Shown: positions 1 through 64,000 of the stretch, in pieces
How the letters are laid out: each line of letters opens with the position of its first letter
Position numbering within the stretch: the first letter of the stretch is position 1
Source: Rhodanobacter sp. DHG33
GTDB taxonomy: Bacteria > Pseudomonadota > Gammaproteobacteria > Xanthomonadales > Rhodanobacteraceae
DNA length: 64,000 nt
Direction: 5' to 3'
NCBI RefSeq assembly: GCF_014843005.1
Contig: NZ_JACYXM010000004.1
Coordinates: 188,530 to 252,529 of the forward strand
Notes under the pieces: generated by a model
The model's database searches: none
What the model was told of the DNA's origin: nothing
Seen by the model: only the letters and a program-made list of their open reading frames with translations
Program-made: the position numbers and the translations under genes

Positions 1-1205
1 AGCTGCCGCCCTCGGTGCTGGTGGGCCAACTGCGCGACTACCTTGCCGCCGGCTGGCGCCGCGCGGACGACGATGCCCACGACCCGAAATCCGCCGAAAA
101 GCTGCTCGCTGCGCTCACCACCGAATACCCGTTGCAGGCCTTCAGCCAGCGCTATTTCGATGCCACCGGCGACGCGCGCCTGTTCACCTATGCCGGCGAA
201 TGGCAGCGTGCGCGCCAGTCCCTCTCTCTAGGTAAGAAGGTTTCGTTGTCCGCGTGGCAACCGGAGGGCGCGCTCGACACCGGCCTGCTGCAACGATTCC
301 TCAAGTCGCCCGCGAAAACCTTCTATGCCGAACGCCTGGGCGTGCGCTTCGACGCGCTCGACGACGCCGACGCGGAACAGGAGGCCTTCGCGCTCGACGG
401 TCTCCAACGCCACCTCGCCACCGATGCCCTGCTGCGCACCGCCATCGCCGCCGGCACGGATACGCTCGGCCCTGCTGCACAACGCCTGCGCGAACAAGGC
501 AGCTTGCCGCCCGGCAGCTTCGGCACGCTGGCGCTGGAGCCGGTCGAACAGGCCGCACGCGACGCCGGCACCGCATGGCATTCGCTGGATGCGCGTTGGC
601 CGCACGCCACCGGCATGCGCGAACTGCGCCACGAGGCGCACGGTCTCTGCATCGAGGACTGGCTAGGCGACCTGCGCGACGACGGCGAAGGCGGCCACGT
701 GCGCCTGATCCCCACGGCCAGCACGCTGGCCAGGGACGACGGCATCCATCACGACAAGCTGCTCGACGCCTGGGTGGTGCACCTGCTCGCGAATGCCAAT
801 GCGTTGCGGCTCACCAGCCGCATCGTCGGTCCGGATGCCACGCTGGTGCTTCCGTCGCTGGCCACGGCCGAGGCTTCCGTTCTGCTCGACGAGCTGTGCG
901 CCGCGCTGCGCGCCGGCATGCAGTCGCCGCTGCCCGTCGCGCGCAAGACCGCCTTCGCCTGGCTGCGGGTCGAGGCCGCGAACCAGAACCTGCCGGACGA
1001 CAAACGGAAGCATCCCGCCAACGCCGCACGCCAGAACTACGACCAGGCCGGGCATCAGCATGGCCACGGCGAAGTGCAGGACGACCTTTGCCTGCAGCGC
1101 GAATGGCCGGATTTCGATGCGCTGCTCAGCGCGGGTTTCGAACACTGGCTGCACCTGTACCGGCCGCTGCTCGCCGCCGCACGAAAAGACGAGGACGCCG
1201 CATGA
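1..1205 (+). CDS. recC: RecC, exonuclease V gamma subunit (3' part, open at window edge)
   Basis: This is the C-terminal ~400 residues of RecC, the subunit of the RecBCD helicase-nuclease that recognises Chi and splits the strands at DNA ends. The reading frame is open at base 3 and runs through PPSVLVGQLRDYL, a segment typical of the late part of RecC, so the true start lies outside the window; the GTG at 15 is internal. The stop TGA (1203-1205) overlaps the ATG of recB at 1202, and recD follows, so the three form one operon in the order C-B-D. Unlike E. coli, no ptrA lies between recC and recB. The assignment rests mainly on this order and the unmistakable recB and recD downstream. Confidence 0.9.
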   Translation, partial: LPPSVLVGQLRDYLAAGWRRADDDAHDPKSAEKLLAALTTEYPLQAFSQRYFDATGDARLFTYAGEWQRARQSLSLGKKVSLSAWQPEGALDTGLLQRFLKSPAKTFYAERLGVRFDALDDADAEQEAFALDGLQRHLATDALLRTAIAAGTDTLGPAAQRLREQGSLPPGSFGTLALEPVEQAARDAGTAWHSLDARWPHATGMRELRHEAHGLCIEDWLGDLRDDGEGGHVRLIPTASTLARDDGIHHDKLLDAWVVHLLANANALRLTSRIVGPDATLVLPSLATAEASVLLDELCAALRAGMQSPLPVARKTAFAWLRVEAANQNLPDDKRKHPANAARQNYDQAGHQHGHGEVQDDLCLQREWPDFDALLSAGFEHWLHLYRPLLAAARKDEDAA

Positions 1206-4200
1206 GCGCGCCCGAGCCGCTGTCTCCGCTGCGCCTGCCGCTGGCCGGCACGCAGCTCATCGAAGCCAGCGCCGGCACCGGCAAGACCTGGACCATCGCC
1301 GCGCTCTATCTGCGCCTGGTGCTTGGCCACGGCCGCGCCGAGCCGCTGCTGCCCGCGCAGATCCTGGTGATGACCTTCACCAAGGCCGCCACCGCGGAAC
1401 TGCGCGAGCGCATCCGCGAGCGGCTTGCCGAGGCTGCTGGTGCCTTCCGCGGCCAGCGCATGGCCGACGATTTCCTGCACGCGCTGATCGCCGAATACCC
1501 GGACGACGAGGCGCGCACGGCCGCCGCGCGCAAGCTGGAACTCGCCTCGCAATGGATGGACGAGGCCGCGGTATTCACCATCCACAGCTGGTGCCAGCGC
1601 ATGCTCGTCCAGCACGCCTTCGACAGCGGCGAGGCAGCCAGCGAGGACGGCATCGCCGACGAAAACGAACTGCTTGCCGAGGCCGTGCGCGACTACTGGC
1701 GGCGGTTCTTCTTTCCGCTGGATCGCGAGGCCGCCGGACTGGTCGCGCAACTGTGGAAGGAACCCGACGCCCTGCGCCGCGCGGTCAAACCGCTGCTTGC
1801 CGGCTCACCCGACACGCTGCGACTGGGCGGCCAGCCGGTGCCGGTCATCGCCGATCCTGCCGACATGCTGGATGCGGCTACCGCATCGCTGCGCGACGCC
1901 GAAATGCAGGCGCGCACACTGTGGCGCGAGCACGGCACGGAAATCGCGCAATTGATGCGCGATGCGGTGGAGGGCGGCGCGCTCAATGCCGCCAGCTACA
2001 AAACCGCCACGCTGGCTACCGACCATGCCGCTTTCGACGCATGGAACAGCACCGCCGAACTCGCCAAAACCAAGACGCTGGAACGCCATTCCACCACCAA
2101 GCTGCAGAGCGCGACGCGCAAGAACCAGCCCACTCCAACGCACGCGTTCTTCGCGGCCATCGACGCCGTACTGGCGACGCAAGCCAGCACCGACACGCTG
2201 CAACCGCTGTTGCTCGCCCATGCCGCCACCTGGATCGCGCAGCGCCTCGACGAAACACGCCGCTCGCGCGCCGTGCTCGGCTACGACGACATGCTGAAGC
2301 GCCTCGCCACCGCTCTTCACGGCGCCAACGGCGATGCACTGACGCATACCATCGCCGTGCAATACCCGGCGGCACTGGTGGACGAATTTCAGGACACCGA
2401 TCCGCTGCAGTGGCGCAGCCTGCAACGCATCTACGGCGGGAGCGAAGACACGGCCCTGCTGCTGATCGGCGACCCCAAGCAGGCGATCTACGGTTTCCGC
2501 GGCGCGGACATCCATACCTACCTGCGCGCCCGCGAAAGCGCCGCGCGGCCGCACTGGACGCTGGACACCAACCACCGTTCCAGCAAAGCGCTGGTGGCTG
2601 CGGTGAACCGCGTGTTCGGGCATGCGGACACCTACCCGCAAGGTGCGTTCTGCTTCGGCACGGCGCTGCCCTTTGTGGCGGTGAAGGCCAAGGGTCGTAA
2701 CGAAGTCTTTCAGCTCGACGGTGAACCATTGCCCGCGATGCAGATGGCCGTCCATCCGTCCGTCGAACCCGCCAGCATGGGTGCGTGGCGCGAAAGCATG
2801 GCAGCCCATGCAGCCGCGCAACTGGTCGCATGGCTGGGGGCTGCGCAGGCCGGGCGCTCCGGCTTCATGGCGGAGGACGGCGCGCTCGCGCCGCTGCGAC
2901 CCGGCGACATCGCCATCCTGGTGCGCGACAGGACCGACGCCGCCGCGATGGCCGACGCTCTGCACCGGCGCGGCCTCGCCCATGTCTATCTGTCCGACCA
3001 GCAATCGGTATATGCCAGCGACGAGGCCACCGACCTGCTGCGCTGGCTGCATGCCTGCGCCCGCCCCGGCAACGACCGCGCCATGCGCGCCGCACTAGCC
3101 ACGCCCAGCATGGCGCGCAACCTCGCCGAGCTGGCCAGCCTCGACGACGATACCGAACGCGAAGCCTGCGACGAACACTTCCGCCAGTCGCACGCGCTGT
3201 GGCAGCGCCACGGCGTGCTGGCGATGCTGCACGAACTGCTGCACCGTTTCGACCTGCCCGCGCGCCTGCTCGCCCGCGACGGCGGCGAACGCGCACTCAC
3301 CAACCTGCTGCATCTGGCCGAACTGCTACAGCAGGCCGCCACCGGACTGGATGGCGAACACGCGCTGATCCGCTTCCTCGCCGCGCAGATTGCCAGCCCT
3401 GGCAGCGGCGAAAGCGCGGAGGCGCAGCTCGTGCGGCTGGAAAGCGAAGCGGCATTGATCAAGCTGGTGACCGTGCACAAGTCCAAGGGCCTGGAATACC
3501 CCGTGGTGCTGCTGCCCTTCGCCTGCGGCTTCCGCGAAGTGGATGCCGACAATGCCGTGCAGACGCGCGACAGTCATGGCCGCGCGCAGCTCGACCTGCA
3601 GCCGGACGAGGACGCCCTGCGCGAAGCCGACCGCGAACGCCTGCAGGAAGACCTACGCCTGCTCTACGTGGCGCTCACCCGTGCCCGCCATGCCTGCTGG
3701 CTGGGCGTAGCCAACCTCAAGCACGGCAACAGGAAGGACTCCGACCTGCACAAGTCCGCGTTCGGTTACGTGCTTGCGGGCGGCGCCCCCATTGCGCCTA
3801 CTGAACTGTTGGCGCACGTACGCTCGCTCGCCGGCGAGGACACGCCTATCCAGGTCGTCGAACTGGCCGATCTCGCCGACGAGCATCGCCATCACGACAT
3901 CACATCGACCGCGCTCACCCGCCCTGCGCGCAGCTTTTCGCTGAAACCGGCGGAGCCGTGGTGGATTGCCAGCTACAGCGCACTTGCGCATGGCGACGAC
4001 AGTGCCGCGCCACGCCACGCGCCCGAGACCGCCGGCCAGTCCACGCTTGCCGAGAACGTCGCTTCGAGCAACGCGGAAGCATCCGACACGGACGCGCACG
4101 GCATCCACGCCTTCCACCGTGGTGCCAACGCCGGCACTTTCCTGCACGACCTGCTGGAGAGCTGCGCCGACGAAGGCTTCGCGCGTGCCGCCGCACCTTC

Positions 4201-4849
4201 CGTCGGCCTGCGCGACACCATCGCGCGACGCTGCCAGGCGCGCGGCTGGCAATCGTGGATCAAGCCGCTGACGGCATGGCTGCCTGCGCTGCTGCATACG
4301 CCGCTGCCGCTGCCCGATGACGGCGCCATGCCCTTGGCCGCGCTCGCCGATGCCGCGCGCTACCGCGCCGAGCTGGAGTTCTGGTTCGAGGCCAACCGCG
4401 TCGATGCGGCCGCGCTGGACCGCATCGTCACTGCGCACACACTGGACGGCCTGGCACGCCCCCCGCTGCCGCCCCATCGCGTGAACGGCATGCTCAAGGG
4501 CTTCATCGACCTGGTGTTCGAACACCAGGGGCGCTGGTACGTGGTCGACTACAAATCCAACTGGCTGGGCGGCCATGCCGCCGCCTATACCGCCGAGGCC
4601 ATGCGCGACTCGGTGCTGCAGAGCCGCTACGACCTGCAGTACGCCATCTACACGCTGGCGCTGCACCGCCAGCTCAAGGCCCGCCTGCCCGGCTACGACT
4701 ACGAACGCCACATGGGCGGCGTGCTTTATCTCTACCTGCGCGGTGTGGACGGCGAAGGCCACGGCGTGCATGGCGAGCGCCTTCCGTTCGCGCTGGTCGA
4801 TGCGTTGGACCGCCTGTTCGCCACGGGAGGCACCGCCCATGCGGCATGA
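1202..4849 (+). CDS. recB: RecB, exonuclease V beta subunit (UvrD-type helicase plus nuclease)
   Basis: A 1215-residue ATP-dependent 3'-5' helicase and nuclease that processes double-strand breaks. All superfamily 1 motifs are visible: Walker A EASAGTGKT (residues 21-29), motif Ia MTFTKAATAELRERI, motif II VDEFQDTDP, motif III GDPKQAIYGFRGAD, motif IV TNHRSS, motif V TVHKSKGLEYPVV and motif VI LLYVALTRARHA. The C-terminal nuclease domain has GFIDLVF (from ~1100) and VVDYKSN, giving the metal-binding Asp1116-x-Lys1118. The ATG at 1202 overlaps the recC stop (ATGA), which implies translational coupling and fixes the start. The end overlaps recD by 11 bases. Length matches the family (~1200 aa). 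Confidence 0.97.
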   Translation: MSAPEPLSPLRLPLAGTQLIEASAGTGKTWTIAALYLRLVLGHGRAEPLLPAQILVMTFTKAATAELRERIRERLAEAAGAFRGQRMADDFLHALIAEYPDDEARTAAARKLELASQWMDEAAVFTIHSWCQRMLVQHAFDSGEAASEDGIADENELLAEAVRDYWRRFFFPLDREAAGLVAQLWKEPDALRRAVKPLLAGSPDTLRLGGQPVPVIADPADMLDAATASLRDAEMQARTLWREHGTEIAQLMRDAVEGGALNAASYKTATLATDHAAFDAWNSTAELAKTKTLERHSTTKLQSATRKNQPTPTHAFFAAIDAVLATQASTDTLQPLLLAHAATWIAQRLDETRRSRAVLGYDDMLKRLATALHGANGDALTHTIAVQYPAALVDEFQDTDPLQWRSLQRIYGGSEDTALLLIGDPKQAIYGFRGADIHTYLRARESAARPHWTLDTNHRSSKALVAAVNRVFGHADTYPQGAFCFGTALPFVAVKAKGRNEVFQLDGEPLPAMQMAVHPSVEPASMGAWRESMAAHAAAQLVAWLGAAQAGRSGFMAEDGALAPLRPGDIAILVRDRTDAAAMADALHRRGLAHVYLSDQQSVYASDEATDLLRWLHACARPGNDRAMRAALATPSMARNLAELASLDDDTEREACDEHFRQSHALWQRHGVLAMLHELLHRFDLPARLLARDGGERALTNLLHLAELLQQAATGLDGEHALIRFLAAQIASPGSGESAEAQLVRLESEAALIKLVTVHKSKGLEYPVVLLPFACGFREVDADNAVQTRDSHGRAQLDLQPDEDALREADRERLQEDLRLLYVALTRARHACWLGVANLKHGNRKDSDLHKSAFGYVLAGGAPIAPTELLAHVRSLAGEDTPIQVVELADLADEHRHHDITSTALTRPARSFSLKPAEPWWIASYSALAHGDDSAAPRHAPETAGQSTLAENVASSNAEASDTDAHGIHAFHRGANAGTFLHDLLESCADEGFARAAAPSVGLRDTIARRCQARGWQSWIKPLTAWLPALLHTPLPLPDDGAMPLAALADAARYRAELEFWFEANRVDAAALDRIVTAHTLDGLARPPLPPHRVNGMLKGFIDLVFEHQGRWYVVDYKSNWLGGHAAAYTAEAMRDSVLQSRYDLQYAIYTLALHRQLKARLPGYDYERHMGGVLYLYLRGVDGEGHGVHGERLPFALVDALDRLFATGGTAHAA

Positions 4850-6797
4850 CGCCTTGCTCCAGCGTGCCCTGGAACAACAGCGCCTGCGTCCGCTGGACGT
4901 GGCCTTTGCGCACTTCCTCGCCGAACGCGACGCGCAGCTCGAGCCCGCGTTGTCATGGCTGGCCGCCCTGCTCAGCCGGCAGCTGGCCGACGGCCATCTC
5001 TGCCTCGACCTGGCCTTGCTGCCCACGCTGGCGCAAGAACAGGACTGGCCCGAGGACTGGCACGCACTCGCCGATTCGCTGCATGAAGACGGCCATCTGC
5101 AGCTACCCGCCTCGCCACTGCTTGCCGCCAACAGCAATGGCATGCCGGCCGATGCGCCGCTGGTGCTGGACGGCACGCGGCTCTACCTGCGTCGCTACTG
5201 GAACCACGAGCGCAGCGTGGCGCAGGGCATCCTCGACCGCGTGGCGCACACGGAAGCACCGACCGCACACTTCGCCGCCGAACTCGCGCGGCTGTTCCCC
5301 GCTGCCGCATCGCCCGACTGGCAGCGCATCGCCTGCGCGCTCGCCGCGCGCGGCGCCTTCGGCGTGATCACCGGCGGCCCCGGCACCGGCAAGACCACCA
5401 CCGTGGTGCGCCTGCTCGGTCTGCTGCAGACACTGCAGTTGCGAGAGCAGGGACAACCGCTGCGCATCCGCCTCGCCGCGCCCACCGGCAAGGCCGCGGC
5501 GCGGCTCAACGCCTCGATCGCCGCGCAGCTCGCCCGCCTCGACGTGGACGATGCCGTGCGCGCGGCCATTCCCTCCGAGGTACTCACCCTGCATCGCCTG
5601 CTGGGCGCGCGGCCGGACACGCGCCGCTACCGCCACGACCGCCGCAATCCGCTGCACCTGGACGTGCTGGTGATCGACGAGGCGTCGATGGTCGACCTGG
5701 AAATGCTGGCCGCCGTGCTCGATGCGCTGCCGGCGTCGGCGCGGCTGGTCCTGCTCGGCGACAAGGACCAGCTCTCCTCGGTGGAAGCCGGTGCGGTGCT
5801 CGGCGACCTGTGCCGGCGCGCAGAAGCCGGCCACTACGACAGCGGCACCGCGCAATGGATCGCTGCCACCACCGGCGACGACATCGCCGCCTTCGTGCAG
5901 GCCGATGCGCAGCCGCTGGACCAGCGCATCGCGATGCTGCGTGAAAGCCATCGCTTCGGTGCGGCCAGCGGCATCGGCCGTTTGGCGCAGGCGGTGAACG
6001 CAGGCGATGCGCCCGCCGCACTGACGATGCTGCAGACGCCCGCGCCCGACCTTGCCTGGCAGCCCGATGTCGATGCCGCTGCGCTCACGGCCCTGGCCAT
6101 CGACGGCTCGGCAACACCGGACGGTGGCGACACGCCCGGCTATCGCCACTACCTCGAATGGCTGCACGCGCATCGCCCGGGCGGCGACGCCGGCGAGGCC
6201 GCGCACGCGGACTGGGCGCGCGGCGCGCTGGAAGCCTTCAACCGCTTCCAACTGCTGTGCGCGCTGCGCCGTGGCCCGCACGGCGTGGACGGGGTGAACC
6301 GCCAGGTCGCCGCAGGGCTGCGCGCACGCGGGCTGATCGACAGCGAGCTCGGCTGGTACGAAGGACGCCCGGTGCTGCTCACCCGCAACGACTACAGCCT
6401 GGGCCTGATGAACGGCGACATCGGCCTGTGCCTGCGCCTGCCCGACGGCGCCGGGGGCACCCGGCCGATGGTGGCCTTCCTCGCCGCCGCCACGGGCCAT
6501 GCGGGCGGCACGCGGCTGCGCTTCGTGCCGCCCTCGCGGCTGACCGACGCGGAAACCGCCTGGGCGCTGACCGTGCACAAGTCGCAGGGCTCGGAGTTCG
6601 AGCACACGGCCCTGCTGCTGCCGCCCGACCCCAACGGCGTGCTCGGCCGCGAGCTGCTCTACACGGCGATCACCCGCGCCCGCCGCCGTTTCAGCCTGGC
6701 CGGCAGCGCCGCCATCGTCGAGCAGACCATCGCCCGGCGCACCCGGCGCCACTCCGGGCTGGCCGCTCGGCTTGCGCCCCACCCGGCTGCCCCGTAA
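4839..6797 (+). CDS. recD: RecD, exonuclease V alpha subunit (5'-3' helicase)
   Basis: A 652-residue helicase of the RecBCD complex that translocates 5'-3' and regulates the nuclease before and after Chi. Walker A is GGPGTGKTTT (residues 179-188). Walker B-like VIDEASMVD, motif III LLGDKDQLSSVEAGAVLGDL, and late motifs VHKSQGSEFEH and LLYTAITRARRR follow in the expected order. The start is the ATG inside the last codons of recB (11-base overlap); starting further upstream in this frame would run into shadow sequence of recB. The last ~25 bases also hold the putative promoter of the following tRNA gene. Confidence 0.96.
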   Translation: MRHDALLQRALEQQRLRPLDVAFAHFLAERDAQLEPALSWLAALLSRQLADGHLCLDLALLPTLAQEQDWPEDWHALADSLHEDGHLQLPASPLLAANSNGMPADAPLVLDGTRLYLRRYWNHERSVAQGILDRVAHTEAPTAHFAAELARLFPAAASPDWQRIACALAARGAFGVITGGPGTGKTTTVVRLLGLLQTLQLREQGQPLRIRLAAPTGKAAARLNASIAAQLARLDVDDAVRAAIPSEVLTLHRLLGARPDTRRYRHDRRNPLHLDVLVIDEASMVDLEMLAAVLDALPASARLVLLGDKDQLSSVEAGAVLGDLCRRAEAGHYDSGTAQWIAATTGDDIAAFVQADAQPLDQRIAMLRESHRFGAASGIGRLAQAVNAGDAPAALTMLQTPAPDLAWQPDVDAAALTALAIDGSATPDGGDTPGYRHYLEWLHAHRPGGDAGEAAHADWARGALEAFNRFQLLCALRRGPHGVDGVNRQVAAGLRARGLIDSELGWYEGRPVLLTRNDYSLGLMNGDIGLCLRLPDGAGGTRPMVAFLAAATGHAGGTRLRFVPPSRLTDAETAWALTVHKSQGSEFEHTALLLPPDPNGVLGRELLYTAITRARRRFSLAGSAAIVEQTIARRTRRHSGLAARLAPHPAAP

Positions 6798-6800
6798 AAT
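6772..6800 (+). promoter_or_regulatory. Putative sigma70 promoter for tRNA-Thr, inside the 3' end of recD
   Basis: TTGCGC (6772-6777) and TAAAAT (6795-6800) are separated by 17 bases. The -10 overlaps the recD stop codon, and a start site would fall about nine bases before the tRNA 5' end. Confidence 0.5.
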
Positions 6801-6815
6801 CCGCCGTTCGGCATC

Positions 6816-6891
6816 GCCGGAATAGCTCAGTTGGTAGAGCGGCGCATTCGTAATGCGTAGGTCGCAGGTTCGACTCCTGTTTCCGGCACCA
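6816..6891 (+). tRNA. tRNA-Thr (anticodon CGU)
   Basis: A 76-base tRNA with encoded CCA. The acceptor stem pairs GCCGGAA with TTCCGGC; the D arm contains AGCTCAGTTGGTAGAGC. The anticodon stem GCGCA/TGCGT encloses loop TTCGTAA with anticodon CGT, and the T arm carries GGTTCGACTCC. The sequence is very close to the known E. coli tRNA-Thr(CGU). It reads ACG codons, which are frequent in GC-rich genomes. It follows recD by 18 bases and is followed by a terminator. Confidence 0.97.
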
Positions 6892-6914
6892 TCGATTCAC
6901 GGGAGCCATCCCAC

Positions 6915-6942
6915 GAAAAAACGCCCGGCTGGGCGTTTTTTT
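6915..6942. terminator. Bidirectional rho-independent terminator
   Basis: Stem ACGCCC/GGGCGT (6921-6926, 6931-6936) with loop GGCT is flanked by an A run on the left and seven T on the right. It can end the tRNA transcript on the plus strand and tsaB on the minus strand. Confidence 0.85.
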
Positions 6943-6968
6943 GTGTCCGTCCGAGGCAGCGGGCCGCT

Positions 6969-7667
6969 TCAGGCCTTGCCCTGCTCCACCAGCGTCAGCG
7001 CCACCTTGTCGCGCAGGTAGACCGGCAACGCTTGCTCCGGCGACTGCGCGCGGCCGGCCCGAAATTCGCGAGCGGCCAGCTCGGCGACGTGCACGGCCTG
7101 CGGGTAGCGCGCGCCGTCCGCAAAGCGCGGCGCCGCGCCCAGCCGCTCGCGCAGCACGGTTTCGTAGGTGGCCCAGCCGCTGCCGACTATTTGCCAGTGG
7201 CGGCTTTCGGGCAGGAGCAATGTGTCGGCGGTGCAGACACGTTCCTGATCCAGCGACAGCAGGCCGCCTGCGCCGTCGCGGCGGTAGCTGGCGGCATAGA
7301 TCTCGCCCATGCGGGCATCGATGACCGCGAGGATGGCGGTGTCGTCATCGCCGTCGTCGGGCGCCTCCAGTGCCAGCGCAGCGAGCGATGACACGGTGAC
7401 CACGGGGCGATCCAGCGCCAGCGCCATACCCTGCGCCAGCGACACGGCGAGGCGCACGCCGGTGAACGCACCGGGACCGCGGCCCACCGCGATGGCGTCG
7501 AGCGCATGGCGGGCGAGGCCGGCCTCGGCCAGCAGTTCGTCGGCCATCGGCAGCACGCGCTCGGCGTGGCGGCGTGGCGCGAGTTCGCTGCGGGCGATCA
7601 CTTCGTCGCCGTGGACCAGGGCGACGGAGCAGGCTTCGGTGGCGGTTTCGATGGCGAGCAGGTTCAT
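6969..7667 (-). CDS. tsaB: TsaB, tRNA threonylcarbamoyladenosine biosynthesis protein
   Basis: A 232-residue ASKHA-fold protein, partner of TsaD and TsaE in making t6A37 on ANN-decoding tRNAs. The N-terminus MNLLAIETATEACSVAL and the segments RRHAERVLPM and VGRGPGAFTGVRL are characteristic of TsaB. The start at 7667 gives the canonical N-terminus; the frame stays open upstream to 7748 but with non-conserved sequence. The Shine-Dalgarno signal is weak. The gene sits next to a tRNA-Thr whose codon family needs t6A, probably by coincidence. It ends at the shared terminator at 6915-6942. Confidence 0.95.
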   Translation of the reverse strand: MNLLAIETATEACSVALVHGDEVIARSELAPRRHAERVLPMADELLAEAGLARHALDAIAVGRGPGAFTGVRLAVSLAQGMALALDRPVVTVSSLAALALEAPDDGDDDTAILAVIDARMGEIYAASYRRDGAGGLLSLDQERVCTADTLLLPESRHWQIVGSGWATYETVLRERLGAAPRFADGARYPQAVHVAELAAREFRAGRAQSPEQALPVYLRDKVALTLVEQGKA

Positions 7668-7869
7668 GGTTTCACCATGATAGCCGCTGCCCGCGCCCGC
7701 CATGCCCATGGGCCGTTCATGGTGCGGCTTTCGCGTGCCGCGGCGCACACGGGTTTTCTCCCACGTTCAATCATGATCGCGCTCCTTCGTTACCGGAGCA
7801 CGGATCACACCAGCCCGGGAAGCGCGTCAGCGGGCAGATGCGGGCCACGAGCGGGCCGGTGCGTGGCTT

Positions 7870-9036
7870 TTACGCGGCGGCCACGCTGTCGCGGGTGATT
7901 TCGGCGATCGACTTCGCGCCGGTCAGCGTCATCGCCACGCGCATCTCGCTGGCGATCAGATCCAGCAGATGAGCGACGCCCTGCTCGCCCTTCGCGGCCA
8001 GCGCGTAGACGAAGGCGCGGCCCAGCAGCACGCCATCGGCCCCCAGTGCCAGCATGCGCACCACGTCGAGGCCGTTGCGCACGCCGGAGTCGGCGAGGAT
8101 CTTCAGCTCGCCCTTCACCGCATCGGCGATCGCCGGCAGGGCGCGCGCGGATGACAGCACGCCGTCCAGCTGGCGACCGCCGTGGTTCGACACCACGATG
8201 CCGTCGGCGCCGAAGCGCACCGCCTCCTTGGCATCCTGCGGATCGAGGATGCCCTTGATGAGCATTGCACCCTTCCAGGATTCGCGTATCCATTCCAGGT
8301 CGCGCCAGCCGATGGACGGGTCGAAGTTATTGCCCAGCCAGCCGATGTAATCCTCCAGCCCGATGCGATGGCCTAGGTAGGCGGACACGTTGCCGAGGTC
8401 GTGCGGCCGGCCCAGCAGGCCCACGTCCCACGACCAGCGCGGATGGCACATCGCCTGCCAGATGCGGCGCGTCGGGGCGTGCGGCCCCGACATGCCCGAA
8501 TGCGCATCGCGGTAGCGCGCGCCCGGCACCGGCATGTCCACGGTGAACACCAGGGTGCGCACGCCGGCGGCCCAGGCACGATCCAGCGCGTTGCGCATGA
8601 AGGCACGGTCGCGCAGCACGTACAACTGGAACCAGATCGGGCGCGCCACCTGCGCCTGCACTTCCTCGATGGGGCACACCGACACCGTGGACAGGGTGAA
8701 CGGCACGCCCTTCGCCGCAGCGGCGCGCGCGGCCTGCACTTCGCCGCGCCGCGCGTACATGCCGGTGAGCCCCACCGGCGCCAGCGCCACGGGCAGGCTC
8801 AGTTTTTCGCCGAACAACTCGGTGGAAAGATCGACGTTGCCGACTTCCTTCAATACGCGCTGACGCAAGGCGAGGCCACGCAGGTCATCTACGTTGCGGC
8901 GCAAGGTCTGCTCGTCGTAGGCGCCGCCGTCGATGTAGTGGAACAGGAAGGGCGGCAACCGGCGCTGCGCGGCCGCGCGGTAGTCCTGGGCGGAGGAGAT
9001 GATCATGGGGGCACTCGGCTGCGCGTCAGGCGTCAT
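7870..9036 (-). CDS. lldD: L-lactate dehydrogenase (FMN, quinone-linked)
   Basis: A 388-residue FMN-dependent alpha-hydroxy-acid oxidoreductase that oxidises L-lactate to pyruvate and feeds the respiratory chain at the inner membrane. It follows E. coli LldD almost motif for motif: [57 protein letters not shown] and [20 protein letters not shown] with the catalytic His and the FMN-binding Arg. The C-terminus is a little shorter than in E. coli. The ATG at 9036 has a good AAGG signal. The internal ATG at 9006 reproduces the E. coli N-terminus exactly, so either start is possible. No lldP permease or lldR regulator is adjacent. Confidence 0.95.
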
Positions 9037-9621
9037 CGTGCCTTGATGGGGGGCGATCTTCCAGTCTGCGCGGCGTCTTTAATCGCGCCTCCTTTGAGAA
9101 GTTCGCTTCGACTTACTGAAGTGGGTTGTGGCTTTGTCGCAAGTTTCAAAGCGGTTTCGGTCGCCTGCCGGCGCCCGAGTTACTTCTCTTTGCTGGCCCA
9201 CGCCACCGCAGGAGCGGTGGCAAACAGCGAAGCTGGCCCGAAGGGCGGAGGGCAGGATGCCCGGAGTCAAGAGAAGTAACCCAGAGAAATGGCCTGGCTC
9301 AATCTGCCGGAACTACGAGCAGGCTGTGTCGAGGAGGTTGGAATCACGTTCGGCGACACGTCCTGCACAGCAGCCATGCCGCGCCGTATCTGGAAACTGA
9401 GGGCTCGACCACTTCACTAAGCCGGCGCGTGGTCACCACAGGCGACAGCGGTCCAGGTTGCAGATTGCACTCTGCGTACCCGTTCTAGCGCTCTAGACTG
9501 CCTTTTCGGCTGGACCACCTCATCGGCCGGCCGCTCCTGACGCGAAGTGGATCATGCGAAAGGTGATGCCACGGCCGTTCGGGCCGTTGTGCAATGTCGA
9601 AAAGAAGATCGGGAGGACTCC
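9037..9621. other. Gene-free stretch between lldD and the GFA gene
   Basis: I find no convincing gene here. Short open frames lack a ribosome site and recognisable protein features. The interval holds the lldD upstream region, then an inverted-repeat element (9179-9280), then about 340 bases with no clear signal until the ribosome site of the next gene. Confidence 0.6.
9179..9280. repeat. Inverted-repeat element of the GTTACTTYTCTTTGC type
   Basis: GTTACTTCTCTT (9179-9190) is repeated inverted as AAGAGAAGTAAC (9269-9280). Inside is a perfect hairpin, GCCACCGC-AGGA-GCGGTGGC (9202-9221). Intergenic repeats beginning with GTTACTTTTCTTTGC are known to me from Burkholderiales and Xanthomonadales; this looks like a diverged copy, which is inference. 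Confidence 0.55.
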
Positions 9622-10032
9622 ATGCTCAAGACGTACACCGGAAGCTGCCACTGCGGCGCCGTCCGCTTCGAGGCGGATCTCGATATCGGCGCCGGCACCG
9701 GCAAGTGCAACTGCACGATCTGCACCAAGATGCGCCTGTGGTCGGTCAATGTCCTTCCGGAGGCCTTCCGCCTGCTGGCAGGCGAGAGCGATCTCACTGA
9801 TTACCGCGGACGCGGAAACTCGGTCGCGCACCACACGTTCTGCAAACACTGTGGCGTCCGGGCGTTCGAATGGGTCGACATGCCGAACATGAGCGGCAGC
9901 AAGTACTACAACATCAACGTCATGTGCCTCGATGGCCTCGATATCGACGAACTGATGCGCGCGCCGGTGGCGTACTACGACGGCCTCAACGACAACTGGG
10001 GCGAGAGGCCTGCCGAGACGCGGCACCTGTAG
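9622..10032 (+). CDS. GFA-domain (glutathione-dependent formaldehyde-activating enzyme-like) protein
   Basis: A 136-residue small zinc-binding protein of the GFA/CENP-V fold. The zinc ligands are visible as GSCHCGAVRFEADL near the N-terminus, then CNCTICTK, and finally FCKHCGVRAFEW. Family members are annotated as formaldehyde-activating, but most have no proven reaction, so the substrate is unknown. The start at 9622 follows a strong GGGAGG six bases upstream and gives the usual family N-terminus; the frame is open further up without a better site. The gene ends seven bases from the end of the convergent DoxX-like gene. Confidence 0.88.
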   Translation: MLKTYTGSCHCGAVRFEADLDIGAGTGKCNCTICTKMRLWSVNVLPEAFRLLAGESDLTDYRGRGNSVAHHTFCKHCGVRAFEWVDMPNMSGSKYYNINVMCLDGLDIDELMRAPVAYYDGLNDNWGERPAETRHL

Positions 10033-10038
10033 CAATCT

Positions 10039-10719
10039 TCAGGCAGCCACGGTACGCCGGCCATGCTGATACGCACCGAGCGCGACGATGCTCGCGGCCA
10101 GCAGAAGCATGCGCGTGGCATCCAGCGAGTCCGAAAAGGGATCGCCATTGCGCGCATGCGTGGCGATGGCGCCGAGCATGACCAGGCCCAGCAGCACGGC
10201 GGCCGCGATGCGCAGGCGCGCGGCCAGCAATCCCAGCGCGCCGACAATCTCCACCGCCATCACCGCATACATGAAGGCCACCGGGTAACCCGAGCCGAGG
10301 AAGAACTGGCGCATCTCCGCATCATGCGCTGCCTTGCCGATCTCGAAGCCGGCAAAGGCAAGCGCCACGTACCACGCCAACCCGGCCATCAGGCACGGTG
10401 AATCGGCGAAAGTCATGGCCATCCGGCGATCGCTGAACTGCCACGCAGCCAGCGCCACAGCAACCGCCACGCCCGCAACAAGCTGTCCGATGACCGCGCC
10501 ACCACCGATGACCGCACGATAGAACGCTGCCGATGGCGGCAGACGGAAAGTCAGCCCGACAAGAGCGAGTACGCCCACCGCCGCGACGGCAACGCAGGAC
10601 ACGGCGAACGTGCACACGAACCGGCTCACCCACGCAGCTTCGCGGCGACCGGAAAGCCCGACCAGGGCCACCAGCACAATCGCGACAAGGGACGCAAAAA
10701 AGCTTGCTGTGTCGGTCAT
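10039..10719 (-). CDS. DoxX-like integral membrane protein
   Basis: A 226-residue protein with about six hydrophobic segments, e.g. FFASLVAIVLVALVGL at the N-terminus and FMYAVMAVEIVGALGLLAA in the second half. The last part, with LGSGYPVAFMYAVMAVE and RIAAAVLLGLVMLGAIATH, resembles the DoxX/DoxD family. Members are inner-membrane proteins of mostly unknown role, some tied to thiol or redox stress. Start 10719 is chosen because GAGG lies eight bases upstream; the ATG at 10758 lacks a site. It is convergent with the GFA gene. Confidence 0.72.
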   Translation of the reverse strand: MTDTASFFASLVAIVLVALVGLSGRREAAWVSRFVCTFAVSCVAVAAVGVLALVGLTFRLPPSAAFYRAVIGGGAVIGQLVAGVAVAVALAAWQFSDRRMAMTFADSPCLMAGLAWYVALAFAGFEIGKAAHDAEMRQFFLGSGYPVAFMYAVMAVEIVGALGLLAARLRIAAAVLLGLVMLGAIATHARNGDPFSDSLDATRMLLLAASIVALGAYQHGRRTVAA

Positions 10720-10967
10720 GCCGATGCCTCTGCGTAGGAACGCTTCCGTTGGACTCATGCGCTACCGGGATACTAATGCGGGCCTGGCTCACAGAAGAAT
10801 CCAATTACCTGCGACCCTCTTTCGCGCCTGCTGCAAAACCTTGCGCTTCCTTTGGTTAGCGGTTCAGTTGCAGTATGCCGACACCCATGCACTGTGGATG
10901 GGGCACGCTGCCCCTGCCTCCCTATCAAGCCAGCTCTGCGGCAACTCAAACCTCGAGACCGATACCC

Positions 10968-11393
10968 ATGATTCGCAACCTTGCAATCGCTTCCCTGCTT
11001 GCCGCAAGCGTGGCTCTTTCCGGCCCGGTGCTGGCCCAGACCCAGCCGACTCAATCCGCTCCCGCTCCTGTCGCGGCACCGGCAGCGACAACGGCATCGA
11101 ATGCCACTCCTTCCAAGGCCGACAAGGCCGCTGACAAAGCGGCCAGGAAGGCAGCCAAGCAGACCGCGAAAGCCAACAAGCAAGCCGAAAAAGCCAAGCG
11201 GAAGGCTGCCAAGCAGGCCAGCAAGGCGCAAAAGCAGGCGGCGAAGGCCAGCAAGCAAAAAACCAAAGCGGCGAAGGCGGGATCGAAGCACAAGAAGTCG
11301 CACAAGAACACGACGCCTGCCAGCGCCCCGGCGGCCGCCAGCGCACCGGCGAGCACGCCGGCTTCCACTAGTTCCGCGGGCGGCGCGCACTGA
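10968..11393 (+). CDS. Secreted Lys/Ala-rich protein, histone-H1-tail-like
   Basis: A 141-residue protein I do not recognise as a named family. Residues 1-24 form a clear signal peptide (MIRNLAIASLLAASVALSGP, then VLA before Gln). The rest is low complexity: a Pro/Ala/Gln/Thr stretch, then about 70 residues of KAAK/KQAEKAK-type repeats very rich in Lys and Ala, then an Ala/Ser/Pro/Thr tail. The composition resembles bacterial H1-like proteins such as the one at 31752-32396, but the signal peptide predicts export. It could bind anionic polymers (DNA, teichoic or exopolysaccharide, LPS); that is speculation. It stands alone on its strand, 575 bases before nothing shared. Confidence 0.7.
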   Translation: MIRNLAIASLLAASVALSGPVLAQTQPTQSAPAPVAAPAATTASNATPSKADKAADKAARKAAKQTAKANKQAEKAKRKAAKQASKAQKQAAKASKQKTKAAKAGSKHKKSHKNTTPASAPAAASAPASTPASTSSAGGAH

Positions 11394-11500
11394 ACGTTGC
11401 ATGGGTCATCGCGGAGTAGATGGCCAAACCTCGGGTTCCCATCGCCGCTCCTGTATGCCTTAATCCCCTCCGGCGTTTGTCGCCGCGGGGGAAGTGGATC

Positions 11501-12694
11501 ATGGCCGTGCGCTGGATCGTCTGCCTGTTGCTGTTGCTGAGCTCCGACGCGTGGGCCGGCGGCCCCGTTGCCACGGTACGCGTCGCCTTCAACCGCGACG
11601 GCATCACCGCCATCCGCGTGCATGGCTATGCCGACAAGGCCACGGGCCGCGAAGTCAGCGCGGACGATCCGGTGCGCATCGCCTCGATCTCCAAGATGGT
11701 CACCACGCTGGGCGTGATGCGCCTGGTGGAAGCGGGCAAGCTGAACCTCGATGCGGATGCCTCCGGCTTGCTCGGCTGGCGGCTGCGCAACCCGGCGTTT
11801 CCGCAGGTGCCGATCACCCTGCGCATGCTGCTGTCGCACCGCTCCAGCCTCACCGACGACGCCGGCTACTGGCAGACGCCGCTGGGCGGCGAGCTGCGCG
11901 ACATCCTCAAGGATCCGCGCGCCTGGGACACGAAACACGCGCCGGGCAGCTACTTCCACTACACCAATCTCAACTTCCCGCTGGTGGCGCAGATCATGGA
12001 GCGCGCCACCGGCGAGCGCTTCGACCAACTCATGGCGCGCCTGGTACTGCGCCCGCTGGGCATCGACGCCTGCTTCAACTGGGCACTGTGCAGCGACGCC
12101 ACCGCCGCCCATGCTGTGGTGCTGTACGACGCCGATGGCAAAGCGGTGAAGGACGACAACCACGGCCGCAAACCCGCCTGCCCGGTGACGCCGGCCAGCG
12201 ACGGCAGCTGCGACCTGTCGCGCTGGCGTGCCGGCACCAACGGCGCGCTGTTCTCGCCGCAAGGCGGCCTGCGCATTTCCGCCAGGGGCCTGGCGCGTAT
12301 CGGCGAACTGCTGCTCGGCAACGGCAGCATCGACGGCAAGCGGCTGCTCAAGCCCAGCTCCATCCAGGCGATGAGCACGCCGGAGTGGCAATACCATGCC
12401 GGCAATGGCCTCACCTACGAAGAAGATGGCGGCGACGTCGACCAAGGCTTCTTCTGCCGCTACGGCCTCGCCGTGCAGACGCTGGCCACGCCGGTGCAAG
12501 GCTGTCACGACGATCCGTTCGGCGACGGCGTGGCGCGCGTGGGGCATTCCGGCTCCGCCTACGGATTGCAGGCCGGGCTATGGATGGATCGCAAGAGCGG
12601 TACGGGCGTAGTGTGGTTCGCCACGGGCATGCCGGACCAGCGCACCGGCGGCAAATCGACCTTCAGTGCGGTGGAAGAAGAGTTGGCGCACTAG
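11501..12694 (+). CDS. Secreted serine hydrolase, beta-lactamase/PBP-like family
   Basis: A 397-residue enzyme of the class C beta-lactamase/esterase (EstB-like) fold. An N-terminal signal peptide ([19 protein letters not shown]) predicts export. Catalytic motifs are SISK (Ser nucleophile and Lys) around residue 65, YTN in HYTNLNFP, and HSG in GHSGSAYG near the C-terminus. These are the SxxK, YxN and HxG/KTG-equivalent motifs. Physiological substrates of this broad family range from peptidoglycan fragments to esters, so none can be assigned. The start at 11501 gives a proper signal peptide with GGGGAA upstream; the upstream ATG at 11420 would add an unlikely leader. Confidence 0.85.
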
Positions 12695-12734
12695 TACCTG
12701 GGTGACACCACGACATCATCGGGAGGATCAAGCG

Positions 12735-13520
12735 ATGCGTATCGCCAGCGTAGGGCATGCAGTGTTTGCGGCGACCCTGATCGCCCTCGGCATTCTGGGC
12801 GTGATCGAGGGCGGCTTCACCGTGATATGGCAACCGGTGTTCGATCACGTGCCGGCTGCAACGTTCCTTGCCTATCTCTGTGCCGTGGTTTCGCTGGCGT
12901 GCGGCCTCGGCCTGTTCTGGCCACGCTCGACTCCGCTGGCTGCGCGCGTGCTGTTTTTCTACACGCTGGCATGGCTGCTGGCTTTCAAGTTGCCGCTGAT
13001 CGCCAAGGCGCCGCTCACCGAAGGTTCGTATCAATACTGCAGCGAAATGGCGGTGATCGTGGCGGGCGCATGGGTACTGCACGCGTGGTTTGCCACCGAT
13101 GCGGATCGCCGCCTGCTCGGTTTCGCCGTCGGCGACCGGGGCCTGCGCCTGGCGCGCGTGCTCTACGGCCTGGCGTTGATCGGCTTCGGCTTCTCGCACT
13201 TCGTCTATCTCAACCTCACCGCCCCGCTGATTCCCCACTGGCTGCATGCACCGGTGTTCTGGGCCTACCTGACTGGTGGCGCCTACCTCGCCGCCGGCGT
13301 GGCGATCATCTTCAACGTGCTTGCACGTCTCGCCGCCACGCTCTCGGCCTTGATGATGGGCCTGTTCCTGCTGCTGATCTGGCTGCCCATGGTTGCCGCC
13401 GGCCATATCAGCGCCTTCAACTGGGGCGAGACGTATGCGACCTGGGTGCTGACGGCGGCGGCGTGGGTGGTGGCGGACTCGTATCGCGGGATGCCTTGGT
13501 TCTCACGCCTGCATCCATAG
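12735..13520 (+). CDS. Multi-pass membrane protein, DoxX-like
   Basis: A 261-residue hydrophobic protein with roughly seven to eight membrane segments. The N-terminal segment is VFAATLIALGILGVIEGGF; a later block (LARVLYGLALIGFGFSHFVY, then AYLTGGAYLAAGVAIIFNVL) resembles the DoxX fold. Function unknown. The start at 12735 has a strong GGGAGGA eight bases upstream. It follows the serine hydrolase by 40 bases on the same strand, so the two may be co-transcribed. Confidence 0.75.
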   Translation: MRIASVGHAVFAATLIALGILGVIEGGFTVIWQPVFDHVPAATFLAYLCAVVSLACGLGLFWPRSTPLAARVLFFYTLAWLLAFKLPLIAKAPLTEGSYQYCSEMAVIVAGAWVLHAWFATDADRRLLGFAVGDRGLRLARVLYGLALIGFGFSHFVYLNLTAPLIPHWLHAPVFWAYLTGGAYLAAGVAIIFNVLARLAATLSALMMGLFLLLIWLPMVAAGHISAFNWGETYATWVLTAAAWVVADSYRGMPWFSRLHP

Positions 13521-13570
13521 CGCAGGCCTCTCGGCAGCGCTCGCTTGCATGGAACAACGACCTTCTTTCT

Positions 13571-13586
13571 GTAGGTAAAAACCTAC
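13571..13586. repeat. Small hairpin GTAGGT-AAAA-ACCTAC
   Basis: A perfect six-base inverted repeat around AAAA, 50 bases after the membrane-protein gene and about 115 before the GntR gene. No T run follows, so a terminator role is doubtful. The next bases (CCAGCCGCGACGA) resemble REP-type elements of pseudomonads and xanthomonads. Confidence 0.35.
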
Positions 13587-13699
13587 TCCAGCCGCGACGA
13601 GAGAGAGTACAAAACCGCCGAGCATCCGACTTTTGCACGCAATCAGTCCGTGTACCATCCGGCCGAGGAGGCAACCATCCGCAGACATGGAGTCCAGCT

Positions 13700-14329
13700 A
13701 TGGATGCAATCCACTCCAAAAGTGCATTCGTATACGGACAAGTCCGGCGCGCCCTGCGATCCGGACGCTACGCACCCGGGCAGCGGATCGATCCAGCCAC
13801 GCTCGCTGCCGAGTTTCACATCAGCCCCACGCCCGTTCGGTTTGCCCTGTATCGCCTGGTCGGCGAATCCCTGCTCGTGGATCATGCCCGCGGCGGACTG
13901 CATGTTCCGCTGCTTACCGAAGTCGCCATGCGCAACCTCTACGACTGGATGGAACGCCTGTTGCTGATGGCCTGCGACATGGGCGCAGCGCTGGCAACTC
14001 AGAAGGCGGAGCCGTTGACGATTGCTTCCCGTGACGACGACATGGCCAAGGCGACGTGGCAACTCTTCGACGCGATCGCCCGCGCGACGGCGCACCACCC
14101 CTTGTATCAGGCCGTGAAACAGGCGAATGATCGGCTGGCACCGATACGCCAAGCCAAGCAAGGGTTGCTCGAACACAGCTTCGAGGAGCTTTCGGAACTG
14201 AACCGGCATTGGCAGGCGCGTGACATGCCGGCCTTGAAGTCCGCCCTGCGCGACTACCACAAGCATCGGAAGCAGCTCGTTCCGAGCATCGTGGCGCTGC
14301 TCTATGACCGCAGCGACTACTTGCATTAG
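13700..14329 (+). CDS. GntR-family transcriptional regulator, upstream of the lasso-peptide genes
   Basis: A 209-residue DNA-binding protein. The winged helix covers about residues 8-75: VYGQVRRALRSGRYAPGQRI, then LAAEFHISPTPVRFALYRL, typical of GntR, with wing sequence LLVDHARGGLHV. The all-alpha C-terminal part (NLYDWMERLLLMACDMGAAL onward) resembles an FCD effector domain, though its metal-binding histidines are not evident. The start at 13700 is the ATG giving a complete wHTH; the frame is open upstream only as shadow of the previous gene. It lies 170 bases before the lasso precursor on the same strand, which makes it a candidate regulator of that operon (inference). Confidence 0.85.
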   Translation: MDAIHSKSAFVYGQVRRALRSGRYAPGQRIDPATLAAEFHISPTPVRFALYRLVGESLLVDHARGGLHVPLLTEVAMRNLYDWMERLLLMACDMGAALATQKAEPLTIASRDDDMAKATWQLFDAIARATAHHPLYQAVKQANDRLAPIRQAKQGLLEHSFEELSELNRHWQARDMPALKSALRDYHKHRKQLVPSIVALLYDRSDYLH

Positions 14330-14460
14330 CGCGCCAGTTTCAGAGCGTCGGAGCAGGCAAGCCCTACACAGCGGGACGGCCATCACGCTCCCGGAATAAT
14401 CACCGGATGACAGCGCAATAATCATTGGAAAATCAAAAATTCCGCCTCCTACGCTCCGCG

Positions 14461-14481
14461 CGTCATGGGACTGCCATGACG
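14461..14481. promoter_or_regulatory. Palindrome in the leader of the lasso precursor
   Basis: CGTCATGG-GACTG-CCATGACG, a perfect eight-base inverted repeat, ends eight bases before the ribosome site (AGGAG, 14489-14493) of the precursor. It could be an operator (the adjacent GntR protein is the obvious candidate) or a 5' UTR hairpin. An eight-base direct repeat, AATAATCA, lies upstream at 14395-14402 and 14417-14424. Confidence 0.5.
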
Positions 14482-14499
14482 TCACTGCAGGAGAGCGAA

Positions 14500-14640
14500 A
14501 TGAACACGAACGAGAACAGCCGCACCAATGCGTCGGAAGACATCGTCGAGCTCGGCGTCGCCAGTGTCGAGACGAAGGGAAGCGGCGTACCCCTCAATGA
14601 AACGATCGGCCGTCAGAACGAACTCGGCATCTCCGAGTAA
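14500..14640 (+). CDS. Lasso peptide precursor (A peptide)
   Basis: A 46-residue precursor. The 26-residue leader contains DIVELGVASVETK, the ELGVAS-x-x-T pattern of proteobacterial lasso leaders, with the required Thr at position -2 (Thr25). Cleavage after Lys26 gives the core GSGVPLNETIGRQNELGISE, 20 residues. Its Gly1 amine and Glu8 side chain are correctly spaced for an eight-residue macrolactam ring, leaving a 12-residue tail. The tail has no aromatic residue; Arg12, Gln13 or Asn14 are possible steric plugs. The ATG at 14500 is chosen over the in-frame ATG at 14425 because AGGAG lies seven bases upstream and the shorter form matches known precursor lengths. I do not recognise this core among described lasso peptides, but I cannot search. 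Confidence 0.92.
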   Translation: MNTNENSRTNASEDIVELGVASVETKGSGVPLNETIGRQNELGISE

Positions 14641-14647
14641 CCGAACC

Positions 14648-14675
14648 ACGAGGCGCACCGCAAGGTGCGCCTCGT
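14648..14675 (+). terminator. Strong stem-loop between lasso genes A and B
   Basis: A perfect 12-base stem, ACGAGGCGCACC/GGTGCGCCTCGT, is closed by a GCAA (GNRA) tetraloop, starts eight bases after the precursor stop, and is followed by TACTTTGG. It can act as a leaky terminator or 3' stabiliser, raising precursor mRNA above that of the processing enzymes. A similar inverted repeat between precursor and enzyme genes is known from other proteobacterial lasso clusters. Confidence 0.75.
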
Positions 14676-14695
14676 TACTTTGGAGAGATGCAAAG

Positions 14696-15361
14696 ATGCC
14701 AAATTACCGATTGAACGACGGGCTTTCCTTCTGCCGTATCGACGGGCGACCCATATTTCTGGATACGCTGAACGATCGATACTTTCGTCTCTCAGACACG
14801 CTGGAGCGGATGTTCCTCGATTATGTCGATGGTGCCGACGATGCTCCCGGCGGCTTCACACCGCTGATCGAAAGCCGCATCCTCACGGACGCACCGCCGC
14901 ACCCGAGCATCGCCCCCGATGCGGTCACTGCCGCCTCCCGGAGTGCACTGGAGTCGATTTCCACTTCTGCAACGTGCGGCATCAGCGACATGGCAGAGAC
15001 CGCCGCGACGGTCTTCTGGACACAGATCCAGCTAAAAACACGCAAGCTGAAAGCGATACTGGAAGACGTCACCGAGTTTCGACGCCGGAAGGCATCGCAG
15101 GAAGCCGGGAATGAAACGTACCTCCTGAACGAGGCCCTCGTCTTCCTCAAGGCACGCAAATTCGTGCCCATACAGACGTGCTGCCTTCTCGACTCTCTGT
15201 CGATCGCCACCTTTCTCGCGAGACGGAACCTCCTGGCCAACATCGTCTTCGGCGTCACCGGCGACCCATTTTCTGCGCACTGCTGGGCCCAGTCGGACAG
15301 CATCGTCCTGAACGATACGATCGGAAACACCCGGGCCTATAACATCATCCGGGTGATCTGA
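14696..15361 (+). CDS. Lasso peptide B protein (RRE-leader peptidase fusion)
   Basis: A 221-residue enzyme that binds the leader and cuts it off. Residues 1-~75 resemble the PqqD-like recognition element (YRLNDGLSFCRIDGRPIFLD, DRYFRLSDTLERMFL). Residues ~105-221 are the transglutaminase-like cysteine protease, with IQTCCLLDSLSIATFL (Cys163 expected nucleophile, next to Cys162), AHCWAQ (His195) and VLND (Asp207). The single fused chain is typical of proteobacterial clusters, in contrast to the split B1/B2 of actinobacteria. The start at 14696 has GGAGAG upstream; the longer open frame into the precursor gene is shadow. The stop overlaps the next start (TGATG), indicating coupled translation. 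Confidence 0.92.
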   Translation: MPNYRLNDGLSFCRIDGRPIFLDTLNDRYFRLSDTLERMFLDYVDGADDAPGGFTPLIESRILTDAPPHPSIAPDAVTAASRSALESISTSATCGISDMAETAATVFWTQIQLKTRKLKAILEDVTEFRRRKASQEAGNETYLLNEALVFLKARKFVPIQTCCLLDSLSIATFLARRNLLANIVFGVTGDPFSAHCWAQSDSIVLNDTIGNTRAYNIIRVI

Positions 15362-17145
15362 TGAGCCATGACTATTTTCTGTTGGTCGACGGTGTTGACC
15401 AGCCCGATGACCGGCCCACTGCCGATCTGACCGCCGCGTTGCAGAACGGAGGCATGCACCTCCGGGCGACATTCGGAGCAACTCACGTCTTCACATCATG
15501 CGGTACACCCACATTATTGCTGCCTGGCGGTGGCGTCATCGCAGGAGATCTGTACTCTCATCGCGGCGAACGCATCCGTGACGTCGGCCCGTTGGCTGGG
15601 ATGTCATCCAACACGACCGTACAACACCATATCCTCGCGAATTTCTGGGGCGACTACATTCTTGTTCTGCCGGGGGCGGAAGGCCCGTCTACGTTCAGCG
15701 TGACGCGCAGCCCGTCCCATACCTGCGCCCTGCCATGCTTCTATTCGCTGACCCGCGGTACCGGCTTCATAACGTCCGATATCTCCATCGCGGCACGACT
15801 CGGCCTCTATCGCAGACGTATCGACTTCGACTACATCACCCATCGCCTGATCTATCCAGACCTGAAGACCTGCCACACCGGTATGACGGGGGTCAGCGAG
15901 CTCTTGCCAGGCTGCACGTTGCGGTTTCGCCACGCGACTGTTCACGTCGACCAGGCATGGAATCCCTGGAACTTCGTCGGCATCGACCAACGCTACTCCG
16001 ATGCACATGAGGCCGCCGCGACGATCAAGCATGCCGTCGTATCGGTCATCCGCGCCTGGGCAGAACACGACGAGTCCGTGTTGCTTGAGCTATCCGGAGG
16101 GCTGGATTCCTCCATCGTGGGCGCCGCCCTTGCGCAGTCACAGGCCAGGGTGGCGTGCTGCACGTTGACGACGCCCGTCCCAGGTGCGGACGAGCGAGAG
16201 TATGGGGCACTGATCGCCACCATGCTCGGCACCGAACTTCAGGCGGTGGAGCTTGGCTATGACGACGCACTGTTCGAGTTTCCCGTTGCGCAAGCGCTGA
16301 TCACTCCCGCCATCGGGCCCCTGCAGTACGCGGTCGACAGGATCATGCAGGCGACCGCCGAGCGATGTGGTGCAAAAAGCTATTTCTCCGGCGCCGGCGG
16401 CGACACGATATTCGGCTATCTCACCAGCGCCGCGCCCGCTGCCGACGCCTTTCGCGAAGGCGGATTCTTGACTGGGATACGGGCGATCCACGACTTGTCC
16501 ATGTTTCACCAATGCACCTACTGGAAGGCCAGCCGGCTCACCTTGCGCAAGCTGCTCCAGCCGGAGCGGGCATCGTACGGCGTCGACCGCTCATGGCTTT
16601 CTCCGCGCCTCTCTCTACCCGAGGCACAACTTCATCCGTGGTTGTCGCCACCTGCAGCGGCCCTCCCTGGCGACCGCCAACGCATCTTTGAGCTCAGCGC
16701 AACGCAGTTCTTTCGCGACAGCTGCCCCCGCAGCCTGACCCGGCCCGTCAGGATGCCGTTGCTGTCACAACCAGTCATCGAAGCCTGTCTGCGCGTGCCC
16801 AGCTGGATGTGGTTCGCCGGCGGCCACAACCGCGCCGTCGCCAGACAAGCGTTCGCGGATGTTCTTCCGCCCGCCATAGTGGCGCGAAAGAGCAAGGGCA
16901 CATTCACCGCCTATCTGGGCGCCCTGTATCGCCGAAAGGCTGACGCGATGCTCGCCTTCCTTCTCGACGGCGAGTTGCAGTCGCACGGCCTCCTGGACGC
17001 TGACGCACTACGCCAGCTCGCCGGAGGCGAGGTGCCGCGAAATGCAGGCTCCTTCATGCGGATATTCCAGCTGTGCGCGCTCGAAAACTGGATTCGCCAA
17101 CAGTCGCCATCGGCAGAGCACACGCCTACTTCGACTGCCCACTAA
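15361..17145 (+). CDS. Lasso cyclase (C protein), asparagine synthetase-like
   Basis: A 594-residue ATP-dependent enzyme that adenylates the Glu8 side chain and closes the macrolactam ring around the tail. The synthetase domain has the PP-loop LSGGLDSSIVG (Ser245-Ser251) and a further FSGAGGDTIFGY, corresponding to the AsnB-type acceptor-binding region. The N-terminal part is the amidotransferase-like domain, but the protein begins MSHDYF, without the Cys2 nucleophile of true asparagine synthetase, as expected for lasso cyclases. It starts inside the stop of the B gene and ends 20 bases inside the 3' end of the convergent isopeptidase gene. Confidence 0.94.
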   Translation: MSHDYFLLVDGVDQPDDRPTADLTAALQNGGMHLRATFGATHVFTSCGTPTLLLPGGGVIAGDLYSHRGERIRDVGPLAGMSSNTTVQHHILANFWGDYILVLPGAEGPSTFSVTRSPSHTCALPCFYSLTRGTGFITSDISIAARLGLYRRRIDFDYITHRLIYPDLKTCHTGMTGVSELLPGCTLRFRHATVHVDQAWNPWNFVGIDQRYSDAHEAAATIKHAVVSVIRAWAEHDESVLLELSGGLDSSIVGAALAQSQARVACCTLTTPVPGADEREYGALIATMLGTELQAVELGYDDALFEFPVAQALITPAIGPLQYAVDRIMQATAERCGAKSYFSGAGGDTIFGYLTSAAPAADAFREGGFLTGIRAIHDLSMFHQCTYWKASRLTLRKLLQPERASYGVDRSWLSPRLSLPEAQLHPWLSPPAAALPGDRQRIFELSATQFFRDSCPRSLTRPVRMPLLSQPVIEACLRVPSWMWFAGGHNRAVARQAFADVLPPAIVARKSKGTFTAYLGALYRRKADAMLAFLLDGELQSHGLLDADALRQLAGGEVPRNAGSFMRIFQLCALENWIRQQSPSAEHTPTSTAH

Positions 17146-19246
17146 CCATGCCCTGCCTCATGCGACGCCACTGGGCGTACTGACCGGCCTTGGCTGGGTT
17201 CCTGTCTTCCTCGCCCAACAACCAGAACCGGAACCAGTCCAGGTTGCGTTCGTAGACGGCCAGCTTGTGGCGCGGCTGAAACTTCTGGTGCGACTCGTTC
17301 GGAAACACGTAGACATCGGCACGATGTTCGCGGATCAAAGGCACCGCATAGTCGAGCGCCAAACGGTATTCCTGCTCCGACATCTGCATCAGCACAGGCA
17401 CCTTCACCTGCTCGACATGGTAGTAAGGCGAGATCCGCTTCCAGCGCTCCGGCGTCTCTTCGAAAGACCCCAATTGCCAGAATCGCTTCAGCCGCGAGAA
17501 GTAGACGTCGCCCCACAAGCCAAGCAACAGGCGCAGCGATGGCGAAATCACCGGCGTGCTCACCGATACCGCACGCGGAACGCGGGAATGCATGGCGGCC
17601 CACATGGCAACTTCCGCGCCGAAACTCAGCCCGCCCATCCCTACGCGCGCCGGATCGATGTCGCCATGCGAAGCCAAATGGTCAACCGCACTCTCGACGG
17701 CGGCCTGCCCCTGCTCGTAGCGCGCAATGGCATCGTCCTGGGTGGGGGCCGCGTTGATGCATAGCGCCGAAATGCCGTTCAGGGCCAACATGGCGAGCGG
17801 CCATTCGTCTCCCATGCCTCCACGCAGAAAGCCCGAGCACCGGTAATAGGCAATGAAAAGCGCGGGCGGCGTGTGGCCTTGGGTTGCCGCAGGATAGAAC
17901 TCGCCCGTGAAACTCTCTCCCCGCACGTCGGTCCAGTGGATCTCACTTACGGAAACGGAGTGCGCCATGTCTTGCGCCAAGGCGGCATTCGGATCGAACA
18001 AGACGCTACGGCTCCCCGATGAAAGGTCGATGCGCTCCAGTCGCGGCGGACGGTCAGCATCCGCAGCCACACATACCAACGCATCGGGCGATACGCCACA
18101 CGGGCCCGGCTCCCAGCGTCCGCCTCCACCTATCTGTCCGCGCGATTGGATCACGGGGCGCACGGCACCATTGACGACGTTCCATAGAAAAATCGACTGA
18201 CCGTTATCCGGTGCAGTCACGGTGAAAACGATCTCGTCGCTGCCCGGTCGCCACCCGATGTCGGTGACCACCTTGTTCACGCATGGCTCCGCCGCGCACT
18301 TCACGGGGTGCCCAGCCCGCGGCCCTGGCAGCATGGCCAGCTCGACCGCCGACCGCCCGGCTCGGTCATCCGGCCGGTCCGGCCGAATGAGCAGGGCGAC
18401 GCGCCCGCTGCCGCGGTCTACTGAAAGCTGCGAGACCACCCCGAGCTCCGATGGAAGATCGGCTGTCGCAAGCGGCTTCGCAGGCACCTCGTCCAACGGA
18501 AGATCCTTGCCTGCTCCCGTCGCCACATCGACCGCTTTCCAGTGATCCGGTGCCTGGGAGAGCAGCGGGAAGCGCTCCAGCTCGTTGTCGACCAGGCGCT
18601 GTGTCGCCAGGCGCCCCTCGTGATATCCCGAGCGAAACAGGTCGTCTCCCAGCGGCACCGTGCGGTCAATGTGCACCCCATGGTCGTACTCGGCCTGCTC
18701 CGCATCGACCACGGCCTCGCGCGTCGCGCCGACGCTGTATTCCAACATCGTGCCGTCGGCGCCCACTGAAAATCGGCGGACATTGGCGGGATCGCGCACC
18801 ACCGGCTCGGTACGCGATCCATCCACCGCCGCGCGCCACACCTCCACCCGGCCGTCCAGCACGGTGCGATAGAAGATCCAGCGCCCGTCCGGCGACCACG
18901 CCGCGACCTCGGGCACCGAGCCCCCGCCGCTGTCCCGCAACGGCGCACCACCTTCGCCAAGGCGCCTCGGCAACGACGAGCCATCGATCGGCTGCACATA
19001 CCAGAACGTGTCGTAGGTATTGCGTTCGACCGACGCCTGCTCGGTGCGGAACGCCACCAGCCGCCCATCCGGGGAAACCGACACGCCGTCAAAGTCGACC
19101 ACTTCCACCAGTTGCCGGATGGAGACCGATGCCGTGTCCGGCGCCGCCGCCGATGCTGCGCACGGCACCTGCCCCATCAGGCCCCATGCCACGGCCCATC
19201 CTGCAGCACGCACGAATCCTGCAGTGTTTGCCCTGTTCCTGTACAC
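17126..19246 (-). CDS. Lasso peptide isopeptidase, secreted S9 prolyl-oligopeptidase family
   Basis: A 706-residue protein (from GTG at 19246) with a signal peptide ending near CAASAAAPD, a seven-blade beta-propeller region (WSPDGRWIFYRT-like repeats), and a C-terminal alpha/beta hydrolase. The nucleophile is Ser541 in GGLSFGAE and the likely catalytic His is His653 in NESHQKF; the acidic residue is less clear (Glu624/Glu626 region). Family members next to proteobacterial lasso genes hydrolyse the ring isopeptide bond of the imported lasso peptide. AAGAGG five bases before the GTG supports this start; ATGs further up lack a signal peptide. It is probably co-transcribed with the receptor gene 183 bases upstream and overlaps the cyclase gene tail-to-tail. 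Confidence 0.87.
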   Translation of the reverse strand: MYRNRANTAGFVRAAGWAVAWGLMGQVPCAASAAAPDTASVSIRQLVEVVDFDGVSVSPDGRLVAFRTEQASVERNTYDTFWYVQPIDGSSLPRRLGEGGAPLRDSGGGSVPEVAAWSPDGRWIFYRTVLDGRVEVWRAAVDGSRTEPVVRDPANVRRFSVGADGTMLEYSVGATREAVVDAEQAEYDHGVHIDRTVPLGDDLFRSGYHEGRLATQRLVDNELERFPLLSQAPDHWKAVDVATGAGKDLPLDEVPAKPLATADLPSELGVVSQLSVDRGSGRVALLIRPDRPDDRAGRSAVELAMLPGPRAGHPVKCAAEPCVNKVVTDIGWRPGSDEIVFTVTAPDNGQSIFLWNVVNGAVRPVIQSRGQIGGGGRWEPGPCGVSPDALVCVAADADRPPRLERIDLSSGSRSVLFDPNAALAQDMAHSVSVSEIHWTDVRGESFTGEFYPAATQGHTPPALFIAYYRCSGFLRGGMGDEWPLAMLALNGISALCINAAPTQDDAIARYEQGQAAVESAVDHLASHGDIDPARVGMGGLSFGAEVAMWAAMHSRVPRAVSVSTPVISPSLRLLLGLWGDVYFSRLKRFWQLGSFEETPERWKRISPYYHVEQVKVPVLMQMSEQEYRLALDYAVPLIREHRADVYVFPNESHQKFQPRHKLAVYERNLDWFRFWLLGEEDRNPAKAGQYAQWRRMRQGMVSGQSK

Positions 19247-19429
19247 GGCCACCTCTTCAGTCGTTATGCACTGCCGCCATGGGCAGCAGAAGGCCTCATC
19301 CCGCATTTGCTCCGATGCCGATGGACCTGCGCTTCGGCACAAGCACACGCCCTATCCTCCCGGTCCACGTCGCCTACCGGGCGTGTGCCGGCATGCCACT
19401 CGACCGCCTCCATGTATCTGGCGGCGGCA

Positions 19430-21856
19430 TCACCAGTGTTTCGACACCGAAAGACTCACGAACCGGCCGATCGCCGAATAGTTGGTGGAGTCATAGGGCG
19501 GTTGATCGCGCGTAGCCGGCAAGTAACCGGGCGGATTGCGATCCAGAAGGTTCTGCGCGGACAGCGCGAACTCGAGTCCGGAGAAAGCGCCAGCATCCTT
19601 TCCAGTGGCATAGCGCAAGGTGGCATCGATGGTGGTGAACGATGCGGTCTTCCGGCCGTTCACATGATCCGTAACTCCCGCCGTGTAATCGGCAAAGGTG
19701 GATGCGGTGAATCCCCCTTGCGTCCATATCGCACCGAAACGGCCTTTCACCTTGGCCGGATTGAATAGAGTGCCGGCCACCGCATAGCCATCTTGCGCAG
19801 GTGTGTTCTGCTGCGTGCTGTCCAGCCAGGTAGCCGACCCGCGCAGCGCCAGATGCCCCGCCCCGAAATCGAATCGATACGACGACGATAGATCAAGGCC
19901 CCTGGCGTGCTGGCGGGCGACATTGACGTACTGTGCATACAGGATCGCCGCGACATCGCTGGGGTTATAGGGTTTGCCCGCATAGTTGTAGAAGGCATTG
20001 GCGGATGCCAGCACCGCCGCCAGCTTCTGCCCGGTCGGCGCATAGTCGATGAAGGGAGCGTCGTTTGGATTGACCAGCGCCTGGGCATAATCGGTGATCG
20101 GCTGCACCACGCGGTTCGTGTAGTCGATGTCGAACCAGGTGAGTTCCGCCTCGAGCGCCGGCAGCGCTTCGGGGTGGAACGCCGACGACACGGTCCAGGT
20201 GGTGGCGTGCTCCGCACCCAGGTCCGGGTTGCCTCCCCAGACGGAAAGCACTGTCGCCTTGGGGCCATAAGCCGATCCGCCATAGAAGCTTGCCGGATCC
20301 AGTTCGGCAGTCTGTGCCTGATACAGCTGAAACAAAGTCGGTGCCTTGAACGACTTGCCCCAGGACGCCTTCAGGGTGACGTCGCTGCTGGGGCCATAGA
20401 TCAGCCCCACCTTGGGCGTCGTGACACTGCCGAAGCTGTCGTAGTTTTCACCCCGCACCGCGGCGGTCAGATCCAGGCGACGGACACCCGCGACACCCGC
20501 GTCCGATCCGATGAGAGGAAGGTTGAGCTCGGCATACGCAAACCGGTTGCGTTCCTCGCCGTGAACCTCCCTGGTACCAGTGAGGTAGTTGCGTTGATCG
20601 AACGTATTGCTCCTGCTGCCGGCGCCCACTGCAAGCCGCGCATCGCCACCGGCCATAGTGAACAATGGACCTTCGGCACTGACCTCGTAGGAATAGGCAT
20701 CGTTGCAATAGCAGTCGCGGATCAGCGTCGCCTGCGCGCCCGTCGCCATATCCACCTGCGACTGGTTCTGGATATGTCTATCCCTGCCCCAGCTCCCGGC
20801 TATCGAAAGCGTCCAGTCATCTGCCAGAAAAATCTCCAATTCGGGCGAGATCAGGGTGGTCGTGGTGTCCGGCGCGACACGGTAGTAATAAGGCTGAAGG
20901 CCCGTGTTCCATGGGTAGATGTACTGCCGACGCTGGGTCTGCAATGCATCCATCTGCAGCTCCACGGCATCCCCGATCGACTGGTGAACGCTAACCAGAG
21001 CACTCTGCAGGTCGCTCCCTGGATAGAGCGTGGTGGGATCGAACATGTAATCCGTGTAGCTGCGCTGGCGGGCGTAGATGGGGTCGGTGGAAACATCCTT
21101 GTAGGTCGCGATCAATCCGCCCGTGGACCATCGGCCACCCGCGGTAACGTTGTACTCGTGCGTCGCCAATCCCCCATCCGTCGCACCGCCATAGCGCGCG
21201 CCGACCGTCACCCCTTCGTAGTCGCGCTTCAGGATCACATTGCCTACGCCGCCCACGGCATCGGAGCCGTAGATGGCCGAGGCGCCATCGGGAACGATTT
21301 CGACGCGGTCTACCGCCTCGACAGGTATCGCACTGATATCGACCGCCTGCGCAATGCCACCGTAGGCCAGCCGCCGACCATTGAGCAGCGTCAGGGTCGC
21401 GTCCGGACCCAAGCCGCGCAGATTCAGGGAGGAGCCGCCGGTAACGTTCTGGTTGGCGATGCCACCGGCGCCCGCGGTCGCCCCGACGGCCACGCCGGGG
21501 TTTTGTCCGCCGGAGAAATTCTGCGGCACGCTGCGGACCACCTCGCCGAGATCGGTGAAACCTTCCTGCTGGATCTGCTCGCTGCCGATAGTGATGATCG
21601 GCGATGGCGTGGTTCCACCGCGGATGCGCGTGCCGGTAACGGTCATGCTCTGCAGGTTCGTCACCGCCGGCGCGGGCGCGGGCGATGTGTCGGCTGCATT
21701 CTTGGGCTTCCCCTTGGCCGCGGCACTGGCCACCGGTGCCCTGCTCTTTGTGCTCGTGTCCAGCTTGGCGTCCTGAGCCACGGAGCACTCGCTTGCGCCG
21801 GTGGCAGCAGCGAGCAAGGCGATGGGAAGGGCCTTACGTAACGTACTTGTCTTCAT
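19430..21856 (-). CDS. TonB-dependent outer-membrane receptor, putative lasso peptide transporter
   Basis: An 808-residue outer-membrane barrel. It has a signal peptide (MKTSTLRKALPIALLAAATG), a Pro/Ala/Lys-rich linker, a plug domain starting near SMTVTGTRIRG and including PQNFSGGQNPGVAVG and VDRVEIVPDGASAIYGSDAVGG, a long beta-barrel, and a C-terminal Trp. The plug sequence resembles the oar/BtuB-like TonB receptors found in lasso loci. Substrate cannot be read from sequence, but its position directly before the isopeptidase gene points to lasso peptide uptake. The start at 21856 has AAAGGA upstream; the open frame above it is not signal-like. Its promoter region contains two CTACG-N5-CGTAG palindromes shared with an XRE regulator. 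Confidence 0.9.
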   Translation of the reverse strand: MKTSTLRKALPIALLAAATGASECSVAQDAKLDTSTKSRAPVASAAAKGKPKNAADTSPAPAPAVTNLQSMTVTGTRIRGGTTPSPIITIGSEQIQQEGFTDLGEVVRSVPQNFSGGQNPGVAVGATAGAGGIANQNVTGGSSLNLRGLGPDATLTLLNGRRLAYGGIAQAVDISAIPVEAVDRVEIVPDGASAIYGSDAVGGVGNVILKRDYEGVTVGARYGGATDGGLATHEYNVTAGGRWSTGGLIATYKDVSTDPIYARQRSYTDYMFDPTTLYPGSDLQSALVSVHQSIGDAVELQMDALQTQRRQYIYPWNTGLQPYYYRVAPDTTTTLISPELEIFLADDWTLSIAGSWGRDRHIQNQSQVDMATGAQATLIRDCYCNDAYSYEVSAEGPLFTMAGGDARLAVGAGSRSNTFDQRNYLTGTREVHGEERNRFAYAELNLPLIGSDAGVAGVRRLDLTAAVRGENYDSFGSVTTPKVGLIYGPSSDVTLKASWGKSFKAPTLFQLYQAQTAELDPASFYGGSAYGPKATVLSVWGGNPDLGAEHATTWTVSSAFHPEALPALEAELTWFDIDYTNRVVQPITDYAQALVNPNDAPFIDYAPTGQKLAAVLASANAFYNYAGKPYNPSDVAAILYAQYVNVARQHARGLDLSSSYRFDFGAGHLALRGSATWLDSTQQNTPAQDGYAVAGTLFNPAKVKGRFGAIWTQGGFTASTFADYTAGVTDHVNGRKTASFTTIDATLRYATGKDAGAFSGLEFALSAQNLLDRNPPGYLPATRDQPPYDSTNYSAIGRFVSLSVSKHW

Positions 21857-22011
21857 GCTGCGTCCTTTGTTGTCCCCCTGGTTGGCGCCTTGCCTGCAGC
21901 TGCTTGACCAACGATCCGGACTGCACTTCCTGGCAGCCGCCCGTTGTCTCCCCCTTAGCCAGCTTCGGCGTGAATACGCCTGCGCCAATCACCAGTAAAA
22001 AGCCCCCACAA

Positions 22012-22052
22012 CTACGATAAACGTAGCAATGTTAACACTACGTTTTACGTAG
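22012..22052. promoter_or_regulatory. Tandem CTACG-N5-CGTAG operator pair
   Basis: Two copies of the 15-base palindrome: CTACG-ATAAA-CGTAG (22012-22026) and CTACG-TTTTA-CGTAG (22038-22052), centres 26 bases apart, in an AT-rich intergenic region between the divergent receptor and XRE genes. A third copy precedes the second XRE gene (22603-22617). These are likely binding sites of one or both XRE proteins. Confidence 0.7.
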
Positions 22053-22109
22053 TATCGATGTCAAGCAGCCATCCGGAAGCTTCTGCATATCGGAATCAGA
22101 TATGCACGC

Positions 22110-22451
22110 ATGACTGAGAAGCGACCGAACACCATCTACGGGCGCCGCCTACGCGAGGCGCGGAAGAGTTACGGCTTCTCTCAGACGGACCTGGGGATAG
22201 CGGTAGGGCTTGATGAGTCCGGGGCGGGTTCCCTCATCAGTCGCTACGAGACCGGCGTCCATCAAGCGAAACCGGGGTTGCAGAAGCGATTCGCACGGAC
22301 CCTGGAATTGCCATTGACCTACTTCTATACCGAGGACAACGAAGCGGCGCGGCTGATCGCGGACTCAGCTCGTTCCGACAAACCGGTTCAAAGACAGATT
22401 GAGATCAAGAACAAGAGGAAGCGGAAGGGGCGCGTCCGGACAAAGCGGTGA
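22110..22451 (+). CDS. XRE-family transcriptional regulator 1 (lasso locus)
   Basis: A 113-residue protein with an N-terminal helix-turn-helix of the Cro/CI (XRE) type: IYGRRLREARKSYGFSQTDL, LDESGAGSLISRYETGVHQ, then LELPLTYFYTEDNEAARLIA. The last 25 residues are strongly basic (NKRKRKGRVRTKR). It is a paralogue of the gene at 22679, sharing RRLREAR, SQxxLGI, GLDE, RYExGVHQ and YFYxED at the same spacing. No good ribosome site precedes the ATG, so a leaderless or weakly translated message is possible. It is divergent from the receptor gene, and the CTACG palindromes between them suggest autoregulation and receptor control (inference). Confidence 0.85.
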   Translation: MTEKRPNTIYGRRLREARKSYGFSQTDLGIAVGLDESGAGSLISRYETGVHQAKPGLQKRFARTLELPLTYFYTEDNEAARLIADSARSDKPVQRQIEIKNKRKRKGRVRTKR

Positions 22452-22602
22452 CCGTGGCGTACTCGGTCGTTACCTCTGCCTCGAGTACAAACCGATAAGC
22501 ACGACGTCCAGCACTCTTTTCTCGCTTTCTATCTATTGCTGGCAGCACGCCGCTGCCCGAATTCGCCCCAGATTCAGCCGAGCTGCATCGATTCGCCCAT
22601 AA

Positions 22603-22617
22603 CTACGTTTAACGTAG
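22603..22617. promoter_or_regulatory. Third CTACG-N5-CGTAG operator copy
   Basis: CTACG-TTTAA-CGTAG lies 61 bases before the GTG start of the second XRE gene. Arms are identical to those of the two copies at 22012-22052, flanked by A and T as in the second copy. Confidence 0.7.
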
Positions 22618-22678
22618 TATCGCGTCCATGTGTGTACCTGGAAGCTTCCACGCATGGAAGTTCGGGACACATGCAATC

Positions 22679-22978
22679 GTGGCTGACAAGGGATCGCTTC
22701 CCATCTATAGCCGTCGGCTGCGTGAGGCGCGCGAAGCCCGTGACATCTCGCAACGCACCCTGGGCATTGAGGCTGGCTTGGATGAATTCGTCGCCAGTAC
22801 GCGGGTCAACCGCTATGAAAAGGGTGTGCACCAGCCAGATCTGCAGACCATGCAACGCCTTGCAGCGATCCTCAAGCTACCGGTGGCCTACTTCTACGCT
22901 GAAGATGACGAACTCGCGCAGCTGATTGCTGACTTCAAAGGGCAAAGCAAGGGCAAGCGCCGACGGGATCGCAGTTGA
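22679..22978 (+). CDS. XRE-family transcriptional regulator 2 (lasso locus)
   Basis: A 99-residue XRE protein, paralogue of the gene at 22110. The GTG start at 22679 is chosen because from there VADKGSLPIYSRRLREAR aligns without gaps to the N-terminus of the first copy (MTEKRPNTIYGRRLREAR); an in-frame ATG at 22628 would add 17 non-conserved residues. HTH residues lie around 20-60 (ISQRTLGIEAGLDEF, RVNRYEKGVHQPDL). The C-terminus is short and basic (KGKRRRDRS). The ribosome site is weak, as in copy 1. About 140 bases after it carry no recognisable gene before the convergent membrane protein. Confidence 0.82.
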   Translation: MADKGSLPIYSRRLREAREARDISQRTLGIEAGLDEFVASTRVNRYEKGVHQPDLQTMQRLAAILKLPVAYFYAEDDELAQLIADFKGQSKGKRRRDRS

Positions 22979-23116
22979 AGTGGCATACGCGCGGCCAGCT
23001 TCTAGCTCGCCCCTTGCCCGTCCCAAAACTGAAGGTACGGATCTGCAGCACTGGGAATCGCACCCCGTCGTCGACGACGAAAACGCCCCCTACAAGCTGC
23101 AGCGACCAAACAAGGA

Positions 23117-24517
23117 TTAAGGAGCGACGCTTCGCAGCCGCCGCCTAGCCAGCAGCACTGCACCAAGCGCGAGAGCGAAGATCCCGCAGAGCCACGGGAA
23201 GACGTTGCCGATCCGCGTATAGAGCGTTGGCCCGGGCCCTAGCGGCAGGTCGGCGACGATCATGGTCAGGCCCGTAGGCGCATCCTGCTTGAGCGCGATC
23301 AGACGCCCTTGCGCGTCGCTGGCGAATACCAGGCCGTCATTGGCAGCCCGCACAATCGAAAATCCGCCTTCGACGCCGCGCATCACGGACATGATGCCGT
23401 GCTGCCAGCCATCGATGCCCATGTCGCCCGCGGGCACGCCCATTAGGCGGGCGCCCTTGGCGGCATCGGAACGAATGGTGTCGGGGAAATCCATGTCCTT
23501 GCAGATCTCCTCGGCACGGCCATCGCCCAGCCAGCCCGAGACACGGCCCCGTGTGAGGTTGTCCTCGAGGCCCGGCACCGGGTGGCGTTTGTCGTAGCGC
23601 CGAGTCCTGCCATCGGGCGTGATCGCCAGCGCGAAGTCGGTGGCCGGCGCCACGGCGTGAAAGCCGGCAATGATCTGCACACCCGTATCCCTGGCGGCGG
23701 CAACGAGCGGCGCGACGATTGCGCTCTGTCCGGCTGGGATCGATGCCATGCCGCCTTCCGGCGTCACCACGAATCTGGCGCCTTCCTGGGCGGCTGCACG
23801 GATCTCGCGCGCATAGGTTTCGGTCACCGCGAGAGCGGCAGGCACGGTCTTCGCCCGCCAGGAATCCGCTACGGCCGTCTCATCGACGATGCCGGCCACC
23901 CGCAGCACGTCGGGCTGCGGGTGCGCGAACTGCACGATGCCGAACACCAGATTGGCCGCACAGATCGCCAGCCCGAGGCCGACTGCAGCCGTGTTCCGTT
24001 TGAACCGCAGCGCCATGGCGACGGTATTGGCGAAGAGGCAGATCAGGAACGTGACGGCATACATGCCCAGGAGCGATGCGCCCTGAATCAGGATGGGCGC
24101 CGACATCGTGCTATAGGCGAGCGATCCATAGGTGCCGTTTGGGGAGTGCAGTTCAATCAGGAATTCGAAAGCCGTCCAGCACGCCGGAAACGCAAACAGC
24201 GTGAGCAGCGGCGATGCCCGGCGCTGCACGAAGCGCGCAAACCCTACCGCGACGCAAAACAGTCCGATATCGACCGCCAGCACCGACGCGAAGACGAGCG
24301 GCGGTATGAGGTGGAGATAAGGGGATTGCAAGATATAGCCGGCGCCGCCGAGGAGTGCGATGACGCAGGCTCCCATCACCTGCCACGTGCGCGTATTGCC
24401 ATAGGCGAGCCACAACAGTGGCACGGGCGCCAGCCAGATCAGGGCCCAGACGTGGTCGTATCCCTGGGATAGATAAAACATGATGCCGCTCAGCACGGCG
24501 GCCAGCAGGGTGATCAT
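23117..24517 (-). CDS. Apolipoprotein N-acyltransferase-like membrane protein (nitrilase superfamily)
   Basis: A 466-residue protein with about six N-terminal membrane helices (residues 1-~195), a periplasmic carbon-nitrogen hydrolase domain, and a final helix (LCGIFALALGAVLLARRRLR). This is the layout of Lnt. The nitrilase triad is visible as Glu in VVTPEGGM, Lys in YDKRHPVPGLED and Cys in EEICKDMDFP. The usual Lnt motif ICYE is altered to ICKD, and the protein is shorter than typical Lnt (~510 aa), so it is probably a paralogue with another acyl or amide substrate. Its start overlaps the stop of the TetR gene by four bases (ATGA), so the two are an operon. Confidence 0.75.
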   Translation of the reverse strand: MITLLAAVLSGIMFYLSQGYDHVWALIWLAPVPLLWLAYGNTRTWQVMGACVIALLGGAGYILQSPYLHLIPPLVFASVLAVDIGLFCVAVGFARFVQRRASPLLTLFAFPACWTAFEFLIELHSPNGTYGSLAYSTMSAPILIQGASLLGMYAVTFLICLFANTVAMALRFKRNTAAVGLGLAICAANLVFGIVQFAHPQPDVLRVAGIVDETAVADSWRAKTVPAALAVTETYAREIRAAAQEGARFVVTPEGGMASIPAGQSAIVAPLVAAARDTGVQIIAGFHAVAPATDFALAITPDGRTRRYDKRHPVPGLEDNLTRGRVSGWLGDGRAEEICKDMDFPDTIRSDAAKGARLMGVPAGDMGIDGWQHGIMSVMRGVEGGFSIVRAANDGLVFASDAQGRLIALKQDAPTGLTMIVADLPLGPGPTLYTRIGNVFPWLCGIFALALGAVLLARRRLRSVAP

Positions 24518-25092
24518 TTGCTTTTCCCGGACGGTTTGAGGGAATCGAGAAACTGGTGTTGCGCCGCGCGGTACAGCGCCTTGAATTGTTTGTCGCTGCC
24601 GAAACGCTTGGCGCGGTGCATCGACACGAATCCTTGTCCGTAGGCCGCGAGCGCCACCGCGATCCCGAGCGTGGGCTCGTCGCGGAACTGGCCATCGGCC
24701 TTCGCCTGATCGATGCGCGCCATCGCCAGCGCAATCGCCGGCGAGCGGCCTGCAGCGAAATCATCGGGGAACCGGCGCGCCGCAGGAGCAGGCAGGAAGA
24801 ACGCCGCGTCGAACTTGTGTGGCTGCGCGAGAGCGAAATCGAGATAGGCCTCCGAAAGCGCCTCCAGCCACTTCACCGGGTCCCGGGCTCGGATGCCGCC
24901 AACGATCGCCTCCCACGCGGAGATGCCGTCCTGCATGAGGGCGTTGAGCAGTTCGTCCTTGTTCTTGAAATGGCGGTAGAGCGCCATCGGCGAAAGGCCC
25001 GCCCGCTGGGCGACCTTGCGGATGGTCAGCCCCTCGAAACCAGCGGATTCGAGCACGGCTTTCGCGGCTGAGAGTATGCGGTCCTTGGTCAT
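24514..25092 (-). CDS. TetR-family transcriptional regulator
   Basis: A 192-residue regulator. The N-terminal HTH is complete: RILSAAKAVLESAGFEGLTI, RKVAQRAGLSPMALYRHFKN, KDELLNALM. The C-terminal ligand domain is unassigned. The start at 25092 (MTKDRIL) gives the usual few residues before helix 1. Two GTAC-N3-GTAC palindromes lie at once upstream of the start, consistent with autorepression. The four-base overlap with the Lnt-like gene suggests it controls that gene. Confidence 0.88.
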   Translation of the reverse strand: MTKDRILSAAKAVLESAGFEGLTIRKVAQRAGLSPMALYRHFKNKDELLNALMQDGISAWEAIVGGIRARDPVKWLEALSEAYLDFALAQPHKFDAAFFLPAPAARRFPDDFAAGRSPAIALAMARIDQAKADGQFRDEPTLGIAVALAAYGQGFVSMHRAKRFGSDKQFKALYRAAQHQFLDSLKPSGKSK

Positions 25093-25094
25093 GC

Positions 25095-25124
25095 GTACAC
25101 CGTACACTAATGAGTACTAAGTAC
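25095..25124. promoter_or_regulatory. Putative TetR operator: two GTAC-N3-GTAC palindromes
   Basis: GTAC-ACC-GTAC (25095-25105) and GTAC-TAA-GTAC (25114-25124), 19 bases apart, lie directly in front of the TetR-gene start. They also lie between this gene and the end of the upstream monooxygenase gene. Confidence 0.5.
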
Positions 25125-25154
25125 ACAAGCTGATCCTATCCTGATCAATCCGCC

Positions 25155-26363
25155 CTAGCGCGGCTTCTCAAGCGCCGATGCCGCCCAATCGATCCGGTAA
25201 CCATGTTGCCCGCCGAACATCTTGTCCGGCTTGAAAAACGTCTTCAGTGCAATCGGCATCAGGATGTGCGACACCGCTTTCGCCAAAGGCCCAGAGGCTT
25301 TCTTGCTGTTGGATCGGGCGGCGTTGGCAGCCACTCCTTCGACACGCTCTCGGCGTAGCTGTTCGTAACACGCGAAAGCCTGGCAAGGCTCCGGAAAGTC
25401 ACGCAGGCAACGCGCGAGCTGAATAGCGCTTTCTATCGCGAGTGAAGCGCCCTGCCCGGAGCTGGATGACGGCGCGTGCACGGCGTCGCCGACCAACACC
25501 ATTCTTTCGCTGTGCCAGCGAGGAACGGGCGGCATCATCTCGCTTGCGCCCGTGGCGATGAGTTGGTCCGCATCGGCCTGTCGCAGCAGGGTTTGGGCGG
25601 GATGGTCGTCCCGGCAAAGATCGCGCAGACGATCCAGCCATTGGGAGGCAGGTACCTTGCGGACCTCTGCCGAAGTCAGTGGCGTATCGTGCGGAAGGGC
25701 GGTGAACCAGCAGATGCCCAGGTCTGGATCCAGCCAATAGCCTAGAAAAGCGTGCTTGCCGAATACAAAGGTCATCGTGTCGGATGACACTTCCACCGTT
25801 CCGCACGGCGCACCACCGCCAAACCCCAGGTGACCCGTGTATTGGGGTGCCGGGGCGTTCGGATCGATCAATTCGCGCACGGCGGAGCGGATGCCATCCG
25901 CTCCAATCAGGATATCGCCGCTGGCGTGGCTGCCGTCGGCGAATTGCACGCACACGCCATCGGCCGTCTCGCTAGCGCTAACCAATCGCTTTCCGTAGAC
26001 AATCGGTATGGCGGCAGCCTCGACCGCGTTCCTGAGTACTTTGTAGAGATCGGAACGCCACACCACCCTGCCAGGTTGCATGCCTGCCAGGCCGCTGAAG
26101 CGGCATAGAACTTTTCCGCGGCTGTCTGCGATGTCCATGTGCGAAATCGGCCGGCTGACCGCGTGCAGCTCGGTATCGATACCGATGATCTTCAGCGCTT
26201 CGAGACCATTGGGCGCCAGCATCATGCCGGCTCCTACGCCGTCCGCCGCTGCGGGATACGACTCGTAGATCGTCGAACGAATACCGGCTTTTCCGAGTGC
26301 GAGTGCTACGGCCGGCCCGGCAATGCCGCCGCCGATTACCAGTGCATGTTTTACGGCTGCCAT
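25155..26363 (-). CDS. FAD-dependent monooxygenase (PHBH/UbiH-like)
   Basis: A 402-residue flavoprotein hydroxylase. The N-terminal dinucleotide-binding motif is ALVIGGGIAGPAVALALGKAG (GxGxxG). The DG motif is ILIGADGIRSAVRE, and the second FAD motif GD is in RMVLVGDAVHAPSSSSGQGASLAIE. Such enzymes hydroxylate aromatic or polycyclic compounds, including antibiotics, using NAD(P)H and O2; the substrate is unknown. The start at 26363 follows AAGGGTGG; the longer open frame crosses the divergent promoter. It is divergent from a PadR regulator and shares a palindrome-rich intergenic region with it, a common arrangement for an inducible detoxification enzyme. Confidence 0.88.
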   Translation of the reverse strand: MAAVKHALVIGGGIAGPAVALALGKAGIRSTIYESYPAAADGVGAGMMLAPNGLEALKIIGIDTELHAVSRPISHMDIADSRGKVLCRFSGLAGMQPGRVVWRSDLYKVLRNAVEAAAIPIVYGKRLVSASETADGVCVQFADGSHASGDILIGADGIRSAVRELIDPNAPAPQYTGHLGFGGGAPCGTVEVSSDTMTFVFGKHAFLGYWLDPDLGICWFTALPHDTPLTSAEVRKVPASQWLDRLRDLCRDDHPAQTLLRQADADQLIATGASEMMPPVPRWHSERMVLVGDAVHAPSSSSGQGASLAIESAIQLARCLRDFPEPCQAFACYEQLRRERVEGVAANAARSNSKKASGPLAKAVSHILMPIALKTFFKPDKMFGGQHGYRIDWAASALEKPR

Positions 26364-26381
26364 GTGTCCACCCTTCTCATA

Positions 26382-26420
26382 AGTCATAATATGACTATAT
26401 ATAGACATAGAATGACTATG
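26382..26420. promoter_or_regulatory. Palindromic operator cluster between monooxygenase and PadR genes
   Basis: Three nested palindromes: AGTCATA-A-TATGACT (26382-26396), CTATATATAG (26395-26404) and CATAG-AATGA-CTATG (26406-26420). The sequence is far more AT-rich than its surroundings and probably holds both divergent promoters and the PadR binding site. Confidence 0.6.
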
Positions 26421-26459
26421 GATGCAAGATGACCCTAGGTCCGGCATCAGGATGCGCAC

Positions 26460-27083
26460 GTGAAGACTCGCCCACGACAACGATCGCCTTTGGCGATGGT
26501 GGTTCTCGGCTTCGTTCTGGAGACCCCCTCGCATGCCTACCGCATGCATGAGCTCATCAAGCAGCGCGGCAAGGACAAGATCGTCAACGTGGCGCAACGC
26601 AACAGCGTCTATCAAGCGATTGCCCAGCTGCAGGCTGCAGAACTCATACGCGTGCGCGAAACGCAGCAGAACGAAGGACGCCCCGAACGCGTGGTTTATG
26701 AGATTACGCCGCTGGGCAAGAAGACGTTCTATGCCTGGCTGGAAGGCATGCTGGGCGAGCCGCGGCGTGAATACAACGAATTCCCCGCCGCGCTGGCCAC
26801 GGTGATGGCGTTATCGCCCGAGGCGGTGGCCGTGCAACTGCAACGGCGACGCCAGACTCTCAAGCAGCAGTTGGATGAGTCCGTGTCCGACTTCAAAGAA
26901 TGCCTCAAGAGAGGTTTGCCGCGGTTGGTCTTGCTGGATGACGAGTACAAGCAAGTATTGCTAAAGGCCGAGATCAAATGGCTAGACGGATTGATTGCAG
27001 AGCTGGAATCCGGAGAAATGACTTGGACAGAAAAGTGGCTGCGCCAATTGGCGGCGCAATTCGAAACAGGTAAGGCCGATTGA
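26460..27083 (+). CDS. PadR-family transcriptional regulator
   Basis: A 207-residue regulator starting with GTG. The PadR winged helix covers residues ~12-95: LAMVVLGFVLETPSHAYRMHE, SVYQAIAQLQAAELIRV, RPERVVYEITPLGKK. The C-terminal half is a helical dimerisation region (Vir_C-like), rich in Leu, Gln and Glu. PadR proteins usually repress a neighbouring enzyme or pump gene and release on binding a phenolic or drug-like ligand. The divergent FAD monooxygenase is the likely target. No good ribosome site is seen before the GTG, but no other start preserves the domain. Confidence 0.85.
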   Translation: MKTRPRQRSPLAMVVLGFVLETPSHAYRMHELIKQRGKDKIVNVAQRNSVYQAIAQLQAAELIRVRETQQNEGRPERVVYEITPLGKKTFYAWLEGMLGEPRREYNEFPAALATVMALSPEAVAVQLQRRRQTLKQQLDESVSDFKECLKRGLPRLVLLDDEYKQVLLKAEIKWLDGLIAELESGEMTWTEKWLRQLAAQFETGKAD

Positions 27084-27270
27084 TACGCCTGTCGACGATC
27101 GATCGCGCAATGCGTTCGATTCGACGCCCGCAACCCGTTCCTCGGTAAACCGCCGCCTCACGTCCAATCTTCTTCAGATGCTGGATTGGCCCCCAGATCA
27201 GCACGCCACCCGCAACCGAAGAAACGGCTCAGCTTGAACGAAAGAACTCTGACCCAGGCAGCGCTCCAGC

Positions 27271-27309
27271 GTCCACGGCAAGCCAACACATCGAATGCTT
27301 GCCGTGGAC
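27271..27309. repeat. Long perfect inverted repeat
   Basis: GTCCACGGCAAGC (27271-27283) and GCTTGCCGTGGAC (27297-27309) form a perfect 13-base stem with a 13-base loop. It lies in the ~296-base gap between the convergent PadR and CocE-like genes; no T run follows. Apart from this I see nothing in the gap. Confidence 0.6.
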
Positions 27310-27379
27310 GCAACCGGAAACCGACTGCAGCTCTTGTCATCCGTTCTTGCGGCAAAGCCGCGGCAGCTAAGAAATGAAG

Positions 27380-29617
27380 TTAGCGGCCACGCACGAATTC
27401 AAAACTTCCGCGCATACCAAGTTCGAGATAGCTGCCGGCCAGCCAGCGGATCCGCAAGGGGTCGCCCGCGTCGGCCATCGATTCGGTGCTCACGTCGCGG
27501 CCCGTGCCGTAATTGATCTGAGTCTGGGGAGTCTTGGGCACGCCAACCACGGCCACGATGCGGCTTCCCGCCGGGAGCAGGCGCGCGGTCACCACCTGGC
27601 TCTGGAATGCGAGGGTGTTCGGCTGGCCAGGCTGTAGCAAATGCCGCCGGGTGCGGTCCTGCATGTAGCTCGCTCGGCCGAGGTAGGAGGCCAGGTCGAG
27701 ATATTTTCCGTCAGGCGTCAACACGTAGAAGTTGACCGCCAGATCGAAGTCGCGCTTGTTGGTGACGATCTCGAATCGTCCTTGAAACAGGCCGTCGATC
27801 TCCAGCGCTTTGGTCAGCTTCTGTGTCTCGAACACCAAGGCGTTGCGCGTGTCGGGCATGCCTGCTGGTGGACTGAAATCCGCATCGCTGCGGTCGGCAA
27901 AATTCACCACGAGCTCGGGCGGAAGGGACTGCTTGTCCGAAGCGCCGTCGAACAACAACCGATCGGCTTCGCGACGGCCGGTGAGATAGAAGCGCCGGTA
28001 GCTCGCAGCCATGTCGGCAAGCGTGGACACGTGCCGCCAGGTGTTCGCTCCCATCACTTCGAAGTTGACCCGGTCGCTGAGCAGGTCGGGCAGCGGTGCG
28101 CCGCGGAACACGTGCTCGAACCACTTCAGCCGCACGTCCTGAAGATCGAGCAGCGCTGCCTTGTCGACGACGTAGCCATCGATCTCGGGCAACACGCCGG
28201 TCTGCATGGCGATGTGATGGTAAGGGCCGATCAGCATCCGGTCGTCGGCCGACGGGCGATATTTGAGATGCTGCTGGAAGTAGTACAGCGCGCCCACCAT
28301 GCCGCCGTCGTAATAACCGGTTTCGACGAAGACTGGAATGTCGATGTCGGCGAACTCGCGGCCATAGGGAATCAGGCGCTGCCAGTAGGCGTCGTAGGAC
28401 GGATGCTTCAGCCAGGTATCGAAGATCGGGTTTGGCCTGCCGTCGATCTTGTCCAGGTCGCGATAGGGCTTGCCGCTGACGTACCACTGGCGCTCGAGCC
28501 CGGCCCAATGGGCGCGATCGTCGAAGGCCTTGTCGTCGAGGCCCTTGGTGTCCGTGGTGTAGAACGGCCAGTAGTAGATGAAGCTCTGGAACACGTTGCC
28601 CTGCATCGGCGTATCGATACCCGGGGCATTGGTGGCGTGGGTGGCGATCGCCTTCAGCGCCGGCGGATGGTGTTTGGCGGCGGCCCATTGGGTGAAGCCG
28701 TTGTAGCTGCCGCTGAACATGCCGACGCGACCGTCGCTCCAAGGTTGGCGTGCCAGCCATGCGATCACCGTCGACGCGTCTTCGCCATCATGGACGTAAG
28801 GCACCACGGCACCGGGACTGCGACCCTTGCCTCGCGTATAGGCGACCACGCCGGCATAGCCATGCGCGGCCATTTTCTTGGCATCGTCCATGCTCCAGTC
28901 ATCATTGGCGTAGATCGTAAAATTCAGCAGAGCGGTCAGCTTGGTCGATTGGGCGGAGCGCGGACGCACGAGGATCGCGGCGATCTTCGCGCCATCCGGC
29001 GTCGGGATCAGGATCTGGTCGTCGACCAGGAACCGGCGCTGCGTATCGGCCTCGAGCAGCGGCTTCAAGGCGGGCACCAGATAGGTCCAGGCGGCCAATC
29101 CCTGGCGAGCCGCAATCAGCTTCGCGGCGGAAGGGCAATCCGCCAGCTGCATCCCGGTGCAGGCCTTTTCCTGCTCCGCCACATTGGCGCGCACGGCGTC
29201 CAGGTCGACTTCGTACCAGGGGCCGATGTCCACGGCCTGGTCGTCCGGGAGGGAGCCGTAGAGTTCGGAAAACGCGCGGCGCAAGGCGGCAGAGGCCTCG
29301 CTCCCGTTCGCCTCGTAGGCTTTCGCACGCGCATAGGTCTGCCAGGGCACGACCGAGGGAACCAGCCTGGGCTCGCTGGACCGGTAGGCGGCGGCCAGTC
29401 GATCGAGGGTCGCCTCGGCATCGACATAGCGCCCGGCGGCGAGCTGCAGCCGGTAGAGCACGATCAGTTCGGCCGGCTTCGCGGCCGCGGCATGGCTGGC
29501 GATCAGCGTCGCCGCGATGCCGGGCAACGCAGCCTCCTTGGACGGGGCCGTGCTGGCATGGGCACCGGTGGCGACGAGGCCCCAGGCAAGCAGGATGGGC
29601 AGTGCGAAGACTTTCAT
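27380..29617 (-). CDS. Secreted CocE/NonD-family (S15-like) acyl hydrolase
   Basis: A 745-residue exported enzyme. A signal peptide (MKVFALPILLAWGLVATGAHA) is followed by ~170 residues of helical repeats with no assigned domain, then an alpha/beta hydrolase of the CocE/X-Pro dipeptidyl-peptidase class. The hydrolase has the nucleophile motif GMFSGSYNGFTQW and the likely His in LIGPYHHIAM, and ends in the jelly-roll domain (LLPAGSRIVAVVGV). Members cleave esters, amides or Xaa-Pro peptides; no substrate can be named. The start at 29617 has GGAGAAGGA upstream. It follows the LytTR regulator on the same strand by 149 bases. Confidence 0.85.
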   Translation of the reverse strand: MKVFALPILLAWGLVATGAHASTAPSKEAALPGIAATLIASHAAAAKPAELIVLYRLQLAAGRYVDAEATLDRLAAAYRSSEPRLVPSVVPWQTYARAKAYEANGSEASAALRRAFSELYGSLPDDQAVDIGPWYEVDLDAVRANVAEQEKACTGMQLADCPSAAKLIAARQGLAAWTYLVPALKPLLEADTQRRFLVDDQILIPTPDGAKIAAILVRPRSAQSTKLTALLNFTIYANDDWSMDDAKKMAAHGYAGVVAYTRGKGRSPGAVVPYVHDGEDASTVIAWLARQPWSDGRVGMFSGSYNGFTQWAAAKHHPPALKAIATHATNAPGIDTPMQGNVFQSFIYYWPFYTTDTKGLDDKAFDDRAHWAGLERQWYVSGKPYRDLDKIDGRPNPIFDTWLKHPSYDAYWQRLIPYGREFADIDIPVFVETGYYDGGMVGALYYFQQHLKYRPSADDRMLIGPYHHIAMQTGVLPEIDGYVVDKAALLDLQDVRLKWFEHVFRGAPLPDLLSDRVNFEVMGANTWRHVSTLADMAASYRRFYLTGRREADRLLFDGASDKQSLPPELVVNFADRSDADFSPPAGMPDTRNALVFETQKLTKALEIDGLFQGRFEIVTNKRDFDLAVNFYVLTPDGKYLDLASYLGRASYMQDRTRRHLLQPGQPNTLAFQSQVVTARLLPAGSRIVAVVGVPKTPQTQINYGTGRDVSTESMADAGDPLRIRWLAGSYLELGMRGSFEFVRGR

Positions 29618-29766
29618 GTGGTTCCTTCTCCGGATCATTCGAGCCAAGGTCGGTTCGTCCCGGGCCAGGGGGCCAGGACGGCGCGATGGTCGCGGGATCC
29701 GGAAAGGAAAGGCCGGAAAATCGGCGAATGGACACTACGCCACGGCGAACGGGAACGGCGAGATGG

Positions 29767-30672
29767 TCAGATGACCCGGTTGCGCAGCAGCTTCGCTCCA
29801 TCGCGGCTGGTCGAGATGGTCTGGCCGTTTTCCATGTGCAGCAGCAGACGCCCGCCGCCGGCCGGCTCGGCACGGGCGATGCGATGGGTGTTCACGATCC
29901 ACGAGCGATGGACGCGGACATATTTCGCCGGATCGAGCGACTTGGCGAATTCCGCCAGCGTCACGCGGACCAGGTGCTTGCCGTTCTGCGTACGCACTTC
30001 GGCGTAGTCGTCCGCGCCGCCGATGCTCACCACGGTATCCATGTCGAGCGGCCTGAGCTCGTCGCCTATCCGGACGAAATAACGGGAGAGACTGCCTTCG
30101 GCGCGCGCCTCGGGCTCCGCCGCGGGGGCGCCCGGCGCCACGACTAGCCCCTCCTCCGCGGCGCTGGCCGGGAGCGCCGCGGCTGCGATAGCCGCTCCAT
30201 CGTCGGTCGGCCCACGGCGCAGCGCGGCTTGGGCCCGGTCCGGCACCTGCAGGTAGGACACGGCTGCGATCAAGGCGTAGGTCGTCACGTTCTCCAGCGA
30301 CTGCCAGGCGGCTCCGCCGAGCGAGAAGGGACGCACCACAAAACCATCGGGACCGGCACCGCTGAACAGGCCGAGCAGCACGATCAGCAACAGGTACGAG
30401 AGCGCCGTGAACGCGGCGCACAGCAACAAGTGGGCGACGAGTTGGATTCCGGCTGAGCGCCCAACCAGGCGCTGCGCGACGATGCGGCGCACCGCCACCC
30501 CGAAGATGACCACGGGTATCGTATTGGCAGCGCCGCCCAGCAGGCAGCCCGCAAGATCGAGCCCCATGGCCAGCCGGATCGTGACCGTATAGGCCGCGAA
30601 GACGCCAACGATCGCCAGGACATCGAAAGTGCGCTGCCTCATTCCCCGCCTAGCCTTTGCTTCAGTGCCCAT
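29767..30672 (-). CDS. Membrane-bound LytTR-family transcriptional regulator
   Basis: A 301-residue protein with four predicted membrane segments in the first ~150 residues (e.g. FDVLAIVGVFAAYTVTIRLA, and LLLCAAFTALSYLLLIVLLG). A Pro/Ala-rich linker leads to a C-terminal LytTR DNA-binding domain (residues ~195-301: YFVRIGDELRPLDMDTVVSI, VHRSWIVNTHRI, GQTISTSRDGAKLL). There is no receiver domain, so it is not a classical response regulator; it may sense a membrane or extracellular cue directly. A start at 30642 (MRQRTFDVL), with GGGG upstream, is an alternative. It probably controls the adjacent hydrolase gene. Confidence 0.85.
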   Translation of the reverse strand: MGTEAKARRGMRQRTFDVLAIVGVFAAYTVTIRLAMGLDLAGCLLGGAANTIPVVIFGVAVRRIVAQRLVGRSAGIQLVAHLLLCAAFTALSYLLLIVLLGLFSGAGPDGFVVRPFSLGGAAWQSLENVTTYALIAAVSYLQVPDRAQAALRRGPTDDGAAIAAAALPASAAEEGLVVAPGAPAAEPEARAEGSLSRYFVRIGDELRPLDMDTVVSIGGADDYAEVRTQNGKHLVRVTLAEFAKSLDPAKYVRVHRSWIVNTHRIARAEPAGGGRLLLHMENGQTISTSRDGAKLLRNRVI

Positions 30673-30854
30673 CGAAAAAGAAAGCCTGCTTGCAAGGCAG
30701 GCAAGGCCCCGGAGTCAGGCCCACCATCATCCGGGCATATATATGAACACGCCGCGTCGGGACAGCCGCTAAACCCTTCGGCAGCCATAGCACCCCCAAG
30801 CAGCTCAACCGTACAACCGCAATCGAGGCGTAGCCACTTTTACGCAACGCAAAT

Positions 30855-30884
30855 AACAAGAGCGGCATCGCTGCCGCTCTTGTT
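30855..30884 (-). terminator. Terminator after nrdJb
   Basis: A perfect 13-base stem AACAAGAGCGGCA/TGCCGCTCTTGTT with a four-base loop, 23 bases beyond the nrdJb stop on the minus strand and followed there by ATTTG. Confidence 0.7.
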
Positions 30885-30907
30885 CGATCATCCTCAAATG
30901 CCGCCGC

Positions 30908-31654
30908 TTACCCGCATTTGCTGTACCCGCAATTCAAGCAGGTCTGGCACCCATCCATCAGCACCAGTGCCTGCGTATTGCACTTGTGGCACAGCGTGGC
31001 GCCGGGCGGGAAGCTGCCGTTGGATTCGGTACTCTCGACCGCCGGGGCTGCGCTCACTTCAGAGTTTTTTTTAGCGGTGGCCGCCTCGTAGGCGGCGCGC
31101 TTCTCGGCGATCAGCGCACGCTGGCTGTCGCTCATCTCGGGGTCGTGGATAAGCCCGATGTTCTTCATGTGCTGCTCGATCACCGCGCCGATCTCGGCCA
31201 CGATGCTGGGCATGTAGACGCCGCCGGCCTTGAAGTAGCCGCCGCGCGGGTCGAACACGGCCTTCATCTCCTCCACCAGGAAGGTGACGTCGCCGCCCTT
31301 GCGGAACACGGCGGAGAGGATGCGGGTGAGCGCCACGATCCACTGGAAGTGGTCCATGTTCTTCGAGTTGATGAAAATCTCGAAGGGGCGGCGCTGTTCG
31401 TGCTTGGTGCCGGCGTTGAGCACGATGTCGTTGATGGTGACGTACAGCGCGTGCTCGAACAGCGGCGACTTGATCTTGAAGGTGGAGCCGATGAGCTGCT
31501 CGGGGCGCTCCAGGCTCTCGTGCATCTGGATGACTTCGGCCTGGCGCGGTTCCGCCTTGGCCATGTCGGTGACGGGTGCTGCGGCGGGCGCGGCCTTGTC
31601 CTCGGGCTTGACGACGTTGTAGCCCTTGATCTTCTTTTCGATCTTGATCGCCAT
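30908..31654 (-). CDS. nrdJb: NrdJb, small component of split class II ribonucleotide reductase (TSCPD domain)
   Basis: A 248-residue protein corresponding to the C-terminal part of single-chain NrdJ. The TSCPD-type core is seen in RPFEIFINSKNMDHFQWIVA and LTRILSAVFRKGGDVTFLVEEM. The C-terminus is a cysteine cluster (LCHKCNTQALV, GCQTCLNCGYSKCG), probably a zinc ribbon and/or the redox tail that re-reduces the active site of NrdJa. Pseudomonas aeruginosa also has a split NrdJa/NrdJb. Here the partner gene nrdJa is upstream on the same strand but separated by an H1-like gene and a terminator, so nrdJb may have its own promoter. Confidence 0.85.
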   Translation of the reverse strand: MAIKIEKKIKGYNVVKPEDKAAPAAAPVTDMAKAEPRQAEVIQMHESLERPEQLIGSTFKIKSPLFEHALYVTINDIVLNAGTKHEQRRPFEIFINSKNMDHFQWIVALTRILSAVFRKGGDVTFLVEEMKAVFDPRGGYFKAGGVYMPSIVAEIGAVIEQHMKNIGLIHDPEMSDSQRALIAEKRAAYEAATAKKNSEVSAAPAVESTESNGSFPPGATLCHKCNTQALVLMDGCQTCLNCGYSKCG

Positions 31655-31708
31655 GGGGTGTGTCTTCCTGGGTTGGATGGCGGCGCACGCAGCTAGCAGC
31701 TAAGAGAA

Positions 31709-31745
31709 AAACAGCCGGCCCGGCGCGTGGCCGGGCCGGCTGTTT
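31709..31745 (-). terminator. Strong terminator between the H1-like gene and nrdJb
   Basis: A 15-base perfect stem AAACAGCCGGCCCGG/CCGGGCCGGCTGTTT with a seven-base loop, followed on the minus strand by TTCTCTTA. It starts seven bases after the H1-like stop and lies about 55 bases before the nrdJb start. Confidence 0.8.
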
Positions 31746-31751
31746 CTGGAC

Positions 31752-32396
31752 TTACTTCTTGCGGGCGGCCTTCTTGGCGGCGGGTTTCTTCGCCGACTTG
31801 ACGCGCGCCTTCTTGCTGGCAGTGGACCTCTTGACCGCCTTGGCGGCCTTCTTCACGGCAGCCTTCTTGGCTGTCTTCTTGGGAGCGGCTTTCTTTGCCG
31901 TCTTCTTGCTGCTGACCTTCTTTGCGGCCTTGGCGGCTTTCTTCGCCTTGCCGGCAACCTTCTTCGCGGACTTCTTCGCCGCCTTCTTGGCGGCGGACTT
32001 CTTCGCGACTTTCTTTGCGGCCTTCTTCGGCGCGGCCTTCTTGGCTGCTGCCTTCTTCACGGCCTTCTTTGCCGTCTTCTTGGCGGCGGCCTTCTTCACG
32101 GCCTTCTTCGCCGTCTTCTTGGCGGCGGCCTTCTTCACGGCCTTCTTCGCCGTTTTCTTGGCGGCGGCCTTCTTGACTGCCTTCTTCGCGGCAGCCTTCT
32201 TGGCCGGGGCCTTCTTCGCAGCCTTCTTCGCTGCCGCCTTCTTCGGCGCAGCCTTCTTGGCAGCCTTTTTCTTTGCCGCCTTCTTCGGCGCGGCGGCCGG
32301 TGCGGGCGCGGCGGCGGCCGGAGCCTCGATCACCGGCGCCGCGGGAACAACCGTCAAAACACTTTCTTGCACTTCGACTTCGGTATCGATGGACAT
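31752..32396 (-). CDS. Histone H1-like Lys/Ala-rich DNA-binding protein
   Basis: A 214-residue protein. Residues 1-~37 are acidic and Ala/Pro-rich (MSIDTEVEVQESVLTVVPAA); the rest consists almost wholly of KKAAxKKxAKKA repeats, including three exact 13-residue units (KKAVKKAAAKKTA). This matches bacterial H1-like proteins (AlgP/AlgR3 and Bordetella BpH1 type), which bind DNA non-specifically and affect nucleoid structure. No signal peptide. It lies 45 bases after nrdJa and is followed by a terminator, so it may be the distal gene of an nrdJa transcript. Such repeat genes vary in length between strains. Confidence 0.85.
   Translation of the reverse strand: MSIDTEVEVQESVLTVVPAAPVIEAPAAAAPAPAAAPKKAAKKKAAKKAAPKKAAAKKAAKKAPAKKAAAKKAVKKAAAKKTAKKAVKKAAAKKTAKKAVKKAAAKKTAKKAVKKAAAKKAAPKKAAKKVAKKSAAKKAAKKSAKKVAGKAKKAAKAAKKVSSKKTAKKAAPKKTAKKAAVKKAAKAVKRSTASKKARVKSAKKPAAKKAARKK
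32051..32167. repeat. 39-base tandem repeat, three copies
   Basis: Three near-identical 39-base units (32051-32089, 32090-32128, 32129-32167), each coding 13 residues of the H1-like protein, differ by one or two third-position bases. A diverged fourth unit begins at 32168. In-frame units allow length change without frameshift. Confidence 0.85.
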
Positions 32397-32441
32397 GCTG
32401 GTGTTCCCTCGTGCGGTGATCGTTGCGTCGTGGACTGTGGA

Positions 32442-34604
32442 TCAGAACTTGCCGTAATAGCCTTCCTTCAAGGCATCGAAGAGGTTGGCGGCGGTGTGCG
32501 TCTCGCCGTCGTATTCCACTTCTTCGTTGCCGCGAAGTTCGACAACGCTACCGTCTTCCAGCTCGAAGTGGTAGAGGGTGCTGGCAAGGTCGGATTCCTT
32601 CACCAGCACGCCCTGGAAAGCCGCGGGATTGAAGCGGAAGGTGGTGCAGCCTTTCAGCCCCTGCTTGTATGCGTAGAAGTAGATGTCCTTGAAGTCTTCG
32701 TACGGGTAATCCGTCGGCACGTTCGCGGTCTTGGAGATCGACGAATCGACCCACTTCTGCGCGGCGGCCTGGATGTCGACGTGCTGCTTCGGACTGATGT
32801 CGTCGGCGGCCACGAAATACTCGGGCAGCTTGGCCTGCGCATCGTCGGTGAACGGCATCGCGTTCGCGTTGATCAGCGCGCGGTAGGCCAGCAGCTCGTA
32901 GCTGTAGACCTCGACCTTTTCCTTGGTCTTGCGGCCTTCGCGGATCACGTTGCGCGAGTAGTGGTGGGCGAAGCTGGGCTCGATGCCGTTGCTGGCGTTG
33001 TTGGCCAGCGACAGCGAGATGGTGCCGGTGGGCGCGATCGAGCTGTGGTGCGTGAAGCGCGCGCCGGTCTCGGCCAATTGCTCGACCAGGTTGGGCGCCA
33101 CTTCGGCGATGCGCTGCATGTAGCGGCTGTATTTGGCGTGCAGCACGCGACCGGGGATGCTCTGACCGATCGTCCAGCCGTCGCGCACCATTTCCGGGCG
33201 GCGGCGCAGCATGTCGCCGGTGACGGTGTAGTCCTTGGCGAGCACGGGCGCGGTGCCCTTCTCCTTCGCCAGGTCCAGCGCCACTTCCCAACCGGCCACG
33301 GCCATTTCGCGCGAGACGTCCTCGGTGAAGGACACCGCATCGGTGCTGCCGTAGCGCATCTTGAGCATGGCGATGGTGGAGCCGAGGCCAAGGTACCCCA
33401 TGCCGTGGCGGCGCTTGCTCATGATCTCGTTGCGCTGCTGCTCCAGCGGCAGGCCGTTGATCTCCACCACGTTGTCGAGCATGCGGGTGAACACCTTCAC
33501 CACTTCGCGGTATTCGTCCCAGTCGAAACGCGCCTTGGGGCCGAACGGGTCGCGCACGAAGGTGGTGAGGTTGATCGAGCCGAGCAGGCAGGAGCCGTAC
33601 GGCGGCAGCGGCTGCTCGCCGCAGGGGTTGGTGGCGCGGATGTGCTCGCACCACCAGTTGTTGTTCATCTCGTTGACCTTGTCGATCAGGATGAAGCCGG
33701 GCTCCGCGTAGTCGTACGTGGAGACCATGATCATGTCCCACAGGTGCCGCGCGCGGATGTGGCCGTAGATCTTGCAGGCGACCAGGCCGTCTTCGCGGTC
33801 GACGTAGTTCTCGTGCGTGGGCCACTCGCGCCACACCACCTTGGCGGCGTCGTCGAGGTCGAGCTCGTCGCGCTCCTTCACGTGGATGGGGAACACCAGC
33901 GGCCAGTCCTGGTCGTGCTCCACCGCCTGCATGAAGCCGTCGGTGACGAGCAGGCTGAGGTTGAACTGGCGCAGGCGGCCGTCCTCGCGCTTGGCGCGGA
34001 TGAATTCCTTGACGTCGGGATGGCTGACGTCGAACGTGCCCATCTGCGCGCCGCGGCGGCCGCCGGCGGACGACACGGTGAAGCACATCTTGTCGTAGAT
34101 ATCCATGAAGGACAGCGGGCCGCTGGTGTACGCACCCGCGCCCGACACGTACGCGCCGCGCGGACGCAGCGTCGAGAACTCGTAGCCGATGCCGCAGCCA
34201 GCCTTCAGCGTGAGGCCTGCTTCGTGCACCTTCTCCAGAATGTCGTCCATCGAATCGCGGATGGTGCCGGACACGGTGCAGTTGATGGTGGAGGTGGCGG
34301 GCTTGTGTTCCAGCGCGCCGGCGTTGGAGGTGATGCGACCGGCCGGGATCGCGCCGCGGCGCAGCGCCCACAGGAAGCGTTCGTTCCACTGCTCGCGCAG
34401 CTCGGGCGTGGCTTCCACTTCGGACAAGGCGCGCGCGACGCGCTGCCAGGTGCCGTCGATGTCGGCGTCCACCGGCGCGCCCGACTTGGTGCGCAGGCGG
34501 TATTTCTTGTCCCAGATGTCCTGCGAAGCAGGCTGCAGCGGAATCGCCGCGGCGGCGTCGCGTTGCAGTTCCGAACCCGTGGCGGGCGCACGTGCTGTGC
34601 TCAT
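32442..34604 (-). CDS. nrdJa: NrdJa, adenosylcobalamin-dependent (class II) ribonucleotide reductase, catalytic chain
   Basis: A 720-residue enzyme that reduces ribonucleotides to deoxyribonucleotides with a cobalamin-derived thiyl radical, independent of oxygen. Diagnostic sites are STINCTVS (Cys109, redox pair), KAGCGIGYEF, ATNPCGEQPL (Asn326, Cys328 thiyl, Glu330), KRRHGMGYLGLGS and APTGTISL. The C-terminus ends at TAANLFDALKEGYYGKF, without the TSCPD and cysteine tail, which are in nrdJb downstream. The start at 34604 (MSTARAPATG) is chosen because upstream frame sequence overlaps the divergent degQ region and is not conserved. A palindrome resembling an NrdR box lies 105 bases upstream. 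Confidence 0.95.
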   Translation of the reverse strand: MSTARAPATGSELQRDAAAAIPLQPASQDIWDKKYRLRTKSGAPVDADIDGTWQRVARALSEVEATPELREQWNERFLWALRRGAIPAGRITSNAGALEHKPATSTINCTVSGTIRDSMDDILEKVHEAGLTLKAGCGIGYEFSTLRPRGAYVSGAGAYTSGPLSFMDIYDKMCFTVSSAGGRRGAQMGTFDVSHPDVKEFIRAKREDGRLRQFNLSLLVTDGFMQAVEHDQDWPLVFPIHVKERDELDLDDAAKVVWREWPTHENYVDREDGLVACKIYGHIRARHLWDMIMVSTYDYAEPGFILIDKVNEMNNNWWCEHIRATNPCGEQPLPPYGSCLLGSINLTTFVRDPFGPKARFDWDEYREVVKVFTRMLDNVVEINGLPLEQQRNEIMSKRRHGMGYLGLGSTIAMLKMRYGSTDAVSFTEDVSREMAVAGWEVALDLAKEKGTAPVLAKDYTVTGDMLRRRPEMVRDGWTIGQSIPGRVLHAKYSRYMQRIAEVAPNLVEQLAETGARFTHHSSIAPTGTISLSLANNASNGIEPSFAHHYSRNVIREGRKTKEKVEVYSYELLAYRALINANAMPFTDDAQAKLPEYFVAADDISPKQHVDIQAAAQKWVDSSISKTANVPTDYPYEDFKDIYFYAYKQGLKGCTTFRFNPAAFQGVLVKESDLASTLYHFELEDGSVVELRGNEEVEYDGETHTAANLFDALKEGYYGKF

Positions 34605-34708
34605 CGGTTCCCTGACCTCCCAGTGCGGCCCTAGCGGCCTTGTTGTTGTATTTAGCCCCTGTACGACGGCTCGCCCCACCAGTGCTTGTCTGCTCGTCCG
34701 TGAACAGG

Positions 34709-34722
34709 CACAAGATGTTGTG
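34709..34722. promoter_or_regulatory. NrdR-box-like palindrome upstream of nrdJa
   Basis: CACAA-GATG-TTGTG resembles the NrdR box (consensus near ACACWATATATWGTGT). A weaker similar segment (ACCAGTGCTTGTCT, 34678-34691) lies 31 bases away, the spacing usual for paired NrdR boxes. A separate palindrome CGATGT-N6-ACATCG (34759-34776) lies nearer the degQ side. Confidence 0.4.
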
Positions 34723-34866
34723 GTTGCGAACGAATGGCAAGGTACCGCCGCGAAGGTCCGATGTAAAGTGACATCGAAGCCCCGGATCGCTTTGCTCCCG
34801 GGAACCACGATCCACCGTCGGCAGTCGAAGGCGCGTCCGTTCACGCGCCCGGCAGGAGGAGCCCGC

Positions 34867-36255
34867 ATGTCAGTCCGTCACCCACGTTTCCCGCTACGGA
34901 TCGCCGGCGCCTGCGCGCTGCTGCTCGGCGTGGCCCTGCCCTGCGCCGGCCGCGCCACGATGCCGCCGGCCGTGGACGGCCAGCCGCTGCCCTCGCTGGC
35001 GCCGATGCTGGAACACGTGACGCCGGCGGTGGTGAACATATCCAGCAAGACGCGCGTGCAGGTGCGCAACCCCTACCTGGACGACCCGGTGTTCCGCCAG
35101 TTCTTCGGCCTGCCCGCGGTGCCGCGCGAACGGGTGGAGCAGAGCCTGGGCTCGGGTGTGATCGTGGACGCGGCCAAGGGCTACATCCTCACCAACAACC
35201 ACGTGGTGGGCGGCGCCGACGACATCACGGTGACGTTGCAGGGCGGCCACACGTACAAGGCCACCCTGGTGGGCACCGATCCCGACACCGACGTGGCGGT
35301 GATCCGCATCAACGCGCCGAACCTGCAGGCGCTGCCGCTGGCCGACTCCTCCAAGCTGCGCGTGGGCGACTTCGTGGTGGCGGTGGGCGAACCGTTCGGG
35401 CTCAGCGAGACGGTGACCTCGGGCATCGTCTCCGCGCTGGGTCGTTCGGGGCTGAGCCAGTCGGGCTACCAGAACTTCATCCAGACCGATGCCTCGATCA
35501 ACCCCGGCAACTCCGGCGGCGCGCTGGTGAACCTGCGCGGCGAACTGGTGGGCATCAACACCATGATCTTCTCGCCCTCGGGCGGCAACGTGGGCATCGG
35601 CTTCGCCATCCCCAGCAACCTCGCCGCCGGCGTGATGCAGCAACTGATCGCGCACGGCAAGGTGGCGCGCGGCACGCTGGGCGTGCAGTCGCAGGACATC
35701 ACGCCGCGCATCGCGCAGCTGCTGGGCATCGCGCAGGACAAGGGCGTGGTGGTCACCGGCGTCGACGCGGGCTCGCCCGCGGAACAGGCCGGCCTGCAGC
35801 CCGGCGACGTGCTCACCGCGCTCGACGGCAAGCCGCTGCAGAACGTGAACGACCTGCGCAACGCGGAAGGCCTGCTGCCGGTGGGCAGCACGGTGAAGCT
35901 GGACGTGCTGCGCCAGGGCAAGCCGCGCGAAGTCAGCGCCACGCTGCGCCCGGAGCAGCTCGCCAGCATCGATGGCGCCAAGCTCGATCCGCGCCTCGCC
36001 GGCGTCACCTTCACCCAGCTCGACCAGAACCTGCGCAGCCAGGGCATGTACGGCGTCGCGGTTGGCACGGTGCGGCCGAACAGCCGCGCGGCCGTCGCAG
36101 GGCTGCATGCCGGCGACGTGGTGATCGGCGTGGGCAACGCGCGTATCTCCGATCTGCACATGCTGCGCGAGCTCGCCGGCGTGCAGCCGCGGCAGCTGGC
36201 GCTGGCGGTGGCCGACGACGACGGCACGCACTTCCACTACGTCATCGTTCAGTGA
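34867..36255 (+). CDS. degQ: DegQ/DegP-type periplasmic serine endoprotease (HtrA)
   Basis: A 462-residue HtrA protease that degrades or refolds damaged envelope proteins. A signal peptide (IAGACALLLGVALPCAGRA) is followed by the trypsin-like domain with the triad His112 (NNHVVGG), Asp142 (DTDVAVI) and Ser216 (NPGNSGGAL), then two PDZ domains (~250-340 and ~360-455; first contains GSPAEQAGLQPGDVLTALDG). The length and the short LA loop (RNPYLDDPVFRQFFGLP) fit DegQ better than DegP. A strong AGGAGG before the ATG at 34867 fixes the start. It is divergent from nrdJa. Confidence 0.93.
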   Translation: MSVRHPRFPLRIAGACALLLGVALPCAGRATMPPAVDGQPLPSLAPMLEHVTPAVVNISSKTRVQVRNPYLDDPVFRQFFGLPAVPRERVEQSLGSGVIVDAAKGYILTNNHVVGGADDITVTLQGGHTYKATLVGTDPDTDVAVIRINAPNLQALPLADSSKLRVGDFVVAVGEPFGLSETVTSGIVSALGRSGLSQSGYQNFIQTDASINPGNSGGALVNLRGELVGINTMIFSPSGGNVGIGFAIPSNLAAGVMQQLIAHGKVARGTLGVQSQDITPRIAQLLGIAQDKGVVVTGVDAGSPAEQAGLQPGDVLTALDGKPLQNVNDLRNAEGLLPVGSTVKLDVLRQGKPREVSATLRPEQLASIDGAKLDPRLAGVTFTQLDQNLRSQGMYGVAVGTVRPNSRAAVAGLHAGDVVIGVGNARISDLHMLRELAGVQPRQLALAVADDDGTHFHYVIVQ

Positions 36256-36262
36256 ACGTTGC

Positions 36263-36284
36263 GTCCATGCGTCGACGCATGGAC
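36263..36284. repeat. 22-base perfect palindrome after degQ
   Basis: Perfect palindrome with arms GTCCATGCGTC and GACGCATGGAC, beginning eight bases after the degQ stop. It can fold as a hairpin but has no T run; it may act as an mRNA 3' end or protein site. Confidence 0.6.
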
Positions 36285-36469
36285 CACATCCGTGAACGGG
36301 AGCACCCCCGCGGACGGCCGTGCGTCACGCCGGCGCGGGCGTGCGCTTGATGTTTTCCGCCCAAGCCGTTGAAATATCCAGCGATCGTCCACGTTGTGCG
36401 CCGGCCGGGATCACGCGCCGCCACCCACATCCTTTCATCACCCAATTCCCGCCGGGGTATTCCGTCACC

Positions 36470-37684
36470 ATGTCCGTTCGTGCTGTCCGCCTGTTGCCCG
36501 CGCTGCTGCTTGGCGCCCTCCTCGTCGCTCCCGCCTTCGCCGCGACGACGACGACGACCCACCACACCACCCGCCACAAGACCACCAGCAAGAGCAGCAA
36601 GACGCCTGCGCTGATCTGGCGCGGCGACGTCACCACCGGACAGGCGGTGGTGATCGACATCGAAAAGGAATGGGAGCACAGCGGCCATCCCCGCATCGAA
36701 TCGCAGCCGTTCAACACCGCTTCGGGCATCGACGCGGTCGCCGCCGGCACCGCCGACCTCGCCGGCAGCGCACGCGGCAGCGACGGCAGCCCCGAGGACA
36801 GCCACCTCACCTTCACGCCGGTGGCCTGGGACGCACTGGTGATGATCACCAACCCTGCCAACCCGGTGCACAACCTCACCCTGCGCCAGCTGCACGAGAT
36901 CTACTTCGGCAAGATCACCAACTGGAAAGACGTCGGCGGCAACGACGCGCCGATCGACCTGTACTCGGTGTTCAGCCCCAACGACGGCGTGGAATACAGC
37001 CTGCGCAGCCTGCTGTACGGGCACGGCGACCAGCAGATCTCCGCGCCGCGCCTGTACCTCAACACCAAGGCGCTGCAGGAAGGCATCGCGCTCAACCCGA
37101 ACGGCCTGGGCCTGTCCACGCTGTCCAACGTGGTCGGCAACCCGAAGCTGCGCCCCATTCCGATCAACGGCGTGTCGGCCAGCCTGGCCACCGTCAGCGA
37201 CGGCAGCTACCCGCTGTACATCGCGCTGTATCTGGTGAGCAACCCGAACAGCCCGCGGATCGCGGCGGCGAGGGAATTCATCGACTTCGTGCAGGGTGAC
37301 AAGGCCAAGGAAATCCTGCGCAGCCACTCCGTGCTGCCGTTCCAGGACGGCATCGCGCTGGTGGCGAAGGACCAGGAGCGTCGCGACAAGATCTACGCCG
37401 AATCCATGGCCAGCACCGCCAAGGCACCGACCGCCGCACCGATCCTGCCGCCCGACGTCGCCCCGGTCCCTGCGCCGGCAACGCCTTCGGAGGCTCTGGC
37501 CACCGCTGCCAAGATCACCGCCGCCGCCAGCGACACATCCAAGACCTACACCGTGGTCAAGGGCGACACCCTGTCCGGCATCGCCAGCAAGCGCGGCGTG
37601 ACAGTGGCCAACCTGCGCAGCTGGAACGACCTGAAGAACGACAACATCCGGTTGGGCCAGGTACTCAAGGTCAGCAGCAACTAA
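36470..37684 (+). CDS. Secreted PstS-like phosphate-binding domain fused to LysM
   Basis: A 404-residue exported protein. A signal peptide (LLPALLLGALLVAPAFA) and a Thr/His/Lys-rich linker lead to a periplasmic binding-protein domain (residues ~48-310) of the PstS-like type II fold: TASGIDAVAAGTADLAGSAR, FTPVAWDALVMITNPANPV, LRQLHEIYFGKITNWKDVGG. An Ala/Pro linker then leads to a C-terminal LysM domain (~358-402: YTVVKGDTLSGIASKRGVTV). The LysM module should anchor the protein to peptidoglycan, so it may be a wall-bound sensor or scavenger rather than an ABC transporter partner. No pst permease genes are adjacent. ATG at 36470 gives the signal peptide. Confidence 0.85.
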   Translation: MSVRAVRLLPALLLGALLVAPAFAATTTTTHHTTRHKTTSKSSKTPALIWRGDVTTGQAVVIDIEKEWEHSGHPRIESQPFNTASGIDAVAAGTADLAGSARGSDGSPEDSHLTFTPVAWDALVMITNPANPVHNLTLRQLHEIYFGKITNWKDVGGNDAPIDLYSVFSPNDGVEYSLRSLLYGHGDQQISAPRLYLNTKALQEGIALNPNGLGLSTLSNVVGNPKLRPIPINGVSASLATVSDGSYPLYIALYLVSNPNSPRIAAAREFIDFVQGDKAKEILRSHSVLPFQDGIALVAKDQERRDKIYAESMASTAKAPTAAPILPPDVAPVPAPATPSEALATAAKITAAASDTSKTYTVVKGDTLSGIASKRGVTVANLRSWNDLKNDNIRLGQVLKVSSN

Positions 37685-37708
37685 ACGCGAGCCCGAGAGG
37701 CTCCGATC

Positions 37709-38410
37709 GTGCCGATCCGCGCTGTCACGCTCGATCTCGACGACACCCTGTGGCCGGTGCTGCCGGCGCTGGAACTCGCGGATCGGGCGGTGGACGACTA
37801 CCTGCGCGAACACTGGCCCGACGTGGCCCGCGCATGGCCGATCCCGGCCATGCGCGAGCTGCGGGCACAGGTGGCCGAATCGCGGCCCGACCTCGCCCAC
37901 GACTTCACTACCCAGCGCCGGCTCACCCAGCAGCACGTGTTCGCCTCCTGCGGCATCGCCGATGCGCCGCTGGACACGCTGTGGGAGATCTACTTCGCCG
38001 CGCGCAACGCGGTGGAGCCCTGGCCCGACAGCATCCCCGCGCTGCAGCGCCTCGCCGCACGCTGGCCGCTGGCCAGCCTCACCAACGGCAACGCCGACCT
38101 CGCGCGCACCGGCGTGCAGATGCATTTCGCCCACCATGTCTGCTCGCGCGACGTGGGTGCGGCCAAACCCGATCCGCGCATCTTCCATGCCGCCGTCGCG
38201 CAGTTCGGCATGGCCGCGCACGAAGTGCTGCACGTGGGCGACGATCCCCACCTCGACGTGATCGGCGCACGCCGCGCCGGCCTGCATGCGGCATGGATCA
38301 ATCGCCACGATGAAGCGTGGCCCGCCGAACTCGGCGAAGCGCCGGAGCTCGCCTTCCGCGACCTGTCCGAACTGGCCGACTGGCTGGAAGCCCAAGGGGC
38401 CGCGCGGTAA
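37709..38410 (+). CDS. HAD-superfamily hydrolase (YigB-like)
   Basis: A 233-residue phosphatase of the haloacid dehalogenase class. The nucleophile motif is TLDLDDTLW near the N-terminus (Asp9 and Asp11 numbering from the GTG), motif II is SLTNGN, and motifs III/IV are GAAKPDPRIF and HVGDDPHLDVIGARRAG. It resembles YigB, which dephosphorylates FMN and other small phosphate esters, but the substrate cannot be fixed. It starts with GTG, with GAGG nine bases upstream, 25 bases after the PstS-LysM gene. Confidence 0.88.
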   Translation: MPIRAVTLDLDDTLWPVLPALELADRAVDDYLREHWPDVARAWPIPAMRELRAQVAESRPDLAHDFTTQRRLTQQHVFASCGIADAPLDTLWEIYFAARNAVEPWPDSIPALQRLAARWPLASLTNGNADLARTGVQMHFAHHVCSRDVGAAKPDPRIFHAAVAQFGMAAHEVLHVGDDPHLDVIGARRAGLHAAWINRHDEAWPAELGEAPELAFRDLSELADWLEAQGAAR

Positions 38411-38583
38411 CGGACGCTCGCTTCAAGCGAGCATTGCACGACGCACGTGCCCGCCAGCCGCGCCGCGGTGAAACGCTCCACTCCGGATATTTCCGTTGTC
38501 GGCACCGCACCACGGCGTGACCGCACGGCGGCATCGGCGCATCATTGGGGTTTGCGCAATCCGTACGCCACGCGAGGCCACCC

Positions 38584-39966
38584 ATGTCCGCCCTGCTCGA
38601 CCGCTCTGCCGTCCCCCGCAACCTCGTTGCCATCGAAGCCACCGACGGCCGCCGGCTCGCCGCCACGCGGAAACGGTTGAACGGAGCGCAGCGCCGCTGG
38701 CTGGACGCGAACGGTTTCGACGCGAAACCCGGCAGCACGCTGCTGCTCGCCGACGCGCAGGGCAAGTTCGTGCGCGTGCTGGTCGGCGTGGACGCGGCCG
38801 ATCCGCTGGCTGCGCTCGCCGCGCTGCCGATGGCATTGCCGGAAGGTACGTACCGGATGGCCGACGAGGGCGTGGCGCTGGATCCCGTGCACGCCGCACT
38901 GGGCTGGGCGCTCGGCGCCTACCAGTTCACCCGCTACCGCAAGGCGAAACGCGCGCCGGCCACGCTGGCCGTGGACGCCGCCACGCTGGCCGTCGTGCAG
39001 CCGCTGGTCGAAGCCACCGCGCTGGTGCGCGACCTGGTCAACACGCCCACCGAGGACATGGGACCCGAACAGCTCGGCAAGGCGATCAAGCACCTCGGCA
39101 AGGCGCACAAGGCCAAGGTGCGCGACTGGGTGGGCGACGAACTGCTGAAGGCGAACTTCCCCACCATCCATGCCGTGGGTCGCGCCAGCCATCGCGAACC
39201 GCGGCTGATCGAGCTGAGCTGGGGCAAGTCGGATCACCCGAAGCTGGTGATCGTGGGCAAGGGTGTGTGCTTCGATACCGGCGGCCTCGACCTCAAGCCT
39301 TCCGACGGCATGCGCTGGATGAAGAAAGACATGGGCGGCGCCGCGCATGCGATCGCGCTAGCCGGACTGGTGATGCAGGCGCAGCTGCCGGTGCGCCTCA
39401 CCCTGCTGGTGCCCGCGGTGGAGAACGCGGTGAGCGGCAACGCGCTGCGCCCCGGCGAAGTCGTCGTCACCCGCGCCGGCCACAGCGTAGAGATCGACAA
39501 CACCGACGCCGAAGGCCGCCTGGTGCTGTGCGACGCGCTGGCCTACGGCGCCGAGCAGCAGCCCGAACTCATCGTCGACTTCGCCACGCTCACCGGCGCC
39601 GCGCGCGTGGCGCTCGGACCAGACCTGCCTGCGCTGTTCGGCAACGACGACACGCTGGCCGATGCCGCACTGGCCGCGGGCAAGGCCGTGGGCGATCCGC
39701 TGTGGCGGCTGCCGCTGTGGCGTCCTTACCGCAAGATGCTGGACTCCTATCTCGCCGACTTCGCCAACGCGGGTCCCTCGCGTCATGCCGGTGCGATCAC
39801 CGCGGCGCTCTATCTCGAACGCTTCGTGCCCGAGGGTCTGCCGTGGCTGCACCTGGACACCTATGCGTGGAACGATGGAGACCGCCCCGGGCGGCCGCGC
39901 GGAGGCGAGGCGATGGGGCTGAGGGCGCTGTTCGCGCTGCTGCAGCAGCGGTACGGGAAGCGCTGA
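38584..39966 (+). CDS. M17 leucyl aminopeptidase family protein
   Basis: A 460-residue cytosolic aminopeptidase. The C-terminal catalytic domain is intact: IVGKGVCFDTGGLDLKP, MRWMKKDMGGAAHAI, VPAVENAVSGNALRPGEV and the signature NTDAEGRLVLCDAL with the metal-binding Asp and Glu. Near the end, DTYAWNDGDRPGRPRGGEAM replaces the usual DIAG motif. The protein is close to the variant of M17 often annotated as a second leucyl aminopeptidase in Xanthomonadales. It releases N-terminal residues from peptides in protein turnover. ATG at 38584. Confidence 0.9.
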   Translation: MSALLDRSAVPRNLVAIEATDGRRLAATRKRLNGAQRRWLDANGFDAKPGSTLLLADAQGKFVRVLVGVDAADPLAALAALPMALPEGTYRMADEGVALDPVHAALGWALGAYQFTRYRKAKRAPATLAVDAATLAVVQPLVEATALVRDLVNTPTEDMGPEQLGKAIKHLGKAHKAKVRDWVGDELLKANFPTIHAVGRASHREPRLIELSWGKSDHPKLVIVGKGVCFDTGGLDLKPSDGMRWMKKDMGGAAHAIALAGLVMQAQLPVRLTLLVPAVENAVSGNALRPGEVVVTRAGHSVEIDNTDAEGRLVLCDALAYGAEQQPELIVDFATLTGAARVALGPDLPALFGNDDTLADAALAAGKAVGDPLWRLPLWRPYRKMLDSYLADFANAGPSRHAGAITAALYLERFVPEGLPWLHLDTYAWNDGDRPGRPRGGEAMGLRALFALLQQRYGKR

Positions 39967-40207
39967 GCCTCGGGGGCTTCCTCGCCTTCGCTGTTGCGCT
40001 TGCGCGTGACTGCCTGAGCTCTTGGGCTCGGGCCTGGGACTGGTTTCAGGCCACGCGCGGACCCGGACGCCGGCAGGCGGGCGAAACCGCTCCGTGGCTC
40101 GCCAACGGTATTCGACAAAAAGCCGCCCGACGCATGACTTCCGGCGATGTCACACCCAGGCGCAAAGTGGCATGGTGCGAGGTTGAACTCCCACAGAGGA
40201 ATCGCCC

Positions 40208-41947
40208 ATGCGCCCCACCCTGCTCGCGCTCGGCCTCGCCCTTGGCTTGGGCGGCACGGCCTTCGCCCACGCCGACACCACGCCGCCGTCGCAACCGCCG
40301 CTCACCGCGCTGACCAAGGACTCCGGCACGCCGGAGCCGGCCGAACAGAAGCGCGTGCATTTCGACCACGCCGAGCTGCACATCGCGGTGCATCCCGACA
40401 CGCAGAGCATCGACGGCAAGGCCACGCTCACCTTCAGCGCGCTGGAAGCCACCGACGTGTTGATGGTGGACCTGGACCGCAACCTGCCGGTAAGTGCGAT
40501 CAGCGTGGACGGCCACGCGCTGGCCGCCAGTGCATGGAGCAATCCGGAAGGCCGCCTGCGCATCCAGCTGCCGCAAGCCGTGGCCAAGGGCAGCAAGGTC
40601 AGCGCCACCATCACCTACGGCGGCAAGCCGCACGTGGCGAAGAAGGCGCCGTGGGACGGCGGCTTCGTGTGGAGCCATACCAAGGATGGTCAGCCCTGGG
40701 TCGGCAGCGCGGTGGAAGGCGAAGGCTGCGACCTGTTCTGGCCCTGCGTGGACCAGCCCGACGGCAAGCCGGACCTCGTCGACCTCTACGTAAACGTGCC
40801 CAAGCCGCTGGTGGCACCGGGCAACGGCGTGCTGGTCGGCGTCAGCGACGAGGGCAGCACCAGCACCTACCACTGGCGCGCGAAGCATCCCACCACCTAC
40901 GCCATCTCGATCAACGTGGGCCCGTACAAGGAGCTCACCGGCGAGTACAAAAGCCGCTACGGCAACACCATCCCGTTGCAGTACTGGTACATGAGCGGCG
41001 AGGAGAAGCAGGCCAAGGCATTGTTCGCCGAGTTCCCGCGTATGCTGGAATTCTTCGAGGCGAAGGTCGGCCCCTACCCCTGGGGCGACGAGAAGATGGG
41101 CGTGGTGGAAACCCCGTACGAGGGCATGGAGCACCAGACCATCAACGCCTATGGCAACAACTACGCGAAGGACGGCACCGGCTTCGACTGGCTGCTGCAG
41201 CACGAGTTCTCGCACGAGTGGTTCGGCAACCAGATGACCAACGCCAACTGGGACGACATGTGGCTGCACGAGGGCTTCGCCACCCTGATGCAGCCGCTGT
41301 ATGCGCAATACCTCGACGGCGATGCCGAGTACTACGCCTGGATCAACCGCCTGCGCATGATGATCGCGAACCGCTATCCGGTGGTGTCCGGCACGCAGCG
41401 CACCGAGGAGGCGGTGTACGACGAAAGCCGCGGCGGCCCCGGCCAGGACATCTACAACAAGGGCGCGCTGATGCTGCAGACCCTGCAGCACCTGATCGGC
41501 GACAAGGCTTTTTACGACAGCACCCGCGAGCTGGTGTACGGCCGGCCCGATCCGAAGCCCGGCAACTTCCAGCCGCAGTACCGCACCACCGCCGACTTCA
41601 TGCGCATCGTGAACCAGGTCACCGGCAAGAATTACGACTGGTTCTTCAAGGTCTACCTGTACCAGGCCGCGCTGCCGAAGCTGGACGTGCAGCGCCACGG
41701 CGACACGCTGGACCTCACTTGGCAGGCGCCGGACAAGCTGCCGTTCCCGATGCCGGTGGAGGTGCAAGTGGACGACACCGTGCATACCGTGGCGATGGAC
41801 GGTGGCCACGGCAGCCTGGCCGTGCCGGCCAGCGCACTGGTGACGATCGACCCGCACTCGGTGCTGCTGCGCGACGAGCCGCGCATCACCGAGTTCCAGC
41901 AATGGATGAAGCAGCAGCGCGCGCAGCACAAGGGTGCGAAGCAGTGA
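40208..41947 (+). CDS. Secreted M1-family metallo-aminopeptidase
   Basis: A 579-residue exported zinc peptidase. The signal peptide is MRPTLLALGLALGLGGTAFA. The N-terminal beta domain (to ~205) precedes the catalytic domain with the exopeptidase motif EGMEHQT (variant of GxMEN) and the zinc site HEFSHEW (His332, His336) plus Glu355 in LHEGFA at the expected 18-residue spacing. It lacks the long helical C-terminal domain of PepN. It probably trims peptides in the periplasm. The start has AGAGGAA upstream. The 240 bases before it, after the M17 gene, hold no recognisable feature. Confidence 0.92.
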   Translation: MRPTLLALGLALGLGGTAFAHADTTPPSQPPLTALTKDSGTPEPAEQKRVHFDHAELHIAVHPDTQSIDGKATLTFSALEATDVLMVDLDRNLPVSAISVDGHALAASAWSNPEGRLRIQLPQAVAKGSKVSATITYGGKPHVAKKAPWDGGFVWSHTKDGQPWVGSAVEGEGCDLFWPCVDQPDGKPDLVDLYVNVPKPLVAPGNGVLVGVSDEGSTSTYHWRAKHPTTYAISINVGPYKELTGEYKSRYGNTIPLQYWYMSGEEKQAKALFAEFPRMLEFFEAKVGPYPWGDEKMGVVETPYEGMEHQTINAYGNNYAKDGTGFDWLLQHEFSHEWFGNQMTNANWDDMWLHEGFATLMQPLYAQYLDGDAEYYAWINRLRMMIANRYPVVSGTQRTEEAVYDESRGGPGQDIYNKGALMLQTLQHLIGDKAFYDSTRELVYGRPDPKPGNFQPQYRTTADFMRIVNQVTGKNYDWFFKVYLYQAALPKLDVQRHGDTLDLTWQAPDKLPFPMPVEVQVDDTVHTVAMDGGHGSLAVPASALVTIDPHSVLLRDEPRITEFQQWMKQQRAQHKGAKQ

Positions 41948-42081
41948 TGCTGCGGGGAGCGCGTCCGGGGTACGAATGCGCTGGCGCATGCAGGCCAGAG
42001 AGAACGCACGCCGGATGCATTCCCGCCGAACACCAGCGATGAGCTGAAGGGCGGCTGCGCGGAACGGCAGCCGCCAAACGA

Positions 42082-42690
42082 TCAGTCTGCGCCGGAGAGG
42101 AAACCACCGATCCGGCGCAGCCGCTGCCCCAACGTGCGCAGACCGCGCAGCAGCTTCGGCAGCAGCCAGCACAGCAGCAGTACGAACAGGGCCAACAGCA
42201 CCAGCATGGCCAGCGGGTGATGCCACATCAGGTAGAGACCGCCCACCCAGGTGAGATCCTCGCCGGCGCTCGCCGTCCAGTTGCTCAGCGGTTCGGGCGA
42301 GGTGTTGATCAGCGCGCGTCCGCCCGTCTTGGCGAGGTGGGTGCCGGCGGTGAGCGCGCCGCCCAGCAGGGCCGCCGCCACCTGCGTGCCCGCTCCCGAG
42401 TCCTTGAACACACCCCACGCCAGCAACATGCCCACGGGAATGCGCACGAAGGTGTGTATCGCGTCCCACACGCTGTCGAACGCCGGAATCTTGTCGGCAA
42501 GGAATTCGCCCAGCGCCAGCACACCGGACACCACCAGTACCCAGGTGTCGGTGAGCATCGCCAGTCCGGGCGGCAAATGCACCCACCCCAGCCGCCCCAG
42601 CATGCCGGCGACGAATACGGTGGCGTAGAGGCGGAAGCCGCTGGCCCAGGCCAGGCCGCCGGCCAGCGCGATGTTCGACAGCGGATCCAT
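42082..42690 (-). CDS. DUF4126-type integral membrane protein
   Basis: A 202-residue protein with about five hydrophobic segments (e.g. IALAGGLAWASGFRLYATVF, LTDTWVLVVSGVLALGEFLA, and a long C-terminal helix LAMLVLLALFVLLLCWLLPK). The segments WASGFRLYATVFVAGMLGRLG and LGEFLADKIPAFDSVWD are typical of DUF4126. Function unknown. ATG 42690 is preceded by GGGAG at good spacing. It is convergent with the M1 gene. Confidence 0.8.
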   Translation of the reverse strand: MDPLSNIALAGGLAWASGFRLYATVFVAGMLGRLGWVHLPPGLAMLTDTWVLVVSGVLALGEFLADKIPAFDSVWDAIHTFVRIPVGMLLAWGVFKDSGAGTQVAAALLGGALTAGTHLAKTGGRALINTSPEPLSNWTASAGEDLTWVGGLYLMWHHPLAMLVLLALFVLLLCWLLPKLLRGLRTLGQRLRRIGGFLSGAD

Positions 42691-42764
42691 GGCGATGCTC
42701 CCTGCGAGGGTAGCGACACGCTCGCGCAGCACCGCCGCGAGGTCAAGTCGCGCACATGAAAACG

Positions 42765-42790
42765 AGCAGGGGCGCCGAAGCGCCCCTGCT
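42765..42790 (-). terminator. Terminator after prc
   Basis: An 11-base perfect stem AGCAGGGGCGC/GCGCCCCTGCT. On the minus strand the loop reads TTCG closed by C-G, an extra-stable tetraloop, and is followed by GTTTTC. It sits 21 bases beyond the prc stop. Confidence 0.8.
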
Positions 42791-42810
42791 TGTCGAACCT
42801 GGCCGCTATC

Positions 42811-45087
42811 TCAGTGCGCGGCGGTGGCGGAAGCCGGCGCTGCCGGGCCGGCCGCCGAACTCGCCGCGGCAGTCTTGCCTGCGCCGGCCAGCACGGTGCC
42901 CAGGTAAGTGCTGCCGGGCGGCAGGATTTCCGCAGCCGCCTTCGGGCCGGACTTCAGCATGTCGACTTCGTCGGACACGATGTGCGCAGCCTCGCGCAGC
43001 TGGGCGTCGGGCGCGTCCTTGGCGTCCTTCTGCTGCTGCAGCTCGCTCTTCAGGCTGCGCTCGCCGGGATCGAGGCCGTCGTCCAGCGCACCGTCCTGGT
43101 CCTTGAGGTAGGCATCGCTGCCGTCGATCGCCTTCTGGCGATCGCGGAAGCTGGCCTGCAGCGCATCCTGCTGCTTGCGCTCGGCTTCGCGCTTGGCGAA
43201 GTTCAGCGACACCGAGGTCTGGTTGCGCATGGTCAGGTATTGCTTCAGCTCGTCCATCATCAGCTGCCATCCCGCCGACTTGGCCACGCGGGCATCGTGC
43301 TCGCCCTGCAGCTGCGCCACGTAGGCCTTCACGTCGCCTTCGGTCTTGTAGTCGGCAGCGGGGATGTGCGTCCACGGCAGCGCGTTGTCGTAGGTGGACT
43401 CGCCGAAGTCCTTGGCGTCGCCGTTCTTCGGGAACTCGATGTCCGGCGTCACGCCCTTGATCTGGGTGGAGCCGCCGTTGATGCGGAAGAACTCCTGCAC
43501 CGTCATCTTCAGCTCGCCGTACTGCGGCTTGCCGTCGGGGTTCTGGCTGAAGCGGTCGAGGTCGATCAGCGTCTGCACCGTGCCCTTGCCGAAGGTGGGC
43601 GTGCCGATGATGATGCCGCGACCGTAATCCTGGATCGCCGCCGAGAAGATTTCCGAGGCCGAGGCCGTGCCGCGGTTCACCATCACCGCCAGCGGGCCGT
43701 CCCACAGCGGCGTGGTGTTGTCGGCGCCCTGCACGTCCACCTGGCCGCGCGCGTCGCGCACCTGCACCACCGGGCCCTTGCCGGTGAACAGGCCGGTCAT
43801 CGAATCCGCCTCGGTGAGCGCACCGCCGCCGTTGCTGCGCAGGTCCACGATGATGCCCTGCACGCCGGCCGTCTTGAGTTCGCCGATCAGCTTCGCCACG
43901 TCGCGGGTGGCGCTGCGGAAATCCTTGTCGCCTTCGCTGCGCGCGCCGAAGTCGGAGTAGAAGCTCGGCAGGTCGATCACACCGATCTTGCGCACGACGT
44001 CGCCGTCCTTGACGTCGATGATCTTCTTCTTGGCCGCGCTCTCTTCGATGTTGACCTTCTTGCGCACGAGGCTGATGACCTCGTGCTTGCCGTCGGGACC
44101 GGCATCGGCGGGCAGCACTTCCAGCCGCACCGTGGTGTCCTTCTTGCCGCGGATCAGGTTCACCACGTCGTCGATGCGCCAGCCGATCACGTCGGTGAAC
44201 GGGCCGCTGTCGCCCTGGCCCACGCCGAGGATGCGGTCACCGGGCTTGAGCTTGCCGGACTTGTCCGCCGGACCGCCGGGAACCAGGCTGAAGACGATGG
44301 TGTAGTCGTCGCGCGACTGCAGCTGCGCGCCGATGCCTTCCAGCGAGAGCTTCATCTGAATCGCGAAATCCTCGGCCGCACGCGGGCTGAGGTAGTCGGT
44401 GTGCGGGTCGGTGGTGTTGGCGTAGGCGGTCATGAAGGACTGGAAGGCATCCTCGCCGTCCAGCTGCTTCACGCGCTCGATGTAGTTGGAGTAGCGCTTG
44501 CTCAGCGTCTTGCGAATATCGTCGTCGCTCTTGCCCGCGAGCTTGAGGCGCAGCCAGTCGTTCATGGTGCGCTTGCGCCAGAGGTCGTCCAGCGCCGCGT
44601 CGTCCTTGGCCCAGGTGGCGTCCTTGCGGTCGTACTGGTAGGTCTCGTCGCCGTTGAAGTCGAAGCCGCCCTGGAGCAGGTTGCGCGCGTAGGTCATGCG
44701 CTGCACGGCGCGCTGCAGGAACTTGTTGTAGATGTCGAAGGGCGCCGTGAGGTCCTGGTTCCAAATCGCATCGTCCAGCTTGGTCTGGTCCGGGGCGAAC
44801 TGGTCCATGTCCTGCTGGGTGAAGAACACCTTGTCCGGATCCAGCAGCTTGATGTAAGCCTTGTAGATCTTCTGCGACATCGCATCGTCCAGCGGCTGCG
44901 CGTCGTAGTGGAAGCGGGTGAGGAAGCGCGCGGAAAGCTGCGCCGCCTGCTCCTGCGTCGCGGTGGGCTTGAGCGGCCACACGGCGGCTTTGCGGTTGCC
45001 GCCGGCGCCGAGGTCGGCGGCGGATTGCGCGAACGCGCAGGTGACGGTCAAACCCAGCAGCAGGGCCAGTGCGGGACGAAAGGTCAT
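42811..45087 (-). CDS. prc: Carboxy-terminal processing protease Prc/Tsp
   Basis: A 758-residue periplasmic protease of the S41A family that trims C-termini, including those of penicillin-binding proteins, and degrades tagged proteins. It has a signal peptide (FRPALALLLGLTVTCAFA), the N-terminal helical domain (SQKIYKAYIKLLDPDKVFFT), a PDZ domain (GIGAQLQSRDDYTIVFSLVPGGPADK), and the catalytic domain with Ser in RGTASASEIFSAAI and Lys in TPTFGKGTVQ. The helical C-terminal domain ends in an Ala/Gly-rich tail. ATG 45087 is eight bases after lipA; an in-frame TTG at 45099 would overlap the lipA stop as TTGA and is an alternative start. Confidence 0.93.
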   Translation of the reverse strand: MTFRPALALLLGLTVTCAFAQSAADLGAGGNRKAAVWPLKPTATQEQAAQLSARFLTRFHYDAQPLDDAMSQKIYKAYIKLLDPDKVFFTQQDMDQFAPDQTKLDDAIWNQDLTAPFDIYNKFLQRAVQRMTYARNLLQGGFDFNGDETYQYDRKDATWAKDDAALDDLWRKRTMNDWLRLKLAGKSDDDIRKTLSKRYSNYIERVKQLDGEDAFQSFMTAYANTTDPHTDYLSPRAAEDFAIQMKLSLEGIGAQLQSRDDYTIVFSLVPGGPADKSGKLKPGDRILGVGQGDSGPFTDVIGWRIDDVVNLIRGKKDTTVRLEVLPADAGPDGKHEVISLVRKKVNIEESAAKKKIIDVKDGDVVRKIGVIDLPSFYSDFGARSEGDKDFRSATRDVAKLIGELKTAGVQGIIVDLRSNGGGALTEADSMTGLFTGKGPVVQVRDARGQVDVQGADNTTPLWDGPLAVMVNRGTASASEIFSAAIQDYGRGIIIGTPTFGKGTVQTLIDLDRFSQNPDGKPQYGELKMTVQEFFRINGGSTQIKGVTPDIEFPKNGDAKDFGESTYDNALPWTHIPAADYKTEGDVKAYVAQLQGEHDARVAKSAGWQLMMDELKQYLTMRNQTSVSLNFAKREAERKQQDALQASFRDRQKAIDGSDAYLKDQDGALDDGLDPGERSLKSELQQQKDAKDAPDAQLREAAHIVSDEVDMLKSGPKAAAEILPPGSTYLGTVLAGAGKTAAASSAAGPAAPASATAAH

Positions 45088-45095
45088 GGGGATTC

Positions 45096-46106
45096 TCAAG
45101 CCTGGTCAGTGACGCCGGCCGCATGGGCCTGCAGGTCGGCGTGATAGGACGAGCGCACCAGCGGGCCGGAGGCGACGTGATGGAAGCCCATCGCCTCGCC
45201 TTCCTTGCGCAGGTCGTCGAATTCTTCGGGCGTCCAATAGCGCACCACCGGGTGATGGTGCGGCGTGGGCTGCAGGTACTGGCCGATGGTGATCATCTCG
45301 ACGTCGTGCGCACGCAGGTCGCGCATCGTCTCGATCACCTGCTCGCGCGTCTCGCCCAGACCCAGCATGATGCCGGACTTGGTGGGCACCTCGGGATGCT
45401 GCGCCTTGAAGCGCTTGAGCAGGTCCAGCGACCACTGGTAGTCGGCGCCCGGACGCACTTCGCGATACAGGTGCGGCACGGTTTCCAGGTTGTGGTTGAA
45501 CACGTCCGGCGGGAAATCCTTGAGCACTTCCAGCGCTCGCTCCATGCGGCCCTTGCCGCGGAAGTCGGGCGTGAGGATTTCGATCTTGATGTCGGGGCTG
45601 GCGTGGCGCGTCGCGCGGATGCACGCGGCGAAATGCTCGGCGCCGCCGTCGCGCAGGTCGTCGCGGTCCACCGAGGTGATGACCACGTACTTCAGCCGCA
45701 TGTCGCGGATGGTCTCGGCCAGGCGCGCCGGCTCCAGCGGATCGGGCGCGGCCGGGCGGCCATGTGCCACGTCGCAGAACGAGCAGCGGCGCGTGCACAC
45801 CTCGCCGAGGATCATGAAGGTGGCGGTGCCCTTGCTGAAGCACTCGTGGATGTTCGGGCACGAGGCTTCCTCGCACACCGTCACCAGCGAGTTCTCGCGC
45901 AGGCGCGACTTCAGCTGCTGCACCGCATTGCCCTGCGGCAGGCGCACGCGGATCCAGCTGGGCTTGCGCAGCGTCGGCACGGCGGCGTCGAAACCCGCGC
46001 GGTTCAGTGCGATCTTGTCGTTGCCCAGCTGCTTTTCGCCCGCGGGTGCGCCGCTGACGACGCTGATCGGGATGGACTTGGCGGGTGATGCGGAAACGTC
46101 GCTCAT
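45096..46106 (-). CDS. lipA: Lipoyl synthase LipA
   Basis: A 336-residue radical SAM enzyme that inserts two sulfurs into octanoyl groups on lipoyl domains. The auxiliary cluster motif is [12 protein letters not shown], and the radical SAM motif is CTRRCSFC (CxxxCxxC), followed by DVAHGRP. The C-terminal segment RSSYHADLQ is present. It overlaps lipB by four bases (ATGA), and prc follows directly. Length and motif order match the family exactly. Confidence 0.97.
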
Positions 46107-46771
46107 GCGGACTCGCGTGCGGGCAACTCGGGAATGACGGGAGCGGCCGGTTCGGCGCGGAAACCGAACTGGCGGCAGAACTCTTCCACCAGCACGTCTT
46201 CCACCGTCGCCAGCCGCGACGGACCACCCAAGTCTAGCACCTGGGTCACCGCCAAACCCTTGTAGCCGCAAGGGTTGATGCGGTGGAAGGGTTCTAGGTT
46301 CATGTTCACGTTGAAGGCCAGGCCGTGGAAACTGCAGCCGCGGCGCACGCGCAGGCCCAGCGCGGCCACCTTGGCCTCGGCCACGTAGACGCCCGGGGCG
46401 CCTTCGCGGCGCTCGGCGACGATGTTCCAGTGCGCCAGCGTATCGATGAGGGCCTGCTCGATCTTGTTGACCAGCTCGCGCACGCCCACGCCGGCGCGGC
46501 GCAGGTCGATCAGCGGGTAGCCCACGATCTGGCCGGGGCCGTGGTAGGTCACCTGGCCGCCGCGGTCCACCGGCACCACCGGAATATCGCCGGGCGCCAG
46601 CACGTGCTCCATCTTGCCGGCCTGGCCCAGGGTGAACACCGGGTCGTGCTCCAGCAGCCAGAACTCGTCCACCGTGTCGGCGGTGCGGTTGTCGGTGAAC
46701 GCGCTCATCGACTTCCACGTCGCCGCGTAGGGCTGGCGGCCGAGGTGGCGGATCTTGAGCGGCAGAGACAT
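46103..46771 (-). CDS. lipB: Octanoyltransferase LipB
   Basis: A 222-residue enzyme that moves octanoyl from acyl carrier protein to lipoyl domains, the step before LipA. Signature sequences are [20 protein letters not shown] and [17 protein letters not shown] (catalytic Lys), then [20 protein letters not shown] with the catalytic Cys. The start at 46771 ([11 protein letters not shown]) gives the family N-terminus; the frame above it is shadow. Coupled to lipA by an ATGA overlap. Confidence 0.96.
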
Positions 46772-46853
46772 GGCGGAACCTGGCGGAGCGTGAATGGAAG
46801 AGATGCGGCCGTTCGACGGAAAGCCAAGGGCGGCACCGAGGCCGCCCGGCCGG

Positions 46854-47144
46854 TCACAGCGTGTATCGGATGTCCGGATCCGCACGCAGCGCCGCATGCG
46901 CGCTGTCGTACTGCTCGCGGCTGTCGCAGCGGAAGCTGACGGTGACGGAGACGTAGTTGCCGCCGCCGGAATGGCGGTGCCGCACGGTTTCGTGCAGCAC
47001 GTGCAAGCCGGCACGTTCGAGCAGCTGCGGCACGCGCGTGGCCAGGTCGGCATCGGCCTTGCCCACCGCGGTGATTTCGAATTCACCGGGGAACTGGAAG
47101 CCCTTGCCTTCCTTCTTCGCCTGGCTGAAGTCGATCTCGTGCAT
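46854..47144 (-). CDS. ybeD: YbeD/DUF493 family protein
   Basis: A 96-residue ACT-like small protein, usually found between dacA and lipB as here. Conserved features are [17 protein letters not shown] at the N-terminus and [17 protein letters not shown] near the end. Its molecular role is not established; a regulatory part in lipoate or wall metabolism has been guessed from gene order. The ATG overlaps the stop of the upstream carboxypeptidase gene (TGATG). An 82-base gap separates it from lipB. Confidence 0.92.
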
Positions 47145-48427
47145 CACTTGGCACTCGCTGCGGCGGCCGGCGCAGGTGCGGCGGCCACATCGGTCTTCTT
47201 GCTACCGTGGAACCACAGCAGGATCGAATCCCACAGGCGCGAGAAGAAGCCGCCCTGCGGCGCATCGTCCAGCGCGACCAGCGGCACGTTCTGGACCGGC
47301 TGGCCGTCCATGGTGATGCGCAGCGTGCCCACCTGCTGCCCCTTCTTGAACGGCGCGATCAGGGTGGCGGGGATGTCCATCGCGGCCTTGAGCTTGTCGT
47401 ACTGGCCGGTCTTCACCGTCACCAGCACGTCGGCGGCCACGCCCAGCGGCAGCGTGTTGCTCTGCCCCTTCCACAGACGCGGGCTGACCAGCGGCTTGCC
47501 GGCGTCGTACAGCTTGTGCGTCTCGTAGAAACGGAAACCGTAGTTGAGCAGCGCGATCGCCGCGTCGGCGCGGCCCTTGTTGGTGCTGGACCCCAGCACC
47601 ACCGCGATCATGCGCTGGTCGCCACGCTTGGCCGAGGCATCGAGGCAGAAGCCGGCGGCGGCGGTGTGGCCGGTCTTGATGCCGTCCACGGTGGCGTCGC
47701 GCCACAGCAGCTCATTGCGGTTCTGCTGCTTGATGCCGTTCCACTCGTACTCCTTGATCGCGGAGATCGCGTAGTCGGTGGGGAAGTCGCGGATCAGTGC
47801 GCGCGAAAGGATCGCGATGTCGTGCGCGGTGGAATAGTGGTCGTCCACCGGATAACCCGACGCATTCACGTAATGCGTGTTCACCATGCCGAGCTGCTTG
47901 GCGTAGGCGTTCATCAGGTTGGCGAACGCATCCTCGGAACCGGCGGTGTGCTCGGCCAGCGCGATCGCCGCATCGTTGCCGGACTGCACGATCATGCCCT
48001 TGAGCAGGTCCTCCAGCGGCACCTGGCTGTTGAGCTTCAGGAAGCTGGTGGAACCGTCGGTGCCGGCGCCGCCGGAACGCCAGGCGTGTTCGCTGATGGT
48101 CACGGAGTCGTTCGCATGCACGCGGCCGTTGGCGATCTCGGCGGAGACCACGTAGTCGGTCATCACCTTGGTCAGCGAGGCCGGCGCGCGGCGGTCGTCG
48201 GGATTCTTCGAGGCGAGGATCTGGCCGGTGGCGTAATCCATCAGCACCCAGCTCTGCGCGTCCACGTCCGGCGGCGGCGGTACCGGCATCGGCGCCACCA
48301 CCGGATTCGGCACGCCGGTGGGATGCGGCGGCGTGGCCGTGGGGTGCGGCGGCGTCTGCGCGAAGGCGGTGCCGGCAACCAATACGGCGGCGGCGAACGG
48401 GGTCAGGATGCGGCGGAGAAAACTCAT
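47144..48427 (-). CDS. dacA: D-alanyl-D-alanine carboxypeptidase (DacA/PBP5-type)
   Basis: A 427-residue penicillin-binding protein that removes the terminal D-Ala from peptidoglycan stem peptides. The signal peptide (ILTPFAAAVLVAGTAFA) is followed by a Pro-rich linker and the catalytic motifs SLTK, SGN (VQSGNDAA) and KTG (DGIKTGHT). The C-terminal PBP5 domain is followed by an amphipathic segment (FFSRLWDSILLWFHGSKK) that would attach it to the inner membrane. Order rlpA-dacA-ybeD-lipB-lipA matches E. coli. Confidence 0.94.
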   Translation of the reverse strand: MSFLRRILTPFAAAVLVAGTAFAQTPPHPTATPPHPTGVPNPVVAPMPVPPPPDVDAQSWVLMDYATGQILASKNPDDRRAPASLTKVMTDYVVSAEIANGRVHANDSVTISEHAWRSGGAGTDGSTSFLKLNSQVPLEDLLKGMIVQSGNDAAIALAEHTAGSEDAFANLMNAYAKQLGMVNTHYVNASGYPVDDHYSTAHDIAILSRALIRDFPTDYAISAIKEYEWNGIKQQNRNELLWRDATVDGIKTGHTAAAGFCLDASAKRGDQRMIAVVLGSSTNKGRADAAIALLNYGFRFYETHKLYDAGKPLVSPRLWKGQSNTLPLGVAADVLVTVKTGQYDKLKAAMDIPATLIAPFKKGQQVGTLRITMDGQPVQNVPLVALDDAPQGGFFSRLWDSILLWFHGSKKTDVAAAPAPAAAASAK

Positions 48428-48491
48428 CGTGTGTGCTGTCCGGATGCTGGCTGGGCGGCGCCCGCAGGCGCAGCCAATGAAAAAACGGGCG

Positions 48492-49433
48492 TCAGTTTAC
48501 CGCGACCTTGGGCCGCGGCAGCCCCATACCCTCGATGCGGTCGGTCACGGTGTCAGCGCGATCCACGCTGTCCAGCGGCCCCACGCGCACGCGATGGATG
48601 GTGCGGTCGTTGATCTGAACCTGTTCGACCTGTACCGGCGCGAAATTGGCCTGACGCAGCTGCGCGGCCACCCGCTCCGCATTGGCCGGATCGGAGAACG
48701 CCCCCACCTGCAGGTAGATGCCCGGCGATCCGCCATGCGTTGTGACCGGCGCGGGCGGCGGGGGTTCCCGGTCGGGCGCGGACGGGTCGATGCCCTGCAC
48801 CTCGACCAGCCCGGTGCCCTTGGGCCAGATGCCGATGCGCACCGCCGCCGCGTAGGACAGGTCGATGATGCGGTTCTCGTGGAACGGCCCGCGGTCGTTG
48901 ATGCGCACGATCACGCTCTTGCCGTTCGAGAGATTGGTCACCCGCGCGTAGCTCGGCAGCGGCAGCACCTTGCTCGCGGCGGTGAACTTGTACATGTCGT
49001 AGTCCTCGAGGCTCGAGGTCTTGTAACCGTGGAACTTGTTGCCGTAGAACGAGGCGATGCCGCGCTCGTCGTAGCCGCTCGCGCTGGGCAGCACGCTGTA
49101 GGTCTGTCCCAGCACGGAATAAGGCGACTTGTTGCCGTATAGCGAGCGCGGCTCCGCCTTCGGCACCGGCTCGGGCAAGCTGTAGATGTAGGACGGCGGT
49201 GCACCGGTGGGCGAGCTGTCGCTGCTGTCGCCGTAGCGCCGGTCCTGCGGCAGGCTGGTGTCGTCGCCGCGATGGAACCAGCCGTGGTGCGTGGTGCCCT
49301 GCGGCGCGGCTGCGGCGCCCGCCGGCTCCGGCCCGGGCTCCGATCCCGGCCGCGTGGCCTTGTGACCGCCGCAGGCCGTCAGCGCCGATACCGCCGCCAG
49401 CAGCGACAGGCCGCGCCACCACCGTATTCTCAT
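48492..49433 (-). CDS. rlpA: RlpA, septal ring lytic transglycosylase lipoprotein
   Basis: A 313-residue lipoprotein that cleaves peptidoglycan lacking stem peptides. The lipobox ALTAC places the lipidated Cys at 21. A variable linker leads to the double-psi beta-barrel (GIASFYGNKFHGYKTSSLED, ARVTNLSNGKSVIVRINDRG, ENRIIDLSYAAA) with the conserved Glu/Asp/His residues, and a C-terminal SPOR domain (IYLQVGAFSDPANAERVAAQ) binds denuded glycan at the septum. ATG 49433 overlaps the mltB stop by four bases. Confidence 0.95.
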   Translation of the reverse strand: MRIRWWRGLSLLAAVSALTACGGHKATRPGSEPGPEPAGAAAAPQGTTHHGWFHRGDDTSLPQDRRYGDSSDSSPTGAPPSYIYSLPEPVPKAEPRSLYGNKSPYSVLGQTYSVLPSASGYDERGIASFYGNKFHGYKTSSLEDYDMYKFTAASKVLPLPSYARVTNLSNGKSVIVRINDRGPFHENRIIDLSYAAAVRIGIWPKGTGLVEVQGIDPSAPDREPPPPAPVTTHGGSPGIYLQVGAFSDPANAERVAAQLRQANFAPVQVEQVQINDRTIHRVRVGPLDSVDRADTVTDRIEGMGLPRPKVAVN

Positions 49434-50449
49434 TGCACGCCGCCCGCTGCATCCGCGTCGTGCACGCCGTCGACGATCGCCTGCGCCAGCTGGTTCACCG
49501 CCATCGCGTACATCGGGCTGCGGTTGTAGGTGGTGATCACCTGGAAGTTGTTGAAGGTGAACCACTGCTCTGGGCCGCCGGCACCGGCCAGCGTCAGCAG
49601 GCTGGTCGGCTCGCCCGGATTCAGGTGCTGGAACGGCGCATAGCCCCAGGCTTCCAGCTGCTCCAGCGGCCACTGCGGCTTCGCCTGCCAGTCCCCCAGT
49701 GGTCGGGCCGCGCCATCCGCCTGCGCGCGCGCCGCCACCGGGCCACCCGTGACCCAGCCGTGTTTCGCGAAGTAGTTCGCCACGCTGGCAAGGATGTCGG
49801 GCAGCGAATTCATCAGGTCGATATGGCCGTCGCCGTCTTCATCCACGCCGTAGTCGCGGATGCTGTCGGGCATGAACTGGCCCCAGCCCTGGGCACCGGC
49901 GTAGGAACCGGTGAGCGTGTCCAGCGGGCCGGCGAGCTGGTTGTCCGGCAGCTCCAGCAGGGTCTTCAGCTGCTGGCGGAAATAGGGCGCGCGCTTCGGG
50001 TAGTAGAAGCCCAGCGTCACCAGCGCATCGAGCACTTTGTAACGCCCGGTGACGCGGCCGTAGAACGTCTCCACGCCGATGATCGCCACGATGTACTGCG
50101 GCTCCACGCCGTACTGCTTGCCGATGCGGTCCAGCAGGTCGCGATGCGCGCGATAGAACGCCACGCCGTCGTCGATGCGCTTCTGGGTCATGAAGATCGG
50201 TCGGTACGCGCTCCACGGCTTGGATTCGGCCGGGCGATTCATCGCGTCGAGGATGCTTTGCTGCATCTTCGCGTGATCGAGCAGCGCGTTGAGCGCGAGC
50301 GGATCCTTGCCGGTATCCTTCGCCACCTCCCGCACCAGGGCGGACTGGCCGGGATGCGTATCGGCGAATGCCGGCAACGACGCGACGAACGACAGCAGGA
50401 CAAGCGGAAACAGGCTGCGGAGACGGCGCGGCGCGGCATTCACGGGCAT
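49430..50449 (-). CDS. mltB: Membrane-bound lytic murein transglycosylase B
   Basis: A 339-residue transglycosylase that cuts the glycan strand with 1,6-anhydro product. The signal sequence (LFPLVLLSFVASLPAFA) lacks a lipobox Cys, so this may be a soluble periplasmic form. Key segments are VAIIGVETFYGRVTGRYKVL with the catalytic Glu, FYYPKRAPYFRQQLKTLLEL, and GSYAGAQGWGQFMPDSI, typical of the SltB/MltB fold, then DEDGDGHIDLMNSLPDILAS with the calcium-binding-like loop. The start at 50449 gives the signal peptide. Confidence 0.92.
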   Translation of the reverse strand: MPVNAAPRRLRSLFPLVLLSFVASLPAFADTHPGQSALVREVAKDTGKDPLALNALLDHAKMQQSILDAMNRPAESKPWSAYRPIFMTQKRIDDGVAFYRAHRDLLDRIGKQYGVEPQYIVAIIGVETFYGRVTGRYKVLDALVTLGFYYPKRAPYFRQQLKTLLELPDNQLAGPLDTLTGSYAGAQGWGQFMPDSIRDYGVDEDGDGHIDLMNSLPDILASVANYFAKHGWVTGGPVAARAQADGAARPLGDWQAKPQWPLEQLEAWGYAPFQHLNPGEPTSLLTLAGAGGPEQWFTFNNFQVITTYNRSPMYAMAVNQLAQAIVDGVHDADAAGGVQ

Positions 50450-50576
50450 GGTTCGATCGACTTCGGCAAGGCTGCGCCGAAGCGTAACACGCGCGGATAC
50501 GTCATCTGTCGGGCATGGCCGGCGCCGATGGCGACAGCCATCTTTTCCGCCGGAATCCCGCCGCGCCGACGCCCGA

Positions 50577-51521
50577 TCAACCCGTGGACAGGCGCAGTTC
50601 CTTGGGCAGGGCGAAGGTGATGTTCTCCGGCTCGCCGTCCAGCTCGCGCACCGCACCGGCGCCCCAGGACTGCAAGCGCGTGATCACGTCGCGCACCAGC
50701 TTCTCGGGCGCGGAGGCGCCGGCGGTGAGGCCGATGCGCTGCACGCCGTCCAGCCATTCGCGCTGGATGTGTTCGGCGCCGTCGATCAGGTAGGCGCGCA
50801 CGCCCTGCTTCTCGGCCAGCTCGCGCAGGCGGTTGGAGTTGGAGCTGTTGACCGAGCCGACCACCAGCATCAGGTCCACCGCGTCGGCCAGGCGGCGCAC
50901 GGCGTCCTGGCGGTTCTGCGTGGCGTAGCAGATGTCGTCCTTGCGCGGCCCCTCGATGTCGGAGAACTTCTCGCGCAGCGCCGCGATGATGGCCTTGGTG
51001 TCGTCCACCGACAGCGTGGTCTGGGTGACGTAGGACAGCAGGTGCGGGAACTTCGGCGCCATCGCGGCCACGTCCTCCACCGACTCCACCAGCAGGATCT
51101 CGCCGCTGTTGGCGGGGTTCCATTGGCCCATGGTGCCTTCCACCTCGGGGTGGCCGGCATGGCCGATCAGCACCACGCTGCGGCCCACGCGGCCCAGCCG
51201 CGCCACTTCCATATGCACCTTGGTGACCAGCGGGCAGGTGGCGTCGAACACCTTGAGGGCACGTTCGTCGGCCTCCTCGCGCACGGCCTTGGAAACGCCG
51301 TGGGCGCTGAAGATCACGGTGGCGCCATCGGGCACCTCGTGCAGTTCTTCCACGAACACCGCGCCGTCGTGGCGCAGCTTGTCCACCACGTAGCGGTTGT
51401 GCACCACTTCGTGGCGCACGTAGATCGGCGCGCCGTAGGCTTCCAGCGCACGCTCGACGATAGCGATGGCGCGGTCCACGCCGGCGCAGAAACCGCGGGG
51501 ATTGGCGAGCAGGATGTCCAT
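50577..51521 (-). CDS. ispH: IspH, 4-hydroxy-3-methylbut-2-enyl diphosphate reductase
   Basis: A 314-residue iron-sulfur enzyme, last step of the MEP isoprenoid pathway. The three cluster cysteines lie in [25 protein letters not shown] and [13 protein letters not shown]-linked [11 protein letters not shown]. The substrate-binding residues His (YVRHEVVHN), His ([11 protein letters not shown]) and SSNS are present. ATG 51521 gives the family N-terminus [10 protein letters not shown]. It follows lspA on the same strand, as in many proteobacteria. Confidence 0.96.
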
Positions 51522-51587
51522 AGTGAAAACCGTGACGTTGAAATCACTGCGGGAGCGCACCGGATGCGTCCCGCAGGCAGGCCGCGA

Positions 51588-52088
51588 TTATCGCACGCCG
51601 CCCTGCTCCTTCCCGCCGAACAGGCCGAACGCCACCAGCAGCACGGCGCCCACGGTGATGCCGCAGTCGGCGAGGTTGAACACCGGGTAGTGCCAGTCGC
51701 GGTAATACACGTCGATGAAGTCGGTGACCTGGGCTGCGTGCAGGCGGTCGATCAGGTTGCCGATGGCGCCGCCGACGATCAGCGAAAGCGGCAGCGCGGT
51801 ACGCCAGTCCCGCCGCGCGGTGCGTGCGAGCCAGGCCACCAGCACCGCGCTGATGACCAGCGCCAGCACCACGAACAGCCAGCGCTGCCAGCCGCCGGCC
51901 CAGGTGAGGAAGCTGAAGGCCGCGCCCCGGTTGTAGATCAGCGTCCAGTTCAGGAACCCGGGAATCACCGGATGCGGCACGCCCTCCGGTTGCAGCGCGG
52001 CCAGCGCCCACCACTTGCTCAGCTGGTCGAGGGCGATGACGAAGGCGGAAAGCAGCAGCCAGGGCAGTGCGTTGGGTTTGGTGCTCAT
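51588..52088 (-). CDS. lspA: Lipoprotein signal peptidase (signal peptidase II)
   Basis: A 166-residue membrane aspartyl protease with four helices that removes signal peptides from lipoproteins. Catalytic aspartates are in GGAIGNLIDRL and VFNLADCGI; the N-terminal ALDQLSKWWA and the YNRGAAFSFL loop are conserved. Lies between ileS and ispH, the classic order. Its likely clients include RlpA nearby. Confidence 0.96.
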   Translation of the reverse strand: MSTKPNALPWLLLSAFVIALDQLSKWWALAALQPEGVPHPVIPGFLNWTLIYNRGAAFSFLTWAGGWQRWLFVVLALVISAVLVAWLARTARRDWRTALPLSLIVGGAIGNLIDRLHAAQVTDFIDVYYRDWHYPVFNLADCGITVGAVLLVAFGLFGGKEQGGVR

Positions 52089-52111
52089 GCAGTGACTCTC
52101 GCGGTGGATTT

Positions 52112-52225
52112 CCTTCTCCCTCCGGGAGAAGGTGCCCGGCAGGGCGGATGAGGGTTCGGACTCATATCAGCGCCTCAGTGCGCTTCAGTAAGTACCGAGC
52201 CCTCACCCTCTCCCGACGGGAAAAG
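52112..52225. repeat. Inverted intergenic repeat pair between lspA and ileS
   Basis: Hairpin CCTTCTCCC-TCC-GGGAGAAGG (52112-52132) is followed by GGCGGATGAGGGTTCGG and then, inverted and diverged, CCGAGCCCTCACC with TCCCGACGGGA (52195-52220). The segment resembles the CTTCTCCC-GGGAGAAGGT...GGATGAGGG intergenic repeats common in proteobacteria. It separates two genes of the same operon. Confidence 0.6.
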
Positions 52226-52239
52226 GGCTTCACTAAGCG

Positions 52240-55101
<2,862 letters not shown>

Positions 55102-55281
55102 CGCTTCGGGTGCCTCTTCAGTCCCGCCCCGAAGCCGCCCGGCCCGGAGCGCTGTTGTACCGCCCACCGCGCGCGGCGGCAGGCGCTCGCGCTGCGGGCG
55201 GATGCCTTCAAATAATAATGATCGCCGCGACGGCGCTGGCGCGCCCGCGGACGGAATGCGGCAGGTTGGGCTTGCGGTTGC

Positions 55282-56235
55282 TCATGCGCGGGCCAGTACC
55301 GGATTCATGCCCAGGATCTGCCGGGCCGAATGCGCATCATGATTCATCTGCGCCTTCAGCGCATCCAGGCCGTCGAATTTCTGCTCGTCGCGCAGCTTGG
55401 CGACGAACTCCACCGCCATGCGCCGCCCGTAGAGGTCGCCCTCGAAATCGAACAGGTGGGTCTCCAGCAGCGGCCGGCTGACCTGGTTCACCGTGGGGCG
55501 CACGCCCAGACTGGCCACGCCCGGCCAGCTGCACTCGCCCTCGCCCAGCCCGACGCGCACGGCGAAGATGCCTTGCACCGGGCTGATCCGCTCGCGCAGA
55601 TGCACGTTGGCGGTGGGGAAGCCCAGCGTGCGGCCGAGCTGGTTGCCGTATTCCACCTTGCCTTCGATCACGAACGGACGGCCGAGCAAGGGGGTGGCGG
55701 CGGCAAAATTGCCCGCGCCCAGCAACTGGCGCACGCGGCTGGCGGAGACACGGGCGCCATCCAACAGGATCGACGGCATCACGCAGCCCGCGAAGCCGGC
55801 CTTTTCGCCCAGTTCGCGCAGCAGGGCCACGTCGCCTTCGCGCTTGTGTCCGAAGCGGAAGTCCGCGCCCACCCACACTTCTTTGGCGGCCAGGCGCTCG
55901 ACCAGGATGCGCTGCACGAAGTCCCGGGCGGACATCGCCGCCAGTTCGGCATTGAAGCGCAGCATGTGCACCTGCTCGAAACCCGCCGCCGCAAAGCCGA
56001 GCAGCTTTTCGCGCACGCTGGAAAGGCGGGGCAGCGGCTCGGCCGAGAAGTAGGTCCGTGGCAGCGGTTCGAACGTCACCACGGCCGCCGCGCAGCCCAG
56101 GGAGCGGGCACGGCGCTGCACTTGCGCAAACAGGGCCTGGTGGCCCCGATGCAGGCCGTCGAACGCACCGATCGCCACCACGCTGCCGTTGGGCGCCAGG
56201 CAGGAGCCTGCGATATCGCGGGAAAGTTTCGTCAT
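55282..56235 (-). CDS. ribF: Bifunctional riboflavin kinase/FMN adenylyltransferase
   Basis: A 317-residue enzyme making FMN and FAD from riboflavin. The N-terminal adenylyltransferase has VAIGAFDGLHRGHQAL (nucleotidyl transferase HxGH-type) and FEPLPRTYF; the kinase domain (from ~185) has GNQLGRTLGFPTANVHL and the ATP/riboflavin site residues. It supplies FMN and FAD for enzymes such as LldD and the monooxygenase here. It follows murJ and precedes ileS in a conserved order. Confidence 0.96.
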   Translation of the reverse strand: MTKLSRDIAGSCLAPNGSVVAIGAFDGLHRGHQALFAQVQRRARSLGCAAAVVTFEPLPRTYFSAEPLPRLSSVREKLLGFAAAGFEQVHMLRFNAELAAMSARDFVQRILVERLAAKEVWVGADFRFGHKREGDVALLRELGEKAGFAGCVMPSILLDGARVSASRVRQLLGAGNFAAATPLLGRPFVIEGKVEYGNQLGRTLGFPTANVHLRERISPVQGIFAVRVGLGEGECSWPGVASLGVRPTVNQVSRPLLETHLFDFEGDLYGRRMAVEFVAKLRDEQKFDGLDALKAQMNHDAHSARQILGMNPVLARA

Positions 56236-56365
56236 CGCGGCAGTATATCGGGCCGCTCCCGGTCACGCCCCGATGGCGCATGACTTTTGTGAAGAGTGCA
56301 GCTATGGAGGCCTGCCTCCTGATCTTCGCGACCAGGGAGGATCGCCTCCATGAAGCAGACCGCCC

Positions 56366-57973
56366 TCACACGGCCCGCAGATCCCGCATCCTCAAGCCGG
56401 CCGCAAACAGCGTCGCCACGTACGCCACCCCGCCCGCCGCCACCAGCACGCCGAGACGCCAGACGCGGGTGAAGGTGGCGACATGGTCCCAGTCCGGCCA
56501 GAGCCAGCGACCCGCCGCCAGCACCAGCACCATCGCCGCGCAGGCCAGCGCCAGCCGCGTCCAGTGGCGCAGCCAGCCCGGCTGGCGCCGGTAGACGCCG
56601 GTGCGCCTCAGCCAGTGCCACAGCAGCACGAAGTTGAGATAGCTGGACAGCGAGCTGGCGATGCCCAGCGCCAGGTGCAGCCCCGGCACCTGCGCGATGC
56701 CGGCCATCCAGCCGGCCTGCCGCGCCGCCGGCGTCGCCCACATCTCGAACAGCATCACGATGAACACGCCGTTGAACAGCATGTTCGTCACCATCGCCGC
56801 CACGCCGGCGCGCACCGGGGTCCGGGTGTCCTGCCGCGCATAGAACGCGGGCAGCAGCACCTTCACCAGCGCGAAGGCCGGCAGGCCGCAGGACAGCGCG
56901 AGGATGGACAGCGTGGACATCTGCGTGTCGAACGCATTGAAGCGCCCATGCTGGAACAGCGTGCTGATGATGGGCCCGCTCAGCAGCAGCAGCGCGCACA
57001 TCGCCGGCACCGAGATCAGCAGGGTGAGGCGGAGGCCCCAGTCCAGCGCGCGCGAAAAACCCTCGCGATCCGTGTTCACGTGATGGCGCGACAGCGACGG
57101 CAGCACCACCGAACCCAGCGCCACGCCGAACACGCCCAGCGGCAGTTCGAGGAAACGGGTAGACAGCGATAGCCAGCTCTGCGAGCCGGTGATCAGCAGC
57201 GAGGCGATCACCGTGTCCAGCAGCAGGTTGATCTGCGCCACCGAGGAGCCGAATAGCGTAGGCACCATCAGCTTGAGGATGCGCCGCACTTCAGGGTGGC
57301 GCCAGCCCCAGCGCGGCGACACCAGCAGGTCGAGCCTGCGCAGCGACGGCAATAGGAACAGCAACTGCAGGATGCCCGCCGCCAGCACCGCCCAGCCCAT
57401 CGCCATGATCGGCACCGCCAGCCGCTTCGACAGCCATAGCGCGCCCGCGATCATGCAGACGTTGAGGATCACCGGCGCCAGCGCCGGCAACGCGAAGCGA
57501 TGGAAACTGTTGAGCACGCCCCCGGCAAGTGCGGTCAGCGACACGAAGAACAGGAACGGGAACGTCAGTCGCAGCAAATCGATCGTGAGGTCGAACTTGT
57601 GCGGCTGGTTCAACGCGCCCGGCTCGAACAGCGTCGCCACCTGCGGCGCGAAGATCAGCCCCAGCGCGGTCACCAGCAGCACCACCGCGCCCAGCGTGCC
57701 CGAGACGCGCGCCATCAGCGCCTTCAGGTCCTCGTGCGTGCCCTTCTCCTTCACCTCGGTGAACACCGGCACGAACGCCGTGGAGAACGAGCCCTCGGCG
57801 AACAACCGGCGCATGAAGTTGGGAATGCGGAACGCCACCCAGAACGCGTCGGTGACGGCATTGGCGCCGAACACCACGTTGAGCGACATGTCCCGGACCA
57901 GGCCGAGCACGCGCGATATCATCGTCATGCTGCTGAACGAGAGCAGCCCGCGGAACATGCTGGGGGACTTCAT
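56366..57973 (-). CDS. murJ: MurJ, lipid II flippase
   Basis: A 535-residue membrane protein of the MOP exporter superfamily with 14 expected helices, which moves lipid II across the inner membrane for peptidoglycan synthesis. Conserved features: LLSFSSMTMISRVLGLVRD, ANAVTDAFWVAFRIPNFMRR, FAEGSFSTAFVPVFTEV, and GVFGVALGSVVLPSLSRH. ATG 57973 (MKSPSMFRG) is the best start; the in-frame ATG at 58012 would add non-conserved residues. The 130 bases between it and ribF are featureless. Confidence 0.96.
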   Translation of the reverse strand: MKSPSMFRGLLSFSSMTMISRVLGLVRDMSLNVVFGANAVTDAFWVAFRIPNFMRRLFAEGSFSTAFVPVFTEVKEKGTHEDLKALMARVSGTLGAVVLLVTALGLIFAPQVATLFEPGALNQPHKFDLTIDLLRLTFPFLFFVSLTALAGGVLNSFHRFALPALAPVILNVCMIAGALWLSKRLAVPIMAMGWAVLAAGILQLLFLLPSLRRLDLLVSPRWGWRHPEVRRILKLMVPTLFGSSVAQINLLLDTVIASLLITGSQSWLSLSTRFLELPLGVFGVALGSVVLPSLSRHHVNTDREGFSRALDWGLRLTLLISVPAMCALLLLSGPIISTLFQHGRFNAFDTQMSTLSILALSCGLPAFALVKVLLPAFYARQDTRTPVRAGVAAMVTNMLFNGVFIVMLFEMWATPAARQAGWMAGIAQVPGLHLALGIASSLSSYLNFVLLWHWLRRTGVYRRQPGWLRHWTRLALACAAMVLVLAAGRWLWPDWDHVATFTRVWRLGVLVAAGGVAYVATLFAAGLRMRDLRAV

Positions 57974-58094
57974 CCGGTAAGGAATCCTGGATAGTGCGGG
58001 CAATGGGCGCACAGTCTGCCAGCCGGCGCGGGCAAGATCACCGGCGGATCATGGCCGAATGCGGGCAATGTCGCCGCCCCGACCGCCTAAATGC

Positions 58095-58123
58095 TTGACG
58101 CGTGAGCGAATCACCCGCATAAT
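58095..58123 (+). promoter_or_regulatory. Sigma70 promoter of rpsT
   Basis: TTGACG (58095-58100) and CATAAT (58118-58123) are separated by 17 bases, 46 bases before the start codon. Confidence 0.75.
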
Positions 58124-58168
58124 TCGCCTCTTTCTCCAACCTGCAACCCGCGATTCGGGAGTTTTACC

Positions 58169-58432
58169 TTGGCCAACATCAAGTCCGCGAAGAAGCGTGC
58201 GCGCCAGTCCGAGCAGCGCCGCCTGCGCAACATCAGCGCCCGTTCCATGGTGCGCACCGCGCTGAAGAAGGTCGTCAAGGCCATCGAGTCCAAGGACAAG
58301 GCAGCCGCCGTGGAAGCCTTCGCCGCCGCTCAGCCGGTGATGGATCGCTACGCCTCGCGTGGCCTGATCCACAAGAACAAGGCCGCTCGCCACAAGAGCC
58401 GCCTGAACGCGAAGATCCGCGAACTGGCGTAA
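58169..58432 (+). CDS. rpsT: 30S ribosomal protein S20
   Basis: An 87-residue basic protein that binds 16S rRNA early in 30S assembly: [18 protein letters not shown] at the N-terminus, then [18 protein letters not shown]. The start codon is TTG, with GGGAG eight bases upstream. E. coli rpsT also begins with UUG, where the weak start takes part in autoregulation by S20, so the same control may act here. It stands divergent from murJ, as in E. coli where it also neighbours the ribF-ileS-lspA block. It is bounded by a promoter and a terminator as a single-gene unit. Confidence 0.97.
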
Positions 58433-58454
58433 GCCACTCGCTTCGCGCGTCACG

Positions 58455-58483
58455 AAAAAAGCCGGCTGATGCCGGCTTTTTTT
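58455..58483. terminator. Terminator of rpsT
   Basis: Stem GCCGGC/GCCGGC (58461-58466, 58471-58476) with loop TGAT, preceded by six A and followed by seven T. It also lies downstream of the convergent sigma operon. Confidence 0.9.
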
Positions 58484-58583
58484 GCGTCCGTCGATTCTGC
58501 CGGCCGCCCATCGGTCGCCACTGGCGCGGGGCCAGGATCGCTTAAGGCGATCTCCCTGCCCGCACGCCCGAACTTATTGCGGG

Positions 58584-58907
58584 TCAGCGCGCATCCGCTT
58601 CGGCCATGCTCCACCAGCACGCCAGCAGCGACATGCCGGCCGCCGCCAGCAGCAGCGCAGCCGCCGGTGCCGACCATGCGCCATGCAGCCAGTCGTGCAG
58701 GCCGGCACCCAGCAAGGACGAATGCAGCAGGCTCAGCCCGCAACCCGCCGCTCCAACCAGAACGCCGCTCCACAACGGCCACGCGGCACGGCGGGGACGC
58801 GGCGGCAACTGCTGCATAAGCTTTTCGCTGAAGCCCGCATCGGGCACGGGGCCTTCGAAGCTCCGGCGCAGCAATGCCTCGATCTCGTCGTCATGCAGAT
58901 CGCTCAT
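58584..58907 (-). CDS. Small membrane protein, probable anti-sigma factor
   Basis: A 107-residue protein: a ~40-residue cytosolic N-terminus (MSDLHDDEIEALLRRSFEGP) followed by two to three hydrophobic segments (WPLWSGVLVGAAGCGLSLLH, and PAAALLLAAAGMSLLACWW). No zinc motif. It overlaps the sigma factor gene by four bases, and its layout (short cytosolic helix region plus membrane anchor) is that of an anti-sigma factor. That role is inferred from position alone. Confidence 0.65.
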   Translation of the reverse strand: MSDLHDDEIEALLRRSFEGPVPDAGFSEKLMQQLPPRPRRAAWPLWSGVLVGAAGCGLSLLHSSLLGAGLHDWLHGAWSAPAAALLLAAAGMSLLACWWSMAEADAR

Positions 58908-59479
58908 GATGTCCGCTCCTCACCAGTGGATTCTTGCCAGGCCGAAAGCCAGGCCTTGAGTTTCGCCTTGCCGCGCAGCGCATGGGTCTTCACCGTGCCC
59001 AGCGGCATCGCCAGCACATAGGAGGCCTCTTCGTGGCTGAGGCCAAGCTGCACGCAATGCAACAGTACCGCCTGCTCGGCGGCGGACAGGCGCCGCATCG
59101 CACGCTCGACGTCCAGCTGCAGGTCGACCGGCTGCGGCGCTGCCGGAAACCGTTCGAGTTCGCCCTCCCCGGCTTCGTCCGCGACCCACGCCCGCTTGCG
59201 CAATGCCTGCAGGAAACAGCTGTAGGCGATGCGGTAGAGCCAGGTGGAGAAACGCGACTCGCCGCGGAACTGGTCCAGCTTGCGCCACGCCAGCAGGAAG
59301 GTTTCCTGCGCCAGGTCGTCGGCCGTGGCCTCGTCGCCGTGCAGCAGTCGACGCAGCTGGGCGCGCACCATGCCCTGATGGCGGCGCAGCAGCTGCTCGA
59401 ACGCCCTGCGGTCCTGGTCCAGCAGGGCGCGCGCCACCAGGGCCTGGTCGACGCGCGCCTCGGCATCGCCGTCAGTCAT
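58904..59479 (-). CDS. ECF RNA polymerase sigma factor
   Basis: A 191-residue sigma70-type factor. Region 2 is RRAFEQLLRRHQGMVRAQLR, then DDLAQETFLLAWRKLDQFRG and FSTWLYRIAYSCFLQALRKR; region 4 is LSAAEQAVLLHCVQLGLSHE and ASYVLAMPLGTVKTHALRGK. No region 3, so ECF class. It is flanked by overlapping genes for a small membrane protein on each side, suggesting a three-gene operon controlled by its own product. The signal and regulon are unknown. Confidence 0.92.
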   Translation of the reverse strand: MTDGDAEARVDQALVARALLDQDRRAFEQLLRRHQGMVRAQLRRLLHGDEATADDLAQETFLLAWRKLDQFRGESRFSTWLYRIAYSCFLQALRKRAWVADEAGEGELERFPAAPQPVDLQLDVERAMRRLSAAEQAVLLHCVQLGLSHEEASYVLAMPLGTVKTHALRGKAKLKAWLSAWQESTGEERTS

Positions 59480-59840
59480 GCCGGCTTTCGCGCCGGTTCA
59501 ACCACCAGCTGGCGAGATAGCCCAGGCCGGTCATCAGGGGCAGCAGGCCCAGCCCCCACAGACTGCCGATGCTACGGCCGCTGTCGAGCTGACCCGGCAA
59601 CGCAAGCAGCATCCCCATCAACCCCAGGCCGATGCTGATCAGCACCAGCGCACGGCGCCGTTCGCAATAGGCCACCTGCGGTTCCACCAGCAGTTGCGGC
59701 GGCAACTCCACGCCCTTGTCGGCCAGTTGCATCAGGGTGCGGTAGCGCGCCTGCGTCTGCAGATAGCGGTAGCGCAGCAGGATCAGGACGATGAGGACCG
59801 GAGCCGACATCACTACGAAGGGAATGAAAAGGAATTCCAT
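59472..59840 (-). CDS. Membrane protein, DUF6249-like
   Basis: A 122-residue protein with one N-terminal helix (LFIPFVVMSAPVLIVLILLR), a short soluble part (YRTLMQLADKGVELPPQLLV), and two further helices (ALVLISIGLGLMGMLLALPG, and LWGLGLLPLMTGLGYLASWW). The RYRTLMQLADKG segment is typical of small membrane proteins encoded beside ECF sigma genes. First gene of the sigma operon (overlaps the sigma gene by eight bases). Function unknown. Confidence 0.75.
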   Translation of the reverse strand: MEFLFIPFVVMSAPVLIVLILLRYRYLQTQARYRTLMQLADKGVELPPQLLVEPQVAYCERRRALVLISIGLGLMGMLLALPGQLDSGRSIGSLWGLGLLPLMTGLGYLASWWLNRRESRHD

Positions 59841-59913
59841 GGGTTTGCTCCAGCAGGTGTATCGAGCCGTACGGCCTTGATGACGGGTGATTGAACGACG
59901 CGCTTTCCGGAAC

Positions 59914-61437
59914 TCAGTTCTTGGCGCCTTCGGCGGCTAGCAGATCAGCGATCTGTTCGGCCAGCAACCAGTGCTGCGAAAGCCCTTCGTTGCTGGTCAG
60001 GGCCACGGCCGCGCCGGTTTCCGAGATCATCTCCAGGTCCGCCGTGGTGCCTTCGATGCCGCCCTGGTGCCCGCGGATATGACGGCCGTGCGAGAGCCGC
60101 TCGTCGATGCCGGCGCCAATGGCACCGGGGCCGCCTTCATTCGGCACTTCGTCGTCGGACATCTTCGCCAGCGTCGCGGGCTTGAGCAGCTTGCCGCCGT
60201 GCAGGGCCGTGGCGAACCGCAACAGGTCGGCATTGGTGGAATAACCGCCGCCCGCGGGACTGCCCTTGTAGACGCCCAGCACCCAGTTGGCCTTCCACTT
60301 GCGGGAAAACGCCCCGTCGTCGTGGTAGTAGCCGACCGCCAGCCCGGGCACGATCTCGTCCTCGCTGTCGAAGCCGCTGGACGCCATGTGCGCGGGCTCG
60401 AAGATGTGATGCTGGATGTAGTCGAAATAGCTTTCGCCGGAGACGTTCTCGATGATGCGGCCAAGCAGGACGTAGCCGGCGTTGCTGTAGCTCAGCCCCT
60501 TGCCCGGCTCGCCCACTTTGGGCTGGCGGGCGATCAATCCCAGGTAGTCCGCCGGATTGACGTAACGCTGGGCGTGCTCGAAATAATCCGGCACCATGAA
60601 ATCGCCCAGGCCCGAGGTGTGGTGCAGCAGCTCCCACACGGTGATCTTCTTCGCCGTCGCCTGGTCGGGATACTCCGGCACCCGCTCCGCCAGCGTGTCG
60701 TCCCACGACAGCTTGCCGGCCTCGACCAGCTGCGCGATGGCGACCGCGGTGAACATCTTGCCGACCGAGCCGACATGGAACTTCGTCTGGTGATCGACCG
60801 GCACGTTGAAGCTGCGGTCGGCCAGGCCGCGGCATTCGTCGAACACGGTCTCGCCGCCATCGAGCACGGTCACGCAACCGGAGAAGTCGGACACGCTCAC
60901 CAGCCGGTCCAGCACGGCGTGTATCTGTTTTCCCAGCTCCGCGTGCGACACCGGCCCCTTGGGCCAGTCGGCAAAAAGCGGATTGTCCATCCCGACCAGG
61001 TGCACCTGCGCGAACTGGCCGGGATGCGCCGGGTCGGCGATCAGCCAGAACAGGCCGGCCTGCGCGTTGCGTCGTCCCTTGACGGCGACTTCGAGCAGCC
61101 CCGGCTGGTGCGGGTCCGTGCGCACGTCGAACACGTCCACGCCGCCTTCGTCGCGCACGGCCGAAACCAGGCCGGCAATGAAGTCCGTCTTGTCGTCAGG
61201 GTCGACGGACGCCGACAGGATGCCGGGAGCCCACTGGCGGATCTGCGCCGGATTGTCGGCGTCGATATGCCGCACCAGCGTGGCGGCGAGCTTTCCGACC
61301 GGCGTGTCGGGCAGCGTGGGGTTCATGGCCGGGGTCGCCGCCATGGCCACGGGCATGCCTGCCGCGCAGGCCAGGGCGAAAGCCAGCAAACGCAGCCGCG
61401 TCCTGGGCGAACGGGCATGGATGGGGTGGTTCCTCAT
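59914..61437 (-). CDS. Secreted serine hydrolase, beta-lactamase-related
   Basis: A 507-residue exported enzyme. The signal peptide (RLRLLAFALACAAGMPVAMA) is followed by ~160 residues with no clear family match, then a class C beta-lactamase-like domain with HVGSVGKMF (Ser-x-x-Lys), YSNAGYVLL (Tyr-x-Asn) and HQGGIEGTT. Substrate unknown. The N-terminal domain may be a DUF3471-like or substrate-recognition module, which I cannot settle. ATG 61437 with AGGAG upstream. It is the second such hydrolase in the window but is not a close copy of the one at 11501. Confidence 0.85.
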   Translation of the reverse strand: MRNHPIHARSPRTRLRLLAFALACAAGMPVAMAATPAMNPTLPDTPVGKLAATLVRHIDADNPAQIRQWAPGILSASVDPDDKTDFIAGLVSAVRDEGGVDVFDVRTDPHQPGLLEVAVKGRRNAQAGLFWLIADPAHPGQFAQVHLVGMDNPLFADWPKGPVSHAELGKQIHAVLDRLVSVSDFSGCVTVLDGGETVFDECRGLADRSFNVPVDHQTKFHVGSVGKMFTAVAIAQLVEAGKLSWDDTLAERVPEYPDQATAKKITVWELLHHTSGLGDFMVPDYFEHAQRYVNPADYLGLIARQPKVGEPGKGLSYSNAGYVLLGRIIENVSGESYFDYIQHHIFEPAHMASSGFDSEDEIVPGLAVGYYHDDGAFSRKWKANWVLGVYKGSPAGGGYSTNADLLRFATALHGGKLLKPATLAKMSDDEVPNEGGPGAIGAGIDERLSHGRHIRGHQGGIEGTTADLEMISETGAAVALTSNEGLSQHWLLAEQIADLLAAEGAKN

Positions 61438-61580
61438 TGCGCTCTCCTGATCGTGTCCAGTCCGCACAAGCGCGGATGTCGAAGGCTTGGATGCAACGAA
61501 CCATGCCGTTGGATTCAACCCGTCACTGGCGTCCGCAGCGGGGAATGGAATAATCGGCACGACCACCCGCCGGAGCCGAC

Positions 61581-62066
61581 ATGTCGCCATCCCTGATCCG
61601 CCCCATAGAGCCGCGCGACGACGCCGCGGTTGCAGCGATCATCCGCGCGGTGATGCCCGAGTTCGGCGCCGACGGCCCCGGCTTCGCGATCCACGATGCC
61701 GAGGTGGACAGCATGAGCGCGGCCTACGCGCAGCCCCGTTGCAGCTACTTCGTCGTCGAACGCGACGGCAGGGTGATCGGCGGCGGCGGCATCGCGCCGC
61801 TGGTGAACGGCGAGCCGGACGTGTGCGAGCTGCGCAAGATGTACTTCCTGCCGGAGGCGCGCGGCATCGGCGCCGGCGCCGCGATGATGCAGCGCTGCCT
61901 CGACGCGGCGCGCGCGCACGGTTTCCGCCGCTGCTACCTGGAGACGCTCACCGGCATGGACGCCGCGCAGGCGCTGTACGCGAAGTCCGGCTTCGTCCCG
62001 CTGTGCGCGCCGATGGGCGGCACCGGGCACTTCAGTTGCGACCGTTTCTTCATCCGCGAGCTTTGA
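61581..62066 (+). CDS. GNAT-family N-acetyltransferase
   Basis: A 161-residue acetyltransferase. The acetyl-CoA motif A is LRKMYFLPEARGIGAGAAMM, with the R/Q-x-x-G-x-G/A pattern RGIGAGA, preceded by FVVERDGRVIGGGGIAPL. Substrate (small amine, peptide or protein) not predictable. Starts at ATG 61581, divergent from the serine hydrolase, and ends eight bases before the next gene, so probably co-transcribed with it. Confidence 0.85.
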   Translation: MSPSLIRPIEPRDDAAVAAIIRAVMPEFGADGPGFAIHDAEVDSMSAAYAQPRCSYFVVERDGRVIGGGGIAPLVNGEPDVCELRKMYFLPEARGIGAGAAMMQRCLDAARAHGFRRCYLETLTGMDAAQALYAKSGFVPLCAPMGGTGHFSCDRFFIREL

Positions 62067-62074
62067 GGTGCGCC

Positions 62075-62677
62075 ATGACGAGCCACGATCCGCGCATCGA
62101 CGCCTACATCGCCAAGTCCGCCGAGTTCGCCCGCCCCATCCTCGAATACCTGCGCGCCACGGTGCATTCGGCCTGTCCGGACGTCGAGGAGACGATCAAG
62201 TGGAGCATGCCGTTCTTTGTCTATCGCGGCGCCTCGCTGTGCATGATGGCCTCGTTCAAGCAGCACTGCGGCTTCGGCTTCTGGCTGAGCAGGCAGGTTA
62301 CCGGCGGCGATGCGGAAGACGGCATGGGCCAGTTCGGCAAGATCACCTCGACCAAGGATCTGCCTGCGAAGAAAACGCTGATCGCCCTGATCGGGAAAGC
62401 GATGGCGTTGAACGAGGCGGGCGTGAAATCGACGCGCGCCAAAACCGGCACCAAACCGCCGCCCACGCCGCCCGAGGATTTCATCGCCCTGCTCGCCCAG
62501 CGCAAGCACGCCGCCGCACGCAAGAGCTGGGAGGGTTTTCCGGATGGCTGCCGGCGCGAATACATTGCCTGGATCGCCGAGGCGAAAACCGACGCCACCC
62601 GCCAGAAGCGACTCGCCACTACGCTGGAGTGGCTGGCCGAAGGCAAGCGCCGCAACTGGAAATACGAAAAGAAATGA
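62075..62677 (+). CDS. DUF1801/YdeI-family protein
   Basis: A 200-residue protein with an N-terminal DUF1801 fold (residues ~20-120: ACPDVEETIKWSMPFFVYRG, KQHCGFGFWLSRQV) and a C-terminal YdeI/OmpD-associated region (KSWEGFPDGCRREYIAWIAE, then TLEWLAEGKRRNWKY). This pairing is common and annotated as YdeI-like; the molecular function is not known. Ribosome site GAGG nine bases before the ATG. Between two GNAT genes with short gaps (8 and 13 bases). Confidence 0.82.
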   Translation: MTSHDPRIDAYIAKSAEFARPILEYLRATVHSACPDVEETIKWSMPFFVYRGASLCMMASFKQHCGFGFWLSRQVTGGDAEDGMGQFGKITSTKDLPAKKTLIALIGKAMALNEAGVKSTRAKTGTKPPPTPPEDFIALLAQRKHAAARKSWEGFPDGCRREYIAWIAEAKTDATRQKRLATTLEWLAEGKRRNWKYEKK

Positions 62678-62690
62678 GGAACGCCATCCG

Positions 62691-63260
62691 ATGATCCGCG
62701 TTGCACACGAGGCAGACGCCAGCGCCATCCACGCGATCTACGCGCCGCACGTCACCGCAGGCATGGCCACGTTCGAAACCGCGCTGCCCGGCGCGGACGC
62801 AATGCGCGAACGCATACGTGCACGGCTGCCGAACTATCCCTGGCTGGTATGGGAGGAAGGCGGCGAAGTGCTGGCCTACGCCTATGCCTACCGCTTTCGC
62901 GAGCGCGCGGCCTACGACTGGATCGCCGAAACCTCGATCTACGTCGATGCCGCCGCACAAGGCCGCGGCATTGCGCGGCGACTCTACGGATGCCTGTTCG
63001 ATGTAATGCGCCTGCAGGGCCTCACGCAGGCCGTGGGCGTCATCACCCTGCCCGGCACCGCCAGCGTAGCCCTGCACGAGGCGATGGGTTTCGCACCCGC
63101 CGGCGTGTGGCGACAGAGCGGCTGGAAGCTGGGGCAATGGTGGGACGTGGGCGTGTGGCAGAAAGAGCTTCAGCCGGCGCCCGTGCCGCCGCCACCCGTC
63201 ACGCCGTTCGCCGCCCTGGCGTCGACGACCGCTCTCGGGCAGATCTTAGGCCACGCCTGA
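62691..63260 (+). CDS. GNAT N-acetyltransferase, phosphinothricin acetyltransferase-like
   Basis: A 189-residue acetyltransferase resembling Pat/YncA proteins: IRVAHEADASAIHAIYAPHV, the CoA loop YVDAAAQGRGIARRLYGCLF, and the C-terminal GFAPAGVWRQSGWKLGQWWD. Such enzymes acetylate phosphinothricin, methionine sulfone or related amino acids; the native substrate is uncertain. Third gene of the cluster; it ends at a hairpin shared with the convergent rcnB-like gene. Confidence 0.87.
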   Translation: MIRVAHEADASAIHAIYAPHVTAGMATFETALPGADAMRERIRARLPNYPWLVWEEGGEVLAYAYAYRFRERAAYDWIAETSIYVDAAAQGRGIARRLYGCLFDVMRLQGLTQAVGVITLPGTASVALHEAMGFAPAGVWRQSGWKLGQWWDVGVWQKELQPAPVPPPPVTPFAALASTTALGQILGHA

Positions 63261-63262
63261 GC

Positions 63263-63300
63263 GATTCCCTGCCGAAGCCAACAGGCCTCGGCAGGGAATC
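63263..63300. terminator. Hairpin between convergent genes
   Basis: A perfect 13-base stem GATTCCCTGCCGA/TCGGCAGGGAATC with a 12-base loop lies between the ends of the GNAT and RcnB-like genes. No T run on either strand, so it may stop transcripts only weakly or protect 3' ends. Confidence 0.55.
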
Positions 63301-63308
63301 CGTACACA

Positions 63309-63647
63309 TCAATTGCCGGATGCGGCGGCCGCGATGATGCTGGCGATCACGCCCGTGGTGACCGCCACCAGCAGGAAATCGCCATTGTCGCTGCGAACCC
63401 AGTGGTAGCCGCGCGGCGGCGGACGCAGATGGTCCCTGTGCCAGTCGGACACCACGTACTGCTGCCCGCGATAGGACTGCGGCAGACGGCCGCCCTTCTT
63501 GTACCAGCCTTCGTGGCGCCCTTGGTCATGCATGCCGTGATACTGCGGGTGACCATGATCCGGGCCCGGCCCGTACTGTTGCGCGAACGCTGCGCCGGTC
63601 GAAGCCAGCAGAGAACCACTCAACACGATTGCAATCAACTTTTTCAT
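63309..63647 (-). CDS. RcnB-family periplasmic protein
   Basis: A 112-residue exported protein with a signal peptide (MKKLIAIVLSGSLLASTGAAFA), a Gly/His/Tyr-rich mid part, the RcnB-type segment VSDWHRDHLRPPPRGYHWVR, and a hydrophobic end (FLLVAVTTGVIASIIAAAAS). E. coli RcnB modulates nickel and cobalt export, but most homologues, including this short form, are of unknown role, and no rcnA pump is adjacent. ATG 63647 gives the signal peptide, with GAGG upstream. Confidence 0.82.
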   Translation of the reverse strand: MKKLIAIVLSGSLLASTGAAFAQQYGPGPDHGHPQYHGMHDQGRHEGWYKKGGRLPQSYRGQQYVVSDWHRDHLRPPPRGYHWVRSDNGDFLLVAVTTGVIASIIAAAASGN

Positions 63648-63856
63648 CGAAACCTCCTCGGTTGGATTTGCCAGCACACCGTGCCCTGACGTGCCCGTCC
63701 CCCCCTGTCCCGATACAAGCCTTATCGCGACGGTGCAACCATCCACCGGACACCCTCAACCCAACGTGAATTCCCCGCAGCGCGCCATCCGCCCCGCCTG
63801 CGCCGGAGAATGACGCTGCTAAAATGCCCATTTCGACATCCACGGAATTTCCCGAC

Positions 63857-64000
63857 ATGCAGCTCGATCAGGTCAAGGCGATCATCACCGGCGGCGCCTC
63901 CGGTCTCGGCCACGCGGTGGCACAGCATCTCGTCGCCCATGGCGCCAAGGTGGCGCTGTTCGACGTCAATGAGGAAAAGGGCCAGGCCGCCGCCAAGTCG
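63857..64000 (+). CDS. Short-chain dehydrogenase/reductase, N-terminal part (cut by window end)
   Basis: The first 48 residues of an SDR oxidoreductase, cut by the window edge. The Rossmann motif is AIITGGASGLGHAVA (TGxxxGxG), followed by VALFDVNEEKGQ, with the Asp that selects NAD(H) over NADP(H). ATG 63857 gives the usual N-terminus (MQLDQVKAIITGG, as in 3-hydroxyacyl-CoA dehydrogenase-like SDRs); an in-frame ATG at 63824 is also possible. Confidence 0.87.
   Translation, partial: MQLDQVKAIITGGASGLGHAVAQHLVAHGAKVALFDVNEEKGQAAAKS

Follow-up and report, generated by a model that had tools for sequence, protein, structure and literature searches.

A C.Csp231I-type controller pair and its predicted operators at the uptake side of a lasso-peptide locus in Rhodanobacter sp. 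DHG33

Introduction

The review PMC9266682 calls the function of isopeptidase-type lasso peptides enigmatic. The same text describes, for their clusters, an almost constant architecture that includes a GntR-like gene before the precursor, and a sigma/anti-sigma pair by the receptor. In the window analysed here (the whole stretch of 64,000 nucleotides from Rhodanobacter sp. DHG33), a lasso-peptide locus occupies positions 13700-22978, and the original prediction assigned its control to an upstream GntR gene and two downstream XRE genes, in place of the FecI/FecR pair often seen. The question raised by this locus is what governs the uptake side of such a cluster.

The lasso-peptide locus

The locus comprises genes for a GntR regulator, a precursor (A), the enzymes B and C, an isopeptidase, a TonB-dependent receptor and two XRE proteins; all of the genes originally named were recovered by profile matches and ORF reading. 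The precursor gene (14500..14640, plus strand) encodes a 46-residue peptide of the subterisin/benenodin precursor family, which scores above the curated thresholds of both Pfam Subterisin (53.3 vs 27) and NCBIfam lasso_benenodin (44.4 vs 33). The expected Thr at position -2 and Gly1/Glu8 were both present, the latter within a 20-residue core, GSGVPLNETIGRQNELGISE. This core was absent from the precursors read in related loci, which agrees with the suggestion that the peptide is possibly new. The mass calculated for the lasso product is 2051.028, with [M+2H]2+ at 1026.521, and opening by the isopeptidase would add 18 Da.

The leader protease B (B2 type; 14696..15361, plus strand) reached 61.3 bits with lasso_biosyn_B2 of NCBIfam (cut-off 33). 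It had been described as a fused RRE-protease; the protease part of this description stood, but the N-terminal part of B gave no RRE match among the Pfam or NCBIfam models, and the fused RRE is presumed from the usual anatomy of the family. The AsnB-like cyclase C (15361..17145, plus strand; Pfam Asn_synthase, 111.2 bits vs 21) contains SGGLDS at residue 245 and begins with MSHDYF, which confirms that it has no Cys2. Its scores lay far below the cut-offs of two NCBIfam lasso/macrolactam cyclase models (72.8 vs 300 and 44.2 vs 525). On the minus strand, the lasso isopeptidase E of the Atxe2 family (17126..19246, with a GTG start at 19246) scored 621.7 bits against the NF033523 cut-off of 400, and the predicted TonB-dependent receptor (19430..21856) matched the Plug and barrel models of Pfam. 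Judged from their families, B would remove the leader and C would close the Gly1-Glu8 ring, while the receptor would re-import the peptide and the isopeptidase would open the ring.

In the ORF layout, the isopeptidase and receptor genes are convergent with A-B-C. The set of GntR, A-B-C, isopeptidase and receptor represents a known architecture, which bears out the assignment to the receptor/isopeptidase type of cluster; the XRE pair is the unusual part of this otherwise known type. A comparison of gene order with related genomes, which had been proposed as a check, revealed that the order recurs there, so that the locus is not a product of chance. An isopeptidase above the NF033523 cut-off was identified in 30 of 233 genomes of the host family and in 7 of 15 genomes of the genus. 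To look for an empty site as a mark of mobility, the proteins that flank the locus were sought in the latter 15 genomes (E 1e-30): 7 have the upstream protein and 5 the downstream protein. The window and two genomes, G005 (no isopeptidase above the cut-off) and G009 (one), have close homologues of the two; in G005 and G009 these lie on different contigs and so speak neither for nor against mobility. The sole match in an Rfam search of the window was a tRNA.

Absence of FecI/FecR and the GntR gene

Tblastn with two FecI/FecR pairs as queries detected neither gene in the stretch 9001-28000, and a FecI/FecR pair was found beside 1 of 30 full clusters in the host family. The receptors that adjoin FecI/FecR in the related loci examined carry an STN signalling domain, whereas none was found in the window receptor by Pfam or by a local STN profile. 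The XRE module would stand in for the chain of STN receptor, FecR and FecI.

This replacement had been ascribed to GntR and the XRE pair together. The XRE half of the claim holds, since the pair lies beside the receptor, but the GntR half was rejected: the gene (13700..14329, plus strand; Pfam GntR, 47 bits vs 27, with FCD below its cut-off at 15.9) is a usual companion of these clusters, present in 27 of 30 full clusters within the stretch fetched, as also indicated by PMC9266682, and this rules it out as a FecI/FecR substitute. As in known clusters, GntR would belong to the biosynthetic side of control. The precursor leader contains an inverted repeat (GTCATGG-N5-CCATGAC, 14462..14480), a putative mRNA hairpin or operator, whose exact form (spacer 4-6) was found in 43 of 49 loci and which, at up to one mismatch, is present in its own genome as a single copy, before the precursor. 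A comparison of the GntR recognition helix with this repeat gave no clear pattern of co-tracking.

The XRE proteins

The best solved relative of both XRE1 (22110..22451, plus strand) and XRE2 (22679..22978, plus strand) is C.Csp231I, by sequence (E 4.5e-23 for XRE2 and 5.4e-17 for XRE1) as well as by Foldseek, the structure model of XRE2 being moderate (pLDDT 74.2, TMq 0.50). C.Csp231I-type proteins are small regulators known from restriction-modification systems. Orthologues place the start of XRE2 at GTG 22679 and not at 22628. The recognition helix of XRE2 is conserved (98% identity vs 87% elsewhere), whereas that of XRE1 is eroded (58% vs 68%); XRE2 retains its DNA-contact residues, of which XRE1 lacks several. 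At contact positions 32, 37 and 43, XRE2 has Ser, Arg and His, and the window XRE1 has Gly, Arg and His; the equivalent of the SQE motif is SQR in the former and SQT in the latter. In a tree, the XRE1 proteins form one clade among the lasso-linked rows. On our best reading of these sequences, XRE1 would be a degenerate duplicate of an XRE2-type gene that arose within the lasso-linked lineage. An AU test spoke against one common ancestor for the 55 lasso-linked controller rows (p 0.0198), which is suggestive only, as the grouping was chosen once the tree had been viewed and no more than 92 columns were kept.

The XRE module also occurs in Rhodanobacter (the rhodanodin strain), Pseudoxanthomonas, Luteimonas, Stenotrophomonas and Xanthomonas. 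It is very improbable that the XRE genes are bystanders (remnants of a phage, plasmid or toxin-antitoxin system) in a cluster that is otherwise standard: of the 33 closest named loci, which span several genera, 27 have an XRE2-type gene next to lasso genes, and the sites described below are conserved. The points in favour of such an origin are that related proteins exist without lasso genes (6 of the 33 loci) and that there are matches to RstR and HipB models, which were weak and below the cut-offs, so that a phage or toxin-antitoxin origin was rejected. Ten proteins typed next to XRE2 relatives without lasso genes had no shared function.

Predicted operators and residue-site co-variation

The palindrome CTACG-N5-CGTAG is present in 3 copies in the 3.76-Mb genome, all of them at the lasso locus within 606 bp. 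Two lie in the divergent promoter of the receptor and XRE1 genes, namely predicted XRE2 operator 1 (CTACGATAAACGTAG, 22012..22026), on the receptor side, and operator 2 (CTACGTTTTACGTAG, 22038..22052), 26 bp from operator 1, and the third (CTACGTTTAACGTAG, 22603..22617) precedes XRE2. Since base composition alone would give about 4 such sites genome-wide, the count itself is uninformative and the clustering alone is telling. The palindrome is missing from each of the other 29 stretches that were fetched. A search for the double site, with A/T spacers and copies 5-15 bp apart, gave one occurrence each in 8 of 233 family genomes, which are the same genomes that carry the XRE pair. Fisher tests were run as if related loci were independent, and have descriptive value only.

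At 41 of 47 loci of relatives without lasso genes, the same site lies upstream of the gene for the controller itself, which indicates that autoregulation is the older role. This observation, together with the near constancy of GntR in the clusters, favours a reading in which XRE2 and XRE1 regulate only themselves, the receptor and isopeptidase being controlled by GntR or by nothing. We regard this as unlikely, because in the pair loci the receptor shares the promoter region that holds the double site, whose step of 26 bp is conserved in 8/8, and the inverted repeat on the GntR side is limited, in its own genome, to the region upstream of the precursor.

Residues 32, 37 and 43 of C.Csp231I touch bases (PMC4321490, section 4.3). 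In the controllers these residues track the site: S/R/H was accompanied by CTACG in 82 of 87 cases, S/R/S by CTACA in 3/3 and A/R/H by TTACG in 2/2, the variant groups being small and the two A/R/H proteins identical. Three proteins (two S/R/Y and one V/R/H), all with CTACG, break the code, and no site of the forms sought was found for 11 of 117 controller proteins, nor for the single-XRE class of L059, L067, L088 and L090 (R32/R37/N43). The original prediction had seen the XRE genes as regulators of the locus; their place, where FecI/FecR is usually reported, fits this view, and their C.Csp231I-type identity and operators had gone unnoticed.

Control of the uptake genes

The genes, the sites, their distribution, the co-variation of residues and sites, and the absence of STN are read directly from sequence; binding by XRE2, the sign of its control, the role of XRE1 and the signal are what we infer. 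It is likely that XRE2 governs the receptor-isopeptidase operon together with the two XRE genes, probably by repression, and that XRE1 modulates this control. Control would be split, with GntR acting on biosynthesis and XRE2 on the receptor-isopeptidase operon. An XRE2 dimer is predicted to occupy the two sites in the receptor/XRE1 promoter and the one before XRE2, which would create a closed feedback loop confined to the locus. XRE1, itself under the operators, would most likely modulate XRE2, e.g. through mixed dimers.

Repression would be the likelier sign of XRE2 action. It is possible, with a rather low probability, that XRE2 activates the receptor operon at a low level and represses it at a high level, as PMC4824078 describes for C.Csp231I with two operators at its own promoter. 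The divergent promoter has two sites, and a sigma70-type scan there gave 1 match vs 2.3 expected, with no sigma70-like promoter found, so that help may be needed. Arg replaces the SQE Glu in XRE2 of 16/16 pair loci, which speaks against activation; this argument is weak, since the published SQE mutant of C.Csp231I lost DNA binding as well (PMC4824078). Activation is also disfavoured by the site spacing. According to PMC4321490, the operators of C.Csp231I are 18 bp apart and the second dimer is lost after removal of 6 bp, whereas operators 1 and 2 are separated by 11 bp from edge to edge, which makes it doubtful that both sites are filled simultaneously in the known manner.

A wider form of the repression reading is speculative and, in our estimation, improbable. 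A restriction-type timing switch may have been recruited to lasso-peptide clusters, perhaps more than once, in replacement of transmembrane signalling; receptor and isopeptidase would be produced in a burst in a new cell before XRE2 builds up, so that the peptide is removed first, and would later come under the control of XRE2, with XRE1 as an anti-repressor and residues 32/37/43 as a specificity code. The loss of binding in the SQE mutant and a site spacing below even that which failed in the gel shifts of C.Csp231I lower the odds both of repression and of this timing switch.

It should be borne in mind that the locus offers a defined control element on the uptake side, which consists of three short sites, a single candidate for the protein that binds them and a paralogue that resembles a decoy. 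If the proposed control is correct, it would tie the biology of restriction controllers to the control of natural products, and the residue-site co-variation would predict DNA specificities across a widespread class of small regulators.

Comparison with known systems

The closest known system is the rhodanodin cluster of Rhodanobacter thiooxydans LCS2, which has the same order, from GntR to XRE2, and three sites. Its core is different, the precursor carrying GVLPIGNEFMGHAATPGITE, which we take to be the rhodanodin core. No description of the regulators of this cluster was found in the papers that could be searched. According to PMC9266682, the clusters of astexin, benenodin and subterisin share GntR, A-B-C, the isopeptidase and the TonB receptor with the window locus, but have sigma/anti-sigma pairs where the latter has the XRE pair and a receptor without STN.

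No restriction-modification genes were identified among the ten ORFs of 12737-24517 typed by Pfam. A second solved relative of XRE2, BswR of Pseudomonas aeruginosa (4o8b), is a non-restriction member of the fold and, as stated in PMC3985676, binds a different palindrome, at rsmZ. With C.Csp231I, XRE2 shares the fold, sequence, 5-bp operator arms with an N5 spacer, Ser32, His43 and the presence of two sites at a promoter. It differs in having Arg37 instead of Gln37, Arg18 instead of Glu, and CTACG instead of CTAAG, in a step of 26 bp between sites in place of about 33 bp, and in being accompanied at its locus by a degenerate paralogue.

Organization of the lasso-peptide locus

All of the lasso genes named in the original prediction were found in the window. 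A GntR gene (13700-14329), the gene of the lasso precursor A (14500-14640; core GSGVPLNETIGRQNELGISE), that of the leader protease B (14696-15361) and that of the AsnB-like protein C (15361-17145) share one strand, while the isopeptidase (17126-19246) and TonB receptor (19430-21856) genes lie on the opposite one. The precursor, B and the isopeptidase pass curated cut-offs; C exceeds only the general Asn_synthase cut-off and is assigned as the cyclase because of its place in the cluster. Beside the receptor gene are two small regulatory genes, XRE1 (22110-22451) and XRE2 (GTG start at 22679, set by orthologues). The source genome comprises 3.76 Mb in 43 contigs; a tRNA-Thr (cgt) gene is present at 6816-6891, about 6.8 kb ahead of the lasso cluster.

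Directly ahead of the precursor, 43 of 49 compared loci contain the inverted repeat GTCATGG-N4-6-CCATGAC. In the best-pairing placement its inner pairs are kept in all 49, and both arms are altered jointly in five. The repeat of the window (14462-14480) is the sole copy in the genome at up to one mismatch. The loop varies in length from 3 to 6 (5 in 36 of the 49), and this variation would fit a hairpin in the mRNA more readily than a site bound by a dimer.

Control genes of isopeptidase loci in the Rhodanobacteraceae

An isopeptidase above the NCBIfam cut-off was detected in 30/233 genomes of the family and 7/15 of the genus; at most five candidates were scored per genome, and copy numbers are therefore a lower bound. 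The window proteins and two FecI/FecR pairs served as tblastn queries against 36 stretches around isopeptidase genes and the window itself. This yielded 30 full clusters (with A, B and C); a further 12 isopeptidase-receptor pairs gave no match to A, B or C within their stretch. The full clusters include eight with both XRE genes, six with a single XRE of intact frame adjoining the receptor and one (L069) with FecI/FecR in that position; tblastn revealed none of these arrangements in the other 15, two of which (L058 and L079) gave a weak XRE-like match with no confirmed frame. In locus L083 a FecI-like match lies past GntR, away from the receptor. FecI/FecR accompany ten of the 12 pairs; these ten originate from only four genomes (G176, G182, G183 and G206, each with a full cluster elsewhere) and are thus non-independent. 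Of the remaining two pairs, one has a single XRE (L067) and one neither (L057). A Pfam check of ten proteins confirmed FecR in seven and sigma factors in two, and gave no match for the tenth (L055).

The STN domain is the part through which receptors signal to FecR. STN was looked for with a profile made locally from eight of the same receptors, and was found in 12/12 receptors of the pairs lacking A-B-C, in 7/30 of full clusters and in 0/8 of those with two XRE genes; Pfam STN matched 10/10 receptors tested, one below the cut-off. The 29 distinct lasso loci that carry an XRE2-type gene (the window, L083 and 27 from named genomes) include only two, L100 and L107, with this domain.

A review states that sigma/anti-sigma pairs accompany all isopeptidase clusters (PMC9266682). 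Our FecI/FecR counts indicate that this statement, as worded there, fails in the Rhodanobacteraceae.

A separate observation concerns L061-L063 (G176:C16, about 142000-196900), where six isopeptidase-receptor pairs occur inside approximately 50 kb. Five have FecI/FecR and STN receptors without adjacent A-B-C, and the sixth is part of a full cluster. These pairs resemble systems for importing lasso peptides produced elsewhere.

Predicted operators and the C.Csp231I-like regulators

The pattern CTACG-N5-CGTAG starts at 22012, 22038 and 22603 and has no other copy in the genome. Since about four copies are expected from base composition, the evidence resides in the clustering of all three within 606 bp; the control pattern, read backwards, has 38 matches. 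The double site (defined for the search by A/T spacers and a gap of 5-15 bp from site to site) occurs once in each of 8/233 family genomes, precisely those of the eight clusters with both XRE genes, always with a 26-bp step and GTTAAC in between. Among the 36 stretches, the pattern was present in the seven with both genes and absent from the remaining 29. One class of single XRE (L075, L085, L086) has CTACA-N5-TGTAG or a near form instead; at these loci the XRE gene is beside the lasso receptor and the sites are about 120 bp apart. The genes, the sites and their distribution are solid facts of the sequence.

Profile searches identified C.Csp231I, a restriction controller, as the best solved relative of both XRE2 (E 4.5e-23) and XRE1 (5.4e-17). 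Complexes of this protein were also the top Foldseek matches of both structure models (pLDDT 74 and 80, respectively), at modest TM-scores on the query of 0.50 and 0.64. According to the structural report, C.Csp231I recognizes CTAAG-N5-CTTAG, with base contacts by Ser32, Gln37 and His43 (PMC4321490).

In 16 loci with both genes, the recognition helix of XRE2 is 98% identical (rest of the protein 87%) and that of XRE1 58% (rest 68%); XRE1 lacks Ser32 in 9/16, Arg34 in 7/16 and Asn36 in 15/16. XRE1 forms a single clade (100/99) nested in a 53-row group with lasso-linked XRE2 (93/84) in a midpoint-rooted tree of few columns, and because of this position it looks like a duplicate that arose within the lasso setting.

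A residue-site code was examined for 117 of 131 profile hits, with only the half-sites CTAC[AG], TTAC[AG] and CTAAG sought, within 330 bases. Residues S/R/H at positions 32/37/43 occur with CTACG in 82/87 cases, S/R/S with CTACA in 3/3 and A/R/H with TTACG in 2/2 (identical proteins); C.Csp231I combines S/Q/H with CTAAG. In these pairings residue 37 tracks base 4, residue 43 base 5 and residue 32 base 1. Against such a code, CTACG is still present with two S/R/Y proteins and one V/R/H protein; a half-site of the forms sought was missing for five S/R/H, four R/R/N, one N/R/H and one S/H/H. All 16 XRE1 proteins lie behind CTACG sites despite varied residues at these positions, a pattern that binding by XRE2 would predict.

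The XRE2 profile scan of named genomes retained 80 of 81 loci. Lasso genes adjoin 27 of the 33 closest (L091-L123), in Rhodanobacter, Fulvimonas, Oleiagrimonas, Pseudoxanthomonas, Luteimonas, Lysobacter, Stenotrophomonas, Xanthomonas and their kin; the other six (L112, L117, L120-L123) have none adjacent. The 47 more distant loci gave no isopeptidase or lasso-receptor match in stretches of up to 20 kb, and one (L125) a distant cyclase-like match. A perfect CTACG-N5-CGTAG is found in 41 of them, 37 having two sites 34 bp apart (counted by eye). XRE2 relatives of Enterobacterales and others (L127-L163) are often tandem, with site pairs at this distance. Repeated CTACG sites occur in one 20-kb stretch of Luteimonas granuli Gr-4 (L104), where two XRE2-type genes accompany three lasso receptors.

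Mode of regulation and comparison with C.Csp231I

Binding of XRE2 to the sites, and the sign and signal of its regulation, are inferred. Repression of the receptor-isopeptidase operon is favoured here on the grounds that the SQE motif has no Glu in XRE2. Activation is nevertheless a live rival, since the SQE mutant of C.Csp231I lost DNA binding as well (PMC4824078). The same paper reports that C.Csp231I first activates and then represses its own promoter.

Our search of the open-access literature (subscription papers, including the first rhodanodin and xanthomonin reports, lay outside it) found nothing linking lasso peptides with controller proteins and no paper joining isopeptidase with helix-turn-helix, or isopeptidase with TonB-dependent receptor and GntR. 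Judged from the listing and the beginnings of abstracts, none of the papers on lasso peptides and Xre concerned such clusters.

The geometry of the predicted double operator differs from that of C.Csp231I. Its two sites in the window are separated by 11 bp (26-bp step; a step of 27-29 bp in some lasso loci), compared with 18 bp in C.Csp231I, for which the structural report states that removing 6 bp between the sites abolished binding of the second dimer (PMC4321490).
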